Shown: in pieces, positions 1 through 64,000 of the stretch
How the letters are laid out: each line of letters begins with the position of its first letter
Numbering within the stretch: position 1 is the stretch's first letter
Origin: Rhodanobacter sp.
GTDB lineage: Bacteria; Pseudomonadota; Gammaproteobacteria; Xanthomonadales; Rhodanobacteraceae
Assembly (NCBI GenBank): GCA_004298505.1
Contig: SCRO01000056.1
Coordinates: 124,001 to 188,000, forward strand
DNA length: 64,000 bases
Direction of reading: 5' to 3'
The notes under the pieces: generated by a model
The model's input: the letters and a program-made list of their open reading frames with translations, nothing else
Database searches by the model: none
What the model was told of the DNA's origin: nothing
Made by a program: the position numbers and the translations under genes

Positions 1-1
1 T

Positions 2-199
2 TCATGCGGGTCTCCAATCGTGAGAAGTAAGTTGATCCACCTTGTAATGCACCTGCTGCGCGACCTCCGCCGGGACCAGTACCGGCACGCGCCGGATTGC
101 AACCTGTGCGCCCGCGTCCCGCGCGCCCTCAGCCCCGGCACGCGCGGGTTGCTCGATGTGACCCCAACTGCTGTAGTACAAAACCAACACGTTTGCCAT
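2..199 (-). pseudogene. wrbA: WrbA-like flavoprotein, 5' fragment
   Basis: The first 35 or so residues match the start of WrbA NAD(P)H:quinone oxidoreductases: [16 protein letters not shown] is the flavodoxin-type FMN phosphate loop and [11 protein letters not shown] follows as in the family. After about residue 50 the match is lost and a stop occurs at codon 66, whereas WrbA is about 200 residues. I infer a frameshifted or truncated gene; any remainder lies left of the window. It diverges from a LysR-family fragment, an arrangement in which the regulator normally controls the quinone reductase. Confidence 0.7.
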
Positions 200-257
200 G
201 TCGTTGCTCCTGCCTCGAAGTTACCGGGGAGCACTGTACGGTTTGATCGCTCGATAA

Positions 258-905
258 AAAGCGGAAAAATATGAGACAAATGACCAGACGGAGACGATTT
301 TCCCCACCTGGCTGCTGCTGAACGCACTGCAGCAATTCGGAGAAGAGTGGCCGTCCACCCGGATCGAACTTTCCGAGACGGTGCTGGGCGGCACCGAGGA
401 AACGCTTGTCGAACGACGCGCAGATCTCGTGATCGCGAGTGTCGTGCCGCAGGGCTTTCTGGGTGACCCGTTGATGCGGCTGCGCATTGTTGCGGTTACT
501 ACACCCGAGCACCCGCTGCAGCACCTCGGCCGGCCGGTGAGCCAACACGATCTGCGCCGCTATCGCCAACTGGTGATCCGCGATTCCGGCACGCAGCGCA
601 AGCGCAACGCCGGGTGGCTCGCCGCCGAAGCGCGCTGGACGGTCAGCCACAAAGCGACCTCGATCCGGGCAGCGTGCATGGGGTTGGGTTTTGCCTGGTA
701 CCCCGAGGACGTCGTCACGGAAGAACTGGCAGCGGGGACGCTGAAACCTCTGCACCTCGAGACCGGCGCCGAGCGCTATGCGGACTTGTACCTGATTCTT
801 GCCGATCGCGATTACGCCAGCCGCGGCGTTCAGCGCCTCGCAGAACTTTTGCACCAGGCTGTCGATGACTACACGGCCAAAGGCACACGCACGCGCAGGA
901 CCTGA
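258..905 (+). pseudogene. LysR-type regulator, effector-binding domain only
   Basis: The frame is open from 258 and shows a LysR substrate-binding domain: IFPTWLLLNALQQF, then DLVIAS, IVAVTTPEHPL, and the GLGFAWYPEDVV stretch typical of the second subdomain. The N-terminal winged helix-turn-helix (about 60-90 residues) is absent, and the only in-frame ATG (381) lies inside the domain. Without a DNA-binding domain it cannot act as a regulator, so I call it a 5'-truncated pseudogene. It points away from the wrbA fragment, which was probably its target. Confidence 0.7.
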
Positions 906-1342
906 AGGCGGCGCAAGTGTCGTTGAATGCCAACCAGATCTTTAGCCGTCGAACCCGGCCACGCGGATGACATTGCGGCGCTTGAGTTCGGCGAGTAGCG
1001 GCAGTCAGTGCTCCGACATCGTCTGCAAGGGCACGGCGTTGTCGATCAACAACGCGTCGAAGCCGGGGTCTTGCGCCGCGGGTCCCAGTACGCCGCCGGC
1101 CCAATCGGCCAGCCGCCCCAACCGCACCTACGCGATCGGCGTGCTCCGGCCGATACTCGTCGGCTGCCTGGACGCGCTCACCAGCGTGTTCAACGTCATC
1201 GCACGCACGCGTTGCCGCATACAATCGGGTCGCAGCTATCCGTGAACCTCACGAATCAAGCCGCATACGTACGCCGCTTACAAGCTGTGCTGTTGATTGT
1301 GAAGGGCTCAAGTTCGGAGCATTGGTCTCCTCCCTGGTACCA
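906..1342. other. No intact gene; degraded coding sequence
   Basis: No convincing gene is visible. On the minus strand around 960-1000 the reading ELKRRNVIRVAGFDG resembles the start of a family of tetratricopeptide/adenylate-cyclase-like proteins that begin with FLAELKRRNVxRVA, but it stops at once. The rest looks like unrelated coding debris. Confidence 0.4.
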
Positions 1343-1436
1343 TCAACTCACTTTCAGGACCGGCTTGATGGTGACGCCGCTTGCTGAGTCCTCAAACGCC
1401 TGATTAATCTGATCAAATTCATAGAACTTGATCAGT
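1343..1436 (-). pseudogene. 3' end of an aryl-alcohol dehydrogenase
   Basis: About 30 codons read [20 protein letters not shown] and end [11 protein letters not shown] before a stop, the characteristic C-terminus of zinc-dependent benzyl-alcohol dehydrogenases (XylB/AreB type). The rest of the gene is missing. The fragment abuts, in a different frame, the truncated aldehyde dehydrogenase just upstream on the same strand; the order aldehyde dehydrogenase then alcohol dehydrogenase is also that of aromatic alcohol degradation operons. Confidence 0.7.
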
Positions 1437-2759
1437 ATTCACTGGCATATCGTTAACATGAGTCATGCCGGTTCTGATTTTGCGAGCAAATCTCAATCCT
1501 CTGTCCAGATCGCCGGAGAATACGGCACTGGAGAGACCAAATTCCGTGCCATTGGCCAGTTCCAGGGCGTGCCGTTCGTTCCGGGCTTTCTGGATGCCAA
1601 CCAGCGGTCCGAAGACTTCATCGCTGCTGAGCTGCATATCGGGCGTTACGTCACCAAAGACATGTGGCGGCACCATCTGCCCGTGAATTTCACCCTCCAG
1701 GAGTACTTTTGCCCCCTGCTCTTTGGCTTTGGCAATTTTCTGCTGCAGACCTTCAAGCTGGGATTTATTGATGACAGGGCCGATAGCGGTTTCGATCGCA
1801 GAGGGGTCGCCGACGTTCAGCTTGCTGACGTGTGCCACAAACGCTTCTACAAAGCGGTCATACAAGCGCTGATCGACAATAATCCGGTTGATGGCCATAC
1901 AGATCTGCCCCTGATGCAAGAACTTGCCGAACACCGCCGCTTTCACGGCCTGCTCAACATCCGCATCATCAAGCACCACGAACGGGCTGTTGCCACCCAG
2001 CTCCAAGGCGACCTTTTTGAGGTAACGACCACCTGTCGCGATCCTGCCGATATTCTTGCCAACCGGTGTTGAGCCGGTAAATGAAATCAGGGAGGGTATG
2101 GAGTGAGCCACGAAATCATCACCGATGGCTGATCCCGGGCCAATCACCACACCCAGCACTCCCGCTGGCAGGCCCGCTTCCTCAAAGATGCGGCCCAGCA
2201 ACAAGCCTCCGGTAATCGGCGTATCGCTCGCCGGTTTGATCACCACCGCATTACCCAGGGCAATAGCCGGCGCCACAGACCGCTGGGAGAGATGCAGCGG
2301 GAAGTTCCAGGGACTGATAACGCCCACAACGCCCAACGGTTGGCGATACACGAAGTTTTCTTTCCCCGGAATATCGCTGCTCATGGTAGCGCCCTGGACC
2401 CTGGCGGGCATACTTGCCGCCTCCAGAGTAATCGCGCGGGCACTGCCCCATTCGATGGTGGCTTTTAGCCGTGTGCTGCCGGACTCACGGATCAGCCAGT
2501 CAATGATTTCCTCTTTGCGCTCGTCGAAGATCGACACCACACGCAGCATCAGGGCTGTCCGCTCCGCCGGCGGCGTGTCTGCCCAGGCTACCTGTGCCGC
2601 TGCGGCCTTTTGATAAGTCGCATCCAGATCGTCGGAGGTGGCTGACCGGATTGAAGTCAAAGTCTCGCCAGAATATGGGTTTATGACGGGACGGGATTCC
2701 TCGCCGCGGCCTTCACGCCATTCTCCCGCCAGCAGTTGCAGATGAAAATTCCGATAGCA
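1419..2759 (-). pseudogene. Benzaldehyde dehydrogenase-like ALDH, both ends truncated
   Basis: NAD(P)-dependent aldehyde dehydrogenase oxidising (probably aromatic) aldehydes to acids. The Rossmann segment [12 protein letters not shown], the general base in LELGGNSPF and the catalytic cysteine in GQICMAINR are all present. Homology continues upstream of the TTG at 2660 ([19 protein letters not shown]) to about 2759 with no start codon, where it meets an amidohydrolase fragment. At the other end it stops after THVNDMPVN, so the last 60-70 residues that complete the oligomerisation domain are lost and replaced by an alcohol-dehydrogenase tail. It is probably non-functional. Confidence 0.8.
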
Positions 2760-2760
2760 C

Positions 2761-3311
2761 TTAGGCGTGCTCGAGGCTGCGGGCGCCGCAGCGGACCGCC
2801 TGCTTGCAGCCGTCGGCGGCCCCGGTGTGCACCGCGACCGGCACGCCGAGCTGCCGCGCGATCGCGGTCAACGCCGCCATTTCCTCGTCGAACCAGGTCA
2901 CGCGTGCCGGATCGTCACCGGGGCTGAAATAGCCGCCGGTGTGATGGTTTTGATCCAGTCGCTGCCGAAGACATGCTCGCGGCGCACCAGTGTGCGAATG
3001 CCGCCGATGTCGTCGGCGATCACGGAGACCGGCAGGGGCCAGCGTTCACCGTAGAAGCCGCGCAGGTCGCCATGCCCCGCGCTCGCGCTGAGGATGTGCG
3101 CGGCCACGATCAGGCGCGGCCCCTGCACCAGCCCCGCCTCGATCGCGTTGCGCAGGTCGACGGTCGGCCAGTCCGGGTCGACGCAGCCGAGGTCACGCAG
3201 AGGCGTGAAGCCGTAGCGCATGTACTCGCGCGCGATCGCCAGCACGTAATGGTCCAGTGGCGTGATTTCCGGTGGTCTGGGCGCGCCCGACGCGGCCGGG
3301 TGACCTTCCAT
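2761..3311 (-). pseudogene. Metal-dependent amidohydrolase, frameshifted fragment
   Basis: The N-terminal part (GFTPLRDLG, RLIVAAHILSASAGHGD) belongs to the imidazolonepropionase/prolidase-like amidohydrolases. Near 2935 the homology changes frame: GGYFSPGDDPARVTWFDEEM continues in another minus frame through [12 protein letters not shown] and ends SLEHA at a stop. The family is about 400 residues, so the beginning (with the first metal-binding histidines) and the C-terminal half are missing. It is a decayed gene joined to the ALDH remnant at about 2760. Confidence 0.7.
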
Positions 3312-3551
3312 TGGATCCAGAAATGTGCGGCTGATTGCGCCAGACCAACGCGGCGAGTGTAACCACTATGTGCATGGAGTAGCGTCGATTGGCAGCCCCT
3401 GCTGACCATGGTCGAGCTGGCGATGGAAGACACCTGCTGGCATGCTCGAATTCCGGCTTGCACAGCCCACATGCTGCCGATCGAAAAATCCTCGCCCGCG
3501 ATCGGCGTTGCCGTCGGCACGGCTTGTTCATTCCCACCCGAGGGACCTGAC

Positions 3552-4331
3552 ATGACAACGCGTCTACCAACGATCTTCTTCGGTCACGGCAATCCGATGA
3601 ACGCGCTGCATGACAACGACTGGACCGGGGGCTGGGCCGCGATCGGTCAGCGCCTGCCGCGGCCGCGCGCGGTACTGTCGATCTCGGCGCACTGGTACCT
3701 GCCCGGCACGGCGGTTACCGCGACGACGATGCCGCGCACGATCCACGATTTCGGCGGCTTCCCGCGCGAGTTGTTCGAGGTGCAGTACCGCGCACCTGGC
3801 GACCTCGAGCTGGTGCGCCGCGTGCGCGAACTGTTGAGCCCGCTGGAAGTACGCGCGGACCTGGGATGGGGGCTGGATCACGGCACCTGGTCGGTGCTGC
3901 GCCATGTGTTTCCCGCCGCCGACGTGCCGGTAGTGCAGCTCAGCATCGACGAGGCGCAGGCGCCGGCATTCCACTACCGGCTGGGTCGGTTGCTGCGACC
4001 ATTGCGCGACGAGGGCATCCTGCTGATCGGCAGCGGCGACGTCGTGCATAACCTGCACACCTATGCCTGGGGCCGGCATCCAGCGGAACCGTTCGACTGG
4101 GCACTACGTTTCGAGGAGAAGGCGCGCGAGCTGATGTTGCAGGGCGACCACCAGTCGCTGGTGGACTACGAAGCGCTGGGCCGCGACGCGGAGCTGTCGG
4201 TGCCGACGCCGGAGCACTACCTGCCGCTGCTGTACGTGCTCGGCGCCAGCCACGAAGGCGACGCGTTGACGTTCCCGGTCGAGGGCATGGATGGCGGCTC
4301 GATATCAATGCTGTCCGTGCAATTTGGCTGA
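3552..4331 (+). CDS. ygiD: LigB-type extradiol dioxygenase (4,5-DOPA dioxygenase family)
   Basis: Class III ring-cleaving dioxygenase, 259 residues, the usual length. FFGHGNPMNAL near the N-terminus supplies the first iron histidine, followed by ISAHWY, the DHGTWSVLRHVFP segment and GSGDVVHNLH, all typical of the DODA/YgiD family. The start chosen is the ATG at 3552, which begins MTTRLPTIFFGHGNP and is preceded by GAGGGACC; the open frame extends upstream but without homology. It probably cleaves catechol-type substrates in the cytoplasm; the physiological substrate is not evident. It stands alone between gene debris and the copper cluster. Confidence 0.85.
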   Translation: MTTRLPTIFFGHGNPMNALHDNDWTGGWAAIGQRLPRPRAVLSISAHWYLPGTAVTATTMPRTIHDFGGFPRELFEVQYRAPGDLELVRRVRELLSPLEVRADLGWGLDHGTWSVLRHVFPAADVPVVQLSIDEAQAPAFHYRLGRLLRPLRDEGILLIGSGDVVHNLHTYAWGRHPAEPFDWALRFEEKARELMLQGDHQSLVDYEALGRDAELSVPTPEHYLPLLYVLGASHEGDALTFPVEGMDGGSISMLSVQFG

Positions 4332-4446
4332 ACGCGCGCGACCCGATAGAGAACGGTAAAACCACCGAGCAAGGCGGTGAGTCCACACGACGCCTTGTTG
4401 TTTGCTGCGGCCTCAACAGCCCCTACATTTTCACGCCGCACGGCCC

Positions 4447-4478
4447 TTGACTCTGGACCTTGATCAAGGGTTTAGACT
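4447..4478 (+). promoter_or_regulatory. MerR-family type promoter of the copper operon
   Basis: TTGACT (4447-4452) and TTAGAC/TAGACT (from 4472) are separated by 19-20 bp, the over-long spacer typical of MerR-activated promoters. The spacer holds the perfect 12-bp dyad CCTTGATCAAGG (4458-4469). The regulator ATG at 4485 lies only about 7 nt beyond the -10, so the transcript is probably leaderless. Confidence 0.75.
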
Positions 4479-4484
4479 TGTCGA

Positions 4485-4910
4485 ATGAATATACAAACTG
4501 CCCCACTCACCATCGGTACCGTCGCCAAGCGCGTCGGCGTGGCGATCGACACGATCCGTTACTACGAGCGCGAAGGCCTGTTGCCGCAGCCACAGCGACG
4601 TGCCTCGGGCTATCGAAGTTATGGGGATGCAGCGATCGCGCAGCTGCGCTTTATCCGCCGGGCCAAGAAGCTGGGCTTCACCCTTGAGGAGATTCGGGGT
4701 CTGCTCTCACTCTCGCGTGATCGCCAGAAGGGGGTGGCTGCAGTGAAGCAGCGCGCACAGCTGCGGCTGGTGGCGCTGGATGCGCGCATTGCCGAGTTGC
4801 AGCGTGTGCGCGATGGGCTAGCGCAACTGGTGAAGTCCTGTCGCGGCCACGGCGCACCCGAGCATTGCCCGATCCTGCAGGCGCTGACCCAAGAGGAGAT
4901 GTCATCATGA
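4485..4910 (+). CDS. CueR-like MerR-family metal regulator
   Basis: A 141-residue MerR-family activator: the winged helix [21 protein letters not shown] is followed by [24 protein letters not shown] and a coiled dimerisation helix. The C-terminal loop has two cysteines (C-x8-C in [13 protein letters not shown]), the position of the metal ligands in CueR/ZntR-type sensors. It is the first gene after a MerR-type promoter and its stop overlaps the start of the P1B ATPase (ATGA), so it is autoregulated and co-transcribed. Monovalent copper or silver is the likely inducer, inferred from the CPC-type ATPase; the loop is one residue longer than in E. coli CueR. Confidence 0.85.
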
Positions 4911-7468
4911 GCAAGCCGAAAGCCTGTTGCCAGGGTGCCAGCCAGTCGGCGGACGCGATGGCGACCGATCCGGTGTGCGGGATGCAGGTGAACCCAGCGA
5001 CCGCAAAGCACGTCAGCACGCACGACGGGCGGACGTTCCATTTCTGCTCCGCCGGTTGCAAGACGAAGTTCGAGGCGGCACCGGCATCGTATCTGGCGGC
5101 AGCCGGCAAGCGGGCTGCGGCGGGCAGCTGCTGCGCCGGCAAGACAGCCGCGACGCCGGATCACACCATCGCGGGCCACACCCACGCGGAGAAGGACCCG
5201 GTCTGCGGCATGACGGTGGATCCGCACACTGCCAAGCTACATGTCGAGCATGCCGGTCACACCTACTACTTCTGTGGGCAGCGTTGCAGCGACAAGTTCA
5301 TGGCCGAACCGCTGGCCTGGCTCGAAGGTCGCGCAGCCCCGCCGGTCGCGGCGCCGGGCGCGATCTACACCTGCCCGATGCACCCGGAGGTCCAGCAGGT
5401 CGGACCCGGCGAGTGTCCCAAGTGCGGCATGGCGCTGGAACCGATGCTGCCCAGCGAGGACGAAAACGACGGTGGCGAAGTGCGCGCGATGACGCGCCGC
5501 TTCTGGCTGCTGGTGGCCATCACGCTGCCGGTATTCGCGCTGGCGATGGGACCGCACCTGTTCGGCTGGCAGCTGCCGTCACCATGGGATCGGATAACTA
5601 ACTGGGTCGAGGCGGTGCTGGGGACGGCGGTGGTGCTGTGGGGCGGGGCGCCGTTTTTCAAGCGTGGTTGGAATTCGCTGCGGCCGTGGCGGCCGAACAT
5701 GTACACGCTGATCGGCGTGGGTACGGGCGTGACCTGGCTCTACAGCGTGGTGGCATTTCTGCTGCCGGGGATCTTTCCAGCCAGCTTCCGCGACGTGCAT
5801 GGCCAGGTCGGTGTGTATTTCGAAACAGCGGCGGTGATCGTCACCCTGGTCACGCTGGGCGATTTTCTGGAGCTGCGCGCGCGCCGCCGTACCGGTGCCG
5901 CGCTGAAGGCACTGCTGGGGCTGGCGCCGAAAACCGCGCATCGGCTAGCCGCCGACGGCAGCGAGAGCGACGTGCCGCTGGCCGACGTGCACGCGGGCGA
6001 TTCGCTGCGCGTTCGCCCCGGCGAAAAGGTGCCAGTCGATGGCGTGGTGCTCGACGGCGAGAGCCATGTCGACGAATCGATGCTCACCGGCGAGCCGATG
6101 CCGGTGAGCAAGACCAAGGGCGAGCCGGTGACCGGCGGCACGGTGAATCAGGACGGCGCGCTGACCATGCGCGCGGAAAAAGTCGGCGGCGAGACCATGC
6201 TGGCGCAGATCGTGGCGCTGGTGGCGAAGGCGCAGCGCAGCCGCGCACCGCTGCAGCGGGTGGCTGATCGCGTGGCGGCGTGGTTCGTGCCGGCGGTGTT
6301 CGCCTGCTCCGTACTGGCATTTGCGGGCTGGGCCTGGCTCGGGCCGGACCCGAGGCTGGCGCATGCGTTGATCGCGGCGGTGTCGGTGCTGATCATCGCC
6401 TGCCCGTGCGCGCTGGGGCTGGCCACGCCGATCTCGATCATGGTGGCCAGCGGCCGCGGTGCGCAGAACGGCGTGCTGTTCAAGGATGCCAGCGCGATCG
6501 AGGCAATGCGCGACATCGACACCCTGGTGCTGGACAAGACCGGCACGCTGACCGAAGGCAAGCCGGCGCTGACCGAACTGCTGGCGCTGGGCGAACTGCC
6601 GCGCGCACGCCTGCTGCGGCTGGCTGCCGCGTTGGAGCAGCCCAGCGAGCACCCGCTGGCGCGGGCGATCGTCAATGCGCTCGACGGCGAAACGCCGCCG
6701 CCGGTGGAGGATTTCCGCAGCCTGACTGGCCGCGGCGTGCAGGGCCGTGTCGACGGCCGCCTGGTGGCGCTGGGCAATGCGCGACTGCTGGACGAACTCA
6801 AGATCAACGCCGACACCAAGGCCACCCAACAGGCCGACGCGCTGCGCGGCGATGGTGCCACGGTAATGTTTCTCGCCGTCGACGGGGTGCTGGCCGGTTT
6901 GATCGCGGTCGCCGACCGGATCAAGCCGGGCACGGCGAAGGCGATCGCGGCGCTGCATGCCGACGGCCTGCACCTGGTGATGCTGACCGGCGACAACGCG
7001 ACCACGGCCGGTGCGGTGGCGCGCCAACTGGGCATCGACGAGGTGCATGCCGATGTGACACCAACCGACAAGGCGTCGGTGGTGGCCACGCTGAAGAGCG
7101 ACGGGCGCCGCGTGGCGATGGCCGGCGATGGCATCAACGACGCGCCCGCGCTGGCGGCGGCGGACGTGGGCATCGCGATGGGCGGCGGCACCGACGTGGC
7201 GATGGAAAGCGCGCAGGTGACCCTGATCAAGGGCGATCTGGGCGCCATCGTACGGGCACGCTCGCTGTCGCGGGCCACCGTGCGCAACATCCACCAGAAC
7301 CTGTTCTTCGCCTTCATCTACAACTCGGTCGGCGTGCCGCTGGCGGCCGGCGCGCTGTATCCGGTGCTGGGCATCACGCTGTCGCCGATGGTGGCCGCAT
7401 TGGCGATGAGCCTGAGCTCGGTGTCGGTAGTAAGCAATGCGTTGCGACTGCGCAACGTGGCGTTGTGA
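4907..7468 (+). CDS. copA: Cu+-exporting P1B-type ATPase with two YHS domains
   Basis: An 853-residue inner-membrane pump expelling Cu+/Ag+ at the cost of ATP. In order: YHS domain (about 20-62, DPVCGM and FCSAGC), second YHS domain (about 97-140, DPVCGM and FCGQRC), heavy-metal-binding domain (about 153-180, YTCPMHPEV and CPKCGM), then the transporter core with the TGE loop (LTGEPMPVS), CPC motif in the transport helix (about 499), phosphorylation site DKTGTLT (about 543), SEHPLA and [11 protein letters not shown] (about 740). The N-terminus lacks ordinary HMA domains and instead uses YHS/HMBD modules. The start at 4907 is coupled to the regulator stop. Confidence 0.93.
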
Positions 7469-9099
7469 TGGAACCTGCCAGCAAGTGCCTGGCGATCGAC
7501 CATCAGGACCCACGGCCAGTGAACACGCACGGCGATCTGTCCCGGCGCCAACCGGCCAAGCCGTTGCGCCTGACGGCCCTCGTCCTTGCCATCGCCATCG
7601 CCCTGGGCGGGTGCACGGTCGGGCCGAATTTCGTGCACCCCGATCCGCCGCAGGCGACGGCCTATACGTCGGCGGCGACTGCGCCGCATCTGCTGCCGGG
7701 TGCCGGCGAGCCTGCGCAGCGGGTGAGCGTCGAGCAGGCCATTCCAGCCGCCTGGTGGCAATTGTTCCGCTCGCCAGCATAGGCCCCGCGTGCTTCGGCC
7801 ACCACCTGTTGCGACTGCAGCAGTCGGGCCTGGGCCGCCGCGACGGTTGGACTGTTGGCCATCGCCTGGCGCACCAGACGGTCCTATGCCCCGCAGATCG
7901 ATGCTTCCGCTTCGGCCGAGCGGCAAAAAGGCCCGCCGTTCGCCCTGGGTATTCGGCCCAGTCACGATCTGCCGATCTACAACCTCTACTCGGCCGGCGC
8001 CACGGCAAGTTTCACCCCCGACGTGTTCGGCCTCACCGGGCGGCGGGTGGAACAGCAGCAGGCGTTGGCGCAAAACCAGGCGTATCAACTGGCAGCGGCG
8101 CAACTGGCCGTCACCGGCAACGTCGTCCATCAGGCGCTCATTATCGCGGCGGCCCGGCAGCAGATCGCGGCGCTCGAAGCCAGCATTACCGCCGACGAAA
8201 AAACCCTCGCGCTGGTCCGGCAGAAATACACCGACGGCAAGCTGGCCCGGACCGACCTGTTGACCGTCCAGGCGCAGCTCGCCAATGACCGTGCCCTGCT
8301 GCCTCCGATGCGGCAAGAGGTGGCCGTGGCGCAGGACGCGCTGGCGGTCCTGGTCGGCATGGCGCCAGCCTCGTTCTCGCCGCCGGACTTCGACCTGGCC
8401 GATTTCACGCTGCCGGCCGAGCTGCCGGTCGGGCTGCCTTCGGCGCTGGCTGAGCGCCGCCCCGACATTCTCGCCGCCGAGGCCCGCTTGCACGCCGCCA
8501 GCGCGGCGGTCGGCGTGGCCGACGCGCAGATGTATCCGAACTTCACCTTGTCCGCGTCGGTCGGCACGGCGGCGCTTGCCACCCACTCGCTGGGTGGCGG
8601 TTCCAACCTGGTCTGGACGCTGTTCGGCGGTCTCACGGCACCAATTTTTCATGGTGGCGCGCTGACCGCGCAGAAGCGGGCGGCGATCGATCGGTTCCAC
8701 GCCGAGCTGGCGCTGTACCGGCAGACGGTGCTGACCGGACTGGGCCAGGTGGCCGATCTGCTGCGTTCGCTCGGCCACGATGCTGAACGGGTACAGGCCG
8801 AGCGCCAGGCGCTGGACGCCACCGGCGACGCCTTGCATCTGGCGCAACACCGTTACGCGCTGGGCAAGACCGGGCGGCTGCCCCTGCTCGATGCCGAACG
8901 CCGTGAGCAGCAGCAGCGCGTGTCGTATATCCAGGTCAGGGCGCAGCGTTACCTGGACAGCGCCCAGCTGTTCGTGGCCCTGGGTGGCGGGTGGTGGCGC
9001 GATGTCGACAGGCTCCCAGGTCAACGCGCCAACCCGGCACGCCAACCCTCTTCAGCCGCCGTGCCTGATCGCCGGCGCGCCCTCGAACCGAGCCAGTGA
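7468..9099 (+). pseudogene. RND-type outer-membrane factor lipoprotein, interrupted by an inversion
   Basis: NodT/OprM-family outer-membrane channel. The N-terminus (ATG 7468, overlapping the copA stop) carries a lipoprotein signal (ALGGCTVGPNF) and runs through AAWWQLFRSPA to a TAG at 7780. The next stretch, which should read LVRQAMANSPTVAAAQARLL and end VVAEARGAY, is present on the opposite strand (7783-7883). From 7885 the plus-strand frame resumes, in register, with YAPQIDASASAERQ and continues to 9099 through the second channel repeat. As written the gene is split; flipping the 101 bp restores all but one codon. It would pair with the exporter downstream. Confidence 0.85.
7777..7889. repeat. 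101-bp inverted segment bounded by 6-bp inverted repeats
   Basis: GCATAG (7777-7782) and CTATGC (7884-7889) flank the segment that is antisense relative to the surrounding gene. GCCCCGC occurs just inside the left end (7783-7789) and just across the right end (7888-7894), so in the restored orientation it would form a quasi-palindrome there. Confidence 0.8.
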
Positions 9100-9107
9100 A
9101 TGCGCCC

Positions 9108-10304
9108 ATGAAAACTCTTGTCCAAAAAATCCGCGGCGTTTTCGGATCGATGCGAACTGCGCCCGGTGAAAGCCCACACCAGGGTGCCCGGCGTGGCCTG
9201 CGCATCGGGATCGTGCTGCTGGTGCTGGCCGTCATCGTGGTGTTGCTGCGACTGACCGTGCTGCGGCCGCCGCGCGTGTCGGTGGCGACGGTGCAGCGCG
9301 GCAACGTGGCGGCCGAAGTGGAAGGATCCGGCACCGTGACGGCCGATGCGCTGGCCAACATCGCCGCGAAGATCACCGGACGGGTCGATCACGTCTTCGT
9401 CGAGGAGGGCGACAGCGTCAGCAAGAACCAGATCGTCGCCACGCTCGACCAGGATGGTCTGCGCCATCAGGTAGCGGTCGCCCAGGCGCGGCTGGACGCT
9501 GCCCGCGTCAGCGCCGAGCAACGCCAGCGCGAATGGATCCGCGAGAAAAAACTGGTGGTCTCCGGTTCCGTCGGTGTCGAGGAAGCGCAGCAATACCGCG
9601 AGCGCAACGCCGTGGCGCAAAGTGCCGTGCGGGTCGCCGCGGCGGAGCTCGGCAAGGCAACCTACGAGCTGTCGCTGGCCCAGATCCCCGCGCTGTCGGA
9701 CGGCATCGTCACCCAGCGCTGGGTGGTGCCGGGGGCTTCCGTGGTCGCGGGCCAGCCGATGTTCACGATCGCCGACACCCATCTGATTTACGTGGATACC
9801 TTTGTCGACCAGAACGTCACCGGACGCATCCGCAAGGGCGAAACGGCGACGGTCATGCTGCGCGGCCGCGAGCACCAGCCGTTGCCGGGGCACGTGCTGC
9901 GGATCCGCCCCCGCGCGGATGCCGCGACCGAAGAAACGGTGGCCGAAGTGAGCTTCAGCATCCCGGCCGACCAGTTTCAGCTCGGCCAGTGGGCCAACGT
10001 CTACATCCGCACCGGCGAAGCGAAAGATGCGCTGGTGGTGCCGCAGATGGCGCTGACGCCGATGGGCAACGCTCTGTTCGTGTGGGTGGTTGGTGCCGAC
10101 CACACGCTTCACCGCATACGTGTGACCGTGCTGGCGCGCAGCCCGCGCTCGTCGAAAGTGGCGGTCGCCGGTGACGATCTGCATGCCGGCGATCGCGTGG
10201 TACTGATGCCGATGGGGCTGAAGCCAGGTGAATCGGTACACCCCGAGCCGGTCAAGGCCGCGATGCCGATGGGCACGTCGATGGGCATGGGGATGGCGCA
10301 GTGA
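9108..10304 (+). CDS. HlyD/DevB-like periplasmic adaptor
   Basis: Membrane-fusion protein linking an inner-membrane transporter to an outer-membrane channel. One N-terminal membrane anchor (GIVLLVLAVIVVLLRLTVL) is followed by the lipoyl-like half motifs (GSGTVTADALANIAAKITG and VFVEEGDSVSKNQIV), a helical hairpin, and beta-barrel and membrane-proximal domains ending in a Met-rich tail (MGTSMGMGMAQ). The ATG at 9108 is chosen; GTG at 9096 overlapping the previous stop is an alternative. The following permease and ATPase make this a DevBCA/MacAB-like exporter rather than an RND system. The methionines at the C-terminus suggest soft-metal contact, an inference from the copper context. Confidence 0.85.
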   Translation: MKTLVQKIRGVFGSMRTAPGESPHQGARRGLRIGIVLLVLAVIVVLLRLTVLRPPRVSVATVQRGNVAAEVEGSGTVTADALANIAAKITGRVDHVFVEEGDSVSKNQIVATLDQDGLRHQVAVAQARLDAARVSAEQRQREWIREKKLVVSGSVGVEEAQQYRERNAVAQSAVRVAAAELGKATYELSLAQIPALSDGIVTQRWVVPGASVVAGQPMFTIADTHLIYVDTFVDQNVTGRIRKGETATVMLRGREHQPLPGHVLRIRPRADAATEETVAEVSFSIPADQFQLGQWANVYIRTGEAKDALVVPQMALTPMGNALFVWVVGADHTLHRIRVTVLARSPRSSKVAVAGDDLHAGDRVVLMPMGLKPGESVHPEPVKAAMPMGTSMGMGMAQ

Positions 10305-11614
10305 ATCTTGCACTTCGCGACATCAGCTACCACCGCTTCAAGTTCTTCAGCTCCACGCTCGGCGTGTCGCTGCTGATCATGGTGGTGATAGCGATCGGCG
10401 GCATCATCCGCGGCGTGATCCTCGACTCGGCCACCATCATCAACAAGACGGGGGCGGACCTGTGGGTGGTGCAGGCCTATGGTGCCCATCCGCAAGGAGG
10501 GACGCTCGGGCCGTTTGTCGAGACCTCCCGCCTGCCGCAGCAGGTCTATCACGCGATCGAGGCGATCCCCGGCGTGGCGCAGGCGAGTCCGTTGGCGACG
10601 GCGTGGGAACACGTGGAAGTGATGCCCCATCCCACCCGGCTGATGAAGTTCATGTACATCAACGCACTGCTCAACACCGCCAGCATGGTCAAGCCCGGCT
10701 GGATGGCCATGCCAAAACTGCAGCGATTCATCGTGATCGGCTACCAGCGCGGAAAAATCGGCGGGCCGCCGGTGATCGTCGCCGGGCGCGGCATCGAGGC
10801 CAGTCATTACGAGATCGTGGCCGACGTCAAGACCGGCTTCCAGCTCGGGCAACATATGCGCCTGGGCAACTTCGACTACACGGTGGTGGGGCTGACCAAA
10901 AACATGGTGGGCTTCACCGCGGACCCGGTGATCTACACCACGCTGGTGGACGCGCAGAACATCATTTTCCAGCAGGACCCCAACCTGGTGCGCAGTCAAC
11001 GCACGTCGATCACGAAACCGTTCACCGAGCTGGCCGCGACGCAGCCGCGGCTGGCCGCCCCGCTGGCCGCCACGGCGGCAGCCACGGCCGCAAGCACACT
11101 TTCCATCAACGCGATCGCGGTCAAGCTGGTACCCGGCGTATCGGCGCAGCAAGTCGCGCAGCGCATCACCCGTTGGCAGCACCTGAAGGTCTACACCGCG
11201 CCGCAGGCGGTGAATCTGCAACTGATGGGCTCCAACCGCCTGATCCTGTTCCAGCTGGCGCTGTTTCGCGACATCCTGGTGCTGATCGCGGGCATCGTCA
11301 TCGGCCTGATCACCTATACGTTCACGCTAGACAAGCTGCATGACATCGCCATGCTCAAGCTGCTCGGTGCGCCCAGCGGCGTGGTGTATCGCATGATCCT
11401 GCAAGAGGCCTTGTTCATGGGCATCGTGGGCACCCTGGTCGGCAGCGCCCTTGAGTTGCTGATCGAGCCATACTTTCCGCGGCGCGTGGTCGCCACCTAT
11501 GGCGATATCGCGCAGATGTTGGCCGCGATGGTGATCGTCGTCGTGCTTGCCAGCGTGCTGGCCGTGCGCCGGGCGATGCATGTCGATCCGCGCAGCGTGC
11601 TGGGGGGAGGCTGA
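10301..11614 (+). CDS. ABC exporter permease, FtsX/MacB/DevC-like
   Basis: A 437-residue permease with an N-terminal transmembrane helix, a large periplasmic MacB-type domain (about 45-300) and three C-terminal helices (IAGIVIGLITYTFTL, FMGIVGTLVGSALELL, AMVIVVVLASVLAV), the FtsX architecture. It starts at GTG 10301, overlapping the adaptor stop. It lacks a fused ATPase, which is supplied by the next gene, as in DevC of the DevBCA exporters. The substrate is unknown; being in a copper operon suggests a metal chelate, glycolipid or envelope component needed under metal stress. Confidence 0.85.
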   Translation: MNLALRDISYHRFKFFSSTLGVSLLIMVVIAIGGIIRGVILDSATIINKTGADLWVVQAYGAHPQGGTLGPFVETSRLPQQVYHAIEAIPGVAQASPLATAWEHVEVMPHPTRLMKFMYINALLNTASMVKPGWMAMPKLQRFIVIGYQRGKIGGPPVIVAGRGIEASHYEIVADVKTGFQLGQHMRLGNFDYTVVGLTKNMVGFTADPVIYTTLVDAQNIIFQQDPNLVRSQRTSITKPFTELAATQPRLAAPLAATAAATAASTLSINAIAVKLVPGVSAQQVAQRITRWQHLKVYTAPQAVNLQLMGSNRLILFQLALFRDILVLIAGIVIGLITYTFTLDKLHDIAMLKLLGAPSGVVYRMILQEALFMGIVGTLVGSALELLIEPYFPRRVVATYGDIAQMLAAMVIVVVLASVLAVRRAMHVDPRSVLGGG

Positions 11615-11616
11615 GC

Positions 11617-12294
11617 ATGGCCGCCGACTACGCGATCCACGCCGAAAACCTGGCGATGGTCTATGGGCGCGGCGCTACCCGGGTGGAAGCCCTCAAGGGC
11701 GTCGAACTGGCCGTACGGCCGGGCGACCTGTGGGCGATCATGGGCCCGAGCGGCTCGGGCAAGACGACGCTGCTGACCATCCTCGGGCTGGTTACCACGC
11801 CGACCGGCGGAAGCCTGCGCATCGACGGGGAAAACATCTACGACGGCAAGCAGCCCGATCTGGCGCGCCTGCGGCGCGAGAAGATCGGATTCATTTTTCA
11901 GTCGCCCAACCTGATCCCGTTCCTGAGCGTGAGGCAAAACGTGCTGCTGCCGCTGCATCTGGCGGGCGTTCGCGGCCAGCCTGCCGAAGCGCGGGTGCGG
12001 GAGTTGCTGGGCTATCTCGACATCGCCGACCGCGCCGACCTGCATCCCAACCAACTGTCCGGCGGCGAGCAGCAGCGCGTGGCCATCGCCCGCGCGCTGG
12101 CCAACAACCCGAAAATCATCCTCGCCGACGAGCCCACGGCCAGTCTGGATACCGACCGGGCCTTGAATGTCATGCGTCTTTTGCGGCAAGTTACCAATGA
12201 ACACCATGCGACCGTGCTGGTGGTCACCCACGATCACCGCCTGATCACGGAAGTCGACCGTGTGGTCGAGGTCCTTGATGGTCGGATTCAGTAA
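11617..12294 (+). CDS. ABC exporter ATPase, LolD/MacB/DevA-like
   Basis: A 225-residue nucleotide-binding subunit: Walker [11 protein letters not shown]-loop [10 protein letters not shown], signature [15 protein letters not shown], Walker [12 protein letters not shown] and switch His in VVTHDHR. The length and the FQSPNLIP region are those of the MacB/LolD/FtsE group that power mechanotransmission exporters. It follows the permease after 2 bp and is the last gene of the copper-regulated operon. Confidence 0.9.
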
Positions 12295-12551
12295 TTGTCG
12301 ACGCAATTGTCGCGTTCACGGGTTCGCATTTGATTCAAGGTGTCAAGACTATTTTTCCGACATGCCGCCCTTCCCCCAACAGGGTCAATGCTGCAGGAGA
12401 TGATTCCAACTTGAGACTTTCCGCAATAACTGGTCTTATACTTTTTGAAGTGGTACATCGCCTCACCCAAGCAGCGTTCACCGGAGCGGAGGAATTCGGC
12501 ATGCCGCCGCACTGGCGCACCAGCTGCGACTTCGCTGACATACGGCGCCAA
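12295..12551. other. Intergenic, no gene seen
   Basis: The spacer between the convergent exporter and TetR genes. I see no convincing terminator; the only pattern is the near-tandem CAATTGTCG repeat just after the ATPase stop. Confidence 0.5.
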
Positions 12552-13139
12552 TCAGGAAACCGGAAGAGGTTCTTGTTTTTTGACTACGATGCCATCCAAG
12601 AACAATTCAAAACCAAAATTGGCGTTGGACTTGTCATCCAATGCCCAAGCCACGAAGCTCCCACCTTCCAGTATGTTCAACAGGGTGCGTGCAGTTTTGC
12701 TTTTATCGAGATCCGGTCGAAATTCTCCTCGCCTTTGTCCCATCACGATATTACTTTCAACCCATGCCAACTGAACTCCAAAATAATCTTTTGTCAAAGC
12801 CTTCAAGCTGTCGGGAAGTACAGATATCTCTGCTGCCAGCGCGCCACACAGAGGAAGCATCCTGTTCTCACTACTCTCCAGAAACAACCCCGCATACTTT
12901 TCGAGTCGCAATACCGCGCTCGGCAAGTCTGAGTCGATTTCCTCCAGTTGCTTGGTCAACCTAACAAGGTTGCTTTCTACAATAGTTATTCCCAACCTTT
13001 CCTTGGTTGGAAAATGGTAATGGATGCTGGCTTTCTTGATCCCTATTGCTTCAGCAAGATCGGCATAGCTAAATGCTGCATAACCCTTGGTACGCAACAT
13101 GGATTCAGCGGAGTTCAACAGCTCTGAGCGGGTATTCAT
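12552..13139 (-). CDS. TetR-family repressor
   Basis: A 195-residue TetR/AcrR protein. The N-terminal helix-turn-helix is clear (SMLRTKGYAAFSYADLAEAI, KKASIHYHFPTKERLG), followed by an all-helical ligand domain with isolated cysteines (PLCGALAAEI). It diverges from the OsmC gene, whose promoter carries a perfect palindrome, so it most likely represses that gene and perhaps the AhpD-like and DsbA-like genes beyond it. The gene set (OsmC, AhpD, DsbA) suggests sensing of electrophiles or oxidants, as for NemR; that is inference. Its AT content is higher than that of the metal genes on either side. Confidence 0.85.
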   Translation of the reverse strand: MNTRSELLNSAESMLRTKGYAAFSYADLAEAIGIKKASIHYHFPTKERLGITIVESNLVRLTKQLEEIDSDLPSAVLRLEKYAGLFLESSENRMLPLCGALAAEISVLPDSLKALTKDYFGVQLAWVESNIVMGQRRGEFRPDLDKSKTARTLLNILEGGSFVAWALDDKSNANFGFELFLDGIVVKKQEPLPVS

Positions 13140-13588
13140 ATCGAAGCCTGTTCTACAAATCAGGGAAAATGTTCCGACTTCCTGGGAACATCAACAAAGC
13201 GAGAAACAGCAAACTCCGTCGATCTTCCGAAGAAACCGAAGTTTCCAGCTTCTAACAGACCACGCGGATCTTCTTCAATAGACCTTCGCGTCAGCCGATA
13301 CCAATCCGACCTCACGTTCGACTCGTCAAAATCCGACCTAGCACGAGATCACGCTATGGGGACATCGAACCATACCATCTAGTAGGTCCATACACAACGC
13401 TCGCTGCTTGAGTTTCGTGACATTCTGGGACAGTCGGATGCGTTACGAGAATAATATTGTTTATATTCAATATATTACAACATGCGTCGGTAATAAGATA
13501 CCCGTTATCAGGGCGCGGGTCCCAAGGTCACCGCCATGATCCTGAAGGCCTCATGACGCCGCGCCACGGGTAGTGTTCGAATTTCTAC
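13140..13588. promoter_or_regulatory. Intergenic control region between tetR and osmC
   Basis: No gene is seen. It is AT-rich and contains an inverted repeat ATGTTCC-N9-GGAACAT (13169-13191) close to the tetR start, a plausible autoregulatory site, and a second near-copy of the osmC operator core, CTAGTAGGT (13379-13387). Confidence 0.4.
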
Positions 13589-13617
13589 TTGCATACCTAC
13601 CAACTAGTAGGTATATT
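13589..13617 (+). promoter_or_regulatory. osmC promoter with TetR-type operator in the spacer
   Basis: TTGCAT (13589-13594) and TATATT (13612-13617) are spaced 17 bp. The spacer contains a perfect 8-bp inverted repeat, ATACCTAC (13593-13600) and GTAGGTAT (13607-13614), 6 bp apart. A repressor bound here would occlude RNA polymerase; the divergent TetR gene is the obvious candidate. Confidence 0.75.
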
Positions 13618-13671
13618 CGGCGTCGGTGAAACGTCACCCGACCCGATAAAGCTTTTAGAGAGGATCACGCG

Positions 13672-14226
13672 ATGAGCAATATTTTGAACGGTATCGACCT
13701 GACCGCCCTGCGGCAATTTGCTGACGGTGTGGTCCAAACGCCAGCGAAAGGCGACGCGCGCTTCAATGTGAAGACTAAATGGGAGCATCAGGCCCGCACC
13801 GTGGCCACGGTCAACCACTATTGGTTGGGTGGTGAGAAGTACCAACGTCATTTCGAAATCGCGGCTGATGAACCGGTGGAATTGCTGGGCAAAGACACCG
13901 CGCCCAACCCAGTAGAGCTGCTGATGGCTGCCCTGAATGCCTGCCTCTCAGTGGGCTTTGCTGCGAACGCGGCCGTGATGGGGATCAAGATTCACAATCT
14001 GGAAATTGAGACCGATGGAGCGCTCGATCTTCGTGGTTTTCTGGGCCTCGATCCCAATGTGAATCCTGGCTTGGACGAAGTGAACTACGTGGTGCGAATT
14101 GAAACGGATGCCCCTCAAGAGCGTGTGGAGGAGCTGCACAAAGCCGTTACCAAGACCTCAGTGAACTTCGCCAACTTCACAAAAGCCATTCGTATGAACG
14201 CGACCCTGGAAGTAAGTAAAGCTTGA
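13672..14226 (+). CDS. OsmC-family protein
   Basis: A 184-residue OsmC/Ohr-fold protein, with the central helix ALNACLSVGFAANAAVMGI carrying the peroxidatic-type cysteine. The second cysteine expected in true hydroperoxide reductases is replaced (HKAVTKTSVNFANF), so peroxidase activity is uncertain. The strong site AGAGAGGA precedes the ATG at 13672. Upstream lies a TetR-operator promoter, and downstream an AhpD-like gene, which fits an oxidant or electrophile detoxification operon. Confidence 0.88.
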   Translation: MSNILNGIDLTALRQFADGVVQTPAKGDARFNVKTKWEHQARTVATVNHYWLGGEKYQRHFEIAADEPVELLGKDTAPNPVELLMAALNACLSVGFAANAAVMGIKIHNLEIETDGALDLRGFLGLDPNVNPGLDEVNYVVRIETDAPQERVEELHKAVTKTSVNFANFTKAIRMNATLEVSKA

Positions 14227-14324
14227 TTCGGCGCCGCCACGTATCGGAAGGCAATACTCCTATTTTCGAACCAAACCTCGGTTTTTAATATATTTACGCC
14301 GATAGGTATAATTATGAGAATTCA

Positions 14325-14657
14325 ATGCAAAACTGGAAGCAAACCCGTAAAGATATCAATGCCGGCCTCATGCAATTGAACGGCCTTTCTCCCGATACCA
14401 TGAAAGGCATCATGAGCCTTGGTGGGGCTGGCGCTAAAACCAACCACCTTGACGCTAAAACCCGCGAGTTGCTTTCTCTGGCGGTGGCTGTCACCACTCG
14501 CTGCGACGGTTGCATCGCATTTCACGTCGAAACGGCCAAAAAAGTCGGTGTGACTGTTGAGGAAATAGGTGAGGCTCTCGGCGTCGCGATCAACCTGAAC
14601 GCGGGCGCTGCCCTGACCTATAGCACACATGTGCTGGATGCGTTCGCAAACGGCTAA
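14325..14657 (+). CDS. AhpD-like carboxymuconolactone decarboxylase family protein
   Basis: A 110-residue protein of the CMD/AhpD fold: ELLSLAVAVTTRCDGCIAFH contains the C-x2-C and nearby His of alkylhydroperoxidase D, then VGVTVEEIGEALGVAI. Such proteins relay reducing equivalents or quench peroxides through the CxxC pair. It follows the osmC gene by 98 bp and is probably co-regulated with it. Length and motif are complete. Confidence 0.88.
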   Translation: MQNWKQTRKDINAGLMQLNGLSPDTMKGIMSLGGAGAKTNHLDAKTRELLSLAVAVTTRCDGCIAFHVETAKKVGVTVEEIGEALGVAINLNAGAALTYSTHVLDAFANG

Positions 14658-14670
14658 CTGCGTTTAAGGT

Positions 14671-14838
14671 CCTGTCGGACTTCGGTTGCCCGCGTTGCCA
14701 AACCGTCTGTGCAGTCCATCTTTTCGCCGTTTCTTGGCCCATGGAACCACGATGGGCCGGCAAGCCGTCGAAAATCTGTCCTCGTACAGCCTCCTCGGAA
14801 CTCGGGGCGATTCACCTCGACTACCAAAGCCCGACAGG
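14671..14838. repeat. Possible MITE-like element with CCTGTCGG ends
   Basis: CCTGTCGGACTT (14671-14682) and AAGCCCGACAGG (14827-14838) form a 12-bp terminal inverted repeat with one mismatch, bounding about 168 bp with no gene. The same end sequence bounds the element at 61106-61283, although the interiors do not match. It contains an internal hairpin at 14736-14758. Confidence 0.5.
14736..14758. repeat. GGCCCATGG hairpin repeat, copy 1
   Basis: A 23-bp quasi-palindrome starting GGCCCATGGAACCAC and ending GATGGGCC. A near-identical copy in the other orientation is at 22451-22473. This is the pattern of a short extragenic palindromic repeat. Confidence 0.6.
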
Positions 14839-14944
14839 CACCCTGGATGCAATACATGAGCGCTAGCTGACTTCGACATGCACATCAACTCATTGGCGAT
14901 CTAAATACCGATGGGTTGATGTGCAAGCCGCGAGGAAAACACAA

Positions 14945-15646
14945 ATGAGTAGTAACACTCCTGAATACCTGCACATCGATATTTGGTCGGACTATGTTTG
15001 CCCCTGGTGCTGGATTGCCGAGCGGCGCCTTGAGACTGCTCTCGAACGATTCCAACATCGAGATCTGGTTGAGATCGGTTACAGATCTTACCGACTTGCT
15101 CCTGACAGCGGTCCTGAGCCATTTGTAGCTGCCTTGGTGAGAAAATTTGGGGATTCCAAGCCAGCTATGTCAATGATGCAGGGTGTCCAGGCACATGCTG
15201 CAACCCTTGGGTTGACTTACCACTTAGACACGATGCTTCTCGGCGACACCATCAAGGCGCATACCCTGGTCAAATCAATCACCGATGAGGCACTCCGCAA
15301 GCGCCTGGTCGAACGACTCTACGAGGCGACCACTAGCGAAGGCCGGTCTATTTTTGAGCGCCAATCGCTGGCTGAAATCGCTGCTGAGGTCGGGGTTCCT
15401 CCTGCGGTGGCCGATCGCGCTTGGTCTGACGATGCTCTGACCCAACTCGTTATTGTCGACGAGAAACAGGCTCACGCCGTCGGAGCAGGCGTTCCGCTTT
15501 TCGTATTCAACGATGATTTTTATATCTCCGGTGCTCAGCCTATCGAGGCTTATACCCAAGCCCTGGAGAAAATGTACTCTTCGTCTATAGACGGCTTTAG
15601 CTCCATACAGGGTCAGACCTGCAGCATGACCGGCTGCGATAGTTGA
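14945..15646 (+). CDS. DsbA-family (FrnE-like) thiol oxidoreductase
   Basis: A 233-residue cytoplasmic thioredoxin-fold protein; no signal peptide is visible. IDIWSDYVCPWCWIAERRLE near the N-terminus gives the CPWC active site, and the long helical insert and GVPLFVFNDDFYISGAQP (cis-Pro loop region) place it in the DsbA/FrnE/2-hydroxychromene-2-carboxylate isomerase group. The C-terminus adds TCSMTGC. The start at 14945 follows GAGGAAAAC. It lies in a stress set with OsmC, AhpD and a TetR regulator. Confidence 0.88.
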   Translation: MSSNTPEYLHIDIWSDYVCPWCWIAERRLETALERFQHRDLVEIGYRSYRLAPDSGPEPFVAALVRKFGDSKPAMSMMQGVQAHAATLGLTYHLDTMLLGDTIKAHTLVKSITDEALRKRLVERLYEATTSEGRSIFERQSLAEIAAEVGVPPAVADRAWSDDALTQLVIVDEKQAHAVGAGVPLFVFNDDFYISGAQPIEAYTQALEKMYSSSIDGFSSIQGQTCSMTGCDS

Positions 15647-15666
15647 TCTGCCATCCCCAGATTAAC

Positions 15667-15757
15667 CCATATCACCGCCATCGGATATAACCGCCGCCTG
15701 CCTACTTTCTGCACGAGCGTTGGTGTTCAACAGGATAGTAGGCGGCGGTGGATATGG
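15667..15757. promoter_or_regulatory. Large imperfect stem-loop between DsbA-like and EamA genes
   Basis: CCATATCACCGCC (15667-15679) pairs with GGCGGTGGATATGG (15744-15757) with one bulge, and inside it CCGCCGCC...CTACT (from 15691) pairs with AGTAGGCGGCGG (15737-15748). It could be an operator or an attenuator ahead of the transporter gene; no U-tract is present, so it is not an obvious terminator. Confidence 0.4.
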
Positions 15758-15787
15758 CCCACGCATGACATTTACGAGGAGCTGACG

Positions 15788-16708
15788 ATGAGACCAAGTA
15801 TTCCTGATCCTGACGTATCGATGTCCCATGAAACCAGCCGAGCTGTCCTATTGACCGCAACCGCAATGCTTGCGTTTGCTGCAAATTCAGTACTCTGCCG
15901 ACTGGCACTTCGACACACAGCCACTGACGCCATTTCGTTCACACTGATTCGCTTGATAAGCGGTGCCGTAGTGCTGTGGTTGATTCTTTCCATGAGAAGC
16001 ACTTCAAGCAAGCCAACCGGTTCATGGTCAGGCGCATTCACGCTTTTCGTCTATGCTTTTGCGTTCTCGTACGCATATCTGCATTTGGACACCGGCACAG
16101 GAGCCTTGCTGCTCTTCGGTGCTGTACAGCTCACCATGCTCGGCTACGGATACTTCAAGGGTGAGAGGATGCGAGGTGCCGCGCTTATCGGGCTACTCCT
16201 TGCAATCGCAGGCATCGTTGCGCTTCTTTTGCCTGGCGCAAGCGCACCTCCCCTTCAAAGCGCAGCCATCATGTTGCTCTCCGGGATGGCGTGGGCTGGA
16301 TACACATTGATTGGCAAGCGCTCAAGCGATCCACTGAGCTCGACTAGCGGGAATTTCCTGCGCGCCGTACCAATGGTGGTCTTGGCATCGATTCCATTCA
16401 TTCATGAGCTTTCTATCGATGCCTATGGCCTACTGTTCGCCATTGCCTCAGGAACGCTTGCCTCAGGTGTTGGATATACGATCTGGTACGCAGCAATGCG
16501 GTCGCTTACCTCTTTTCGCGCCGCCACAGTCCAGCTGAGCGTACCCGTCTTGGCGTCCTTGGCTGGGATTTTTATGTTGGGTGAGAACCTCACCTTGCGT
16601 CTGGTGATCACCTCATTGGCAGTGCTTGGAGGTATCACACTCGTACTGAGTGATCGTAGCCCCATACTCTCTGGAAGTGCGAGAGCGAGCGGTGCGGATG
16701 ATGCTTGA
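15788..16708 (+). CDS. EamA/DMT-family membrane transporter
   Basis: A 306-residue inner-membrane protein with ten predicted helices in two EamA repeats (for example AMLAFAANSVLCRLALRHTA at the start of the first and SAAIMLLSGMAWAGYTLIGK at the start of the second). The family exports small metabolites. The start at 15788 has GAGGAG about 7 nt upstream. The last 15-20 residues (after LVLSDRSP) run into transposase sequence, so the natural C-terminus may have been replaced. Substrate unknown. Confidence 0.85.
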   Translation: MRPSIPDPDVSMSHETSRAVLLTATAMLAFAANSVLCRLALRHTATDAISFTLIRLISGAVVLWLILSMRSTSSKPTGSWSGAFTLFVYAFAFSYAYLHLDTGTGALLLFGAVQLTMLGYGYFKGERMRGAALIGLLLAIAGIVALLLPGASAPPLQSAAIMLLSGMAWAGYTLIGKRSSDPLSSTSGNFLRAVPMVVLASIPFIHELSIDAYGLLFAIASGTLASGVGYTIWYAAMRSLTSFRAATVQLSVPVLASLAGIFMLGENLTLRLVITSLAVLGGITLVLSDRSPILSGSARASGADDA

Positions 16709-16862
16709 CCATCAGCATGAGCCTGCTTCGCGATGGGCGGCGATCAGTTCGATTACCTGCAAGATCGGCCGCACGGCGCAGACGCTGTGTAACTGGGTTC
16801 GCCAAGTGGAGCGTGACCAAGGACTGCGACTCGGTCCCAGTAGTAGCGAAGAGCAGGCGCGG
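16650..16862 (+). pseudogene. IS3-family OrfA transposase remnant
   Basis: In the frame from 16650, YSLEVRERAVRMMLDHQHEP and TAQTLCNWVRQVERDQGLR match the helix-turn-helix OrfA of IS3-group elements. The reading is lost after about 70 codons, at the point where a MerR fragment begins. It overlaps the end of the EamA gene. Confidence 0.75.
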
Positions 16863-16864
16863 GC

Positions 16865-17200
16865 CGCGCCGGCGTGTCGACGGATACGCTGCGCTATTAC
16901 GGGAAGATCGGCTTGCTGCTGCGGGCGCTACGCGACAGTGGCGGACGTCGTCGTTGCGGCAATGCGGATCTGGCGCGGCTACTGTTCATCCAGCGCGCGC
17001 AGGCGATGAATTTTTCACTGGCCGGGATTGGCAACCTGCTGCATCCGCGCGAACACCTGTGGCAGACGCGAGCGGATGTGCGCCGCATGGCTGGGCAACT
17101 GGGGTTCCTACTGCAATCGATCGTCGTCGATCAGAGCGTCGTCGCCGAGCATACGCGCGACAGCGAGCGCGAGCGCGTGGTCTACGATTGGCAGCATTAA
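16865..17200 (+). pseudogene. MerR-family regulator lacking its first helix
   Basis: VSTDTLRYYGKIGLL starts in the middle of the MerR DNA-binding domain and continues through FIQRAQAMNFSLAGIGNLL to a dimerisation helix. The first 10-15 residues with the initial helix are missing and replaced by IS3 sequence; there is no C-terminal cysteine motif. It is probably non-functional. Confidence 0.7.
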
Positions 17201-17385
17201 TCTGCCGCTGATCGAGCGCAAACCTGGCGCCTTGCGCGACGGCGCACCCTTCGCGAATCTACCGGTTCGCCTGCCACAGCGCAGCCGCGCGCTGCTACGT
17301 CGTGGCGACGGCGACCGGGGCATGGCACGAGTGCTGTCGGCTGTGCCGGCCTTCGGGTTGGAAGCGAGGATTACCGTCGAGCTAA
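17201..17385 (+). pseudogene. IS21-family IstA transposase fragment
   Basis: LPLIERKPGALRDGAPFANL and GDRGMARVLSAVPAFGLEA match the C-terminal region of IstA. Only about 55 codons remain, and no istB is present. Confidence 0.65.
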
Positions 17386-17463
17386 CGAGTCCTATCTCTT
17401 CCGGCACAGCGATATCACGACCACAGCGCGGAACAAATTACTCGAACAGGCCAGAACTCAGGA

Positions 17464-18189
17464 TCACAGCGGCGAGGAATGCGCATTGGCGCCATCGCGC
17501 AGGCGTGGCCAGCCCAAGGCATCGCTCAAAAAATTGTTGGGCGTCGCGGCCGCGCGTTGACCGAACCAGCCCAGGGCGAGACCGTAGACAAGGTGCGCAC
17601 CGTAAACGGTCAATGGAAACTTGACCGGAGCAAAGTCCTGTCCGAACGGGCCGGCCCCGATGATGTTCATCACCGGGCCCAGCATGAAGATGGTAGCGAT
17701 AACCAGGGCGTAGACCCCGCCCACCCACCAGCGCTGCCGGCCAAAGACCGCAAAATAGACGAAAGCGAAACCGATGCCGTTCCAGAGGTGGTCACCCCAG
17801 CCCAGCAAGTTGGACAACCCGTTGGGGCCGTCCATGAAGCGATCTGTCAGCAACACGCCGATCAGCATCGGCATTGAACCGGGCATGCCGTGGAATACGC
17901 GAAAGCCCGTGATGCGCACAACCTCCATGACCACCACGCCGAGCAGACCACTCATCAGTGCCAAGCGACCGGCAGATACCAGCCGTTGCCAACCCATCAT
18001 TGGCGCGACCAAGAAAATCAATGCAGCCCACACCAGCAGCGCCGGCAGAATGGCCTGGGTGCCAAGTGCATGCAAGGTGGTCGCGCCGGTCGCGGCGTAA
18101 TCGAAGGCCAGCGGTGACACCGAGGCGGCGAGCAGAGCGAGAGCCGTGGCCAGCGCTTCGCCGAAAGTCAAATTCTGGAGTTTGATCAC
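17464..18189 (-). CDS. Unidentified polytopic membrane protein
   Basis: About 241 residues with six to seven hydrophobic segments (EALATALALLAASVSP, AILPALLVWAALIFLVAP, LMSGLLGVVVMEVVRIT, GIGFAFVYFAVFG, GVYALVIATIFMLGPVMNII, YGAHLVYGLALGWF). I do not recognise the family. GTG at 18189 is preferred as the start because AAGGAGA precedes it; the frame extends 18 codons further. It is the last gene of the minus-strand run that begins with merT and follows a DUF302 gene, so it may be co-transcribed with the mer operon. Confidence 0.7.
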   Translation of the reverse strand: MIKLQNLTFGEALATALALLAASVSPLAFDYAATGATTLHALGTQAILPALLVWAALIFLVAPMMGWQRLVSAGRLALMSGLLGVVVMEVVRITGFRVFHGMPGSMPMLIGVLLTDRFMDGPNGLSNLLGWGDHLWNGIGFAFVYFAVFGRQRWWVGGVYALVIATIFMLGPVMNIIGAGPFGQDFAPVKFPLTVYGAHLVYGLALGWFGQRAAATPNNFLSDALGWPRLRDGANAHSSPL

Positions 18190-18249
18190 CGCGGTCTCCT
18201 TGCAGGAAGCGGAGAGGGGCGGGTGCTTTTGCACCCACCCCATGAACGA

Positions 18250-18720
18250 CTACTTGGTGGCTGCCTTGGCGATAATGTCGAACATCATGTCCATTTTGCC
18301 ACCCATCTTGGCAAAGCCGGGCGAGACCTGCTCTAGCTGGGAAGACGGTTTGAAATAGCCGACGTAGGCCTTGCCGTGGTCCGACCAGACGTAGATGCGC
18401 GCGGGTAGCTCCACGCCGACGGCTGGATCCATGCCGAAGGCCACCTTGCCCATCGCCGGGTTGCCCACAAGGAAGCTCTCGGCACCTTCAAGTTTCAGAC
18501 CGCTCATCGAAAGCACCTTGCCCTGATTAATATTGCCCATCACCATCATCATGTTGCTACTGACCGCTTTCTTGAGAGCGCTGACAGTGGCGCCGAAACC
18601 ATGATGCGATTCGACTTTGACGAAATTGCTGCTCTGCGCGAACGCAGGTGCGGCCGTGGCCATACCTGCGACTAGCAGGCCAGCAATTACTGAGCGGAAT
18701 CGGAATGTTGCATGTCTCAT
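18250..18720 (-). CDS. DUF302 periplasmic protein
   Basis: 156 residues: a signal peptide (SVIAGLLVAGMATAAPAFA) followed by a DUF302 domain (VESHHGFGATVSALKKAV, ELPARIYVWSDHGKAYVGYF). The function of DUF302 is not established; it is frequent beside redox and metal genes. The start at 18720 has AAGGAGC upstream. A paralogue sits behind the RND pump at 38158-38628, so in this window both metal operons carry one. Confidence 0.85.
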   Translation of the reverse strand: MRHATFRFRSVIAGLLVAGMATAAPAFAQSSNFVKVESHHGFGATVSALKKAVSSNMMMVMGNINQGKVLSMSGLKLEGAESFLVGNPAMGKVAFGMDPAVGVELPARIYVWSDHGKAYVGYFKPSSQLEQVSPGFAKMGGKMDMMFDIIAKAATK

Positions 18721-18865
18721 GTGCGTGCTCCTTGGGTTGAAAGGGTGCGTTACGGATGCCACCAAACTGTCGAGTCATGGCGCCATTCAATAGAGCCACG
18801 CAACGAGCAGAAAGATTCAGAGGACTTGCGGAAGTTTTCATAGTGCCGTCGCTTTCGCCACTGCC

Positions 18866-20218
18866 TCACGGCAGCATGGACTCGATATCCGAGGCGGCGG
18901 TCGGATAGGCGAAGATCGCGTGGCGGATCGCGTCAGCTCCGAGTCCGCTGCGCATGGCAAAGCCAAACAGGTTGATCACCTCGGCGGCATCCGGTCCGAT
19001 CAGATGGGCACCGAGGATGCGCCCGCTGCCTTCCTCCACCAGCACCTTGTAGCCATAGCACGGCTCGTTGACGCGGCGCGCGGTGAACCAGCCGGGTACG
19101 CTAGCGTGGCTGACCTTGTAGTGCAGGCCGCGTGTTTGGGCTTCGGCTTCGAGCAGGCCGACGCGAGCCAGCACCGGCAGCGTGAACACGGCGCTGGGGA
19201 TACCGGTGTAATCCACCGTGGCGTGCTTGTCGTGCAGCAGGTTGTCGACCACGGCGTGGGCTTCCAGCGCCGCTACCGGGGTCAGCGGCAGCGGGCCGCC
19301 GGCAGCGTCGCCGGCGGCGTACACCGACGGGTTTGTCGTGCTGTGAAAATGCTGGTCCAGCGTGAGCCGGCCGTTGTCGTGGGCGATACCCGCGGTATCG
19401 AGATCCAGCGCTTGCAGCGCCGGCTTGCGGCCGCCGCTGTGGATGGCCAGATCGGTGCCGATGACCACCCGGCCGCCCGGCCCTTCGGCCTCCACTTCGA
19501 ACCCGGTGTCGGTCTTGCGCACCGCCTTGACCTCGTGGCCGAGCTTGATGTCTACGCCCAGTGCGCGGGTGCGTTCGAGCAGCAGCCTGACCAGATCCGG
19601 ATCGAAGCCGGCCAACGGATGCGCGCTGCGGTTGAGCAGGGTGACGTTCACACCGGCACGCGCCGCAATGTGGGCAAACTCGAAGCCGATGTAGCCGCCG
19701 CCGACCAGAATGATGCTCCGGGGTAGCGCTTCGAGCTGCAGGAAGTCATCGCTTAGCGCCAGATGCTCGGAACCTTCGATCGGCAGCGTGACCGGCTCGG
19801 CACCGGCGGCAATGACGATGTGTTTTGCCGCAAGCGTTCTGCCCTCAACCAGCACACTGTTGGGGCCGCTGAACCGCGCACGTCCATGAAAGGCCTCGAT
19901 GCCCTGTTTGGCATAGGCCTGTTCGCGATGCCCGGGCACCGGATCAGTGAAGCTGCGCTTGTGCTTTTGCAGCGCAGCCCAGTCGATCGAGACGCTACCG
20001 AGCACGCCCTTGCTCGCCATGCGCTGGGCGCCGTCGATCACCTCGGTGGCGGCGATCAGCATCTTCTTCGGGTCGCAGCCGCGCAATGCGCAGGTGCCGC
20101 CGAACGGCCGATGGTCAATGACGGCCACCGACCAGCCGGCTTTGCGGCAGTTGAAAGCAGTGACGTTGGCGGCGGTGCCGCTGCCGATGACGATGAGGTC
20201 GTAGCTTGATGAGGTCAT
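18866..20218 (-). CDS. Glutathione-reductase-like pyridine nucleotide-disulphide oxidoreductase
   Basis: A 450-residue FAD/NAD(P)H enzyme. IVIGSGTAANVTAF is the FAD-binding loop, GGTCALRGCDPKK the redox-active disulphide (C-x4-C), IILVGGGYIGFEFAHIAARA the NAD(P)H fold, YAAGDAAGGPLPLTPVA the second FAD motif, and the dimerisation domain follows. It lacks the extra Cys pair at the C-terminus that defines MerA, so it is not a mercuric reductase. In the mer operon it may regenerate low-molecular-weight thiols that carry Hg(II). The start at 20218 (MTSSSYD) follows GGAG. Confidence 0.88.
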   Translation of the reverse strand: MTSSSYDLIVIGSGTAANVTAFNCRKAGWSVAVIDHRPFGGTCALRGCDPKKMLIAATEVIDGAQRMASKGVLGSVSIDWAALQKHKRSFTDPVPGHREQAYAKQGIEAFHGRARFSGPNSVLVEGRTLAAKHIVIAAGAEPVTLPIEGSEHLALSDDFLQLEALPRSIILVGGGYIGFEFAHIAARAGVNVTLLNRSAHPLAGFDPDLVRLLLERTRALGVDIKLGHEVKAVRKTDTGFEVEAEGPGGRVVIGTDLAIHSGGRKPALQALDLDTAGIAHDNGRLTLDQHFHSTTNPSVYAAGDAAGGPLPLTPVAALEAHAVVDNLLHDKHATVDYTGIPSAVFTLPVLARVGLLEAEAQTRGLHYKVSHASVPGWFTARRVNEPCYGYKVLVEEGSGRILGAHLIGPDAAEVINLFGFAMRSGLGADAIRHAIFAYPTAASDIESMLP

Positions 20219-20254
20219 GCAAGTCTCCTGTCGATGGCGGCACACGGATGGTGC

Positions 20255-20617
20255 TCAGGTGGCGCAGCTCCGCGCATGCCGTCCGTTGAAAAAATCCCAG
20301 CCGCTGGCGGCCACCAGCAACAGCAAGCCCAGCGTCGCCGCCAGCGGGTGGATGTACAGGCCGATCACCGCCAGCAGACCACCGATCACGCCCAGTCCGA
20401 ACGGGCGTCGATCCGCATGGCCGCCGGTGGCGCGCCACAGCAGCCACAGGTTCAAGGCCACGAACGCTACCAGCAGCGGGATCAAGATCGCGTCATGGAT
20501 CAGAAAGCCCAGCCCGACCGCCGACAGTGCGCTCAGCAGCAGCGGCAGGCCCAGGCAGCAGGCTGCCGCGAACAGCGCGCCGAGCAGACTGCCCAACTGT
20601 TTGAAAAGGTCTTTCAT
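20255..20617 (-). CDS. MerC-like mercury transport membrane protein
   Basis: 120 residues, four hydrophobic segments. The first contains the vicinal cysteines of Hg(II) importers (GALFAAACCLGLPLLLSAL) and a further cysteine lies at the C-terminus (RHARSCAT). The ALSAVGLGFLIHD segment resembles MerC. It begins 14 bp after merA and would pass Hg(II) to the cytoplasm. The start at 20617 follows GGAGACC. Assignment among MerC/MerF/MerT types rests on length and the position of the CC pair. Confidence 0.75.
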   Translation of the reverse strand: MKDLFKQLGSLLGALFAAACCLGLPLLLSALSAVGLGFLIHDAILIPLLVAFVALNLWLLWRATGGHADRRPFGLGVIGGLLAVIGLYIHPLAATLGLLLLVAASGWDFFNGRHARSCAT

Positions 20618-20630
20618 GCGATGGTCTCCT

Positions 20631-22322
<1,692 letters not shown>

Positions 22323-22450
22323 TTAATCACCTGTGATGTAAAAAGGGGGGGGATTCTGGTGTGACAGAGGCAAGCAGGCCGCCTGCTGGCAGCCCGCCGA
22401 GCCGGGGTGGTCGAGGTGGGTATTCGGCCGTGCATGTTTTGCGATATACC

Positions 22451-22473
22451 GGCCCATGGTGGTTCCATGGGCC
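22451..22473. repeat. GGCCCATGG hairpin repeat, copy 2
   Basis: A 23-bp quasi-palindrome, the reverse complement of the copy at 14736-14758 apart from one base. Similarity with copy 1 resumes weakly about 30-50 bp away (CTCGACYACC). It lies in the merP-merA gap. Confidence 0.6.
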
Positions 22474-22559
22474 AGGCAGCACAGGCAAGTTGGGCCTTGC
22501 AGGTCTTACTGACGAATACGCAGAACGGCATACTCGACTCTGACTGACTGGCAGCGACA

Positions 22560-22688
22560 GGACATAGCTGGCCTGATCGCCGAACCCGCACTGGCCAGCG
22601 TGGGAAAACAGTGCACGCGGGCCACCGCCGACATCACGCTGCCGATCAGGCCGGTCGTGTTGGCCAACCGGGTCGGTACGGCTTTCAC
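22560..22688 (-). pseudogene. merC remnant
   Basis: Beginning at a GTG that overlaps the merP stop, about 40 codons read LANTTGLIGSVMSAVARVHC then FPTLASAGSAI, matching the first helix of MerC except that the first cysteine of the Cys-x2-Cys region is lost. Homology then ends. It marks the original order merT-merP-merC-merA. Confidence 0.6.
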
Positions 22689-22969
22689 TGATGCGCCGCC
22701 TTGGACGGATAACCGGCATCGGTGGTGGCCTTTTCCAGCGCCGCGAGGTTGGTCTTCGCATCGTCATAGCGCACGGTAGCCAGGCGCTTGGGGAAGTCCA
22801 CCTGCACACCCTGCACGCCCTGCACGCGCTTGAGCGCGGTCGTCACCGTTACCGGGCAGGCCGCGCAGGTCATGCCAGGCACTTCCAGCGTGGCAGTCTT
22901 TTCGGCGGCGGACGCCGGCAGTGTGAACAGCAGCGACAGCGGCAAGAAGGCGAAGGCAAGTTTCTTCAT
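22685..22969 (-). CDS. merP: Periplasmic mercury-binding protein
   Basis: 94 residues: signal peptide (FAFLPLSLLFTLPASAAE) and one heavy-metal-associated domain with GMTCAACPVTV. It scavenges Hg(II) in the periplasm and passes it to MerT. It starts at 22969 behind a GGGTTAATCC spacer, 135 bp after merT. The CAAC sequence is the canonical MerP metal site. Confidence 0.95.
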   Translation of the reverse strand: MKKLAFAFLPLSLLFTLPASAAEKTATLEVPGMTCAACPVTVTTALKRVQGVQGVQVDFPKRLATVRYDDAKTNLAALEKATTDAGYPSKAAHQ

Positions 22970-23104
22970 GGGGTTAATCCTCTCGGGGGGTGTTTCGGCA
23001 TAAACAGCAGTACGGTAGCAGCAGCACGAAAAGCACATCTGCGATGGCGAATAGCTAACGAGTCGCGCTTCCTCGAATTCATCCGGACCAGCATCGCAAG
23101 ACAC

Positions 23105-23485
23105 TCAGTAGAACAGTGGCATCACATAGGGAAAGCCCAGCGCAACCAATATCAGCGCAACGACGATCCAGAAGATGATCTTGTAGGCCTTGCGCACCTG
23201 TGCAACGGCGCATACTTCGCCGGGCTTGCACGCCGTCACTGGCCGGAAAATCCGCCGATACGCAAAAAACATCGCCAGCAGCGCCACACCGATGAAGATC
23301 GGTCGGTACGGCTCCAGTGCGGTGAGGTTGCCGATCCACGCGCCGGAGAAGCCCAGCGCGACCAGCAATAACGGCCCTAGACAGCAGGTAGAGGCAAGAA
23401 TCGCCGCCAGTGCACCAGCGAACAGCGCCCCGCGACTACCTTTGCGCGATGCAGAAAGATCTGGTTGCATCGATGTTCCGGACAT
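23105..23485 (-). CDS. merT: Mercuric transport protein
   Basis: 126 residues, three transmembrane helices. STCCLGPLLLVALGFSGAWI holds the first-helix vicinal cysteines; the second pair lies in the cytoplasmic loop (ACKPGEVCAVAQV). It imports Hg(II) received from MerP. ATG at 23485 or 23470 are both possible. It is the first gene behind the mer promoter at 23518-23548. It is nearly identical in domain order to the second copy at 45519. Confidence 0.95.
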   Translation of the reverse strand: MSGTSMQPDLSASRKGSRGALFAGALAAILASTCCLGPLLLVALGFSGAWIGNLTALEPYRPIFIGVALLAMFFAYRRIFRPVTACKPGEVCAVAQVRKAYKIIFWIVVALILVALGFPYVMPLFY

Positions 23486-23517
23486 GGGGCACCTTGGAAT
23501 ATGAATCGTTGCCAGCG

Positions 23518-23548
23518 ATCTTATGGCCGTACCTAAGTACGGAGTCAA
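23518..23548 (-). promoter_or_regulatory. MerR-type mer promoter/operator of operon 1
   Basis: On the minus strand TTGACT (23548-23543) and TAAGAT (23523-23518) are exactly 19 bp apart; the spacer starts with the dyad CCGTAC-ttag-GTACGG. This is the canonical MerR operator layout. Confidence 0.93.
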
Positions 23549-23753
23549 GCCATGACTCCTACCCGCCTTGAACTGACCCGTACCACGTCGGGACTATCCG
23601 CTTTCACTAACGTTGCAACACGCTACTGGAAGCGAAGCGAAGTGCCGCCATTGTCCTGAGTTGCAAGACGCTTGGCGTTTCGGATGTAACGCACCGCTCT
23701 TCTGTGGATACCTGTCGCGCCGAACAACCTGTGCAGGTGCTTGGCATGCAAGC
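23549..23753. other. Divergent mer control region without merR
   Basis: Where merR would be expected no regulator gene is present. I see only a short minus-strand reading without recognisable homology. The two mer promoters here point outwards from this 205-bp stretch. Confidence 0.5.
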
Positions 23754-23784
23754 TTGACACCGTACCAAAGTACGGAGCAATGGT
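23754..23784 (+). promoter_or_regulatory. MerR-type promoter of the MNIO operon
   Basis: TTGACA (23754-23759), a 19-bp spacer with the perfect dyad CCGTAC-caaa-GTACGG (23760-23775), then a weak -10 AATGGT (23779-23784). The spacing and dyad match the mer promoters in this window. The first start codon with a good ribosome-binding site lies 41 bp downstream of the -10. Confidence 0.88.
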
Positions 23785-23824
23785 TGCTCCAACCGAGGGA
23801 ATCCCGACTTGGAGGTAAAGGTTA

Positions 23825-23914
23825 ATGTCGACATATGTATTACACACCCCGGATGAACCGATGGCGCACGCTTGCCGCAAAACCTCCCAAAATGTCTACT
23901 GGAATATTGACTGA
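23825..23914 (+). CDS. 29-residue peptide at the head of the MNIO operon
   Basis: A short open frame starting MSTYVLHTPDEPMAHACRKT with one cysteine (Cys17). A near-perfect GGAGG (23811-23815) sits 9 nt before the ATG, and the TGA overlaps the next ATG (TGATG), so translation of the next gene is probably coupled. I know no family for it. It could be a RiPP precursor for the MNIO enzyme, which modifies cysteine or asparagine residues in peptides, or merely a leader peptide. The strong ribosome site and position behind the mer box are seen; the role is inference. Confidence 0.5.
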   Translation: MSTYVLHTPDEPMAHACRKTSQNVYWNID

Positions 23915-24240
23915 TGAACGTATCCGCGTTGCACTTCGCGGTGGGATCCAGACAACCACTGGTTTTACCATCCCTGGTGACAGGGGGTGCTTGGGAATGG
24001 CGCAACGGTCACGTGGCAAGCGCAGGTGCGCCCCATGCCTGCAAGATCGGCGCCCTGCCGGGAGCCAATCTCCCTCGGATGGGCCAGCGCATAGTGAACG
24101 GCGCAACGCCGAGTGTGGCCGCCGCTGGCGTGTTCTTCGGCATGGCGCAACGCACAGGTGCCCTGCGCAATTTTTGGGCACACTCGGACGGCGATCCGGA
24201 TTTCCTGCACGAGTGCCTGGATGCGCCATGTTTGGTCTAG
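23914..24240 (+). CDS. 108-residue protein before the MNIO gene; candidate precursor
   Basis: Starts on the TGATG coupling junction and ends 13 bp inside the MNIO gene. Its third codon positions are GC-rich in the second half, as expected of real coding sequence here. It has three cysteines (43, 101, 106), the last two in a C-terminal segment FLHECLDAPCLV, and no membrane helix or clear signal peptide. MNIO operons normally have a Cys-containing precursor gene directly upstream of the enzyme, so this is the positional candidate. I do not recognise a DUF2282-like bufferin precursor in it. It could be a non-precursor accessory protein. Confidence 0.5.
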   Translation: MNVSALHFAVGSRQPLVLPSLVTGGAWEWRNGHVASAGAPHACKIGALPGANLPRMGQRIVNGATPSVAAAGVFFGMAQRTGALRNFWAHSDGDPDFLHECLDAPCLV

Positions 24241-25040
24241 GCTTGCGCCCTCCTTTCCATGACGCTGCCATGCACGGCCAGGTACCGGTGGACTTCTTTG
24301 AAGCGATCACCGAAAACTTCATGGTCGATGGTGGGCGACCGCTTCAGGTATTGGAGTCGGTCCGCAGCCACTACCCTATCGCGTTGCACGGGGTATCGCT
24401 GAATCTCGGCGGCAGCGACGAACTGGATACTCATTATATCGCGAGGTTGAAAAGCCTGATCGAACGTTTCGAGCCGCAGTGGGTGTCCGATCATCTGTGC
24501 TGGAGCAAGCACCGAGGTCATCACTTCCATGAGCTGCTGCCGCTGCCCTTTGATGAGGACACCGTGCGACACGTGGCGGCCCGCATCGCCCGCGTTCAGG
24601 ACATCCTGCAGCGACGCATCCTGATTGAAAACGTCTCCAGTTACGTCGAGTTCACGCCGCACGGCATGCGTGAATGGGAATTTCTCATTGCCGTGGCCGA
24701 GCGAGCGGACTGCCGGATCCTGCTCGATCTCGACAATATCGTAGTCAACGCATACAACCACAAGTTTGACGCCTTTGAGTACGTCGCTGCCATCCCGGCG
24801 CCACTGGTCGCGCAGCACCATCTGGCGGGACACGACAGGTCAGGATCGTTCCTGATCGATAGCCACGACCAACCCGTATCCGCCGAGGTCTGGGATCTTT
24901 ATCGGTGGGCTCACATGCGCTTCGGCACGCTCCCGTTGCTGCTCGAACGGGACGACCAAATCCCGCCGCTCGAGTCCCTCCTGCTTGAGCTGGAGAGTGC
25001 GCGAGAGATCGCCTACCATGAAGAGGACCTCTGGGCATGA
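24228..25040 (+). CDS. MNIO enzyme (DUF692, BufB/MbnB-like)
   Basis: A 270-residue TIM-barrel of the multinuclear non-heme iron-dependent oxidative enzymes. The typical motifs occur in order: GLGLRPPFHDAA, FFEAITENFMVDGGRPL, ALHGVSLNLG (metal His), WVSDHLCWS, FHELLPLPF, ILIENVSSYVEF, DLDNIVVNAYNH, HHLAGHDRSG, DSHDQPV and LLERDDQIP. Family members modify peptide cysteines or asparagines into oxazolone/thioamide, thiazole-like or related groups that bind metals. ATG 24228 begins exactly at the conserved N-terminus. The gene is coupled to the DUF2063 partner by ATGA. Transcription from a mer box suggests mercury induction. Confidence 0.93.
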   Translation: MFGLGLRPPFHDAAMHGQVPVDFFEAITENFMVDGGRPLQVLESVRSHYPIALHGVSLNLGGSDELDTHYIARLKSLIERFEPQWVSDHLCWSKHRGHHFHELLPLPFDEDTVRHVAARIARVQDILQRRILIENVSSYVEFTPHGMREWEFLIAVAERADCRILLDLDNIVVNAYNHKFDAFEYVAAIPAPLVAQHHLAGHDRSGSFLIDSHDQPVSAEVWDLYRWAHMRFGTLPLLLERDDQIPPLESLLLELESAREIAYHEEDLWA

Positions 25041-25819
25041 GCAGCGCTCTGAACCGGTATCAAGATGCATTTGTCGCCTGGCTGCAAGTCGGGCCGTGCC
25101 AGCGCATAGAGGGAACGACGGTCTGCCGTGCCGAGGCGGATCGCATCGATGCCGGCCTTGCGATCTATCGAGACGCCTATACCTCGCGCCTGGTCCGCTC
25201 ACTCAGCCACGATTTTCCGGTGTCAACGCGCACTCTGGGGGAGCCGGGCTTTGCCGAGTTGGCCCGGCACTATGTCAACGATCATCCTTTCGAAAAGCCC
25301 GATATCCACGACGTGGGCGCACGCTTCCCTGCCTGGTTGTCCGTGCATGCGGGACAGCCCCATGGCGACCTGGCTGCGATCGAATGGGCCGTGTTGCATG
25401 CGTCGACCAGTACCGATGCCAAACCGGTAGCCGTTGATGATCCCGACTGGCGTGATCCCGCCAGATGGCCCGCATGGTGTCCCACGTTCGTGCCTTCCCT
25501 GAGTTTGCTGGGTCTGCGCAGCAATGCGGCACAGGTCTGGCTGCAGCATCCGGGACAAAAGTTAGCCAACCTTGAGCCTTCGGGCGAAGCCCATGTTGTG
25601 GTCTGGCGCAGGGAGCTAACGCCACGACTGTGCGTGGTGGAGCGCCCGCACTTTCTTGTGCTGCAGGCGTTGGAGAAAGGGCAGCGTCTTGCCGATGTCT
25701 GCGAACAGCTGCGTTACTGGCTACTTGACGACGATATTCGCCACCATGTCGCGGCAACCATTCATCGTGGACTTGAAGCAGCGTGGTTTGCGGAAACGGT
25801 AATTCCGAACGCCCATTGA
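25037..25819 (+). CDS. DUF2063 partner protein (BufC/HvfC-like)
   Basis: 260 residues. The N-terminal DUF2063 domain is clear: RYQDAFVAWLQ, GLAIYRDAYTSRLVRSLSHD, FPVSTRTLGEPGFAELARHY and HDVGARFPAWL. Such proteins accompany MNIO enzymes and help recognise the precursor peptide. The C-terminal part (VWRRELTPRLCVVERPHFLV and the following helices) resembles the winged-helix-like region also seen in this group. The ATG overlaps the MNIO stop. Confidence 0.9.
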   Translation: MSSALNRYQDAFVAWLQVGPCQRIEGTTVCRAEADRIDAGLAIYRDAYTSRLVRSLSHDFPVSTRTLGEPGFAELARHYVNDHPFEKPDIHDVGARFPAWLSVHAGQPHGDLAAIEWAVLHASTSTDAKPVAVDDPDWRDPARWPAWCPTFVPSLSLLGLRSNAAQVWLQHPGQKLANLEPSGEAHVVVWRRELTPRLCVVERPHFLVLQALEKGQRLADVCEQLRYWLLDDDIRHHVAATIHRGLEAAWFAETVIPNAH

Positions 25820-26020
25820 AGAACTGAGCAACGACTGACCTGCCAAGCCGGTTCTTGAACGTGAGCAATAAACAGCGGCGAGGGCCAACCGGGTGCTGTG
25901 CCCCATTCGTGCGACACCCGGTACCGCTCGTGGCGTTCAGTCGACGTCATGGCGGTTCAACGCCAGCCGCCGCCACCCGGGCCTTGCGCTGGGCATCGTG
26001 GGTGGGGACCAAATCAATAC
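25820..26020. other. Intergenic, no supported gene
   Basis: A spacer between the MNIO operon and the next mer box. A weak open frame from 25855 has no homology I can see. Confidence 0.4.
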
Positions 26021-26051
26021 TTGAACCCGTACCTCAGTACGGACCCAAGCT
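26021..26051 (+). promoter_or_regulatory. MerR-type promoter of the merF-like gene
   Basis: TTGAAC (26021-26026), 19-bp spacer beginning with the perfect dyad CCGTAC-ctca-GTACGG (26027-26042), then CAAGCT (26046-26051) as a weak -10. It is the same architecture as the merT and MNIO promoters. Confidence 0.85.
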
Positions 26052-26086
26052 TGCCGATACCCAATCCATGATCGAGGTGCCGTGAG

Positions 26087-26338
26087 ATGAATGAAGACAA
26101 GAGTGGTTGGTGGGCGGGTATCGCTGCCGCGGCGGCCCTGTCGCTGTGCTGCGGCCTGCCCCTGTTGGTGGCTGCATTCGGTGCCGGCGCCATCGCCGCC
26201 ATTGCCAAATTCGGGTTCGCAGGTTTGTTGGTCGCAGGTGGATTGGGCGTAGCCATCTACCTGTGGGTCCATGCAAAACGTCGGCGCAGCTGTGAAAGCT
26301 GCGTGTCAGCCCCACGACAGACGCCCAAGGGCCCCTGA
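26087..26338 (+). CDS. MerF-like mercury transporter
   Basis: 83 residues with two transmembrane helices. The first contains vicinal cysteines (ALSLCCGLPLLVAAFG) and the cytoplasmic tail has a second thiol pair (RRRSCESCVSAP), the arrangement of MerF (81 residues). It would move Hg(II) across the inner membrane. It stands alone behind its own mer-type promoter, apart from both mer operons, and directly follows the MNIO operon. Confidence 0.8.
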   Translation: MNEDKSGWWAGIAAAAALSLCCGLPLLVAAFGAGAIAAIAKFGFAGLLVAGGLGVAIYLWVHAKRRRSCESCVSAPRQTPKGP

Positions 26339-26685
26339 TCGCGATGCGACACGGTAAAACGAACCGCGCCGCACCTGGACGCCAACCCGCCGCACCGGTC
26401 AATCCAGTGCGTCCTGCGCACAGGTCGCGCTGGCTGTCCAGGTGGCGGCTGCCACGCCGCACACCGGCGCGCTCAGCAGCACGCCACAGTTCGTCAGCCG
26501 CCTGGGCTGGCAGCAAGGCCATGTAGTGGTGATGCTGCGCCACATTTCCAACGGCAGCACGCACGAACCCTGCTACGGTGAATCGATGTTGCTGCTTGGG
26601 ATAGGATTCTGAAGCGCGTGGATCAGCATCGGCAGATCAAAGACCTTGGGGTACGCTCAAATCCAGCTTGGCAAGAGTATCCGGC
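26339..26685. other. Intergenic with a possible decayed minus-strand gene
   Basis: No supported plus-strand gene. On the minus strand AVGNVAQHHHYMALLPAQAADEL (read around 26500-26560) looks like real protein sequence but lacks an intact continuation; I cannot name the family. Confidence 0.35.
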
Positions 26686-27801
26686 ATGTCCCTGACCCCT
26701 ATGATCGAAGTCAAACCAGGCGCCAGCGGCTACACGGTGCGACTCACCGGGCCCTGGAATCTCAAGGCGCTCAGGTCCGACTTCACAGCGCTGCGCGAGG
26801 AGCTGGCTGCGTTGGCCTGCGATCGCAGCTGTCGTTGGGATCTGCAGGAGATCAGCGCGCTGGACAGCATCGGTGCGTTCCTGATCTGGCAGGCGTGGAA
26901 CCGCTGCCTGCCGTCCGACGTCAGCATGCCCGAACACTATCGCACGCTGTTCCGGCAGTGGACCGGGCAGCCACCTTTGCCGCCGGTATCGCGCCGCCCC
27001 TTGCCATCGTTCACGACCGCGATCGGTCGCCGGATGTTCATCGCACTGGACCATCTGCGCGCTGCCCTGATTGAACTCGGCCAGCTGACACTGGATACGT
27101 TCCATGTGCTGCGCCATCCGGCGCGTACACCGTGGCGGGAAATTTCCGCGACGATCTACGAGAGCGGCGTCCGGGCGCTGCTCATCACCGGGTTGGTCGG
27201 TCTGCTGATCGGTGTCGTCGTCAGCTATCTGTCGGCCATCGAGCTGCGTAGCTACGGCGCACAGCTCTACGTCATCGACATCCTCGGGCTTGGCATTATC
27301 CGCGAACTCGGGCCGATGCTCGCCGCGATCCTGGTCGCCGGCCGCTCCGGTTCCTCGATGACCGCGCAACTGGGAGTGATGTGGGTAACCCAGGAACTCG
27401 ATGCGCTGACCGCGATGGGGATCTCGCCCACCCTGCGTCTGGTGCTGCCCATGGTGGCAGCCTTGCTGATCGTCATGCCACTGCTGGTGGTCTGGACCGA
27501 CGCCCTCGCCCTGGTCGGCGGCATGCTCGCCGTCAAGCTCGAACTCGGCATCGCGTATTCGCAGTTCCTGCGGGCGCTACCGAGTGCCGTGCCGCTGGTC
27601 AACGTCTGGATCGGCGTGGGCAAGGGCGCAGTATTCGGGGTGCTGGTGGCGCTGACCGCAGCGCATTTCGGGCTGCGCATCGAACCCAACACGCGCAGCC
27701 TGGGCGTGGAAACCACCAACTCGGTGGTCTCTTCCATTACGTTGGTGATCGTGGTCGATGCCGTATTTGCCATACTGCTGCAGAACGTGGGGATGGGATG
27801 A
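26686..27801 (+). CDS. MlaE-type permease with N-terminal STAS domain
   Basis: 371 residues. Residues about 1-95 form a STAS domain (YTVRLTGPWNLKAL, RWDLQEISALDSIGAFLIWQ) and the rest an MlaE/YrbE permease (GLLIGVVVSYLSAIELRSYG, GIIRELGPMLAAILVAGRSGSSMTAQLG, MGISPTLRLVLP). In E. coli the STAS protein MlaB is separate, so this is a fusion form. With the following ATPase, MCE protein and lipoprotein it forms a phospholipid or lipophile transporter across the envelope. ATG 26686 is chosen; a TTG 18 bp upstream is possible. Confidence 0.9.
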   Translation: MSLTPMIEVKPGASGYTVRLTGPWNLKALRSDFTALREELAALACDRSCRWDLQEISALDSIGAFLIWQAWNRCLPSDVSMPEHYRTLFRQWTGQPPLPPVSRRPLPSFTTAIGRRMFIALDHLRAALIELGQLTLDTFHVLRHPARTPWREISATIYESGVRALLITGLVGLLIGVVVSYLSAIELRSYGAQLYVIDILGLGIIRELGPMLAAILVAGRSGSSMTAQLGVMWVTQELDALTAMGISPTLRLVLPMVAALLIVMPLLVVWTDALALVGGMLAVKLELGIAYSQFLRALPSAVPLVNVWIGVGKGAVFGVLVALTAAHFGLRIEPNTRSLGVETTNSVVSSITLVIVVDAVFAILLQNVGMG

Positions 27802-28577
27802 ACAACACCGACTGCATCATTTGTCTCGAACACGTGGATACGCGCTTTGGCGGGCAGGTCATCCACCACGACCTCAATCTGTGCGTGCACCGAGGCGAGA
27901 TCCTGGCCCTGGTGGGTGGCTCCGGCAGCGGCAAGACCACCCTCCTGCGCGAAATGATCGGGCTGCAGGCACCGACTGCAGGCTGTGTCACCGTCGACGG
28001 CCAGCAGTTGGCGCAGAGCGACGCCTACACCCAGCAGTGCCTGCGCGAACGATGCGGCGTGCTGTTTCAGGGCGGCGCGTTGTTCAGCGCACTGAACGTG
28101 TTCGACAACGTCGCGTTGCCGCTGCGCGAACTGGATTTGCTGGATCAGTCGCTGATCGCGCAGCTGGTATGCCACAAACTGGCCATGGTCGGCTTGGACA
28201 CGGCGGTGGCGCACCGGATGCCATCGGAGCTTTCCGGTGGCATGGTCAAGCGCGTCGGTCTGGCCCGTGCGCTGGCGCTGGAGCCGGAGTTCCTGTTTCT
28301 CGATGAGCCAACCTCAGGCCTGGATCCGGTTGCCGGTCAGCAGTTCGTGGAGCTGATTCGGCAGCTGCACCGGGAACTCGGGTTTACCGTCGTGCTGGTC
28401 ACGCACGATCTCGATACCATGGTTGACCTGGCCGATCGCATCGCGGTGCTGGCCGATCAACACATCGTCGCGCTCGGCCGCTTGAACGAGGTGATCGCCC
28501 GCGACCACCCCTTCGTTCATGATTTCTTTGGTGGCACCCGCGGTCAACGGGCGCTGGCGGCACAGGAGGCACGCTGA
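27798..28577 (+). CDS. MlaF-type ABC ATPase
   Basis: 259 residues. Walker [32 protein letters not shown] (typical MlaF Q-loop region), signature LSGGMVKRVGLARAL, Walker B LFLDEPTSGLD and VVLVTHDLDTM. ATGA overlap with the permease stop and 2-bp spacing to the MCE gene show a tight operon. Confidence 0.93.
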   Translation: MNNTDCIICLEHVDTRFGGQVIHHDLNLCVHRGEILALVGGSGSGKTTLLREMIGLQAPTAGCVTVDGQQLAQSDAYTQQCLRERCGVLFQGGALFSALNVFDNVALPLRELDLLDQSLIAQLVCHKLAMVGLDTAVAHRMPSELSGGMVKRVGLARALALEPEFLFLDEPTSGLDPVAGQQFVELIRQLHRELGFTVVLVTHDLDTMVDLADRIAVLADQHIVALGRLNEVIARDHPFVHDFFGGTRGQRALAAQEAR

Positions 28578-28579
28578 TC

Positions 28580-29488
28580 ATGGGCAACAAGGCTTACGCA
28601 CTGGCCACCGGCATCTTTGTTGCCATCCTCGCCGCCGCGCTGATCGCTGGCGCGACATGGCTGTCCGGCTATCACGTCGAACGTACCCCCTATGTGCTGG
28701 TATCACACAGTTCGGTGTCCGGCCTGAGCCTACAGTCGACCGTCTACTATCGCGGCGTGCCGGTAGGCACGGTCGATTCCATCCGTTTCGATCCGCGGCA
28801 CTTCGGCACGATTCTGGTGCGCGTGCAAATCGATCCCGAGGTGCCGATCACGCCCGGCAGCTATGGCACGCTGACGCCGCAGGGCGTCACCGGCCTGACC
28901 GTCGTCGAGCTCGATGACGACGGCAAAGCGTCCAGGTTGCTGGCAACCTCGGCGCAGGCACCCGCGCACATCCCGCTGCGCCCGTCGCTACTGGGCATCC
29001 TGGTTGATTCCGGGCACGGGCTGATCGATCGCCTGTCACAGCTGACGAAAGACCTCGACCAGCTGACCAACGCCGACAATCGTGGCCATGTCACACGGAT
29101 TCTCGCCAACGTCGAGACCGCGACCGGCAAGCTGGCGACGCTCGAGACACGACTGAGTGCGACCTTGTCCACCCTGCCTGCGGTCAGCCGCGAGGCGCGT
29201 CGTACGCTCGCGGACATCGACACCGCGGCGCAGCAGTTGCAGGGGCTGAGCCGCTCGCTGGATCAGTTTGCACGTAGCGCCACCCAACTCAGCCAGACCG
29301 GCAACACCGCCGGCATCAAGCTGCGTGACACCACCTTGCCCCAGCTCAACCATCTGCTGATGCAGATGAGCGTCGCCACCGATCGCCTGCAGCGGCTGAC
29401 CGACAACTTGCAGCAGGATCCGCAAAGCCTGCTCTACGGCCGTCAAACGCCTCCGCCAGGACCCGGTGAGCCGGGTTACAGGAAATGA
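28580..29488 (+). CDS. MCE-domain substrate-binding protein (MlaD-like)
   Basis: 302 residues: one N-terminal membrane anchor (ALATGIFVAILAAALIAGATWL), one MCE domain (SVSGLSLQSTVYYRGVPVGTVDSIRF, GSYGTLTPQGVTGLTVVELDD) and a long C-terminal helical region rich in Leu heptads (about 150-280) that may form the periplasmic coil seen in PqiB-like proteins. It anchors in the inner membrane and contacts lipids. Confidence 0.92.
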   Translation: MGNKAYALATGIFVAILAAALIAGATWLSGYHVERTPYVLVSHSSVSGLSLQSTVYYRGVPVGTVDSIRFDPRHFGTILVRVQIDPEVPITPGSYGTLTPQGVTGLTVVELDDDGKASRLLATSAQAPAHIPLRPSLLGILVDSGHGLIDRLSQLTKDLDQLTNADNRGHVTRILANVETATGKLATLETRLSATLSTLPAVSREARRTLADIDTAAQQLQGLSRSLDQFARSATQLSQTGNTAGIKLRDTTLPQLNHLLMQMSVATDRLQRLTDNLQQDPQSLLYGRQTPPPGPGEPGYRK

Positions 29489-30072
29489 TCATGCGCCTCT
29501 GGCTCAGCTATCTGCTCCTCCCGATCGTCCTCCTCGCTTTGAGCGGCTGTGGTTTGCTGCCACCACACGCTGCCCCGCCTCGATACCACGACTTCGGACC
29601 ACCCGTCACAGGGCAGCCAGCGAACGCGGGCCTGTATTTGCGCGAGGTCACTGCCCCCGCCTGGCTCGACAGCGGAGAAATCCAGTACCGACTGCTGATG
29701 ACGGATTCGACCCAGCTGCGGGCCTATGCCACTGCCCGCTGGATCGCTGCACCCTCCAGGCTGTTGGCACAACGACTGCGCGAACAGTTGCCTGGCACCG
29801 GCTCGCCGCACTACGGGTTGCGCGTTGAATTGGAACGGTTTGAACAGGACTTCGACACGCCTGACCATGCGCGCGCGGTCATGCAGCTCCATGCCGTGAT
29901 CACCGCCGCGGATGGCACGACGCTGGCAGCACATGATTTCACGTTCTCGACACCGACGCCGCCGGATGTTGCCGGCGCCATAACCGGGCTGGCGGCATTG
30001 GCACAGCAGGCCACCGAAGCCATTCTCGCCTGGTCAGCCAGCGTATCGCCGGAGGCAATGCATGGTACCTGA
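29485..30072 (+). CDS. PqiC/ABC-type transport auxiliary lipoprotein
   Basis: 195 residues with a type II signal (LLALSGCGLL) and the ABC-transport auxiliary domain (PANAGLYLREVTAPAWLDSGEI, YRLLMTDSTQLRAYATARWI, LRVELERFEQDFD). Such outer-membrane lipoproteins complete MCE transporters. It is coupled to the MCE gene by ATGA and ends the operon. Confidence 0.9.
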   Translation: MIMRLWLSYLLLPIVLLALSGCGLLPPHAAPPRYHDFGPPVTGQPANAGLYLREVTAPAWLDSGEIQYRLLMTDSTQLRAYATARWIAAPSRLLAQRLREQLPGTGSPHYGLRVELERFEQDFDTPDHARAVMQLHAVITAADGTTLAAHDFTFSTPTPPDVAGAITGLAALAQQATEAILAWSASVSPEAMHGT

Positions 30073-30162
30073 TCGTCCTCTCGCTCCGGCGCGGCTGTTG
30101 TGGAGCGTTCGCTCCATGTTGCCGAGTCTTGTTCCGCATGGACTTGCCAGACGGGTGGTCAC

Positions 30163-30453
30163 ATGACGGCGCTGCGCCGTATCCGAGCGGCGGTGCTGCA
30201 TCCACCGCATCTGAAACGAACCGGCATGGTGGCGCTGGTCGTGGGAGCCTGGCTGAGCATCTTCAACGAGGGCGGGCAGCTTCTGACAGGGCCCTGGACA
30301 GGGCAGCTACTGGTCAAAATTGCATTGAATGTGTTGACCCCATTCGCTGTCGCCAATCTAGGCCTGCTGTCACGGCAGACCGGACCAGAACCGGATAACC
30401 CCAGTGACGGCGGTGGAGTCCAGATGTGGCGCGGTGGCGGCAAGGATCATTGA
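30163..30453 (+). CDS. NrtS-like membrane protein
   Basis: 96 residues with two transmembrane segments (GMVALVVGAWLSIFNEG, LVKIALNVLTPFAVANLGLL), the pattern of the small NrtS nitrate/nitrite transport family (ALVVGxxLxxxN...KIxLxxLxPxxVxxxG). Function in this context is uncertain. ATG 30163 is chosen because the homology starts there; no strong ribosome site is visible. Confidence 0.65.
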   Translation: MTALRRIRAAVLHPPHLKRTGMVALVVGAWLSIFNEGGQLLTGPWTGQLLVKIALNVLTPFAVANLGLLSRQTGPEPDNPSDGGGVQMWRGGGKDH

Positions 30454-30468
30454 CTCTGTCGGGGATAC

Positions 30469-31023
30469 TTAGCCGGATCCTGTATGGACGTTGGGTGCCC
30501 AGCGGCAGCAAGTTCCGGCGATCACGCGGCGCGCGTTCAGGTAAAGCGCCAGGGCAGTCAACGCCAGTGCCGCGAGTAGCAACCAGACCTCGTGGGTGGC
30601 GATGAAGCCCTGCACACGGCCACCAGCGGCGCTCGCGAGTGCCGGGAAAGTCACCGCCAGCGAGCCCAGGGCCAAGGGCAGGATCGGGCTGCAACACAAC
30701 AATGGTGTGATCAGTGCTACCAAGCCCCCCAGCAGGCCGCCAGTGGCGGCACTTTTGCTGGTACGCTGGCCTTGACGAACGATGCGTACCATCAGCGCCA
30801 CGGTCAGCGCCAGCAAAAGCGCCAATGCGAGCGCGATGAAGCCCAGTTCGGGCGTGAGCAGACGCAGGCTGACCCAGCCGATGCGCCCCCCGGTCAACGA
30901 AGCCGGCAAGGTGGCGGCATAAAGCGGCAACAATATTGCGAAGCTCACGCCGGCAGCCCAACGGCAGGCTTTCTCCTGCCAGGCCAGTTTGAGCGCCGTG
31001 AAGATCAGGCTCATCGGCTTCAA
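30469..31023 (-). CDS. Membrane protein with LLCCSP motif
   Basis: 184 residues, about five hydrophobic segments. The central helix GGLVALITPLLCCSPILPLA contains vicinal cysteines in a setting similar to mercury-transport proteins, and a second CC pair lies near the C-terminus (VIAGTCCRWAP). The second half (LLCCSPxLP, QGFIxxHE, ALYLNARR) is shared with the 96-residue protein at 60347-60637. The gene overlaps the upstream TlpA-like gene, suggesting that thiol redox chemistry and this transporter act together. Family unknown to me. Confidence 0.75.
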   Translation of the reverse strand: MKPMSLIFTALKLAWQEKACRWAAGVSFAILLPLYAATLPASLTGGRIGWVSLRLLTPELGFIALALALLLALTVALMVRIVRQGQRTSKSAATGGLLGGLVALITPLLCCSPILPLALGSLAVTFPALASAAGGRVQGFIATHEVWLLLAALALTALALYLNARRVIAGTCCRWAPNVHTGSG

Positions 31024-31553
31024 TTTCTACCAGCAAAACGGAGGATTGTGTCCATCGTGGCCGACGGCGCACCATCGACAGCCTGGACGCGGCCGTTGGC
31101 GTCGATCAGGAAATAGATATCCGGATAATGTTTATGGTTGTAAGCGGAATCGAGCTGCAGCGAGGCATCGCCAAACACCCAACCCGGCTGCCGCAACAAC
31201 GTGGGCGCAACCCGATCGACGAACTTGCGGATAGCCGGACCCGGGTAACCGCCATTCTGGTAGTTGCGCAAGATGACGACACGCAAACCGGATTTTTCGA
31301 GTGGACCGGCCTTGTCGGCCATTGTTTGCAGACCGGCCGCGCAGCTCCCGCACCAGGTGGACAGCAGCCATAACATGGTCCGATGACCTTTGAATTGTGC
31401 CGTCGACAGCGTGCGACCGCCGGCCGTGGTGTAGGGCACGACTGGCGCCAGCGGCGGGGTAGCAGCGATCGCGGAAACGCTGGCGAGCGATACCGCCATG
31501 ACCAGTCCCACGACCAGTGAGCATGTACGGTTACGGCATTTCTTGAATTGCAT
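31020..31553 (-). CDS. TlpA-like periplasmic thioredoxin
   Basis: 177 residues with an N-terminal signal/anchor (LVVGLVMAVSLASVSAIAA) and a thioredoxin fold: FKGHRTMLWLLSTWCGSCAA has the W-C-x2-C active site. The later PDIYFLIDANGRVQAVDGAP is the typical TlpA strand region. It likely reduces or shuttles thiols in the periplasm, perhaps keeping the CC membrane partner reduced. The start at 31553 gives the signal peptide; the open frame is longer. Confidence 0.82.
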   Translation of the reverse strand: MQFKKCRNRTCSLVVGLVMAVSLASVSAIAATPPLAPVVPYTTAGGRTLSTAQFKGHRTMLWLLSTWCGSCAAGLQTMADKAGPLEKSGLRVVILRNYQNGGYPGPAIRKFVDRVAPTLLRQPGWVFGDASLQLDSAYNHKHYPDIYFLIDANGRVQAVDGAPSATMDTILRFAGRN

Positions 31554-31685
31554 GGCTATGGCCTTTTGTACGGAGGCGTCGGCGTGATAAACCCACGAAC
31601 GTCCGGCGGAACGGCGTCCTCGCACCGCCCGCAGTTGCGCCGACGTCGGGTTCGAAGCAGCCAGTAAGCGCCACCACACGAGCTA

Positions 31686-31845
31686 AGTTCAGATCTGGTG
31701 TATGGGTTCAGGCGGCGCGCTACGGTCAAATCTGGTGTATGCGGGTCAGGCGGCGATCCTGTCTGGCTGATCGGTTAATAGCTCTCCGTTCCGGAACTTG
31801 ACGTTGTTGACGACCCGTTTCAGTTGGTTGAAGCCCTTGATACGT
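31686..31845 (-). pseudogene. IS256-family transposase C-terminal remnant
   Basis: The minus frame reads [20 protein letters not shown] then RNGELL and a stop at 31748-31750, matching the end of IS256-type transposases (W+R+KG-NQL-KVI-GVKF-DG). A CATACACCAGAT motif occurs twice after it, like an element end. The fragment replaces the natural end of merR. Confidence 0.6.
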
Positions 31846-32260
31846 TTCCAATATCCGCTTCCTGCAACGAGGCGATCAGCGGACAGGAAACACTGCCCGT
31901 ATGGGTATGGCATGCATGCACAAGTTGAGACAACACCACCTCCATGCGCCGGAGATCGGACAGTTTCTCGCGGACGCTGGCCAACTTGTGCTCAGCCAAG
32001 TGGCTTGCTTCTGCACAGTGCACACTGTCCTCCAACCTGAGCAGGTCGGCGACTTCATTCAGGCTGAAACCGAGCCGCTGCGCCGATTTCACAAAGCGCA
32101 CCCGCGCGACATCGGCCTCACTATAACGACGGATACTGCCGTAAACCCGGTCCGGCTCGGCCAGCAGCCGTTTGCGCTGGTAGAAACGAATGGTCTCGAC
32201 ATTGACCATCGCCGCTTTCGCGAGCGCGCCGATGGTGAAACTTTTTGACGTCTTATCCAT
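31820..32260 (-). CDS. merR: Mercury-responsive regulator MerR, altered C-terminus
   Basis: 146 residues. Winged helix: [20 protein letters not shown], then [20 protein letters not shown]. The three mercury-binding cysteines are all present ([27 protein letters not shown]). After SLQEAD the last ten residues derive from an inserted IS256 fragment, beyond the metal site, so function is probably kept. It is the only complete Hg-type MerR in the window and would serve the scattered mer boxes; it is located 8-14 kb from the nearest ones. Confidence 0.92.
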
Positions 32261-32265
32261 ACCCT

Positions 32266-32296
32266 CTGACTCCGTACTAAAGTCCGCACATAGGCT
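32266..32296 (+). promoter_or_regulatory. Degenerate divergent mer promoter next to merR
   Basis: CTGACT (32266-32271), 19-bp spacer with a damaged dyad CCGTAC-taaa-GTCCGC (32272-32287) and TAGGCT (32291-32296). It points plus, towards where mer structural genes would lie in a standard locus, but only the 3' end of an antisense patatin gene follows. It may still give merR autoregulation. Confidence 0.6.
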
Positions 32297-32362
32297 AGCA
32301 TGCCATGAGCGCAGCCGCCGCAGAGGTTCAGGGCGTCAGCCAACAACTGCATCCAACCGCTG

Positions 32363-33583
32363 TCAGACGGTGGGCGCGGCCTTACCGAAAACGGCAGAAG
32401 TTTTCGCCAAGCGCCGGTCGGGCTTGGGGGGTTGATCATGCACCACGATGCACGCGCCCGGGCCGACGGCGTCACTCCAGGGCGCTGCCGCGATCCGGGC
32501 ACGTGCCAACTCGCGGCCGGCGCTCCAACGCGCTTCGATGCTGGCACGCATGAAATCGATATCCTTGGTGCGGTCTTCGCCTTCCAGAGCCGGCGCGTAC
32601 AGTGTCAGCAGGTGCATCACGGTGCCACAACCCTGGTCGAGCAAGTCATTGATCCCAGGCTCGGCGCGCAGGCTTTCCGGCAACAGGCTGCCGAGTTTGT
32701 GTACCGCATGACGAAGTTGGTGGATCTGCTGTTGACGCGCGGTGTGACTCTCTGCCCGGCTGGAATACTGGATGTCTTTCAGGCGACTCAGCACCTGTCC
32801 AATCGAGTTCGGGGCGTTGTCTTCCTGCTGCCACAGTTGGGCCGCAAAAATCACGGAGTCGCGCCGCGGATCGTCGTCCATCACGACCTCAATTGGTGTG
32901 TTGGAGTAGATGCCACCATCCCAATACGGTTCGTCGTCGATCATGACGGCCGGGAACGCGGGCGGCAGCGCCCCCGAGGCCATCACATGATCGGCATTCA
33001 GATGCCCATCGCGGCTATCGAAGTAACGCATGCGACCTGAGCGGACGTTCACGGCGCCGAGGGTCAAACGCACCCTGCCCTTGTCGAGTTGGCCGAAATC
33101 GACCAGCTCGGCGAGTGTTTGCCGCAACGCCACCGTGCTGTAATAGCTGGCATTTTCCACGCCTAGCGGCGCGTCCATGCCGGACCACGAACGCAGGTTC
33201 GGCGTGAAGAATCCGGGGATTCCCTGTGTCACGGTACCCAGGTTGTTCATCATCTTGTCGACACCGGGGACATGCCATGGCCATGCTCCGGCGGAGGTCT
33301 TGCCTTTGGCAACGAGCGACCAAAATGCCTTGAGGCGGTCGACTCGATCCTGTGGCGCGTTGCCGGCGATGATCGCGCCATTGACGGCGCCAATCGAGGT
33401 TCCCACCACCCAGTCCGGCTCGATGCCGGCCTCGTGCATCGCCTCATAGACGCCAGCCTGAAAGGCTCCCAGCGCGCCACCGCCCTGCATGGTCAGCACC
33501 ACCTGGCCGGGAAGTTGGGTCGGTGTTCTTTTCATTTTGTCCGTGGCCTTGGGTGCCGCCGGTTCGGTTGTGGAATACGTCAT
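32363..33583 (-). CDS. Patatin-like phospholipase, cassette A
   Basis: 406 residues. The oxyanion loop GGGALGAFQAGVYEAMHEAG, nucleophile elbow GTSIGAVNGAIIAG and the Asp of the dyad in WDGGIYSNTP identify the patatin (RssA/PlpD-like) serine lipase family. No signal peptide; presumably cytoplasmic or membrane-associated hydrolysis of phospholipids or polyhydroxybutyrate. It overlaps the decarboxylase gene and is closely similar to the copy at 50212-51417. The last 25 residues differ from that copy. Confidence 0.9.
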   Translation of the reverse strand: MTYSTTEPAAPKATDKMKRTPTQLPGQVVLTMQGGGALGAFQAGVYEAMHEAGIEPDWVVGTSIGAVNGAIIAGNAPQDRVDRLKAFWSLVAKGKTSAGAWPWHVPGVDKMMNNLGTVTQGIPGFFTPNLRSWSGMDAPLGVENASYYSTVALRQTLAELVDFGQLDKGRVRLTLGAVNVRSGRMRYFDSRDGHLNADHVMASGALPPAFPAVMIDDEPYWDGGIYSNTPIEVVMDDDPRRDSVIFAAQLWQQEDNAPNSIGQVLSRLKDIQYSSRAESHTARQQQIHQLRHAVHKLGSLLPESLRAEPGINDLLDQGCGTVMHLLTLYAPALEGEDRTKDIDFMRASIEARWSAGRELARARIAAAPWSDAVGPGACIVVHDQPPKPDRRLAKTSAVFGKAAPTV

Positions 33584-34380
33584 GAAGGGTTTCCTTGGAT
33601 GGACGCCGGCTGCTCGGCAAGATAGTCATGCAACACGCGCCCGTAGGGCAACGTCAGGTCGGCAATGAAATGCAGCCCGCCGAGAGCCTTCAACACCGGC
33701 AGATCAGCCACCGGCGCGTTCACATGCGACACCAGGTGCAGACGCGCCGGGCCTGACCAGGCACCTTTCACCGTGATGTCGACCAGGTTGTAGGCCACCA
33801 GCTGTGCAATCGCCGGCTCACCCGCCACGTCGGGGATGAGCTTGAGATTGACTTGGGTCTTGCACATCTTCTCGACGATGGATGCTGGCGAACACTGCCG
33901 TTGGCCCGTCATGTCATACAGCAGGTGTTGATGCTTGTAGCCCATGGTGCCCACGGCCACCCGCACCCCGGCATAGTCGAGTGTGCCGGTCAGCGTGTCA
34001 TGCATGACGCCAAGTTTCGGTTGGCCATGTTTCTTGGGGAAGCCCCAGATTTCCCGCCCACCGGCAATCGGCGGTTCATCGTCGAGATACATCTGCGCGG
34101 TGAAGTTCAGCTTTTCCCCCCGATACAGGGCGGGGATGACCAAACCGGATTCGGTATAGCAGCCAAAGCCGGCCGAGTCGGGCATGCGGATGAACTCGAA
34201 CAGCACCGTATTGCTGCCATCAGGTTCCAGTGGTTCCGGCAACGCTTCCCGGATCGCCTGCGGATCCGACGCATAGGCAATGATCAGATATTCGCGATCG
34301 ATAAAGCGATAGGGGCCTCTGGGGTAAGAGGGCGAAGCCAGCGGCATCGATGACAGCTGGAGAATCTCGTGGGTCTTCAT
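33580..34380 (-). CDS. Acetoacetate decarboxylase, cassette A (intact)
   Basis: 266 residues, full length for the family. It starts MKTHEILQLSSMPLASPSYP and contains EIWGFPKKHGQPKLGV with the Schiff-base lysine region, GYKHQHLLYD and the C-terminal DLTLPYGRVLHDYL. The enzyme turns acetoacetate into acetone and CO2. Next to a 3-hydroxybutyrate dehydrogenase remnant and a patatin it suggests polyhydroxybutyrate or ketone-body breakdown. In the second cassette this gene is the damaged one. Confidence 0.9.
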   Translation of the reverse strand: MKTHEILQLSSMPLASPSYPRGPYRFIDREYLIIAYASDPQAIREALPEPLEPDGSNTVLFEFIRMPDSAGFGCYTESGLVIPALYRGEKLNFTAQMYLDDEPPIAGGREIWGFPKKHGQPKLGVMHDTLTGTLDYAGVRVAVGTMGYKHQHLLYDMTGQRQCSPASIVEKMCKTQVNLKLIPDVAGEPAIAQLVAYNLVDITVKGAWSGPARLHLVSHVNAPVADLPVLKALGGLHFIADLTLPYGRVLHDYLAEQPASIQGNPS

Positions 34381-34390
34381 GTCATATCCA

Positions 34391-34564
34391 TTAGTGCGCC
34401 GTCCAGCCGCCATCGACTGGAAGCACCGCGCCGGTGATTGATGCGGCCGCATCCCCCATGCCATTGAGAACGACGTTGGCGCCGGCACGGGCGAATTGTT
34501 CGGCAATTCCCAGACCGATGCCGCTGGTCGATCCGGTAATCAGTGCGGTTTTTCCTGCGAGCAT
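34391..34564 (-). pseudogene. bdhA: 3-hydroxybutyrate dehydrogenase, internally deleted
   Basis: 57 codons: the first 38 (MLAGKTALITGSTSGIGLGI and onward, the NAD-binding start) are joined in frame to the last 17 (AAASITGAVLPVDGGWTAH). Compared with the intact copy at 48977 about 200 codons including the catalytic Ser-Tyr-Lys are missing. It still has start, stop and ribosome site. Confidence 0.9.
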
Positions 34565-34716
34565 GAAATTTTCCCTTTGCAGATGGATGGGGTAGCGCCG
34601 GAAGTCCAACGGCGGGTAACGAGCACCACGCATGTCAAGGCCTCGACGACATTACGTGGTGAGCGCCAAATGGACTCGGGAGCGGATAGCGAAGGCGGAT
34701 CGGGGTCGCACCGCGT

Positions 34717-37700
34717 TCACCGCTTGGACGCCGTTGGAGCAGAAACCTTGTTTACCGGCCCGCGCAACAACCGCGCGCGTTCAATCAGCACACGGGCGTA
34801 GGACGGACCACTGCCCACAGGAAGGACCCGAAGATAGTCTTGCAGGACGTGCTCGGCTTGCTCAAAGCGCCCCATGAAAAACAGGCTGACGCCGCGGTTG
34901 TAGATTTCAAGCGGACCAAGCAGCCGCGTGCTCATCGCCTGTTCGAGGAACTTCTCGTTACCTGCATCAAGAAAACCGGGCGGCAAGTCACGCCGCCGTC
35001 GCAGTAGCTCATCAAGAACCGGCTCGCTCTGTTCGCGTTCAAGGTGTTGGCGCAACTGATCGAGTTGTCGATCAAACGTTGACGCAGCCGTCGCAGCCTC
35101 GGGTACGACCTGACCGAGTCGTCGCTTGATGACATCCTTGAAATACGCGGCGAGTACCTGCCATCCGGTGTCGGGCTTGACATCGACAAGCTGGCTGGCT
35201 TCGGCCGAGGCCTTGTCGATGTCGCCGCGCTGCAGCGCAATCAACATGGACAAATAGTGGAAGTACGGCGTACGCGCCTCGAGTTTGACGTCGGCCAGCG
35301 CCGCCGCGGCACGCGGCGCCTGCCCGTCGGAAAACGCCAGTTCGGCCAGGCTGAGTTGCGCCGATGCCGTACCGGCCCGGCGCCACCAATCCGCGGCAGT
35401 CACCCAGTTGCCCCGATGAGCGGCGATATCGCCGTTCAAGGCCCACAGCGCCGGCCCGGGCGGTACGCGTTGGGCCAGAAACGCAGCGCGTTCCACCTCG
35501 CCGCGGCGCAGAAAAGCCCGCGCCAATAGCAACGGAGCATGTGCACCCCAGCGCGCCAGATCCGCCTGCCACGGGATCTGGCCCAGGCTTTCGACGTTGG
35601 CTTGCAGCGTCGGCGCCAACAGATAACGCGGCGCGCCAAACTCGAGCAAGCCGTTATCGTCGGTGTTGAGCGGGCCCGTACCGGCCCACTGACGCAACCC
35701 TTCGCCCCCGGCCACGAAGCGTGCAAGTAGACGCCAGCGATCGGAGTCCACGCGTTCCAGTTCCGCGGTCACTGTGGGCGGCAAGGGTGAATGATCTTGT
35801 GGCAGCAGTGCACGATGGCCACCGACGAGTACCAGATCGCCCTGCGAAACCCGCAACATGGCCACGTGCGGAAAGACCGAAAGAAAGGTTCTGACTTCGG
35901 TTTTCAACAGCTCCGTCGACAGGCCATAAAGCGGTACCCACTGCACGTATACCCCATCCGGGGTCAGGTGCTGCTGCACTTGTTGGAAGAACTCCCGTGT
36001 AAACAGGCGCGCCGGCCCGCTCTCCCACGGGTTCGACGGTTCGGAAACAACGAGCTGAAACTGACGGTGAATCACGGTGAGGTAGTGACGCCCATCATCG
36101 ATGACCAACCTCGCCCGTGGATCTTGCAGCGCATCGTGATTGAACGGCCCAAACCATCGCTCCGCGTGCACGACACTCGGCGAAATTTCCGCAATGACCA
36201 CGTGCTTGATCGACGGCCATTGTTCAACCGACCCAAGGGTGACGCCGCTGGCCAGACCGACGACGAGTGCCGTCCGTGCCTCGGGCCGCAGCAGCATGCC
36301 GATATGCCCCGACATGATCTGGGTACTCATGTCCTTGCCGGTTGAGGCATCCACCTTGCCATCGATCGACAGCGCCAGGTGCGGGCGCGCCTGCAGCGTT
36401 GGGATGCGGATCACCGAAACGCTGGCCTGATTGCCCTCCTGATAGTCCAGCAACTGATAGGTCTTGAGCAGATTGCCAAGCTGCACGCTGCCACCGAGCA
36501 GATTGAGGTAGACCGGAGCGCGTTCGTACACGCCACTGGTCAACAACAGTGGATCCCAGCGGGGTACGAGAACGGATCCCAAACCCACCAGTACGATACC
36601 GGCCGCAGCACCAATCCGTCGGCCGCCGGTCGATCCGAAGCGGGTGAGCGACACGATAAATCCGCACAGCCAGGTCAGCCCAGCCAGTGCCACCAGCCCG
36701 CCCTCCATACCCAACCACGGCACAAGGCCACTGCCTGCCGCAACAGCCCCTGCGGCATTGCCGAAAGCCATCGTCGCCAGCGCGGTCGAGGTAGCACTGG
36801 CACGACTACCACTACCGCCCAGCGCTTCGGTTGCCACCGGGAACGCGGCGCCCAGCAGAATCGTGGGGGGTACGATAAGAAGCGCCGCCAACAACGCATC
36901 GACGCCAAGCCCGACACCAAAGGTGGTGCCCCAGGTGTGGTAGAAGCTCAACTGCCAATCAGGATAGCGGCTGAACAGCCACAATCCGGCGATGACCAGC
37001 GCCGCCGCTCCGATTTGCAGGTGCGCGAAGACATCGCCGGGTGCGCGTAGACGCGCCACTTTGGCAGCCACCCACAAGCTGCCAATCGCCAGCCCGGCGA
37101 CGTAGAGCGCGAGCATCAGCGAGAACGCATAGGTGGAAGAGCCGGTAATCAGTACCAGCATGCGGGTCCACAGCACCTCGTAAGCCATGCTGGCAAAACC
37201 GGTACCCACCAGCGCCACCACCAGCACACGACGTGATCCCGGATGATGGCCCCAACGCGGCGGCACGGTGTCGGGTGTTTCGGCGGGTACGAGAAACGCT
37301 TGTGGATGCGTCCCTGCTCGCTTGTGCCGCGCGAGCAACAAGCCCAGCGCGGCCGCCACCGTACTCAAGCCCACGCCCACGAAACGGGTGTAGGTCAGCC
37401 CCCAGACCGGCAGCAGCAGCAGGCCCGTCAGGGCAGCGCCAAGCGCACCGCCAGCGGCGTTGAGGCCATAGATCCAACCTACCGATTTTGCAGCGAGGCG
37501 TTGCGCGCCGCGCAATGCCGCCACCAGCAGCGGCAGCGTGGCGCCCATCATCAGGGTGGGCGGTACCAGAATTGCCAGGCCCAGGCCCAGCCGCAGCAGG
37601 TTGAGCAGCGCCGGCTGGCCGAAAGCCGCGTGCCAAAATCCCGGATACAGGGCCTGGAGCGTCGACAGCAACGACGGAAACAGCAACGCATAACCGGCGA

Positions 37701-38004
37701 CCCCGAGTTCGAGAACCGCATACAGGCCGATGGCCCATTGCCGGTGCACGATGGGGAAGCGCGCCACCCCCCATGCACCCAGACTCATCCCAGCCATGAA
37801 AGCGGCCACCACCGCGGCCGCGGCCGCACTGGTCGAGCCAAACAGCAGCAGCAGCTCCCGATTCCAGATGACCTGATACAACAACCCCGCCCCGCCAGAA
37901 AACAAGGCACACAAAAGCGGGATGCGGATCACGGCAGCGCTGCGCCAGCGGTTGGCGTCTGCTTCAAGGGGCCGGGAACGCGTCGGGGAAATGGGGGAAT
38001 TCAC
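34717..38004 (-). CDS. Membrane-fused spermidine-synthase-like protein
   Basis: 1095 residues. The N-terminal half has 12 or more helices (LLCALFSGGAGLLYQVIWNR, ALVGTGFASMAYEVLWTRML) as in the MFS-like spermidine synthase fusions; then a SAM-binding aminopropyltransferase-type domain (VVGLASGVTLGSVEQW, VVIAEISPSVVHA, LVIDDGRHYL, VSEPSNPW); the last 300 residues look like helical repeats (AFLAQRVPPGPALWALNGD, NWVTAADWWRRAG). Such proteins may not make polyamines; the activity is unproven. It follows the RND operon but a terminator lies between them. Confidence 0.85.
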   Translation of the reverse strand: MNSPISPTRSRPLEADANRWRSAAVIRIPLLCALFSGGAGLLYQVIWNRELLLLFGSTSAAAAAVVAAFMAGMSLGAWGVARFPIVHRQWAIGLYAVLELGVAGYALLFPSLLSTLQALYPGFWHAAFGQPALLNLLRLGLGLAILVPPTLMMGATLPLLVAALRGAQRLAAKSVGWIYGLNAAGGALGAALTGLLLLPVWGLTYTRFVGVGLSTVAAALGLLLARHKRAGTHPQAFLVPAETPDTVPPRWGHHPGSRRVLVVALVGTGFASMAYEVLWTRMLVLITGSSTYAFSLMLALYVAGLAIGSLWVAAKVARLRAPGDVFAHLQIGAAALVIAGLWLFSRYPDWQLSFYHTWGTTFGVGLGVDALLAALLIVPPTILLGAAFPVATEALGGSGSRASATSTALATMAFGNAAGAVAAGSGLVPWLGMEGGLVALAGLTWLCGFIVSLTRFGSTGGRRIGAAAGIVLVGLGSVLVPRWDPLLLTSGVYERAPVYLNLLGGSVQLGNLLKTYQLLDYQEGNQASVSVIRIPTLQARPHLALSIDGKVDASTGKDMSTQIMSGHIGMLLRPEARTALVVGLASGVTLGSVEQWPSIKHVVIAEISPSVVHAERWFGPFNHDALQDPRARLVIDDGRHYLTVIHRQFQLVVSEPSNPWESGPARLFTREFFQQVQQHLTPDGVYVQWVPLYGLSTELLKTEVRTFLSVFPHVAMLRVSQGDLVLVGGHRALLPQDHSPLPPTVTAELERVDSDRWRLLARFVAGGEGLRQWAGTGPLNTDDNGLLEFGAPRYLLAPTLQANVESLGQIPWQADLARWGAHAPLLLARAFLRRGEVERAAFLAQRVPPGPALWALNGDIAAHRGNWVTAADWWRRAGTASAQLSLAELAFSDGQAPRAAAALADVKLEARTPYFHYLSMLIALQRGDIDKASAEASQLVDVKPDTGWQVLAAYFKDVIKRRLGQVVPEAATAASTFDRQLDQLRQHLEREQSEPVLDELLRRRRDLPPGFLDAGNEKFLEQAMSTRLLGPLEIYNRGVSLFFMGRFEQAEHVLQDYLRVLPVGSGPSYARVLIERARLLRGPVNKVSAPTASKR

Positions 38005-38109
38005 AAGTGGTGGACGGCTCGAACAGATTATTGAAATGGCTGTGTACTTTTACCGCCATCGCAGGCATTCAAAAGCGATGAGTCACTTGCAACAGCGACC
38101 ATCACAGGC

Positions 38110-38139
38110 AAAAAGGGGCCGGCGTGATTGCGCCGGCCC
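38110..38139 (-). terminator. Rho-independent terminator of the RND operon
   Basis: Perfect 9-bp stem GGGCCGGCG (38116-38124) with CGCCGGCCC (38131-38139), 6-nt loop, followed on the minus strand by a run of T (complement of 38110-38114). It lies 19 bp after the DUF302 stop. Confidence 0.9.
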
Positions 38140-38157
38140 GGATGAAAGTCGCCCTGG

Positions 38158-38628
38158 CTATTTTGCGGCCGACTCGGCAATCGAGTTGAACACCGGATCG
38201 AGCTGATTGCCGAGATCGGACAGCCCGAATGGCTCCAGCACCGTCGAAGGCTTCTGATAGTAAATCTTGGCGGAATCGCCGCTCTGGACAACCAACATCC
38301 GCAACGGCACCGCGAGGAAATTAACCGGGTTGGCCTCATAAACGGCTTTGCCGTACTTGGGGTGGAAGATTTCGAGTGTTACTTCCTTCGGTGCATGTAC
38401 ACCGACCATATTCAGCATCATCTGCTGATTGAAATCCTTGAGCACCATCAAACCATTCTGACTGACGGCGCTTTTGACCTTGGTCAAGGTTGCATCAAAG
38501 CTGCTGTGCGAGGTGACTTCGACCAACCCGGGCGGGCTGGCATAAGCGGCGTTCGCCGCCAGCGATCCCACCAGCAGCAGGCTTGCGAGCGCAAGCGGAC
38601 GTTTCTTTGTGTGTCGGGCAATGTTCAT
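38158..38628 (-). CDS. DUF302 periplasmic protein of the RND operon
   Basis: 156 residues with a signal peptide (LALASLLLVGSLAANAAYA) and a DUF302 domain (EVTSHSSFDATLTKVKSAVS, VPLRMLVVQSGDSAKIYYQK). It is a paralogue of the protein at 18250-18720, having the same length and order. It is the last gene before the terminator and so belongs to the mer-box-driven efflux operon. Function unknown. Confidence 0.85.
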   Translation of the reverse strand: MNIARHTKKRPLALASLLLVGSLAANAAYASPPGLVEVTSHSSFDATLTKVKSAVSQNGLMVLKDFNQQMMLNMVGVHAPKEVTLEIFHPKYGKAVYEANPVNFLAVPLRMLVVQSGDSAKIYYQKPSTVLEPFGLSDLGNQLDPVFNSIAESAAK

Positions 38629-38685
38629 ACGCGTAACTCCATTGGGTGCATTCAAAATCAATGTTGAGCGCCTGTATTGATCGGG

Positions 38686-41600
38686 TCAGGACGCTTCCCC
38701 ACTCCCCTTTTCCTCGGAATTGCGTCGCCCGGGGAGCCAGACGTCGTCAAGATAGAAACGGCGCAGAAAGGTCACAAAATCGTCCATCAGCGAATAAGCG
38801 ACCGGGATGGCAATCAGCGTCATCATCGTGGAGGTCACCAGCCCGCCCATGACGGCGGTGGCGATCTCCTTGAATTGCTCGGTCGCCGGTGGTGGCCAGA
38901 TCGCGACAGGCAACATGGCGATGCCGGCGGCAATCGCAGTCATCAGCACCGGCCGCATGCGCTGGGCGCTGGCGGCGACAATGGCGTGATCGCGATCCGC
39001 CCCGCGGCGGCGGAAATGCAGCATCAGATCCACCATCAGGATCGAATTGGACAGCACGATGCCGGCAAGGATGACCATGCCCCAGAGCACCGGCGGCGAC
39101 CAGTTCATGTCGCGCAGCCACAGCGCACCGATGCCGCCCAGCCCTTCCAGCGGGATCGCCAGCATCAACACGAGCGCCGTGCTGAACGAACGGAACTGTA
39201 TTATCAGCAGGAAAAGCACCGCGACCAATGCCACCTTGAGCCCGGAATTAAGCTCATTGAAGGCTTGCAGCATGGTGCCCATCAAACCTGCCGGGCCGAT
39301 CGAGTAGCCCTTGGGCATGGAAAATTGCATCTTGGCCGGCACCAGCAGGTTCATGGTGGTCTCCTTGAGACCGAGCTCCTGGTAATAACCAAGCACGCTG
39401 GCGGCATACAGCGTGTTGTAGGTGTGGATCGTGTTGAATCCGACGCTGTCGCGAACGCGCGCTACCGCGCTCAGCGGTACCACGCGACCCTTCGGCGTGG
39501 CGATCTTGAGGTCGCGCAAATCTTGCAGGGATCGCCGCTGACCCTTCCGATAGCGGATCAGGATGCGGCTGTGGTAGTCCATCGGCTGCGGGTTGAAGAA
39601 GGTTCCGGTCATCCCGCCATTGATCGCGTAATAAACCTGCCCCACCACATCCTTGACGCGCAAGCCCATGGTCATGGCGCGTGCCTGGTCAACATCGACC
39701 TCGAGCTGCGGCACGCCATAGATCGTATCCAGGTAGGGATTGTGCAGACCTTTGGCCTGGGTCTTGGCGATCTGCAGGACCTGGTGACCGTAGTCATAGA
39801 CCTGCTGCATGTTGGGGCCCTTGATCAGCACCTCGACCGGCGCACGCGATGCTGCGATCGGCGTGGGGCTGAGCGGCCGCAGGAAAAGCACGTCGAGATC
39901 CGGGATCTCGGCCTTGGCCTTGCGATAGATGGCATCCTGGATCTGCCACTGTGTTTGCTGGCGTTGTTCGCGGGCGATGGTCAGATTCATCAGCAGCCGT
40001 GCTTCATTGACCTCGTTGACGCCGTAACCAGTGAAATACTGCCCCCAGACGGGGGATTGCCCGGTCAGCGCCGAAACGTCCTTGACGTTCTTCTGCTCCA
40101 TGGCGATGTGTTCGATCTTTTTGACGATCTGTGCCATGCGTTCGGTGCTGACGCCCGGACTGGCGCGCACGTAACCCAAGACCACCGACGTATCGGTCAG
40201 CGGCATTTGTTCGACACCGAGTTTGTCAAACAGGGTGAGCGCCATCATCAGCGAGCCGACGATGCCGGCCACCACGATCCAGCGGTGGTGCAACGACCAC
40301 GCCACCCAGCGCATGAAGGCCTGCTCGAAGGTGTGGAAATGGCGCAGGAATACCTTGTGCATCACCCGGCCAATCCAGCCCGGCGGCGGCTCCGACTCGA
40401 GCTTCATCTCCTCTTCCAGCGGGACTTCCACTTCTTCGGTAATGGCAATTGCGCCCGGCTTGGGCTTGAACAGCACCGAGGCCATCAACGGGGTGATGGT
40501 CATGGCGAGGAAATAGGATCCAATCACCGAGGTGATCATCGGCACCGTCATACTATAGAAACCTGCACCCATATCACCGGTCAGCTGGGTCATCGGATAC
40601 AGCATGACGGCAAACGTCAAGGTGGCCGCCAGGATCGCGTTCTGCACCTGTTCGGCGCCCAGCACCGCCGCCACCTTGGGGTGGAAGCCGCGCTCGATAT
40701 GTCTTCGCACCACCTCCACCACCACGATGGAGTCGTCGAGCAGTTTGCCGACCACGAACACCAGACCCATCATGATGCCGAAGTCACGCTGCACACCGAG
40801 CATATAGACGAGGAAAAAACCGAACGCAACCGCCGAAGGCAGGATCGCGGCAGCGATCACCGTGCCGCCCAACTCACCAAGGAACAGCACGATCACCAGG
40901 CTCGCCAGCAGTACCGCCTTGATGAACTCCTCCATCGCGTTGGCGTCGTTGAGGTGGATATAGAACGCCTGGTCGAAAGCGGTCTGCACCTTGAGCCCGG
41001 GATATTCGGCCTCCAGCTTGTGCGCCAGCTTGGTCGCGTTTTCCGAGATCTTCAGGAAATCGCCATCGTTCTGACCCTGAACTCCAAGCCAGATAGCGGG
41101 TTTACCGTTGTAGTAGAAATCGCCGTAGAGCGGTGCATGGGTATCCGCAATCTTCGCCACATCACGCAGGTAGATTACCTGGCCGCCCTTGTGACCCACC
41201 GGCAGATCCCTGAGCCGCTGCAGCGTTTGTGGCTCCTCGAACTCGCTGTTGATCTGCACGTCGATGCGGTTGTCGCCATCGACCAAGGGGCCGCCGCCAT
41301 GATTGAAATTGGCGCTGTCGATGGCCTTCCCGATGGCCAGAATGCTCAGGCCATGGGCAGCGAGCTTGGCGCGATCGACCTCGACCTGGATCTGGCGCGT
41401 GGGTCCACCAAAGGTGCTGGCGGACAGCACCCCCGGCTGCAGTTGGAACTGGGTGAGGATGACGTTGTTCACCAGCTCCTTGAGCGCGGTGCGACTCATG
41501 CCCGGGCGCGTGATGGCGAACTGGATGGACGGCCCATTCTGGCTGTTGACGTGGACCAGTCGCGGCTTGGTGGTATTGGGCCCCGCCTGCGGCAGTTCGT

Positions 41601-41982
41601 TGCTGATCTCGTTCAACAACGCTTGCATTTCAAGTTGTTTCTTCTGCAGATCCACGTCGTAGTCGAAATACACCACGATCTTGGAATAGCCGGACTGCGA
41701 TGTGCCCAGCAGGTAGCTCACTCCGCCGACGATCTGGATGCGCTTTTCCAGCGGGTTGGTGATGTAGCGCTGCATGTCTTCGGCCGACATGCCGGGGAAT
41801 TGGGTCACCACGCCGACATTCGGGCTGGGGATCTTGGGTACCATGCGCGCCGGAATCGCGAGGTACGCATAGACCCCCAGGATCACCATGATCAACGCGA
41901 TGATGATCGTGGCATGCGGGTGACTCAGTGCGAAGCGCGGCAGGCTGAAGCGCCGCCCGCCGTTCGGCTGCCGGGCGTTCAT
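38686..41982 (-). CDS. RND efflux pump, inner-membrane subunit
   Basis: 1098 residues, the AcrB-type topology: helix 1 (HATIIIALIMVILGVYAYLA), two large periplasmic loops, helices 2-6 with KLLDDSIVVVEVVRRHIERG, a cytoplasmic insert rich in Glu (about 500-540), and a mirrored second half ending PVLMTAIAAGIAMLPVA. TM4 has D-D-S rather than the D-x3-D-x5-E signature of CzcA heavy-metal pumps, so by motif it is closer to hydrophobe/uncharacterised RND pumps. It sits with an adaptor and a TolC-type channel behind a MerR-type promoter. Confidence 0.93.
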   Translation of the reverse strand: MNARQPNGGRRFSLPRFALSHPHATIIIALIMVILGVYAYLAIPARMVPKIPSPNVGVVTQFPGMSAEDMQRYITNPLEKRIQIVGGVSYLLGTSQSGYSKIVVYFDYDVDLQKKQLEMQALLNEISNELPQAGPNTTKPRLVHVNSQNGPSIQFAITRPGMSRTALKELVNNVILTQFQLQPGVLSASTFGGPTRQIQVEVDRAKLAAHGLSILAIGKAIDSANFNHGGGPLVDGDNRIDVQINSEFEEPQTLQRLRDLPVGHKGGQVIYLRDVAKIADTHAPLYGDFYYNGKPAIWLGVQGQNDGDFLKISENATKLAHKLEAEYPGLKVQTAFDQAFYIHLNDANAMEEFIKAVLLASLVIVLFLGELGGTVIAAAILPSAVAFGFFLVYMLGVQRDFGIMMGLVFVVGKLLDDSIVVVEVVRRHIERGFHPKVAAVLGAEQVQNAILAATLTFAVMLYPMTQLTGDMGAGFYSMTVPMITSVIGSYFLAMTITPLMASVLFKPKPGAIAITEEVEVPLEEEMKLESEPPPGWIGRVMHKVFLRHFHTFEQAFMRWVAWSLHHRWIVVAGIVGSLMMALTLFDKLGVEQMPLTDTSVVLGYVRASPGVSTERMAQIVKKIEHIAMEQKNVKDVSALTGQSPVWGQYFTGYGVNEVNEARLLMNLTIAREQRQQTQWQIQDAIYRKAKAEIPDLDVLFLRPLSPTPIAASRAPVEVLIKGPNMQQVYDYGHQVLQIAKTQAKGLHNPYLDTIYGVPQLEVDVDQARAMTMGLRVKDVVGQVYYAINGGMTGTFFNPQPMDYHSRILIRYRKGQRRSLQDLRDLKIATPKGRVVPLSAVARVRDSVGFNTIHTYNTLYAASVLGYYQELGLKETTMNLLVPAKMQFSMPKGYSIGPAGLMGTMLQAFNELNSGLKVALVAVLFLLIIQFRSFSTALVLMLAIPLEGLGGIGALWLRDMNWSPPVLWGMVILAGIVLSNSILMVDLMLHFRRRGADRDHAIVAASAQRMRPVLMTAIAAGIAMLPVAIWPPPATEQFKEIATAVMGGLVTSTMMTLIAIPVAYSLMDDFVTFLRRFYLDDVWLPGRRNSEEKGSGEAS

Positions 41983-43298
41983 TGACCGCCTCCCTGATTG
42001 AGCATGTCAACGGTCTGACCATCAACAAGCTCACGGTTGCCTTGCGAGACGACAAACTCGCCGGCGGTGACGCCCTTGACGATCTGCACCTGCTCCGGCC
42101 CGCGCAGGCCGACGGTGACATCGCGTGCTTCCACCGTCCCCTGCTCCGAAAGCGGTGACACCACGAACACCACCTGCTTGCCACCCGGTTCGGTGGTCAA
42201 CGCGGAGGTTGGAATGAGAACGCCCTTGTCGACGCTGCGCCGGACCAGATCGCCGACCACATAGGTGTTTTCACGCAGCAACAAATCCGGATTGTCGATG
42301 CGCACTTCGACCAGACCGGTATGGGTCTGTGGGTCTTCCTGCGGGAAAACGGCGGCGACCACCGCGCGCAGCGTGCCGGAACCGCTGTCGGGCTCCTGCA
42401 CGAAGCCTTTCGGAAACCGTTGACGCAGCAGTGCATCGTCCAGCTGCGAAAAACGCAGGTACGCCACCGTACCCGGATGCACCCACTGCAGATCGCTTTC
42501 GGCCACGTTGAACTGAACACGTACCCGATGCAAGTCGTCGACCTTGACCACCATCTCACCCTTGTGCACGTACACGCCCGGATACACATTGCGTTTGGCG
42601 ATCACGCCGTCCAGCGGCGAGCGCAGCGTGGCGTAGCTGATTTCAGTCTCCACCTGGTGGAGCTCTGCCTGTGCCGCCTGGTAATGCATGCGCGTGCCGT
42701 CAAATTGCGCCGCACTGATGGCACCGGCCTTGAAGAGTTTCTGGTCTCGCTGAAACTCCGCTTGCTGGAACGTGACTTGCGCCTGTGCCTTTTCCAATGC
42801 GGGTTGCAGGTTGGACAGATCGAGTGTGGCCAGCACTTCACCGTGATGCACCACATCCCCGGGGTAGACGTTGAGCGCCTTGATCCAGCCATCGACGCGC
42901 GCGTAAATCACATCGTCTTCCCACGGCTGCACGTTGCCGGCATAGCTGGCGACCTCGTCCAGAACGCCCTCGCGCGCCTGCGTTATGCGTACGGGCTGCG
43001 GCCCCACCACCGGCGAGGTGAACAACTGGCTGGGCGTCAATGCCGGGGTGACCCAGAGGGTGAACATGTTCACAGCCCACAAGATCAGCGCCGCGCCCAA
43101 GATGTTGATGGTCAAGCGCCGCGCGGCAAGATTGCGGCTGTACCAGTTGAGCGGAGCCAACAGCCGGCCGCTCCAATGGCGTTCGTGGCGACCCAGGCGG
43201 ACGCTGAAGATCAGCAGTGCAACCAGCACTACGCCGATGGCGAGCCACACGTAGTGCTGCGTGAACAGCAGCACGGTGCGGTGGAAGAATGCGTGCAT
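41979..43298 (-). CDS. RND periplasmic adaptor, long N-terminus
   Basis: 439 residues. Unlike typical adaptors it has two N-terminal helices (VWLAIGVVLVALLIFSVRLG and LTINILGAALILWAVNMFTL) separated by a basic loop, then a lipoyl/barrel-sandwich domain (GNVQPWEDDVIYARVDGWIK, VYPGDVVHHGEVLATLDLS), an alpha hairpin and beta domains ending VVSQGNRELVDGQTVDMLNQ. It joins the pump to the outer-membrane channel. It overlaps the RND gene by 4 bp; start ATG 43298 has AGGGAG upstream. Confidence 0.9.
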   Translation of the reverse strand: MHAFFHRTVLLFTQHYVWLAIGVVLVALLIFSVRLGRHERHWSGRLLAPLNWYSRNLAARRLTINILGAALILWAVNMFTLWVTPALTPSQLFTSPVVGPQPVRITQAREGVLDEVASYAGNVQPWEDDVIYARVDGWIKALNVYPGDVVHHGEVLATLDLSNLQPALEKAQAQVTFQQAEFQRDQKLFKAGAISAAQFDGTRMHYQAAQAELHQVETEISYATLRSPLDGVIAKRNVYPGVYVHKGEMVVKVDDLHRVRVQFNVAESDLQWVHPGTVAYLRFSQLDDALLRQRFPKGFVQEPDSGSGTLRAVVAAVFPQEDPQTHTGLVEVRIDNPDLLLRENTYVVGDLVRRSVDKGVLIPTSALTTEPGGKQVVFVVSPLSEQGTVEARDVTVGLRGPEQVQIVKGVTAGEFVVSQGNRELVDGQTVDMLNQGGGQ

Positions 43299-43317
43299 GA
43301 AATGACTCCCTGGAAAA

Positions 43318-44883
43318 TTACCGGCCGACACCGCGGGCAGCCCCATTCAGCTGCTCATCGAGTACACCCATGGCCAGTTCGACGCGGGCCACTGCCACCC
43401 GCACCCCAGCCTGGGCCTGATAGAAACTGGTCTGCGCGGACAAGTCCGCGGCCTGTGCGTCGAGCAGATCGGTGACCGTTCCCGTGCCGACGGCGGCCTT
43501 CTGGCGCTCCACCTGGAACGCCTCATCGGCGCTGCGCATACCCGCCCGCGCCGCATCGACCTTCACCTGCGCGGCATGCAGCTGGGCATAGGCCTGTGTC
43601 ACCTCCCAACGCACTTGCTGCTTGAGGCTCGTCAGCCGGTCATTCATCTGATCCAGCCGGGCGCGCTGCTGGTGAACCTGGGCGCGCAGCGTTCCGCCGG
43701 TAAAAATGGGTAATGAGACCGAAAGCATGATCTGGCTGTCGGGCTCCCAGCTCGAGATCGGACCGCCAGTACGGTTGCCATGTGCTTCCCACGCCTTGGC
43801 GGAGAGATCCACTTCCGGCAGACGCGCGCCCTGCGCGATACGCAAGTGTGCATGTTGCGCCTCGACGGCCGACTGCAACGCCTGATAGTCCGGCCGCTGT
43901 GCCAAGACCCCATCGAGAGCCACGTGCAGCGTCGGAACGGCAGACGCCTTACCCGACACTTCATTCTCGCCGACGAGTGGCAACGGCGGACCGGAGGGAT
44001 CGAGATCGAGCAGACGCCGCAGGTTGCCGCGAACAGTCACCAGTGCCGCTTGCGTGTCGGCGAGCAACTGTTGCGTCTGTTCCAGCCGGGCTTCCACCCG
44101 CAGCAGATCCAGTTGCGGCTTCGCGCCAACCTTGACGAAGGTCTGGAGATTTGACTTCGCTTCGGTCAGATGCTTGATCGAGGCTTGCACGGCCTGCTCG
44201 CTGCGCTCGGCCACCCCAATACCCAGATAGGTCTGGGTGACCGCAAAAGTCAGTTGCTGGCGCACGTAATCGATCTGGTAGTCGGCAGCCTGTGCCTCGG
44301 CGCGCGCACCCTCCACCCCGGCCTTGAGGCCGCCGCCGGCATACAGCTGCCAACTCAAACCCAAGCCGACATTGAATACCGAGTCCTGGAATTGAGATCT
44401 AAATTGGCTCAACGTTTTCTCGGAGCTTTGTTGAGGCGTCGACGCCGCAATGTCCGACAGGGAAGGGATCGTCATGTGCCGAGGCAGCAACAAGGCGGGT
44501 GTCGTCGGGAAAACCTCGTACCAGCTCAGCGCCTTGATCTGCGGGTAGAGTTTGCCGGCGGCAGCCCGCCGGGCGGCCTCGGCGGCCTGCAGCGCGTTTT
44601 CCGCACTATGCACGTCTGCATTGCGCTGAAGCGCCAGCTGAACCGCCTGATCGAGTGACAAGGGATGCGTGATCTCACTGGTCGAGGCCGCTGGTGCAGC
44701 CACAGCCGTCTGCCAGATCCCGGCGAACAGCAGCAGCGCCATTCGCAGCAGGCCGGATCCGAGCACGCCGCGTGCGCGCACACTCCCACGCTTTAGCAAG
44801 GTGATGAAGTAAGGTGGTGATGGTCGGCATGGCGATGCGTCATCCGTGCGCCGTGCGTGACGGATCGGGCGCACCACAGACAT
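43318..44883 (-). CDS. TolC-family outer-membrane channel
   Basis: About 521 residues: signal region (LLRMALLLFAGIWQTAVAAP) and two OEP repeats (LSLDQAVQLALQRNADVHSA; GARLPEVDLSAKAWEAHGNR) with the usual tip region. It lacks a lipobox after the predicted signal. ATG 44883 is the most plausible start, though a start close to the hydrophobic segment (LLRMALLL) is possible. It is the first gene of the three-part efflux operon. Confidence 0.88.
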   Translation of the reverse strand: MSVVRPIRHARRTDDASPCRPSPPYFITLLKRGSVRARGVLGSGLLRMALLLFAGIWQTAVAAPAASTSEITHPLSLDQAVQLALQRNADVHSAENALQAAEAARRAAAGKLYPQIKALSWYEVFPTTPALLLPRHMTIPSLSDIAASTPQQSSEKTLSQFRSQFQDSVFNVGLGLSWQLYAGGGLKAGVEGARAEAQAADYQIDYVRQQLTFAVTQTYLGIGVAERSEQAVQASIKHLTEAKSNLQTFVKVGAKPQLDLLRVEARLEQTQQLLADTQAALVTVRGNLRRLLDLDPSGPPLPLVGENEVSGKASAVPTLHVALDGVLAQRPDYQALQSAVEAQHAHLRIAQGARLPEVDLSAKAWEAHGNRTGGPISSWEPDSQIMLSVSLPIFTGGTLRAQVHQQRARLDQMNDRLTSLKQQVRWEVTQAYAQLHAAQVKVDAARAGMRSADEAFQVERQKAAVGTGTVTDLLDAQAADLSAQTSFYQAQAGVRVAVARVELAMGVLDEQLNGAARGVGR

Positions 44884-45076
44884 GCTGGGTTCCAAGCCGC
44901 GCGCGTCGTTCGGACGGCCAGGTTCGGATGGCTCGAAGGTCACATGGTGCCGTTTCAAATCCGAGATACGCGGCGAACCAGTGAATCCCACCGATCTGAA
45001 ACGCCCCATCGTTACGCCACACTTTTTCATGCTTGCGAGATCCGTTCCAAGTGAGCTCAAATCACTGTGGAGGACA

Positions 45077-45107
45077 TTTGTACTCCCGTACGCAAGTACG
45101 GTTTCAA
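45077..45107 (-). promoter_or_regulatory. MerR-type promoter of the RND efflux operon
   Basis: On the minus strand TTGAAA (45107-45102), 19-bp spacer with the perfect dyad CCGTAC-ttgc-GTACGG, then TACAAA (45082-45077). The layout equals the mer promoters and directs transcription into the TolC-family gene about 190 bp away. Confidence 0.88.
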
Positions 45108-45440
45108 GTGCATATTTCGCGGTAGCAGGCTGGTCAGCGTGAGCGATGGCCGTTGGCTTGATGCGCTGATCGACCGGATTGATCGGCCTCAGGTGACATG
45201 GATGTCTTTCAGGCGGTCAACACGGGCTGCCTCGCGCTACGCCGCTTTGGGTTGCGCCCGTGCGCGCAATGGCGCAATGATTTTGGGCGTGCCCTGATCG
45301 GCCGCGACGGGTACGGCAAGGCGACTTATCGCTTGTGGGTTTGACCGTCCACGGCAGCTACGGAGATGCAACAAGCCCGATCATGGCTGCGTCTGCTCAA
45401 CCGAGTAAAACCCACCCGCCACTACCTCGGTGGAAACGCC
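45108..45440. other. Divergent intergenic region, no supported gene
   Basis: Between the RND and second mer promoters. A 48-codon plus-strand frame (45198-45344) is open but has no homology or ribosome site that I trust. Confidence 0.4.
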
Positions 45441-45471
45441 TTGACCCCGTACTGTGGTACGTCTCTAGGGT
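45441..45471 (+). promoter_or_regulatory. MerR-type mer promoter of operon 2
   Basis: TTGACC (45441-45446), 19-bp spacer with dyad CCGTAC-tgtg-GTACGT (one mismatch), then TAGGGT (45466-45471). It drives the second merT. Confidence 0.88.
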
Positions 45472-45518
45472 ATCCACATAGCGTTGCTCTGACCCTCACA
45501 ATTGGAAGGAAGTCCCTG

Positions 45519-45869
45519 ATGTCAGAATCAAAGGATTCAAGTGGCGCACTGGTCGCCGGTGGGCTGGCCGCTATCCTCGCGTCCACCTGCTGTCTCGGGC
45601 CATTGCTTCTGGTCGGACTGGGATTTTCCGGCGCGTGGATCGGCAATCTGACCGTGCTGGAGCCCTACCGCCCCTGGTTCAGGGGTGCCGCGCTGATCGC
45701 GATATTCTTTGCCTATCGCCGCATCTTCCATCCTGTACAAGCCTGCAAGCCTGGCGAGGTCTGTGCGGTACCGCAAGTTCGCACCACCTACAAGCTTATC
45801 TTCTGGGTAGTGGCCGCGCTGGTGCTGGTCGCGCTCGGATTCCCTTATGTGCTTCCCTTGTTCTACTGA
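45519..45869 (+). CDS. merT: Mercuric transport protein, copy 2
   Basis: 116 residues, three helices; STCCLGPLLLVGLGFSGAWI and ACKPGEVCAVPQV carry the two thiol pairs of MerT. The ATG at 45519 follows GGAAGGAAG. It is highly similar to copy 1, differing mainly at the N-terminus. It feeds Hg(II) to the cytoplasm, although operon 2 has no complete MerA of its own. Confidence 0.95.
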   Translation: MSESKDSSGALVAGGLAAILASTCCLGPLLLVGLGFSGAWIGNLTVLEPYRPWFRGAALIAIFFAYRRIFHPVQACKPGEVCAVPQVRTTYKLIFWVVAALVLVALGFPYVLPLFY

Positions 45870-45883
45870 TCCGGAGCTCTCCC

Positions 45884-46174
45884 ATGAAAAAACTGTTTGC
45901 CTCACTGGCCCTCGTGTCGGCCACCGTCCTTGCCGCACCGACCTGGGCCGCCACGCAATCGGTCACGCTGTCAGTTCCCGGCATGACCTGCGCGGCCTGC
46001 CCGTTTACGGTCAGGAGCGCGCTCAGCCGAGTAGATGGCGTCGAGAAAGTCGCCGTGATTTTCAACCGGCGTGAGGCGGTCGTCACCTTCGACGATGCCA
46101 AGACCACCCCTCAGCAGCTGACCAGGGCCACGGCGGACGCAGGCTATCCGTCGAATGTGAAACAGAAGTCGTGA
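45884..46174 (+). CDS. merP: Periplasmic mercury-binding protein, copy 2
   Basis: 96 residues: signal peptide (LFASLALVSATVLAAPTWAA) and heavy-metal-associated domain with GMTCAACPFTVRSAL. It starts 14 bp after merT with CCGGAGC upstream. It is similar to but clearly diverged from copy 1. Confidence 0.95.
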   Translation: MKKLFASLALVSATVLAAPTWAATQSVTLSVPGMTCAACPFTVRSALSRVDGVEKVAVIFNRREAVVTFDDAKTTPQQLTRATADAGYPSNVKQKS

Positions 46175-46273
46175 AACGTGGCGATGTCCACCTGGGATCT
46201 GTTCTCGCCCCCGGGTCGCGTTTGTATCCCAACCGCCGCTAATCATGAACACTGTTGTTGAGAGGGCATGACC

Positions 46274-46423
46274 ATGCCATCGCATTCCAGAATTGCACGC
46301 CCCGTACCAACCCGCCGCACCATCAAGAATTGGCTGGCATCCAGAAAGGATGACTTGGTCGTCATGGCCATTGCGACTGGGCTGTTCGTGTTGATGATCT
46401 TTGCCTTGCCTTATTGTTGCTGA
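46274..46423 (+). CDS. 49-residue membrane peptide ending in Cys-Cys
   Basis: A small open frame (alternative ATG at 46268, 51 residues). It has a basic N-terminus (SRIARPVPTRRTIKNWLASR), one transmembrane helix (VVMAIATGLFVLMIFALP) and the terminal YCC. GAGAGGG lies 8 nt before 46274. An even shorter frame, MNTVVERA, ends on the 46268 ATG. Position between merP and the reduced merA and the terminal thiol pair suggest Hg(II) handling at the membrane; no family is known to me. Confidence 0.6.
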   Translation: MPSHSRIARPVPTRRTIKNWLASRKDDLVVMAIATGLFVLMIFALPYCC

Positions 46424-46563
46424 AGGCTTTACCGCCAGCATCGGCGACTCGTTGTTCTCGGGTGCCCCTCAGCGAATCCCGCATCTTGGCACCGTCTGTC
46501 GAAAGTATATGCCTCACGTCGTCGACACACTCCGTTGGTTCGATGCCGCTACCAGGGAAGCCC

Positions 46564-46848
46564 ATGAAAGAGATGTATTTGTCCGTGTCTGGCATGACCT
46601 GCGCTGACTGTGCCCAGCACGTCGAAGGCAGCTTGAAAGGTGTGGCTGGCGTGGCTGATGTGACCGTGGCCTATCCTCAGGGTACGGTGTTCCTCAGGGC
46701 CGAGTCCGCCGTGGCAGTCGAGTCGCTCAATGCGGTCCTCCTGAAAAGATATCGCGTGGCCACGTTGCAACGGCAGGACACTGGCACGAACACACTGACC
46801 CTCGACAACTTCAAGGATGTCAAGCAGCTATCGTGCTGCGCAGGGTGA
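46564..46848 (+). CDS. Reduced MerA: Hg-binding domain plus C-terminal CC tail
   Basis: 94 residues. MKEMYLSVSGMTCADCAQHV and the rest of the first 70 residues match the N-terminal domain of MerA (LNAVLLKRYRVATLQ), then after about 10 residues it passes directly to [12 protein letters not shown], the exact C-terminal end of MerA with the vicinal cysteines. The whole flavoprotein core (about 460 residues) is missing, yet the frame is open and start, ribosome site and stop are good. It cannot reduce Hg(II). It could buffer Hg(II) and pass it to the full MerA at 20631, or be a deletion relic. Confidence 0.85.
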   Translation: MKEMYLSVSGMTCADCAQHVEGSLKGVAGVADVTVAYPQGTVFLRAESAVAVESLNAVLLKRYRVATLQRQDTGTNTLTLDNFKDVKQLSCCAG

Positions 46849-46860
46849 GTGGAACGACCG

Positions 46861-47226
46861 ATGTCTGCCGCCTCCTACAGCACCTCAGAAGCCGCGAAGC
46901 TCGCTGGCGTGACGGTGCATCAGGCCCGCACCTATGTCACGGCCCACCTGGTGAAGCCGTGCGGCTCGACATCAAACGGGTACCTCTTGTTTGACGATGT
47001 CTGCGTCAAGCGACTGCAACTCATCGCCGCGGCCACTCGCGCGGGCCTGTTGCTCCGCGAGATTACCGGACTGGTCGAGGCCCTTGAGGCCGGGGACCGG
47101 TCAGCGCAGCTGCGCGCGCGCCGCGAAATCACTGGCGCCATCGGCGCGCGACAAGCAGCGATCAGGCAACTTCAAGCAATGGTATCCAGCGCATGCGGAA
47201 CCGCCCCGTCAGAGAGGAAGTTATGA
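46861..47226 (+). CDS. merD: MerD-like MerR-family coregulator
   Basis: 121 residues: YSTSEAAKLAGVTVHQARTY is the DNA-binding start and GYLLFDDVCVKRLQLIAAAT the wing and following helix, closely matching MerD (GVSVHxVRDY, GYGLFDDAALQRL). It lacks the MerR mercury cysteines; MerD is known to displace MerR from the operator and down-regulate the operon. It follows the reduced merA and overlaps the CBS gene (ATGA). Confidence 0.8.
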   Translation: MSAASYSTSEAAKLAGVTVHQARTYVTAHLVKPCGSTSNGYLLFDDVCVKRLQLIAAATRAGLLLREITGLVEALEAGDRSAQLRARREITGAIGARQAAIRQLQAMVSSACGTAPSERKL

Positions 47227-47798
47227 AATATCGAGCTCTTGCCTTGTCCCCCCCGACGTCCCCGACGGTCCTCCCGTGTTCTGCGCCAGATCAGCAAAAG
47301 CTGGCTCTGGACGCCCCCGCATTGATGGCGATGACGGATTTCAACTATCAGTGTCCGGTCGTCGTCAGCCCGGACCGCCGGATCGACGACGCGCAACAGG
47401 ACATGATTCGCAGCGGCGTGCGCGCACTGCTCGTACTTGAAGCTGAGTGCGTACGGGGCTTGATCACTCTTCAGGACATGCTGGGAGAGCGCCCTATCCT
47501 GTTTCTGCAAAGCTCGGCATGCCTGCAGGACAGGTGCGACCATCACGAGGTGCGCGTTGCCGATATCATGACACCGGTGGAGCAACTGCTCACGCTGGAC
47601 CTCCCCATCGTGCAATCGGCCCGTGTCGGCGATGTGGTCGAGACTTTCAAAACGAGTGACCACAGCCACCTGGTGGTGACCGCGGCTTGCCCTGATGGCG
47701 CAAGCCGCGTCTGCGGGTTGATTTCGCGGACGTGGCTGGAGCGGCAGTTGGACTGGACTCCGGATACGGATCGGCCAGGTGAAACAGGCACTCGGTGA
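47223..47798 (+). CDS. CBS-pair protein in the mer operon
   Basis: 191 residues with two CBS domains: FNYQCPVVVSPDRRIDDAQQ to GLITLQDMLGERPI, and VRVADIMTPVEQLLTLDLPI to CGLISRTWLERQL. CBS pairs usually sense adenine nucleotides. Cysteines in the linker (SSACLQDRCDHHEV) are unusual and might respond to metal. The gene is coupled to merD and followed after 4 bp by a patatin gene, so the pair is in the mercury operon. Confidence 0.85.
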   Translation: MKYRALALSPPTSPTVLPCSAPDQQKLALDAPALMAMTDFNYQCPVVVSPDRRIDDAQQDMIRSGVRALLVLEAECVRGLITLQDMLGERPILFLQSSACLQDRCDHHEVRVADIMTPVEQLLTLDLPIVQSARVGDVVETFKTSDHSHLVVTAACPDGASRVCGLISRTWLERQLDWTPDTDRPGETGTR

Positions 47799-47802
47799 GC
47801 CC

Positions 47803-48678
47803 ATGATGCCCGTCAACACCACGGCCGTCCGCAGAGCGCTCATCCTTTGTGGCGGCGGCGCTCGCGGAGCTGTAGAAGCCGGCTTCTACCAGGCCATTAC
47901 CGAACTCGATCTCGCATTCGATCTGATCGTCGGCACCTCGGTCGGCGCTCTCAACGGTGCCTGTATTGCCGCCGGCATGTCCCCCGACGAACTGTCCACA
48001 CTGTGGCGGCACATTCGCCGCCGCGACGTGGCCGCCTGGAACTGGCCAGTCCTCTGGCGTGGTGGTGGACTCATGACACTCGATCCGCTGCGACGCCTGC
48101 TGCGCGCGCGGCTGCCGGTCACCCGTTTTGAAGACCTGAAGATCCCACTGGTGGTAGTCACCACCGATCTGCAGGCAGGCACCCCCGTGTACTGGCACGA
48201 TGAGGGTGACCTCATCGAACCGGTCATCGCCAGCATGAGCCTGCCCGGCATTTTCCCGCCGGTCGTCATTCAGGGGCGAGCGCATGTGGACGGAGGGGTG
48301 ACCAACAATGTGCCCTTTGCGCCAGCCCTCGAACGTGGCGCACGCGAGTTGCTGTTGACCTCGTGTACTTGCTGCACGCCAGCGACACGGCCCTTGCGCT
48401 CGCCGCTGGCCATCCTTCTGCGCAGCTTTCTGATCTCGCTGGAAAGCAAGTACCTGTGCGAATTCGACCACCATCAACGCCAGGGTATTGCCGTCCGCAT
48501 GGTCCAGCCGCGGCTGGAGCGCGAGGTTGGGCTGCTCGATTTCGCGCATGCCGAGGCGCTGATTCAAAGCGCCTACGATCAGACCTTGGCCGACCTGGCG
48601 AAGCCCGTGAACGACACTTTGACGATGGTGGAAGCAGACATGGACTGCTCCAGTAACGTACGCTGTGATCGATTCTGA
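47803..48678 (+). CDS. Patatin-like phospholipase in the mer operon
   Basis: 291 residues: ALILCGGGARGAVEAGFYQA oxyanion loop, IVGTSVGALNGACIA nucleophile elbow, VDGGVTNNVPF catalytic Asp. It is distant from the two cassette patatins. A cysteine cluster TSCTCCTPATRP follows the catalytic Asp. ATG at 47803 is preferred; a GTG 24 bp upstream overlaps the CBS gene. It may remodel membrane lipids on mercury exposure, which is inference from the operon. Confidence 0.85.
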   Translation: MMPVNTTAVRRALILCGGGARGAVEAGFYQAITELDLAFDLIVGTSVGALNGACIAAGMSPDELSTLWRHIRRRDVAAWNWPVLWRGGGLMTLDPLRRLLRARLPVTRFEDLKIPLVVVTTDLQAGTPVYWHDEGDLIEPVIASMSLPGIFPPVVIQGRAHVDGGVTNNVPFAPALERGARELLLTSCTCCTPATRPLRSPLAILLRSFLISLESKYLCEFDHHQRQGIAVRMVQPRLEREVGLLDFAHAEALIQSAYDQTLADLAKPVNDTLTMVEADMDCSSNVRCDRF

Positions 48679-48976
48679 TGCGACGCTTGCCGCGCCGGAG
48701 CCGAGTCGGAGGCGAAAACTGGCAGCCACCCCCGCGGTCGTAATTAGGCGTTACTGTACGGCCTCGTTGAGCAATCCCGAGGCCGCGTACAGGCGTTCGA
48801 TCACGCGGCGGGAACCGGCCAGGATGCCCCGATTCGGGGACTGTCTGCGGCGCGTGCTCACGAGGTCCAGCGTAGCATGCACGGAGGCCATTCCAATCGA
48901 TTGAATCCTATTCGCTGGCGATCGCCTCTATGGGCTGTGCCACCCACCTTGACTCAATGTCTCACGGAGATGCTTC
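48679..48976. other. Intergenic, with a possible minus-strand gene tail
   Basis: No complete gene. The minus strand reads AGSRRVIERLYAASGLLNEAVQ before a stop near 48751, which looks like the end of a protein but is too short to identify. Confidence 0.35.
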
Positions 48977-49759
48977 ATGCTTGCAGGAAAAACCGCCTTG
49001 ATTACCGGCTCGACCAGCGGCATCGGACTCGGCATTGCCGAGCTGTTCGCCAAAGACGGTGCCAACATCATTCTCAATGGCTTCGGCGACCCCTCGGATA
49101 TCGAGCTGCTGCGTTCGGGTATGGAAGAAAAATATGGCGTCAAGGTGCGTTTTCAGGGCGCCGACGTGAGTAAAGCCGCCGAGATCGAGGCGATGTTTGG
49201 CGCCATCGAGGGCGAATTCGGTGGCATTGATATTCTCGTCAACAACGCCGGCATTCAATACGTGGCGCCGATTGATGAGTTTCCGCCGGCCAAGTGGGAC
49301 GCCATCATCGCGATCAACCTGAGCGCGTCGTTCCACACGATTCGCCATGCCCTACCGACGATGAAGAAGCGCCACTGGGGGCGCATCATCCAGCTCGCAT
49401 CGGCGCACGCGTTGGTCGCATCGCCGTTCAAATCCGCCTATGTTGCGGCCAAGCACGGCATCGCCGGCCTCACCAAGACGGTGGCATTGGAGGTGGCAGA
49501 GCAAGGCATCACCGTCAACGCGATCTGCCCCGGCTACGTGTGGACTCCGCTGGTGGAAAAGCAGGTGCCGGAAACAGCCAAGGCGCGCGGCATCAGCGAG
49601 GAAGAGGTGATCAAGAACGTGCTGCTCGCGGCACAGCCGACCAAGCAGTTCGTGACCGTCGAGCAGATAGCGGCGCTGGCAGGTTTTCTGACCAGCGAGG
49701 CGGCGGCATCGATCACCGGTTCGATCCTGCCGATCGATGGCGGCTGGACAGCGCACTGA
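48977..49759 (+). CDS. bdhA: 3-hydroxybutyrate dehydrogenase, cassette B (intact)
   Basis: 260 residues, short-chain dehydrogenase. ALITGSTSGIGLGIA is the NAD loop, NNAGIQ follows, IIQLASAHALVAS and YVAAKHGIAGLTKT hold the Ser and Tyr-x3-Lys, and the C-terminus is SITGSILPIDGGWTAH. It interconverts 3-hydroxybutyrate and acetoacetate. ATG 48977 follows ACGGAGA. The corresponding gene in cassette A has lost about 200 codons. Confidence 0.93.
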   Translation: MLAGKTALITGSTSGIGLGIAELFAKDGANIILNGFGDPSDIELLRSGMEEKYGVKVRFQGADVSKAAEIEAMFGAIEGEFGGIDILVNNAGIQYVAPIDEFPPAKWDAIIAINLSASFHTIRHALPTMKKRHWGRIIQLASAHALVASPFKSAYVAAKHGIAGLTKTVALEVAEQGITVNAICPGYVWTPLVEKQVPETAKARGISEEEVIKNVLLAAQPTKQFVTVEQIAALAGFLTSEAAASITGSILPIDGGWTAH

Positions 49760-50219
49760 TGCATATCCAGGACATCCTGCAGCTGGCTTCCATGCCTGTC
49801 GCCGCGCCCTCGTACCCGGCTGGCCCCTACCGTTTCGTCGATCGCGAGTACCTGATCATCAGCTGGGATACAAGCACCAGCACTTGCTGTATGACGTTGC
49901 GGGGCGAAAGCAATGCTCGCCGACGTCGGTCATCGAAAAAATGAGCAAGGCGCAAGTCAACCTCAAGCTGATTCCTGGTGTCGACGGCAAACTGGCGATC
50001 GTCCAACTGGTGGCGTACAACCTCACCGACATCACCGTGAAAGGGGCCTGGTCGGGGCCGGCGCGCCTGCATCTGGTCGCGCACGCGAATGCATCCGTGG
50101 CGGATCTGCCGGTGCACAAAGCGCTGGGCGGTCTGCATTTCATCGCCGATCTAACCCTGCCTTACGGTCGGATCCTGCACGACTATCTGGCCGCCACCGC
50201 GGCAACCACGCATGGGTAA
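49760..50219 (+). pseudogene. Acetoacetate decarboxylase, cassette B, internally deleted and frameshifted
   Basis: From ATG 49760 it reads MHIQDILQLASMPVAAPSYP to EYLIIS, then loses frame; at about 49866 the homology resumes in another frame as LGYKHQHLLYDVAGRKQCSP and runs to the normal C-terminus. About 100 residues containing the active-site lysine are absent. The intact equivalent is at 33580-34380. Confidence 0.9.
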
Positions 50220-51417
50220 GCGAACCGACATGAAATCAGCGAAGAAAGCGGCCAGCGTCTCCAATTCAGTGGGAGAGGACACGGCGAACACTGCAAGATC
50301 CGCAAGCAGCACAAGCAAACTTGAATCCATGGCCGAAAAGCGACCGGAGCAGGTCGTGCTTATCATGCAAGGTGGCGGCGCACTGGGTGCGTTCCAGGCT
50401 GGTGTGTACGAGGCAATGCACGAGGCAGGCATGGAGCCGGACTGGGTGGTCGGAACTTCGATTGGAGCCATCAATGCGGCGCTCATCGTCGGCAACGAGC
50501 CATCCGAACGACTGGTGCGACTCAGGGAGTTCTGGGCGCTCGTCTCCAGCGCGACTACCTCGGCTGCGCTATGGAACGTGCCTGGTTCCGGCAATCTCGT
50601 GCAGAACCTCGGCGCGGTCGCAAACGGGGTGCCGGGCTTCTTCACTCCCAATTATCGGGCGTTACTGGGTGGTCAGGCATCTCCGGGCGCAGCGGCCGCC
50701 AGTTACTACCAGGTCAAGCCATTGCGGCAAACGCTGGACAGGCTGGTGGATTTCGGCTATCTCGCCGACGGCAAGATCCGACTTACCCTGGGCGCGGTCA
50801 ATGTTCGCTCCGGCCGCATGCGCTACTTCGATAGTCGGGTCGATGCGATTCATCTCGACCACGTCATGGCCTCCGGCGCGCTGCCGCCGGCATTCCCGGC
50901 CGTCAATATCGATGGCGAATGGTATTGGGATGGTGGGGTCTATTCGAATACGCCCATCGAAGTGGTCATGGACGACAGCCCACGGCGCAACTCGCTGATC
51001 TTCGCCACGCGGCTGTGGCAACAGGAAGGCGACGCGCCGCAGTCGATCTCGCAGGTCATGAGTCGCTACAAGGATATCCAGTATGCCAGTCGGGTCGACA
51101 GTCACACCGCACGGCAGCAACAAATCCATCACCTGCGCCATGTCGTGCGCCAGTTGGGTAGCCTGCTGCCGGCAAGCCAGATCGAAAAGCCTGCCGTAAG
51201 GGACTTGCTGGCGCTGGGCTGCGGCACGGTGATGCACGTCATCTCGCTGCAGGCGCCCGCACGGGAAGATGATGATCACCTCAAGGATCTGGACTTCACC
51301 CCGACAGGTATCGCGGCCCGCTGGGACGCCGGGCGCGATTTTGCACGTCGCCAGATTGCGGCGGCACCATGGAATGAGGCGGTCGATCCCGTAATGGGTA
51401 TCGTCGTACACCGCTGA
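50212..51417 (+). CDS. Patatin-like phospholipase, cassette B
   Basis: 401 residues, with GGGALGAFQAGVYEAMHEAG, GTSIGAINAALIVG and WDGGVYSNTPIEVV as in cassette A, and the shared C-terminal region (IQYASRVDSHTARQQQIHHL). The Ser/Ala-rich N-terminus (first 43 residues) differs from copy A. It overlaps the broken decarboxylase; ATG 50230 is an alternative start. Confidence 0.9.
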   Translation: MGKRTDMKSAKKAASVSNSVGEDTANTARSASSTSKLESMAEKRPEQVVLIMQGGGALGAFQAGVYEAMHEAGMEPDWVVGTSIGAINAALIVGNEPSERLVRLREFWALVSSATTSAALWNVPGSGNLVQNLGAVANGVPGFFTPNYRALLGGQASPGAAAASYYQVKPLRQTLDRLVDFGYLADGKIRLTLGAVNVRSGRMRYFDSRVDAIHLDHVMASGALPPAFPAVNIDGEWYWDGGVYSNTPIEVVMDDSPRRNSLIFATRLWQQEGDAPQSISQVMSRYKDIQYASRVDSHTARQQQIHHLRHVVRQLGSLLPASQIEKPAVRDLLALGCGTVMHVISLQAPAREDDDHLKDLDFTPTGIAARWDAGRDFARRQIAAAPWNEAVDPVMGIVVHR

Positions 51418-51481
51418 ATCGTAGGTACCATGCATCGCACGCTTGACGTTGCCCAGCACGGTGTTGATCCACCAGAAGATC
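51418..51481 (-). pseudogene. IS1595-family transposase scrap
   Basis: About 21 codons reading FWWINTVLGNVKRAMHGTY match the conserved ISXO2-like transposase segment (FWWVNTVLGNVKRALHGTYH). Nothing else of the element is seen. Confidence 0.6.
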
Positions 51482-51540
51482 GACTGTCCTTCACTGAGTA
51501 TCCGGAATCCAGTGTGGAAGGCGCAGCCTCGACCGTTCGA

Positions 51541-52047
51541 TCAGGTCAACCGCCAGGCATCCTTGAGCAAGAGGATCAGTTGGCGCTCACGCAGCGGTGT
51601 GGGCTCAAATCCGAACCGCCGATAGAACATCTGCGCGCTCTCGTCGAGTGGATGGGTCAGCAGTGCTCGAATGCCCACATCTTCGACGATCTTGAGCGTG
51701 CGACGAATGGCGTCCTGCAACATGCCGGCACCGAGCCCGCGACCGTGGCAGGCCTTGTCGACTGCGAGCCTGGCGAGAATGATCAGCGGAATCGGGTATT
51801 GTCCCATCCCACGTCGGATTCGCTCTGGCGCTTCGAGCGTGTCGATCTGGCCCACAGTCAGACTGAAGTATCCGACCACGCGATCTGCCTGGCAGACAAC
51901 GAAGGTTCTCGCGGAACCACTTCCCTGTGCCTGACGCGCGAAGCGCTGCAGCCAGTCGTTCAGCGCGTGCTTGCCACAGTCGAATGAGTCCAGCTGGTGC
52001 TTGGCATCAAGCGACACAGGAACCGAAAAGCTCAATGCGCGCCCCAT
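51541..52047 (-). CDS. tacT: GNAT acetyltransferase toxin, TacT type
   Basis: 168 residues. FDCGKHALNDWLQRFARQAQ, TFVVCQADRVVGYFSLTVGQ, the acetyl-CoA loop LARLAVDKACHGRGLGAGML and FYRRFGFEPTP define the TacT/AtaT family that acetylates aminoacyl-tRNA and blocks translation. Its start overlaps the antitoxin gene. Confidence 0.92.
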   Translation of the reverse strand: MGRALSFSVPVSLDAKHQLDSFDCGKHALNDWLQRFARQAQGSGSARTFVVCQADRVVGYFSLTVGQIDTLEAPERIRRGMGQYPIPLIILARLAVDKACHGRGLGAGMLQDAIRRTLKIVEDVGIRALLTHPLDESAQMFYRRFGFEPTPLRERQLILLLKDAWRLT

Positions 52048-52319
52048 GGCGGGCGCTTGGAGAACAGATCAATCAAACCGGGATTATCGGATTCTGGTCG
52101 ATCCAGCATATCCAACACCGCCTGGTACTGACTGCCGGAAACCATGAACAAGCGTTGGTCGAGCAACGCCTGCTCCGCGGCTTGGAAGGCCGCATCGAGA
52201 ACAAAATCGGTCAGCGACTTGGGCGTTGCCTCGGCAGCGCGGCGTAGCACAGCCTCCTGCTCGGGCGTTGCGCGCAAACCGAGTCGAGCAGATCGAGCAG
52301 TAGGGGGCGTAGTAGGCAC
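52032..52319 (-). CDS. tacA: DUF1778 antitoxin, TacA type
   Basis: 95 residues: the N-terminal ribbon-helix-helix (SARLGLRATPEQEAVLRRAA, SLTDFVLDAAF) followed by a toxin-binding tail (LFMVSGSQYQAVLDMLDRPE). It neutralises TacT and represses the pair. It is first in the operon; toxin start lies inside its 3' end. Confidence 0.92.
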   Translation of the reverse strand: MPTTPPTARSARLGLRATPEQEAVLRRAAEATPKSLTDFVLDAAFQAAEQALLDQRLFMVSGSQYQAVLDMLDRPESDNPGLIDLFSKRPPWGAH

Positions 52320-52415
52320 CGCATGTCTCTCTAACGTATACTAGACGCACACCGTCCAGTTCGACAAATTTCCGTTCCCACACTGGATTCCGGATATAGA
52401 TCGGCCGGTAGATCG

Positions 52416-53939
52416 TCAGCGCTGCAACCAGCGCCGCAGCCATGACCGTAGCAGCGGGGTCAGACGCGTGCGGTTATAGGCATCCGCGGCCTGCTTGATC
52501 GCATCGGCCTGGGTTGGATAGGCGTGGATGACGCGGGCCAGCGTACGCAGGCCGACCCCGGCAACCATCGCCAGGGTGATCTCGTTGATCATGTCGCCGG
52601 CACGCCGGGCAACGATCGTCGCACCGAGGATGCGGTCGCTGCGTTCGCGGACATGGATCTTGACGAAACCGGCTTCCTCGCTGTCGGCAATGGCCCGATC
52701 GACGTCGTGCATCGGGATAGTGAAGGTCTTGACCGGAATATCGCGGTGGTTGGCCTGGCGTACATACAGGCCGACATGGGCAATCGCCGGATCGGTGTAG
52801 GTGCACCAGGGTATGGTCAGTGCGCTCAGCCGTTGGCGGCCGGGAAACAGCGCATTGCGCACTGCAATCCGCGCCGAGGCGTCGGCGGTGTGGGTGAACT
52901 TGTGCTCCAGGCAAACATCGCCGGCGGCATAGATGCGCCGATTGCTGGTGCGTAAAAAATCGTCAACCCGAATGCCATCTTCGTTGTTGTAATCGACGCC
53001 CGCGGCCTCCAGATCCAGCCCCTCGACATTCGGCACCCGACCGGTGCCGGTGAGAATGGCATCGACCGCGACCGTGCTCTTGTAGTCGTCGCTGACCAGG
53101 TCGACGAGCTTCTGCTCGTTTTCCACGCGCACGTTGGCGGCCGTGGTGTTGAGCCGCACCTCGATGCCATCGCGCGCGAAGGCGTCCGAGAGGAGCTGCG
53201 CCGCGTCGCGTTCTTCCCTGGGCAAGAACAGGGGCCAGCTCTGCGTGATGATAGTCTGCGCCCCGAAGCGACAAAATGCCTGTGCCAGTTCGCAGCCCAG
53301 CGGACCGCCGCCGATCACCAGCAAGCGGCGTGGCAGTTCGGTCAGGTCGAAGACATTCTCGTTGGTCAGAAAGCCGGCCTCGACCAGGCCGGGAATCGAG
53401 GGCGTACACGGCCGCGAACCGGTGGCGATCACGGCCTTTTTGAAGTGCAGCCGTAAACCATCCACCGCCAGCGTAGTGCCGCTGGTGAAGCGTGCCTGGC
53501 CGAAGAACACATCCACACCGGCCGCCTCCAGCCGCTGCACCGAATCGGCGCGGCCGATGCGGGTGCGAATGGCGCGCATGCGCGCCATCACGGCGGCAAA
53601 GTCGACCCGGATATCGGCCGGGATCTGCCCGCCATACTGCTCGGCATGGCGCATCCCGGCGTACAAATGCGACGTGCGGATGATCGCCTTCGACGGCACG
53701 CAGCCGACATTCAGGCAGTCGCCACCGAGTCGATCGCGCTCGATCAACGCGACTTTCGCGCCCAGCGCCGCGGCGGCATGCGCCGTCACCAATCCTGCGG
53801 TGCCGCCGCCGACGACCACGAGGCTATAGCAGGGTGCCGGCCGGGGATTGCGCCTCCCGGCCGGATGCACACTTTCCAGCAGCTCGCGCTCACCGGGATC
53901 CTGCGGACGGATCGAGTCGTGACTCTGGCGATGCGGCAT
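52416..53939 (-). CDS. MerA-like FAD/NAD(P) oxidoreductase without Hg-specific cysteines
   Basis: About 507 residues. FAD loop LVVVGGGTAGLVTAHAAAAL, disulphide GGDCLNVGCVPSKA, NAD fold LLVIGGGPLGCELAQAFCRF, YAAGDVCLEHKFTHTADASA and a dimerisation domain (PTQADAIKQAADAYNRTRL) with an Arg/Trp-rich end (LLRSWLRRWLQR). There is no N-terminal metal domain and no C-terminal CC, so annotation as mercuric reductase would be wrong; it belongs to the related mercuric-reductase-like group of unknown substrate. ATG 53939 has GGAG 7 nt upstream. Confidence 0.85.
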   Translation of the reverse strand: MPHRQSHDSIRPQDPGERELLESVHPAGRRNPRPAPCYSLVVVGGGTAGLVTAHAAAALGAKVALIERDRLGGDCLNVGCVPSKAIIRTSHLYAGMRHAEQYGGQIPADIRVDFAAVMARMRAIRTRIGRADSVQRLEAAGVDVFFGQARFTSGTTLAVDGLRLHFKKAVIATGSRPCTPSIPGLVEAGFLTNENVFDLTELPRRLLVIGGGPLGCELAQAFCRFGAQTIITQSWPLFLPREERDAAQLLSDAFARDGIEVRLNTTAANVRVENEQKLVDLVSDDYKSTVAVDAILTGTGRVPNVEGLDLEAAGVDYNNEDGIRVDDFLRTSNRRIYAAGDVCLEHKFTHTADASARIAVRNALFPGRQRLSALTIPWCTYTDPAIAHVGLYVRQANHRDIPVKTFTIPMHDVDRAIADSEEAGFVKIHVRERSDRILGATIVARRAGDMINEITLAMVAGVGLRTLARVIHAYPTQADAIKQAADAYNRTRLTPLLRSWLRRWLQR

Positions 53940-53966
53940 GTTCGGCTCCATGGTCAAAGGGCGTGG

Positions 53967-55265
53967 CTACAGCCAGCCGCCGCGGAATCCGGCGCGCTGC
54001 AATCCGGCACGGATATGGGGGCAATCGCGCATGAGCCGCCAGATCAGTTCGCTGCGATGGTTTTCGATCATCATCAACACGATACCCTGGTCGAGCCCGA
54101 AGTGTCCGGCCGCCACCCACGCGGCCCGGTCGGCGCCGGCGAGGGATGGATTGAAGCTGCTCGCGTACTGATCCGTCGGCAGCATCTCGGGATAGCGTTG
54201 ACGCATGCTGCGGGCGGCACACAGCACGGCTTCGGGTGCGAACGGCAACGAGGCCAGCGCAGCCCAGCCGGCAAGGCTCCCGTCATCGGGGCCGTAGGGC
54301 ACACCGCGTGCGGCATAACCGAACAGGCGACGCCGTGGATCGGCCCGCTCCGGCAACGGCTGGCTCGGGCCATCACAGGCGGTGAGTCCCCAGCAATTCT
54401 CGTCGTAACCGGCAAAGCTGTGCGGGTTGCGTCGTGCGTACTCGCGCTGCACCTCGGTGGCGCGACGGCTGTTCTCGAAATAGTCGCAACGCTTTTCGCG
54501 CATGAAGCGATCCCGGATACCACGAAAGTCGATCCATGCATGCGAGAACTGGTGGATGAACAACGGCCCCGCGTACAAGAAATCGTAGCCGTAGAGATTC
54601 TCCCACTGGTAGGTCGCGGTCCAGGCTCGGTAAGCCTCCTCGCCACCTTCGATCGGGTGGCTCGGCGAGCCCAGCGCAAGCACGTACAGCACGATCGCCT
54701 CGCTGTAGCCATCCCAGCCGTAATGCAGGAAGCCGCTTTCGGGTTTCCAGCCCATGCAAATCGTTTTTGACCGGTTCTGCGACCAGCGCCAGTCAATGCG
54801 CAGGTAGAGCGTCTCGACGAGCTCGCGCAATTCGGTTTCTTCGGGTGTCTTCGCGGTGAAATACCGGCCCGCGGTCAGCATGCCGGCGACCAGCAACGCG
54901 GTGTCGATCATCGACAGCTCCGAACGCCACACGCGCGCACCGCTGTGCATGTCGAGAAAGTGATAGTAGAAGCCTTTGTAACCCGTCGTCTCCTGACCTT
55001 CGCCCTGTTCACTGTCGTGGAAGAAACGCAGTGTGACGAGCGTGCGCTCGACCGCGTCGGCCCGCGTCATCCAGCCGTGCTCTACCGCCACCGGATAGAT
55101 CGACAACGCAAACCCGACTACCCCGATGCTGCACGGCGAGCCGTCGCGCGAGGTGTCGGCGACGAGGCCGTTGGCCGGATTCACAACCTCAAGGAAATAG
55201 CTGAACGCGGCCCGCTGCAAGTCATCAAGCAGCGCCTCATCTGCGGCAATAGACGTCTGAATCAT
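53967..55265 (-). CDS. Glycoamylase-domain protein
   Basis: 432 residues. The region from SYFLEVVNPANGLVADTS through GVVGFALSIYPVAVEHGWMT, then HDSEQ-rich text, TALLVAGMLTAGRYF, and GLTACDGPSQPLP to GFRGGWL corresponds to the glycoamylase (PF10091-type, (alpha/alpha)6) family. No signal peptide, so cytoplasmic; the likely substrate is a beta-glucan or glycan oligosaccharide. It may be co-transcribed with the following oxidoreductase (27-bp gap). Confidence 0.82.
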   Translation of the reverse strand: MIQTSIAADEALLDDLQRAAFSYFLEVVNPANGLVADTSRDGSPCSIGVVGFALSIYPVAVEHGWMTRADAVERTLVTLRFFHDSEQGEGQETTGYKGFYYHFLDMHSGARVWRSELSMIDTALLVAGMLTAGRYFTAKTPEETELRELVETLYLRIDWRWSQNRSKTICMGWKPESGFLHYGWDGYSEAIVLYVLALGSPSHPIEGGEEAYRAWTATYQWENLYGYDFLYAGPLFIHQFSHAWIDFRGIRDRFMREKRCDYFENSRRATEVQREYARRNPHSFAGYDENCWGLTACDGPSQPLPERADPRRRLFGYAARGVPYGPDDGSLAGWAALASLPFAPEAVLCAARSMRQRYPEMLPTDQYASSFNPSLAGADRAAWVAAGHFGLDQGIVLMMIENHRSELIWRLMRDCPHIRAGLQRAGFRGGWL

Positions 55266-55290
55266 GCTTGTAATCTAACATGTTGATGTG

Positions 55291-55866
55291 ATGCAGATGC
55301 TCACTGCCGCGCCGCCCTTCGCCGGGTTCTACGGTTCCGCGCACGATACGGAGCTGGACTACGCCATGGAGGCGATGTTCTCCAATGACCAGGGTGATAC
55401 GACTCCGGGCCTCGCCGCTCGCGTGAGCAGCACGTGTCACTGGTCCGCGGTTTACCGCGCATACGTCAAGGAGTTCGCGGACTCCTACTGCGGGGAAGCT
55501 GGAATCATCGAGGTGGATGCCATGTCAGCCGAAACCAGCGCTTGGATGGCACCCGTCGATCGCTGCAATGCGGCGCATCTTGCTGAGGTGACGCCGGTGA
55601 CAGATGGATCCCCGGACCACATTACCGACGTGGTTCGACCTCGCGTCAAGACGTACGAGGAACGACTGACTGAGACCACCACGCTCCGCACCCACGGTAA
55701 GCTCGTCGAGACCGTGGTGGAGATCACATGGAACATGGCGCTGGCGCGCTTGCGGCCCAACGACAGCAATGTGGGGCAGATCCTGCATCGTCATGGGTAC
55801 GTTTCTTGTTGCTTCGGTTCAATGTTTCTATCATTATGGAACTGTAGAATTCATTCCGAGGCTGCC
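55291..55866 (+). other. Open frame continuous with arsC; probably untranslated
   Basis: From ATG 55291 the frame is open for 192 codons and runs into arsC without a stop. The translated text (for example TETTTLRTHGKLVETVVEITW) has no homology known to me, there is no ribosome site, and an arsC promoter lies inside it. It could be the decayed start of another gene. Confidence 0.35.
55809..55837 (+). promoter_or_regulatory. Probable promoter of the arsenic operon
   Basis: TTGCTT (55809-55814) and CATTAT (55832-55837) are 17 bp apart, 29 bp before the arsC start. The AT-rich spacer differs sharply from its surroundings and may be the ArsR site. Confidence 0.55.
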
Positions 55867-56376
55867 ATGTATCCGTGCCGCGTTCTGTTCATCTGCACAG
55901 GCAATTCCGCCCGCAGCATCCTGTCCGAAGCGACCCTCAACCATCTTGGCAAACGCCGTTTCGAGGCCTTCAGCGCCGGCAGTCAGCCGACTGGCCGCGT
56001 CAATCTCTATGCGATCGAAGAGCTCAAGGCCCTTGGCATCGCCACCGAAGGTCTCAGCAGCAAATCCTGGGATCGTTTCACCGAGGCAGGTGCGCCGCCA
56101 CTGGATATCGTGATCACCGTTTGCGACAACGCCGCGAATGAGACGTGTCCGGTGCTGGTCGGCGATTTCGTGAAGAGCCATTGGGGTCAGCCCGATCCGG
56201 CTGCGGCCCAAGGTGCCGGTGCCGCGATCGAGGCATTCCAGCACGCCCATGCGCTCGTTCTCTATCGAGTCACCGCATTGCTGAAACTGCCGGTGGAAAC
56301 GATGAGCCGGGACGCGTTGAAGCAGGCGCTGGATCACATCGGCACCATCACCGATGCTGAAGAGGAATACGCATGA
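55867..56376 (+). CDS. arsC: Thioredoxin-type arsenate reductase, copy 1
   Basis: 169 residues of the low-molecular-weight phosphatase family. The P-loop LFICTGNSARS at the N-terminus carries the first cysteine, and the later VCDNAANETCPVL the two relay cysteines, so it reduces As(V) to As(III) with thioredoxin. GAGG lies 7 nt upstream of the ATG. It overlaps acr3 by ATGA. Confidence 0.93.
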   Translation: MYPCRVLFICTGNSARSILSEATLNHLGKRRFEAFSAGSQPTGRVNLYAIEELKALGIATEGLSSKSWDRFTEAGAPPLDIVITVCDNAANETCPVLVGDFVKSHWGQPDPAAAQGAGAAIEAFQHAHALVLYRVTALLKLPVETMSRDALKQALDHIGTITDAEEEYA

Positions 56377-57461
56377 GCCAGTTGTCTGCCGAAGTGGTTA
56401 CCGCCGATGCGGATATGGCCAGTGGTACCCGGATCGGCTTCTTCGAGCGCTACCTCACGGTCTGGGTCTTGCTGTGCATCGTGGCGGGCACGGTCTTGGG
56501 TCATTGGCTACCGGGCACCTTTGAAGCCTTGGGAGGCATGCAGGTCTCTCAGGTCAATATGCCGGTGGCGGTCCTCATCTGGCTGATGATCATCCCGATG
56601 TTGCTGAAGATTGACTTCAGCGCGCTGGGTGGCGTGCGCCGCCAATGGAAAGGCATCGGCGTCACACTCTTCATCAACTGGGCCGTCAAACCGTTCTCGA
56701 TGGCACTGCTGGGATGGATCTTCATCCGCCATGTCTTCGCCGGCTACCTTCCTGCAGATCAACTCGACTCTTACATCGCCGGCCTGATTTTGCTGGCCGC
56801 GGCACCTTGCACGGCGATGGTCTTCGTCTGGAGCAACCTCTGCCATGGCGAACCACATTTCACGCTGAGCCAGGTCGCCTTGAATGACACCATCATGGTG
56901 GTAGCGTTTGCGCCTATCGTGGCGCTGCTGCTGGGCATTTCCTCGATCACGGTGCCCTGGAACACGCTGCTGCTGTCGGTGCTGCTCTACATCGTGGTAC
57001 CCGTGGCCATCAGTGTGGCGCTTCGGCACTGGATGCTCTCGCGAGGCGGCGAGGCACACCTGCAGAAGTTGCTTCGTCGCCTGGGACCGGCCTCCCTGTT
57101 CGCACTGTTGGCGACCCTCGTGCTGCTGTTCGGTTTCCAGGGTCAGCAGATCCTGGCCCAGCCGGCGGTGATCGCGATGCTGGCCGTGCCGATCCTGATC
57201 CAGGTCTATTTCAATTCCGGACTGGCCTACGTGCTCAACCGTCGATTCGGCGTGCCCCATTGCGTGGCCGGTCCCTCGGCTCTGATCGGCGCAAGCAATT
57301 TCTTCGAATTGGCCGTCGCCACCGCGGTGGGTCTGTTCGGAGTGCACTCCGGCGCCGCGCTGGCCACCGTGGTCGGCGTATTGATCGAGGTGCCGGTGAT
57401 GTTGTCGGTGGTTCGCATCGTCAACGGCAGCAAGCGCTGGTACGAATCGCCACAGACTTGA
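56373..57461 (+). CDS. acr3: ACR3-type arsenite efflux permease
   Basis: 362 residues with ten helices. FFERYLTVWVLLCIVAGTVL opens the protein, LAAAPCTAMVFVWSNLCHGE holds the conserved cysteine required for As(III) transport, and AGPSALIGASNFFELAVATA closes the second half, all typical of Acr3. It exports As(III) made by ArsC. Confidence 0.95.
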   Translation: MSQLSAEVVTADADMASGTRIGFFERYLTVWVLLCIVAGTVLGHWLPGTFEALGGMQVSQVNMPVAVLIWLMIIPMLLKIDFSALGGVRRQWKGIGVTLFINWAVKPFSMALLGWIFIRHVFAGYLPADQLDSYIAGLILLAAAPCTAMVFVWSNLCHGEPHFTLSQVALNDTIMVVAFAPIVALLLGISSITVPWNTLLLSVLLYIVVPVAISVALRHWMLSRGGEAHLQKLLRRLGPASLFALLATLVLLFGFQGQQILAQPAVIAMLAVPILIQVYFNSGLAYVLNRRFGVPHCVAGPSALIGASNFFELAVATAVGLFGVHSGAALATVVGVLIEVPVMLSVVRIVNGSKRWYESPQT

Positions 57462-57474
57462 TCGGAGCATCCTC

Positions 57475-57987
57475 ATGCAAGGTCACTACAACGTGTTGTT
57501 CGTGTGCACCGGCAACTCGGCGCGCAGCATTCTGGCTGAGGCGGCCATCCATCACTTTGGCCGTGATCGCTTTCATGGCTACAGCGCCGGAAGTCAGCCC
57601 AAAGGCTTCATCTGCCCTCAGACACTGGAAGTGCTCAAGGCCGTCGATCTTCCCAACGGCGGGCTGCGCAGCAAGAGTTGGGCGGAGTTCACGACACCGG
57701 ATGCCCCGGTGATGGATTTCGTGATCACCGTGTGTGATCGGGTGGCGGGTGAGGTTTGCCCCGCATGGCCAGGTGCGCCGATCACCGCACACTGGAGTAT
57801 CCCCGATCCGGCCAAGGCGCAAGGTGATGAGGCTGCCGTTTACAAAGCCTTCGTGCTGGCCAGGAATCTTCTGCAGCAACGGATCAGTTTGCTGCTCAAC
57901 TTGAACTTCGCGGCTCTGGATCGACTCGCCCTATCGAGTCGACTCGATGCGATGGGAAAGGCGCCCAGTACCAATACGGGCGGCTGA
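57475..57987 (+). CDS. arsC: Thioredoxin-type arsenate reductase, copy 2
   Basis: 170 residues: LFVCTGNSARSILAEAAIHH P-loop and VCDRVAGEVCPAWPG relay cysteines. It is only moderately similar to copy 1 (different C-terminus), so it was probably acquired separately rather than by tandem duplication. It starts 13 bp after acr3 with GGAGC upstream. Confidence 0.93.
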   Translation: MQGHYNVLFVCTGNSARSILAEAAIHHFGRDRFHGYSAGSQPKGFICPQTLEVLKAVDLPNGGLRSKSWAEFTTPDAPVMDFVITVCDRVAGEVCPAWPGAPITAHWSIPDPAKAQGDEAAVYKAFVLARNLLQQRISLLLNLNFAALDRLALSSRLDAMGKAPSTNTGG

Positions 57988-58057
57988 TCCGCAGTGAACG
58001 CAAGCATTACACTGCCCACGAAGATCACCTACCGTTCTGAGACGGCCATCGGCAACC

Positions 58058-58426
58058 ATGCAGACTAAACAGGTCCTCACGATCCTCTCGGCGCTCGCTC
58101 AGGAGTCGCGGTTGGCGGTCTATCGGCTGCTGATCGAGCACGCACCGGACGGCCTCGCCGCAAGCGCGATTGCCGAAAAGCTGGGGCTGCCCAACGCCAC
58201 GCTCTCCTTTCATCTGAAGGAGCTGTCGCACGCTGGCCTCGTGACCGGCCAACAAAGCGGCCGTTTCATCTACTACGCCCCCGTGATCGAGGCCATGAAC
58301 GACCTGATTGGCTATCTCACGGACCACTGCTGCAGTCAGACCGACGGTAGCTGCGGAGTCACCGCGGCGTCGTGCAAGTCAAAGGCTGCTACTACCAAAC
58401 CACAGCGTAAAGTTCGGACGGTATAG
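58058..58426 (+). CDS. arsR: ArsR repressor, C-terminal cysteine type
   Basis: 122 residues: a winged helix (LPNATLSFHLKELSHAGLVT, IYYAPVIEAMNDLIGYLTDH) followed by CCSQTDGSCGVTAASC. The thiols for As(III) lie after the last helix rather than in the alpha-3 site (ELCVC) of E. coli ArsR. It is the last gene of the ars operon and would release DNA on As(III) binding. Confidence 0.9.
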   Translation: MQTKQVLTILSALAQESRLAVYRLLIEHAPDGLAASAIAEKLGLPNATLSFHLKELSHAGLVTGQQSGRFIYYAPVIEAMNDLIGYLTDHCCSQTDGSCGVTAASCKSKAATTKPQRKVRTV

Positions 58427-58459
58427 CCTAAACGCCTCGTGTATCGCTACCCGATCAAG

Positions 58460-58792
58460 TCAGGCACCGCGCGGCGCGTACATCATGATCCCGGCACCGA
58501 GCAACGCCAGCAGCCCCCCAATGACATCCCATCGATCCGGGACGGCGCGATCCACGCCCCAGCCCCAGGCCAGCGACAGCACAATGAAGACGCCACCGTA
58601 CGCCGCGTAGACCCGGCCAAAGCCGGCAGGCTGCAGGGTCGGAATGACGCCGTAAAGCGCCAATGCCAATGCACCGAGCAGGCCCAGCCAGGCGCTCTTG
58701 CCTTCGCGCAACCATAGCCATACCAGATAGCCGCCGCCAATCTCGGTCAGGCCGGCAAGAAGAAACCACAAAGAAGATAGAAGGATACGCAT
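58460..58792 (-). CDS. ynfA: YnfA-family small multidrug/efflux protein
   Basis: 110 residues with four helices: [54 protein letters not shown] and [17 protein letters not shown], the signature order of the YnfA/UPF0060 family. It is convergent with arsR and separate from the arsenic operon. Confidence 0.9.
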
Positions 58793-58943
58793 GCTTTCAG
58801 GTTAACCGGTGGGCGGAGGCACCAGCTCACGAGCACTGGCGCCTCTGCGGGGGCGACTTAGTAATAACTTTCGTCAGCAATAATAATTCATGCCGACAAA
58901 GCATCGACCAGTTGTTCAACTGTCTTTGGTCTATAGTCATTAT

Positions 58944-58965
58944 TCAATACATGTTGTAATATTGA
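58944..58965 (+). promoter_or_regulatory. Inverted repeat ahead of the second arsR
   Basis: TCAATA (58944-58949) and TATTGA (58960-58965) form a dyad with a 10-bp spacer in an AT-rich stretch directly before the start codon, a likely ArsR binding site. The closeness to the ATG suggests a leaderless or very short leader. Confidence 0.5.
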
Positions 58966-58968
58966 TCA

Positions 58969-59430
58969 ATGATGAATTCACCTGCAGGGTCGATACGTGA
59001 CCCGCAACCCACCCAAGTGATGCCTCCGATGCCCCAACAAACTTTTTCCGCAATGGATAGCCAACATGCCTGCGACCTTCTGACGGCCCTCGGTCATCCG
59101 GTAAGACTGGCAGTATTCCGTGAGCTGATGGCGTATGGGCCGGACGGCGCGCCGGCCGGCACCTTGGGGCTTACGGTGAACCTGGCACCTAACGCGTTGA
59201 GCTTTCATCTCAACCGTCTCAAGCAGGCGGGCTTGGTGTCGACGCAGCGCGCCGGCCAGCAAATCATCTACCGGGCGCGCCTGAACACGATGCGCGAGTT
59301 GATCGTCTACCTCGATGACACCTGTTGTCGGGATGTGGCGACGGGTTGCGGCCCGCAGTGTCCGCCGAAGCAAACACCCATCCGGCTGGCAACGATCGCT
59401 GCCCCCAAAATCAAGGAGACACCACCATGA
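58969..59430 (+). CDS. arsR: ArsR-family repressor, second copy
   Basis: Up to 153 residues; internal ATGs (MPPMPQQTF, MDSQHACDLL) could be the true start. Winged helix LAPNALSFHLNRLKQAGLVS, then IIYRARLNTMRELIVYLDDTCCRDV and CGPQC, again a C-terminal cysteine sensor. It differs from copy 1 enough to be a separate lineage. It heads an operon with a small membrane protein and a glutathione transferase (ATGA overlaps). Confidence 0.85.
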   Translation: MMNSPAGSIRDPQPTQVMPPMPQQTFSAMDSQHACDLLTALGHPVRLAVFRELMAYGPDGAPAGTLGLTVNLAPNALSFHLNRLKQAGLVSTQRAGQQIIYRARLNTMRELIVYLDDTCCRDVATGCGPQCPPKQTPIRLATIAAPKIKETPP

Positions 59431-59639
59431 TTGGCTTGCACTCATCGAAGCCCCCCGTCACGCTCAAGCGCTTCTGGAAAGCTGTCGCCGCCGGAGTGAT
59501 CACCAGTATCGGTGCAGCCGTCATCATGGCTATCGGCATGAAAACCGTGGTTGCGCACCTTCTGTTCGTTTTCTTCCTGTGGTTGAGCTGCCGCTGTCTG
59601 TTCCGCTCGGACACCTCAGGGACGGAGCCCTCGGCATGA
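59427..59639 (+). CDS. 70-residue membrane protein
   Basis: Two hydrophobic stretches (VAAGVITSIGAAVIMAIG, VAHLLFVFFLWLSCRCLF) with a Cys-x-Cys at the end of the second. It overlaps both neighbours by ATGA, so it is translated with arsR and the transferase. No family recognised. Confidence 0.65.
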   Translation: MIGLHSSKPPVTLKRFWKAVAAGVITSIGAAVIMAIGMKTVVAHLLFVFFLWLSCRCLFRSDTSGTEPSA

Positions 59640-60328
59640 TCGAGCTCTACGCCGCCAGTACGCCGAACGGGCGCAAAGCCACGATCATGCTGGAAGAAAC
59701 CGGCTTGCCCTATCGGCTGCATACGTTGGATCTGAATGCCGGCGAACAGCACACTCCGGCATTTCGCCAGCTCAACCCCAATGGCAAGATTCCGGTGATC
59801 GTCGATACCGCTACGGGGCAGACGATCGCCGAATCGGGTGCCATCCTGATCCATCTGGCGGGGAAAGCGGGCGCGTTGTTGCCGGCTGACCCGACCGCAC
59901 GCATGGCGGTGCTGCAATGGTTGCTCTTTCAAGTCGGCAGCATCGGGCCGATGGCGGGGCAGTACAACCATTTTCGACGTCACGAACCGCGCGATGAGTA
60001 TGCGTTCGGACGGTACCGGGATGAGGTGCTGCGCCTGCTCGGCGTCATGAACGATGCGCTGAAGGACCGGAATTTCATGGCCGGTGATTACTCGATCGCC
60101 GATGTCGCCTTGGTGCCATGGCTGCGCGCATTGACGCGTTGGGACCTGTCGTTGACGGACTACCCGAACGTTTCCGCATGGTATCAACGACTGATGGCGC
60201 GGCCTGCGGTGAGTCGCGGCTTTGCTTTGCTGGACACGCCGGTCCGGTCCAAAGATGCCAGTGCCGAGCCCGATACGGATGAAGGCATCCGGCTGGCACA
60301 CGACGGGTCGACAGCGGGCTCCGTGTGA
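59636..60328 (+). CDS. Glutathione S-transferase
   Basis: 230 residues. N-terminal thioredoxin-like domain (IELYAASTPNGRKATIMLEE, LNPNGKIPVIVD, IAESGAILIHLA) and C-terminal helical domain (FMAGDYSIADVALVPWL N-capping motif, RPAVSRGFAL), as in YghU/YfcG-like transferases. In an ArsR-led operon it may conjugate or reduce metal-thiol adducts. Confidence 0.92.
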   Translation: MIELYAASTPNGRKATIMLEETGLPYRLHTLDLNAGEQHTPAFRQLNPNGKIPVIVDTATGQTIAESGAILIHLAGKAGALLPADPTARMAVLQWLLFQVGSIGPMAGQYNHFRRHEPRDEYAFGRYRDEVLRLLGVMNDALKDRNFMAGDYSIADVALVPWLRALTRWDLSLTDYPNVSAWYQRLMARPAVSRGFALLDTPVRSKDASAEPDTDEGIRLAHDGSTAGSV

Positions 60329-60346
60329 CGCCGCCAGAGCGACTGA

Positions 60347-60637
60347 ATGGTGTTCGTGTTGCGCGAGGGCCAGCGCGCACGCGGCACGCTGGCGACCGGC
60401 GGTGCACTGCTGGGCCTGCTGGCACCCTTGCTGTGTTGTAGCCCCACCCTGCCGATCCTGTTCGGTTTGATGGCATCGGTCTGGCCCGCAATGGCCACTG
60501 CCTTGCCTGGCCCGCTGCAGGGTTTTATTTCCCGGCACGAGACGATGTTTCTGCTGACGGCGCTGCTATTGATGTTGCTGGCGATGTATCAGAATGCCCG
60601 TCGCGCGATGCAGGCGCCGAGTTGTCGGATCGACTGA
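60347..60637 (+). CDS. Short LLCCSP membrane protein
   Basis: 96 residues, two to three helices; GALLGLLAPLLCCSPTLPIL and LQGFISRHETMFLLTALLLM match the second half of the 184-residue protein at 30469-31023, including the vicinal cysteines, AMYQNARRAM and a final cysteine. It may be a natural short form or an N-terminally truncated copy. It follows the transferase by 18 bp. Confidence 0.65.
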   Translation: MVFVLREGQRARGTLATGGALLGLLAPLLCCSPTLPILFGLMASVWPAMATALPGPLQGFISRHETMFLLTALLLMLLAMYQNARRAMQAPSCRID

Positions 60638-60668
60638 TCTCCTCCTGCTGCCGAGAAATCGGCAACAC

Positions 60669-60700
60669 TTGACAGGACCCGCGTCCTGTCCGGCTATAAG
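60669..60700 (+). promoter_or_regulatory. CueR-type promoter with perfect 8-bp dyad
   Basis: TTGACA (60669-60674) and CTATAA (60694-60699) are 19 bp apart. The dyad GACAGGAC-ccgc-GTCCTGTC (60671-60690) fills the spacer. This differs in sequence from the mer boxes, suggesting another MerR-family activator, probably copper-responsive. Confidence 0.75.
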
Positions 60701-60710
60701 CGAAACGCTC

Positions 60711-61109
60711 ATGAAAACGCGATGGCTTAAGAATCGACGTACCCGACTGCGGCTGATGCTGCTGGTCGTGTTGTCGTTGCTGGGGCAACAGGTCGCGCTG
60801 GCGTCGTATCCCTGCCCGACCGCGGACATGCCGGTCGGCAACGCAGCGATGAGCATGCACTGCGATGGCATGTCGATGTTGCAGCAGAAGCAGGCGCCGT
60901 CCTTGTGCGCCCAGCACTGTGCGCAGCAACCACCGGCTACGCAGGACGCGCAACTGCCCCACGTGCCGTACTTGTTCATGCCGGCACTATTGCCGTCACC
61001 ACTGGCCCTGACCACGACCTATGCGTCGGGTACATTGTTGCGCAGTGAATCCGCCTCTCCCGTCAGCGGGCTCCCACCGTCATTGCGTTTCCGGGTGCTG
61101 CTGATCTAG
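60711..61109 (+). CDS. Secreted Cys/Met/His-rich protein
   Basis: 132 residues: a signal peptide (LMLLVVLSLLGQQVALASYP) followed by a short metal-ligand-rich part (YPCPTADMPV, SMHCDGMSMLQQ, SLCAQHCAQQ) and a proline-rich tail. The composition suggests periplasmic copper binding; no named family is certain, although small DUF2946-like proteins look similar. It lies 12 bp after a CueR-type promoter. Confidence 0.65.
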   Translation: MKTRWLKNRRTRLRLMLLVVLSLLGQQVALASYPCPTADMPVGNAAMSMHCDGMSMLQQKQAPSLCAQHCAQQPPATQDAQLPHVPYLFMPALLPSPLALTTTYASGTLLRSESASPVSGLPPSLRFRVLLI

Positions 61110-61283
61110 CAGCCTGTCGGACTTACCCGCTCTACTGGGTTAAAATTACCCATCCCCGACCACGACCGTTCGTTTCGACGAAAGTGGCCGCTAAAACCCC
61201 TGTGGATGCACCCAGACGGTGCATTTTTCCTTCTCTGGGCGCACATCGGCGTTGTGCTGCCCCCAAGTCCGACAGGCTGCTAG
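61106..61283. mobile_element. 178-bp MITE with 19-bp perfect inverted ends
   Basis: CTAGCAGCCTGTCGGACTT (61106-61124) is exactly inverted at 61265-61283. The outer CTAG at each end is palindromic and may be a 4-bp target duplication. There is no gene inside. It lies at the edge of a multicopper oxidase that has lost its N-terminal part. Confidence 0.8.
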
Positions 61284-61801
61284 GCAGTGCGTTCGATGTG
61301 ATGGCTTTTCATGTCGATCGACACGAAAAGCACGCGCTTAAACTGCCGGACCGGCTTGTCGCAGCGCCGGCACTGACAGTACATGACGCGGCGAATCGGA
61401 ACCAACCGCGTCGCTTCGAACTGACCATGCGCATGATGCAGGGCATGATCAACGGACGACGTTTCGATGGCACCCATGTTGCGGACGACGAGATCGTCGA
61501 TCTGAACAGCGTCGAGGTGTGGGAGTTCGACAACCGGAGCATGCTGCCCCACCCGATGCATGTGCACGGCTTGCAGTTCCTGGTTCTGCAACGCAGCCAG
61601 GCCAGGGGTTCGATGGGCTGGGGCGGTCTCGACGAAGGGCATGTGGACGAAGGCTGGCATGACACCGTGTTGGTGATGCCCGGCGAGCGGGTGCGAATCC
61701 TGCTGGCGTTCCGGGATTACAGCGGACTCTATCTCTATCACTGCCACAATCTGGAACACGAGGACAACGGCATGATGCGCTATTACAAAGTCAACGTGTG
61801 A
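61284..61801 (+). pseudogene. Multicopper oxidase, C-terminal third only
   Basis: Coding similarity starts immediately after the MITE (AFDVMAFHVDRHEKHALKLP) and includes the copper sites HPMHVHGLQF and YHCHNLEHEDNGMM of the final cupredoxin domain. The two preceding domains and their signal are absent, so an active trinuclear centre cannot form. The natural C-terminus YYKVNV is intact. It was probably a CueO/CopA-like cuprous oxidase of the copper gene set. Confidence 0.85.
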
Positions 61802-61951
61802 CGGGCTGCAGCCTGCCTCGCGCAAGATCGAGAAATCCTGCAATCAACCATCAAACAGAAGCATAGGTCGATTTGACCGGATCTTGATCGCCAATCATGT
61901 AGTACGGAGATCAACCAAGCCGCGAAGGCGGTTCCTGTAGGGAGAGTCGAG

Positions 61952-62077
61952 ATGAACAGCGGAATGAGTGGTATGGGTGGCATGGGCATGTGGGGCATGG
62001 GCCTGGGATGGATCTTGATCATCATCCTGGTGGTCCTGGCCATCGCCGCACTGTGGAAATATCTGCGCCGTAAATGA
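61952..62077 (+). CDS. 41-residue Met/Gly-rich membrane peptide
   Basis: Reads MNSGMSGMGGMGMWGMGLGW then one hydrophobic helix (ILIIILVVLAIAALW) and KYLRRK. AGGGAGAG lies 9 nt before the ATG. The seven methionines facing the periplasm suggest Cu+ binding. Similar small Met-rich membrane proteins accompany copper clusters. It overlaps the next frame by ATGA. Confidence 0.65.
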   Translation: MNSGMSGMGGMGMWGMGLGWILIIILVVLAIAALWKYLRRK

Positions 62078-62560
62078 AAAATTCATCGCAGCTTACCGGG
62101 AAAGGCAGCCTTGTCGGGCACGGGGTTCACGGCGCTGTGAAGCGTACGCCGCGCGGTGTACGCGAGAGTGTCCTCCCCAGCGGGACCGGTTGGGTTTCGG
62201 TGGACCGGCACACGCTGGAAACCCGATTCCCCCAGGTTTTCGCCATCGGCAACATCGTTTCCATCCTGCTGAGGCTCGGCAAACCGCTGCCGAAGGTCGG
62301 CGTGTTTGCCCATGGTGAAGCGGAGGTCGTCGCCAAGAACATCGCCTCACGCACCCTGGGCCGGGACTCGTCCGAACGATTCGATGGGCACGGTGCCTGC
62401 TTCGTCGAAGCTGTCCACGGGCAGGGGCAGGCGGGTTATGGCGGCGGTGATTTGTATGCCGAGCCGATGCCCAGGGTGAAGCACGGCGCTGGCATTTCGC
62501 CGAGGTGCTGCTGGTGTCGCACTTCACTGTTGAATCCACCGCTCCACATCAAGGTATCGC
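62074..62560 (+). pseudogene. Sulfide:quinone-reductase-like flavoprotein, C-terminal fragment
   Basis: GWVSVDRHTLETRFPQVFAIGN, KPLPKVGVFAHGEAEVVAKN and GHGACFVEAVHGQGQAGYGG match the C-terminal part of SQR/FCC-type FAD oxidoreductases. The N-terminal two-thirds are absent, and after PMPRVKHG the homology shifts frame (RWHFAEVLLVSHFTV). It is decayed. Confidence 0.7.
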
Positions 62561-62687
62561 AGCTCATTATAAGTGGCGTTGATTCAAGATCCGGAAAGTC
62601 CGTAGTATGCATGTGTGCCACACAGACGGCGATGTTGCCGTTGGCACGGCGGTACCGATCAGCGTTGCGCAAAGGCAGGTAATCACC

Positions 62688-63050
62688 ATGAGTGCATTAC
62701 AACAGTATGGTTTGCTGCTCGCCCTGATCTGCGGTGTGATCGGACTGGTCCTGATCCTCTTTGCCCTCGCTCGCGCCATCGGCCGCACGCAACAGGAACC
62801 CGGCAAGAACGTTCCCGCTACCGCGGGGATGCCTTCGCGAGATCCTGTCTGGGTGCGCTACCACGCACGCTATTACGGCTACGCTCTGTTGTTCCTGGCG
62901 TTCGACATGGAAATGGCCTTCATGTATCCATGGGCCGTGGTATACCGGCAGACAGGGCTGGTCGCTCTGCTGGACATGGGTGTTTTTCTGGCCATCCTGT
63001 TCCTCGGTCTTCTGTATGGTTGGAGCCAGGGTGCGTTCCGGAGACAATAG
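62688..63050 (+). CDS. NuoA-like subunit
   Basis: 120 residues with three helices ([58 protein letters not shown]). [17 protein letters not shown] corresponds to the conserved F-DVE-xFLYPWA of NADH-quinone oxidoreductase subunit A. It heads an operon with NuoB- and NuoD-like genes. The loop is shorter and lacks the usual Cys, so it may belong to a complex-I relative rather than the housekeeping enzyme. Confidence 0.85.
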
Positions 63051-63051
63051 G

Positions 63052-63576
63052 ATGAACGGGAGTGCCGGTGCGCGCGCAGGGAAACCTTCCTGGCTGCGAA
63101 GCCTGGTAGCCATGGGTGCGCTACGCGACTTGCGTGCACTCGTCGTGCCGGGGCCGGAAGTGGCCCGCGCCCGCGGCCTGGATCTCGACGCTGTAGGGCT
63201 GCGGATAGCCGCTACCCCGCGTCACGCCAACGTATTGTTGCTGGTCGGTCGCATACCTCCTGAATTGGCCGATGCAGCGGTCGTGCTGTATGCGCAGATG
63301 ATGCGTCCGCGCGCGGTATTCGCACTCGGCAGCAGCGAGTTTTCGTCATTGCCTGTCGATGTAACCACCCCTCTTTCACAGCATGATCTTGTCGGCGGCG
63401 TGCGCCGGCTGCGGACAGTCCTGGCACAGGGCGTATTCCGAGCCGCGGTAGCGGATTTCAGCGCGCCGGTACTCAAGGCGCGCACCGAATACACCTGTCC
63501 GATGCATCCGGAGGTTGTCCAGAATGAACCGGGCTCGTGTCCCAAGTGCGGCATGGCCCTGGTGTTGCAGGGGTGA
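63052..63576 (+). CDS. NuoB-like protein with heavy-metal-binding tail
   Basis: 174 residues. Residues 1-130 resemble the NuoB/hydrogenase-small-subunit fold ([40 protein letters not shown]), but the cysteines for cluster N2 are missing. Residues about 145-172 form a heavy-metal-binding domain, [20 protein letters not shown] followed by GMALV, nearly the same as in the CopA of this window. It overlaps the next gene (GTGA). Confidence 0.8.
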
Positions 63577-64000
63577 CAGTCGAGCATGCACATGCCGGAC
63601 ACGCGCAGGCGCAGGCGCAGCATGGCGACATGCCGTTCATGTCCATGGTTGACGTCACGAAGGATTTGCCGCGCAGCCGGGATGGCCTGCCGATGGAGTG
63701 GGTCGAGGTACCGTTCGGCCCCATGTTCCCAGGCCTTCCCGGCGGTCTGCTGTTGACCCTGACGCTCGACGGCGATGCCGTGGCCAAGACACGGGTAAGA
63801 TCGGTAGTCGGCGGGGGCGGGGTGTTGCCGACAGCCGGCCTTGACGCAACCAGTTTCATTGCGCATCTGGGTGCGATGGATCCCCTCGCTCCCGTGGCCT
63901 ACCGCTTGCTGGCCTGCCGGGCACTGGAGGCTGCAGCAGGACAGGTTCCCGATGAAGAAATAAGGCGCCGGCGCATTGCCGTGCTGGAGCGGGAACGCAT
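63573..64000 (+). CDS. NuoD/hydrogenase-large-subunit-like protein, partial
   Basis: Starts at GTG 63573 overlapping the previous stop; 142 codons are visible and the gene leaves the window. After a His/Ala-rich start ([20 protein letters not shown]), [20 protein letters not shown] and [20 protein letters not shown] resemble the N-terminal part of subunit D-like proteins of NDH-related complexes. Identification is from context and partial similarity. Confidence 0.7.

Follow-up and report, generated by a model that had tools for sequence, protein, structure and literature searches.

Bufferins are known mainly for copper. According to the accessible text of PMC13097082, all characterised cases of an MNIO enzyme with a PME-type-1 partner install 5-thiooxazole, and the characterised products of such pairs are in general copper-binding; as far as its available text goes, the literature on these products yielded no mercury binding. 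The preliminary description of the locus studied here spoke of chemistry described for copper, which is too narrow, as the part of PMC12452194 available to us places MerC-Buf1 and MerC-Buf2 chimaeras in mercury-detoxification clusters and notes gold-induced bufferin operons. As in those clusters, a MerC-type protein, an MNIO and its DUF2063 partner share a single mer neighbourhood at our locus, and the MerC-Buf2 chimaera itself is present in its sister operons, L120, L123 and L124. Here, in contrast, MerC is a gene of its own, there is no six-cysteine core, the fusion is reduced to a 108-codon reading frame (ORF108) and the enzyme pair has its own mer box. With bufferins 1 and 2 and the captophorins, as presented in the accessible portions of PMC12452194 and PMC13097082, the locus shares a BufB-level MNIO and a PME-type-1 partner, but it lacks a recognisable precursor core, and it has a mer box where the Buf1 clusters of PMC12452194 have sigma/anti-sigma genes. 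Methanobactin MbnBC and TglHI share the MNIO family and the iron ligands, but differ in their substrates and are distant in sequence (PDB matches with E of 2e-6 to 5e-16).

The window, by which we mean the whole 64,000-nucleotide stretch analysed, comes from a Rhodanobacter draft assembly; Rhodanobacter genomes are on record from mercury-enriched soil in the accessible text of PMC4415585. The enzyme pair and its upstream region comprise:

23754..23784, + strand: mer box / MerR-type promoter (-35 TTGACA, 19-bp spacer, -10 AATGGT)
23811..23816, + strand: Shine-Dalgarno sequence GGAGGT, 8 nt upstream of the ATG at 23825 (ORF29)
23825..23914, + strand: ORF29, 29 codons, one Cys, no family match
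23914..24240, + strand: ORF108, three Cys (43, 101, 106)
24228..25040, + strand: MNIO enzyme, BufB type, of the mer-linked Buf2 clade (Pfam, NCBIfam, tree, iron ligands)
25037..25819, + strand: DUF2063 partner, PME type 1, 260 aa (PF09836, 64 bits)

The promoter elements reported earlier are all present in the sequence, with the dyad CCGTAC-CAAA-GTACGG inside the 19-bp spacer, as are the ribosome site, the two short frames with their cysteine counts, and the coupling by overlaps (a TGATG junction between ORF29 and ORF108, 13 nt between ORF108 and MNIO, and 4 nt between MNIO and DUF2063). Neither ORF29 nor ORF108 has a Pfam or NCBIfam match, and positions 22500-26700 contain no Rfam match to an RNA element. 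ORF29, for which the ribosome site and the overlap are the evidence, would be at most a coupling or leader ORF. An upstream extension of the MNIO frame (401 codons open from 23835) was rejected, with a codon score of -61 bits and homologues that begin near 24228.

Around the pair lie further mercury genes and mer boxes:

18866..20218, - strand: FAD oxidoreductase, with a 63% relative in L120 between the MerC-Buf2 fusion and MNIO
20258..20641, - strand: MerC, sharing 45-49% identity with the MerC portion of the L120 fusion
20631..22319, - strand: merA (family match)
22685..22969, - strand: merP (family match)
23105..23548, - strand: merT, true start inside the ORF
23518..23548, - strand: mer box serving the divergent merT-merP-merA genes (strict scan)
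26021..26051, + strand: mer box upstream of the MerF-like gene (strict scan)
26087..26338, + strand: small membrane protein, MerF-like, containing CC and CESC; family matches all below threshold
30469..31679, - strand: membrane protein and thioredoxin-like protein, types as in L120 and L124 (translations judged by eye)
31820..32260, - strand: merR (TIGR02051, 168 bits, over cut-off)

The sub-threshold matches of the MerF-like protein are to MerF (12.6 bits, cut-off 50) and MerTP (14.9 bits, cut-off 180). With further boxes at 45107(-) and 45441(+), the strict scan finds five in the window, where base composition predicts about 0.07 and a set of 60 first-order Markov sequences averaged 0.02 with a maximum of 1. 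The dyads at 23754, 26021 and 45107 are readable on the opposite strand too, and a weaker site at 32272 (dyad with up to 2 mismatches) adjoins merR. The window combines the dyad in a 19-bp spacer with a merR gene, as in a MerR regulon. Mercury-type control of the MNIO/DUF2063 pair, proposed earlier, is supported as a prediction by the boxes, by merR and by the sister enzymes in mer operons. It is highly improbable that the pair is a copper system merely lying within a mer island, its promoter-like site being fortuitous or serving another MerR-family regulator. Positions 4485-7468 do hold a MerR-family regulator below the cut-off (TIGR02051, 118 bits) and a P-type ATPase that we take to be copper-type. 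The general copper binding of bufferin-type products (PMC13097082, accessible text) also agrees with that reading, but the box is similar to the ones preceding merT and the MerF-like gene in the window and is itself far above chance, and the sister enzymes are located inside mer operons.

The two enzymes were correctly recognised. MNIO matches PF05114 with 342 bits (cut-off 25) and NCBIfam BufB NF050167 with 349 bits (cut-off 310), the partner matches PF09836, and all nine iron ligands of MNIO are kept (H54, H89, E134, D167, N170, H198, D211, H213 and E240, mapped by eye through the alignment from TglH H71, H107, E151, D184, N187, H216, D229, H231 and E258; PMC10880893). In a 62-row tree the enzyme forms one group with those of L120, L123 and L124 (support 100/100) on a long branch of 1.09 against a median of 0.19. 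It departs from six columns that are at least 95% conserved among the 61 others, one departure, S59N, being common to it and its sisters; branch and departures would fit decay or adaptation equally. A named GTDB scan with this enzyme returned 3 loci only, at 44-53%, two of which are in the tree, and the viral contigs contained no MNIO relative.

In L120 the order is mer box, merT, merP, merA, thioredoxin-like protein, membrane protein, MerC-Buf2, FAD oxidoreductase, MNIO and DUF2063; L124 runs from merT, merP and merA through the thioredoxin-like and membrane proteins to MerC-Buf2, a free Buf2, MNIO and DUF2063; and L123 has a mer box followed by merA, a MerC-Buf2 ORF (its sequence taken from L091), MNIO and DUF2063. 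Beside the sister enzymes, merA and the fusion are found in 3/3 cases and merT and merP in 2/3, and MerA of the window is 58-59% identical to that of all three. L123 is without merT and merP matches and its merA match is split over two frames, and L124 has no strict mer box, its dyad being degenerate (up to 3 mismatches). MerT or MerC appeared at none of the 41 other near MNIO loci examined (out of 55), and among the 58 nearest MNIO loci inspected, 53 encode a six-cysteine Buf2 precursor no more than 600 nt upstream. The comparison supports the view that the nearest relatives found of this bufferin-type pair are wired into mer operons, and the proposed link to mercury genes held.

Of the "two unknown small genes" of the preliminary description, one can now be placed. 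Judged by profile comparison, ORF108 is a diverged relative of the central part of the MerC-Buf2 fusion and not a new unknown; it was first taken for a wholly new protein, and the kinship appeared once the sisters were found. Its parts correspond to the fourth MerC helix, the linker and the pre-Buf2 helix, followed by a tail, HECLDAPCLV, and both the MerC head and the six-Cys core are missing. Against profiles built from three sequences, ORF108 scores E = 4.1e-6 with the fusion (next unrelated segment 0.06) and 5.4e-7 with the middle part, which 0/9,641 null segments equalled. Pairwise, composition-adjusted E-values against the fusions are modest (0.002-0.016), scores up to the level of the L124 fusion match can arise among 3,000 shuffles, and the likeness to the window's own MerC is not significant (p 0.16). 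Homologues near other MNIO genes exist for ORF108, as MerC-Buf2 in the sister operons, and ORF29 gave no match. The search of 233 family genomes with ORF108 gave its own copy and a single weak hit (E 9e-4), which lies antisense to a presumably fumarylacetoacetase-like gene; the GTDB 220 collection gave 24 pattern matches and 0 relatives, and 72,556 plasmids gave none. At the DNA level matches of 23-86 nt turned up in 36 of the same 233 genomes besides its own (best E 2e-4), which we read as chance.

Taken together, these observations make it likely that the locus is a bufferin-type maturation unit under Hg(II) control, derived by regrouping from the MerC-Buf2 type of mer operon, with its precursor remodelled. 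In the ancestral type, the periplasmic C-terminus of MerC would bear a bufferin-2 domain with six cysteines, and Hg(II) would act through MerR to activate the operon. The MNIO/partner pair would oxidise the cysteines of the MerC-tethered domain, probably to 5-thiooxazoles, and the modified domain may hold soft metal ions at the membrane, beside the Mer transporters supplying MerA. The window pair has its own mer box and an intact active site; its precursor would have been remodelled, leaving a separate, tail-less MerC and ORF108 as a remnant of the fusion's middle. With the precursor remodelled, the pair would therefore be a relict, act on the ORF108 tail, or act on a precursor encoded elsewhere; these three are alternatives inside the favoured explanation.

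For the first of them, the core would have been deleted, leaving ORF108 a pseudogene and the MNIO pair orphaned and being lost. The Buf2 core was not found in the assembled genome, the six-Cys signature is absent within 600 nt upstream of the window MNIO, where of a Buf1 or Buf2 precursor the pre-Buf2 middle alone remains, and MerC, instead of being fused to a Buf2 core, is a separate gene that stops where the bufferin tail would begin. The coding signal of ORF108 is weak: period-3 gives p = 0.11, compared with 0.12-0.60 in intergenic controls (n=4) and 0.001-0.036 in true-gene stretches (n=5), and a + frame open for at least 108 codons occurs in 33% of dinucleotide shuffles. These features and the long MNIO branch favour loss; against it, MNIO and partner are full length, the iron ligands are kept and the promoter is intact, and we regard a relict as possible, at somewhat less than an even chance.

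The order of Shine-Dalgarno site, ORF29, TGATG, ORF108 and overlapping MNIO suggests translation through ORF108, whose codon score is the highest among the + frames (+2.7 bits versus -39 to -62 in the others). Its composition is weakly coding-like at best. ORF108, or the part from Met56, would then be a live, new minimal precursor of the diverged MNIO, inserted by its retained pre-Buf2 helix and modified on two cysteines (HECLDAPC) of a short periplasmic tail. The intact active site of the diverged enzyme agrees with this, but the period-3 value does not, no convincing relative of ORF108 was found in the family genomes, GTDB 220 or plasmids, the tail is not alignable to the fusion core, and an AlphaFold model from one sequence is uninformative (pLDDT 32.7). 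Residues 56-79 are signal-like and are all that the Buf2 profile matches (E 1.9, rank 8 of 728 window segments); PME-type-1 partners are tied to Sec-signal precursors in the available text of PMC12452194, and none was recognised in ORF108. An eroded Buf2 core in another frame was not seen around ORF108. We consider a live ORF108 precursor rather unlikely, and its stronger form, a membrane-anchored mini-precursor with a 29-residue, two-cysteine tail core and a mercury-dedicated peptide unlike any bufferin in the texts consulted, improbable. A new substrate, as suggested earlier, is not our first choice, ORF108 being a fusion-middle relative without the Cys core.

A search for a Buf1 precursor near the pair found none. 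The earlier statement that no DUF2282 precursor is recognisable stands within the window and fails for the assembly, which has two matches over cut-off, one behind a mer box. The latter belongs to an intact second operon on contig C126 (mer box, bufA1 encoding the DUF2282 protein, bufB for MNIO, bufC for DUF2063, mer box, merT) that is 93% identical to Rhodanobacter denitrificans plasmids. Plasmid NZ_CP088981 of strain FW104-R5 likewise has a mer box before a bufferin operon adjoining merT; its cassette differs from our locus in its intact DUF2282 precursor, its Buf1-type MNIO and its position ahead of a co-directional merT. The window pair might act in trans on such a mer-controlled bufferin, for example the C126 protein, and the available text of PMC12452194 discusses precursors without an adjoining MNIO gene. 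The C126 bufferin has its own Buf1-type MNIO, however, from another tree group than the window's, and the contig is only 3.7 kb long and belongs to a draft whose contamination is estimated at 3.5%; action in trans seems unlikely. The bufferin-1 cassette with a mer box before merT occurs in some mer operons and is missing from others that are sisters to them. Together the C126 operon and the mer-linked sisters indicate that mercury-linked bufferin gene sets recur, and the window copy looks, from its gene content, remodelled or relict.

The window pair belongs to a mer-linked MNIO group, a little-noticed branch that appears to be built into mercury operons. The two gene arrangements, MerC-Buf2 with the MNIO pair in mer operons and the mer-box bufferin-1 cassette before merT, provide a testable case that MNIO-made thiol heterocycles are used against mercury too, and the window is an example of such a system in which the precursor was seemingly dismantled and the enzymes were retained. 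We know of no standard account of the mer operon that describes a post-translational modification branch. If our reading is correct, this textbook system would have one.

The layout given in the preliminary description agrees with the sequence: a mer promoter, a GGAGGT, ORFs of 29 and 108 codons (ORF29 and ORF108), an MNIO (a DUF692 enzyme of the BufB type) and a DUF2063 partner, also called PME type 1, with every gene in that order overlapping its successor. The promoter at 23754 reads TTGACA-CCGTACCAAAGTACGGAGC-AATGGT and carries a mer dyad inside its 19-bp spacer.

Features of the window operon
8 nt upstream of ORF29: GGAGGT sequence
23825-23914 (+): ORF29
23914-24240 (+): ORF108
24228-25040: MNIO (PF05114, 342 bits; NCBIfam BufB, 349 bits, cut-off 310)
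25037-25819: DUF2063 partner (PF09836, 64 bits)

The operon is part of a mercury regulon. A strict scan of the window for mer boxes returned the first five sites listed below, three of whose dyads are readable on the other strand too; composition predicts 0.07 boxes per window, and 60 first-order Markov sequences held a mean of 0.02 and a maximum of 1.

Mer boxes and regulator in the window
23548 (-): mer box before merT
23754 (+): mer box before the ORF29/ORF108/MNIO/DUF2063 unit
26021 (+): mer box before a MerF-like gene
45107 (-): mer box before an efflux gene set
45441 (+): mer box preceding the second merT-merP (77% and 55% matches)
32272: weaker mer site adjoining merR
31820-32260: merR (168 bits, above cut-off)

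Several neighboring gene sets were also observed. The second mer cluster (45441-47226, +), behind its mer box, comprises merT, merP, a short MerA-like protein and a MerR-family/MerD-like gene; the short protein consists of the MerA N-terminal metal-binding domain only and ends KQLSCCAG. The efflux set at 38686-45107 (-), which we take to be outer-membrane, HlyD-like and RND-like genes, is transcribed away from the mer box at 45107 (-) and suggests mercury-controlled RND efflux. Immediately past the MerF-like gene (26668-30072, +) lie lipid transport genes, presumably MlaE/MlaF/MlaD-like, and at 4485-7468 (+) a MerR-family regulator adjoins a P-type ATPase that we assume from its appearance to be copper-type; the island may also carry a copper set.

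The closest relatives found for the MNIO are themselves mer-linked enzymes. Within the family (233 genomes, 169 matched, its own included) identity to the nearest MNIOs is 49-55%, and all 29 loci opened carry the six-cysteine signature of bufferin-2 (Buf2) no more than 600 nt upstream of the MNIO. Across the class (369 genomes searched, 222 matched), 29 loci were opened, of which 24 carry the signature within that distance; it was not found there in L095, L098, L102, L111 and L117. The top three class-wide relatives, in G491 (61%; L091/L123), G429 (61%; L092/L124) and G287 (58%; L095/L120), are the mer-linked ones. L120 has, on a single strand, mer box-merT-merP-merA-thioredoxin-like-membrane protein-MerC|Buf2-FAD oxidoreductase-MNIO-DUF2063, where MerC|Buf2 is a MerC fused to a Buf2 domain. 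L123 comprises a mer box, merA (with the match split over two frames), a MerC|Buf2 ORF, MNIO and DUF2063, with merT and merP not matched. The order in L124 is merT-merP-merA-thioredoxin-like-membrane-MerC|Buf2-free Buf2-MNIO-DUF2063-MerR-family gene, followed by a gene that is presumably merB-like; a strict mer box is absent from this locus, which has only a degenerate dyad before merT. The free Buf2 precursor of L124 (9573-9995) thus follows MerC|Buf2 in one mer operon, and one MNIO may therefore have two substrates.

Of the other 55 opened loci, 41 were refetched with flanks of up to 8 kb per side (contig ends shortened some, three to less than 7 kb). At E 1e-8 neither MerT nor MerC was matched in any of them, and four had MerA matches at 31-33%, which we read as generic flavoproteins. 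When the L124 MNIO was searched phylum-wide (289 genomes, 95 with a match), none of the matches listed exceeded 55% save the window's own enzyme, and 11 of these loci showed nothing matching MerT, MerA or MerC within 1.5 kb. A tree of 62 rows (IQ-TREE, PMSF) places the window MNIO and the three mer-linked MNIOs in one group with support 100/100; the window branch is long (1.09, median 0.19). The active site is kept, with all nine iron-ligand positions conserved when mapped by eye through the alignment onto TglH, whose ligands are taken from excerpts of PMC10880893.

Neither small ORF matches a Pfam or NCBIfam family. The earlier view of two unknown small genes is not supported for ORF108, as this ORF matches a profile built from the MerC|Buf2 fusions of all three loci (E = 4.1e-6, rank 2 among 581 window segments; the window MerC ranks first at 1.4e-38 and the segment after ORF108 stands at 0.06). 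Searched alone, ORF108 gave no convincing relatives. Its period-3 p is 0.11 (four intergenic controls, 0.12-0.60; five true-gene stretches, 0.001-0.036), and an open forward frame as long turns up in 33% of shuffles. Against a profile of the fusions' middle part (fourth MerC helix, linker, and the helix preceding the bufferin core) it scores 5.4e-7, the best unrelated segment reaching 0.045. Not one of 9,641 null segments of 60-400 residues from the fetched loci scored as high, in a set that excluded 11 loci with a fusion or window copy and 155 scored segments bearing the six-cysteine signature, and whose segments are non-independent, since the loci overlap; the top null scorers resemble real MerC proteins. 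Pairwise shuffles matched its score in 0 of 3,000 cases against the L120 fusion and 0 of 3,000 against that of L123, while against the L124 fusion the best shuffle (60) exceeded the real score (58; fitted p 2e-4). Composition-adjusted blastp against the fusions was modest (E 0.002-0.016), and no significant likeness to the window's own MerC was found (p 0.16). The aligned residues are 5-84 (blastp) or 19-82 (profile). ORF108 has neither the MerC head nor the six-cysteine core, and its C-terminal 24 residues, two cysteines included, do not align to the fusions. Within ORF108 there is also a direct repeat of 38 nt (23987-24024 and 24132-24169, 76% identical) with a spacing of 145 nt, not divisible by three, which is possibly a rearrangement trace, or chance.

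The window MerC (20258-20641) shares 45-49% identity with the MerC portion of the L120 fusion, and it ends where the fusion tail starts. No Buf2 core was found in the assembled genome with a Buf2 profile at E up to 10, in a search run without a positive control, or with the L120 fusion protein at E up to 0.001. The window genes thus look like the components of a single MerC|Buf2 mer operon in a new grouping. We infer that MerC and the FAD oxidoreductase now stand with merTPA, the thioredoxin-like and membrane genes adjoin merR, the MNIO and partner lie behind a separate mer box, and ORF108 is a leftover of the fusion's middle.

The window's own assembly holds two further MNIOs. One, at C120:110660, belongs to a bufA-bufB-bufC set of the ordinary kind; the next gene is one we take to be DoxX-like, and no mer box was found in the stretch read. 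The other, in an intact bufferin operon with mer boxes on contig C126, lies in the order (2Fe-2S) protein-mer box-DUF2282 bufferin-MNIO-DUF2063-mer box-merT, then the start of a merP-like gene. As C126 is small and the draft has an estimated contamination of 3.5%, its belonging to the same organism is not certain. Over 98% of its length the contig shares 93% identity with a Rhodanobacter denitrificans FW104-R5 (Tennessee) plasmid, whose annotation lists merR, hypothetical, (2Fe-2S), DUF2282, DUF692, DNA-binding domain protein (the DUF2063 gene), merT, P, C, A, D, E, truncated haemoglobin and FAD oxidoreductase; another R. denitrificans plasmid matches over equal length, judged from the search match alone. 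The layout is repeated in G149 (two copies) and G159 (one copy). The two operons of G149, a single-contig genome (L083 and L084), are oppositely oriented and about 0.2 Mb apart. In G192 the order is merR-hypothetical-mer box-merT-P-A and the bufferin piece is missing (one place opened, L085; a second such place listed), which fits gain or loss of a cassette as one unit. Set against L083, L084, L090 and L040, L085 is the same mer operon without the cassette of about 2.4 kb, an empty site flanked by the hypothetical gene and the mer box of merT. Neither mer box nor mer gene was found in the fetched stretches around the bufferin sets of G128, G130, G133 and G137.

Excerpts of PMC12452194 describe MerC|Buf1 and MerC|Buf2 chimaeras, such fusions being found in mercury-detoxification clusters, and some gold-induced bufferin operons. 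In the open literature, subscription papers being outside our scope, we found no further description of a mercury-MNIO link, nor any of R. denitrificans mercury plasmids with DUF2282. Hg(II)-MerR would turn on the window unit, and the MNIO/partner pair would oxidize cysteines, most likely to 5-thiooxazoles, the product that excerpts of PMC13097082 give for all characterized MNIO-PME1 cases. The present target of the window pair may be nothing, the two-cysteine tail of ORF108, or a trans-encoded precursor. The parent form would yield a bufferin domain tethered to MerC, predicted to be periplasmic in the excerpts of PMC12452194, and its soft sulphur ligands would keep Hg(II) close to the Mer transporters.
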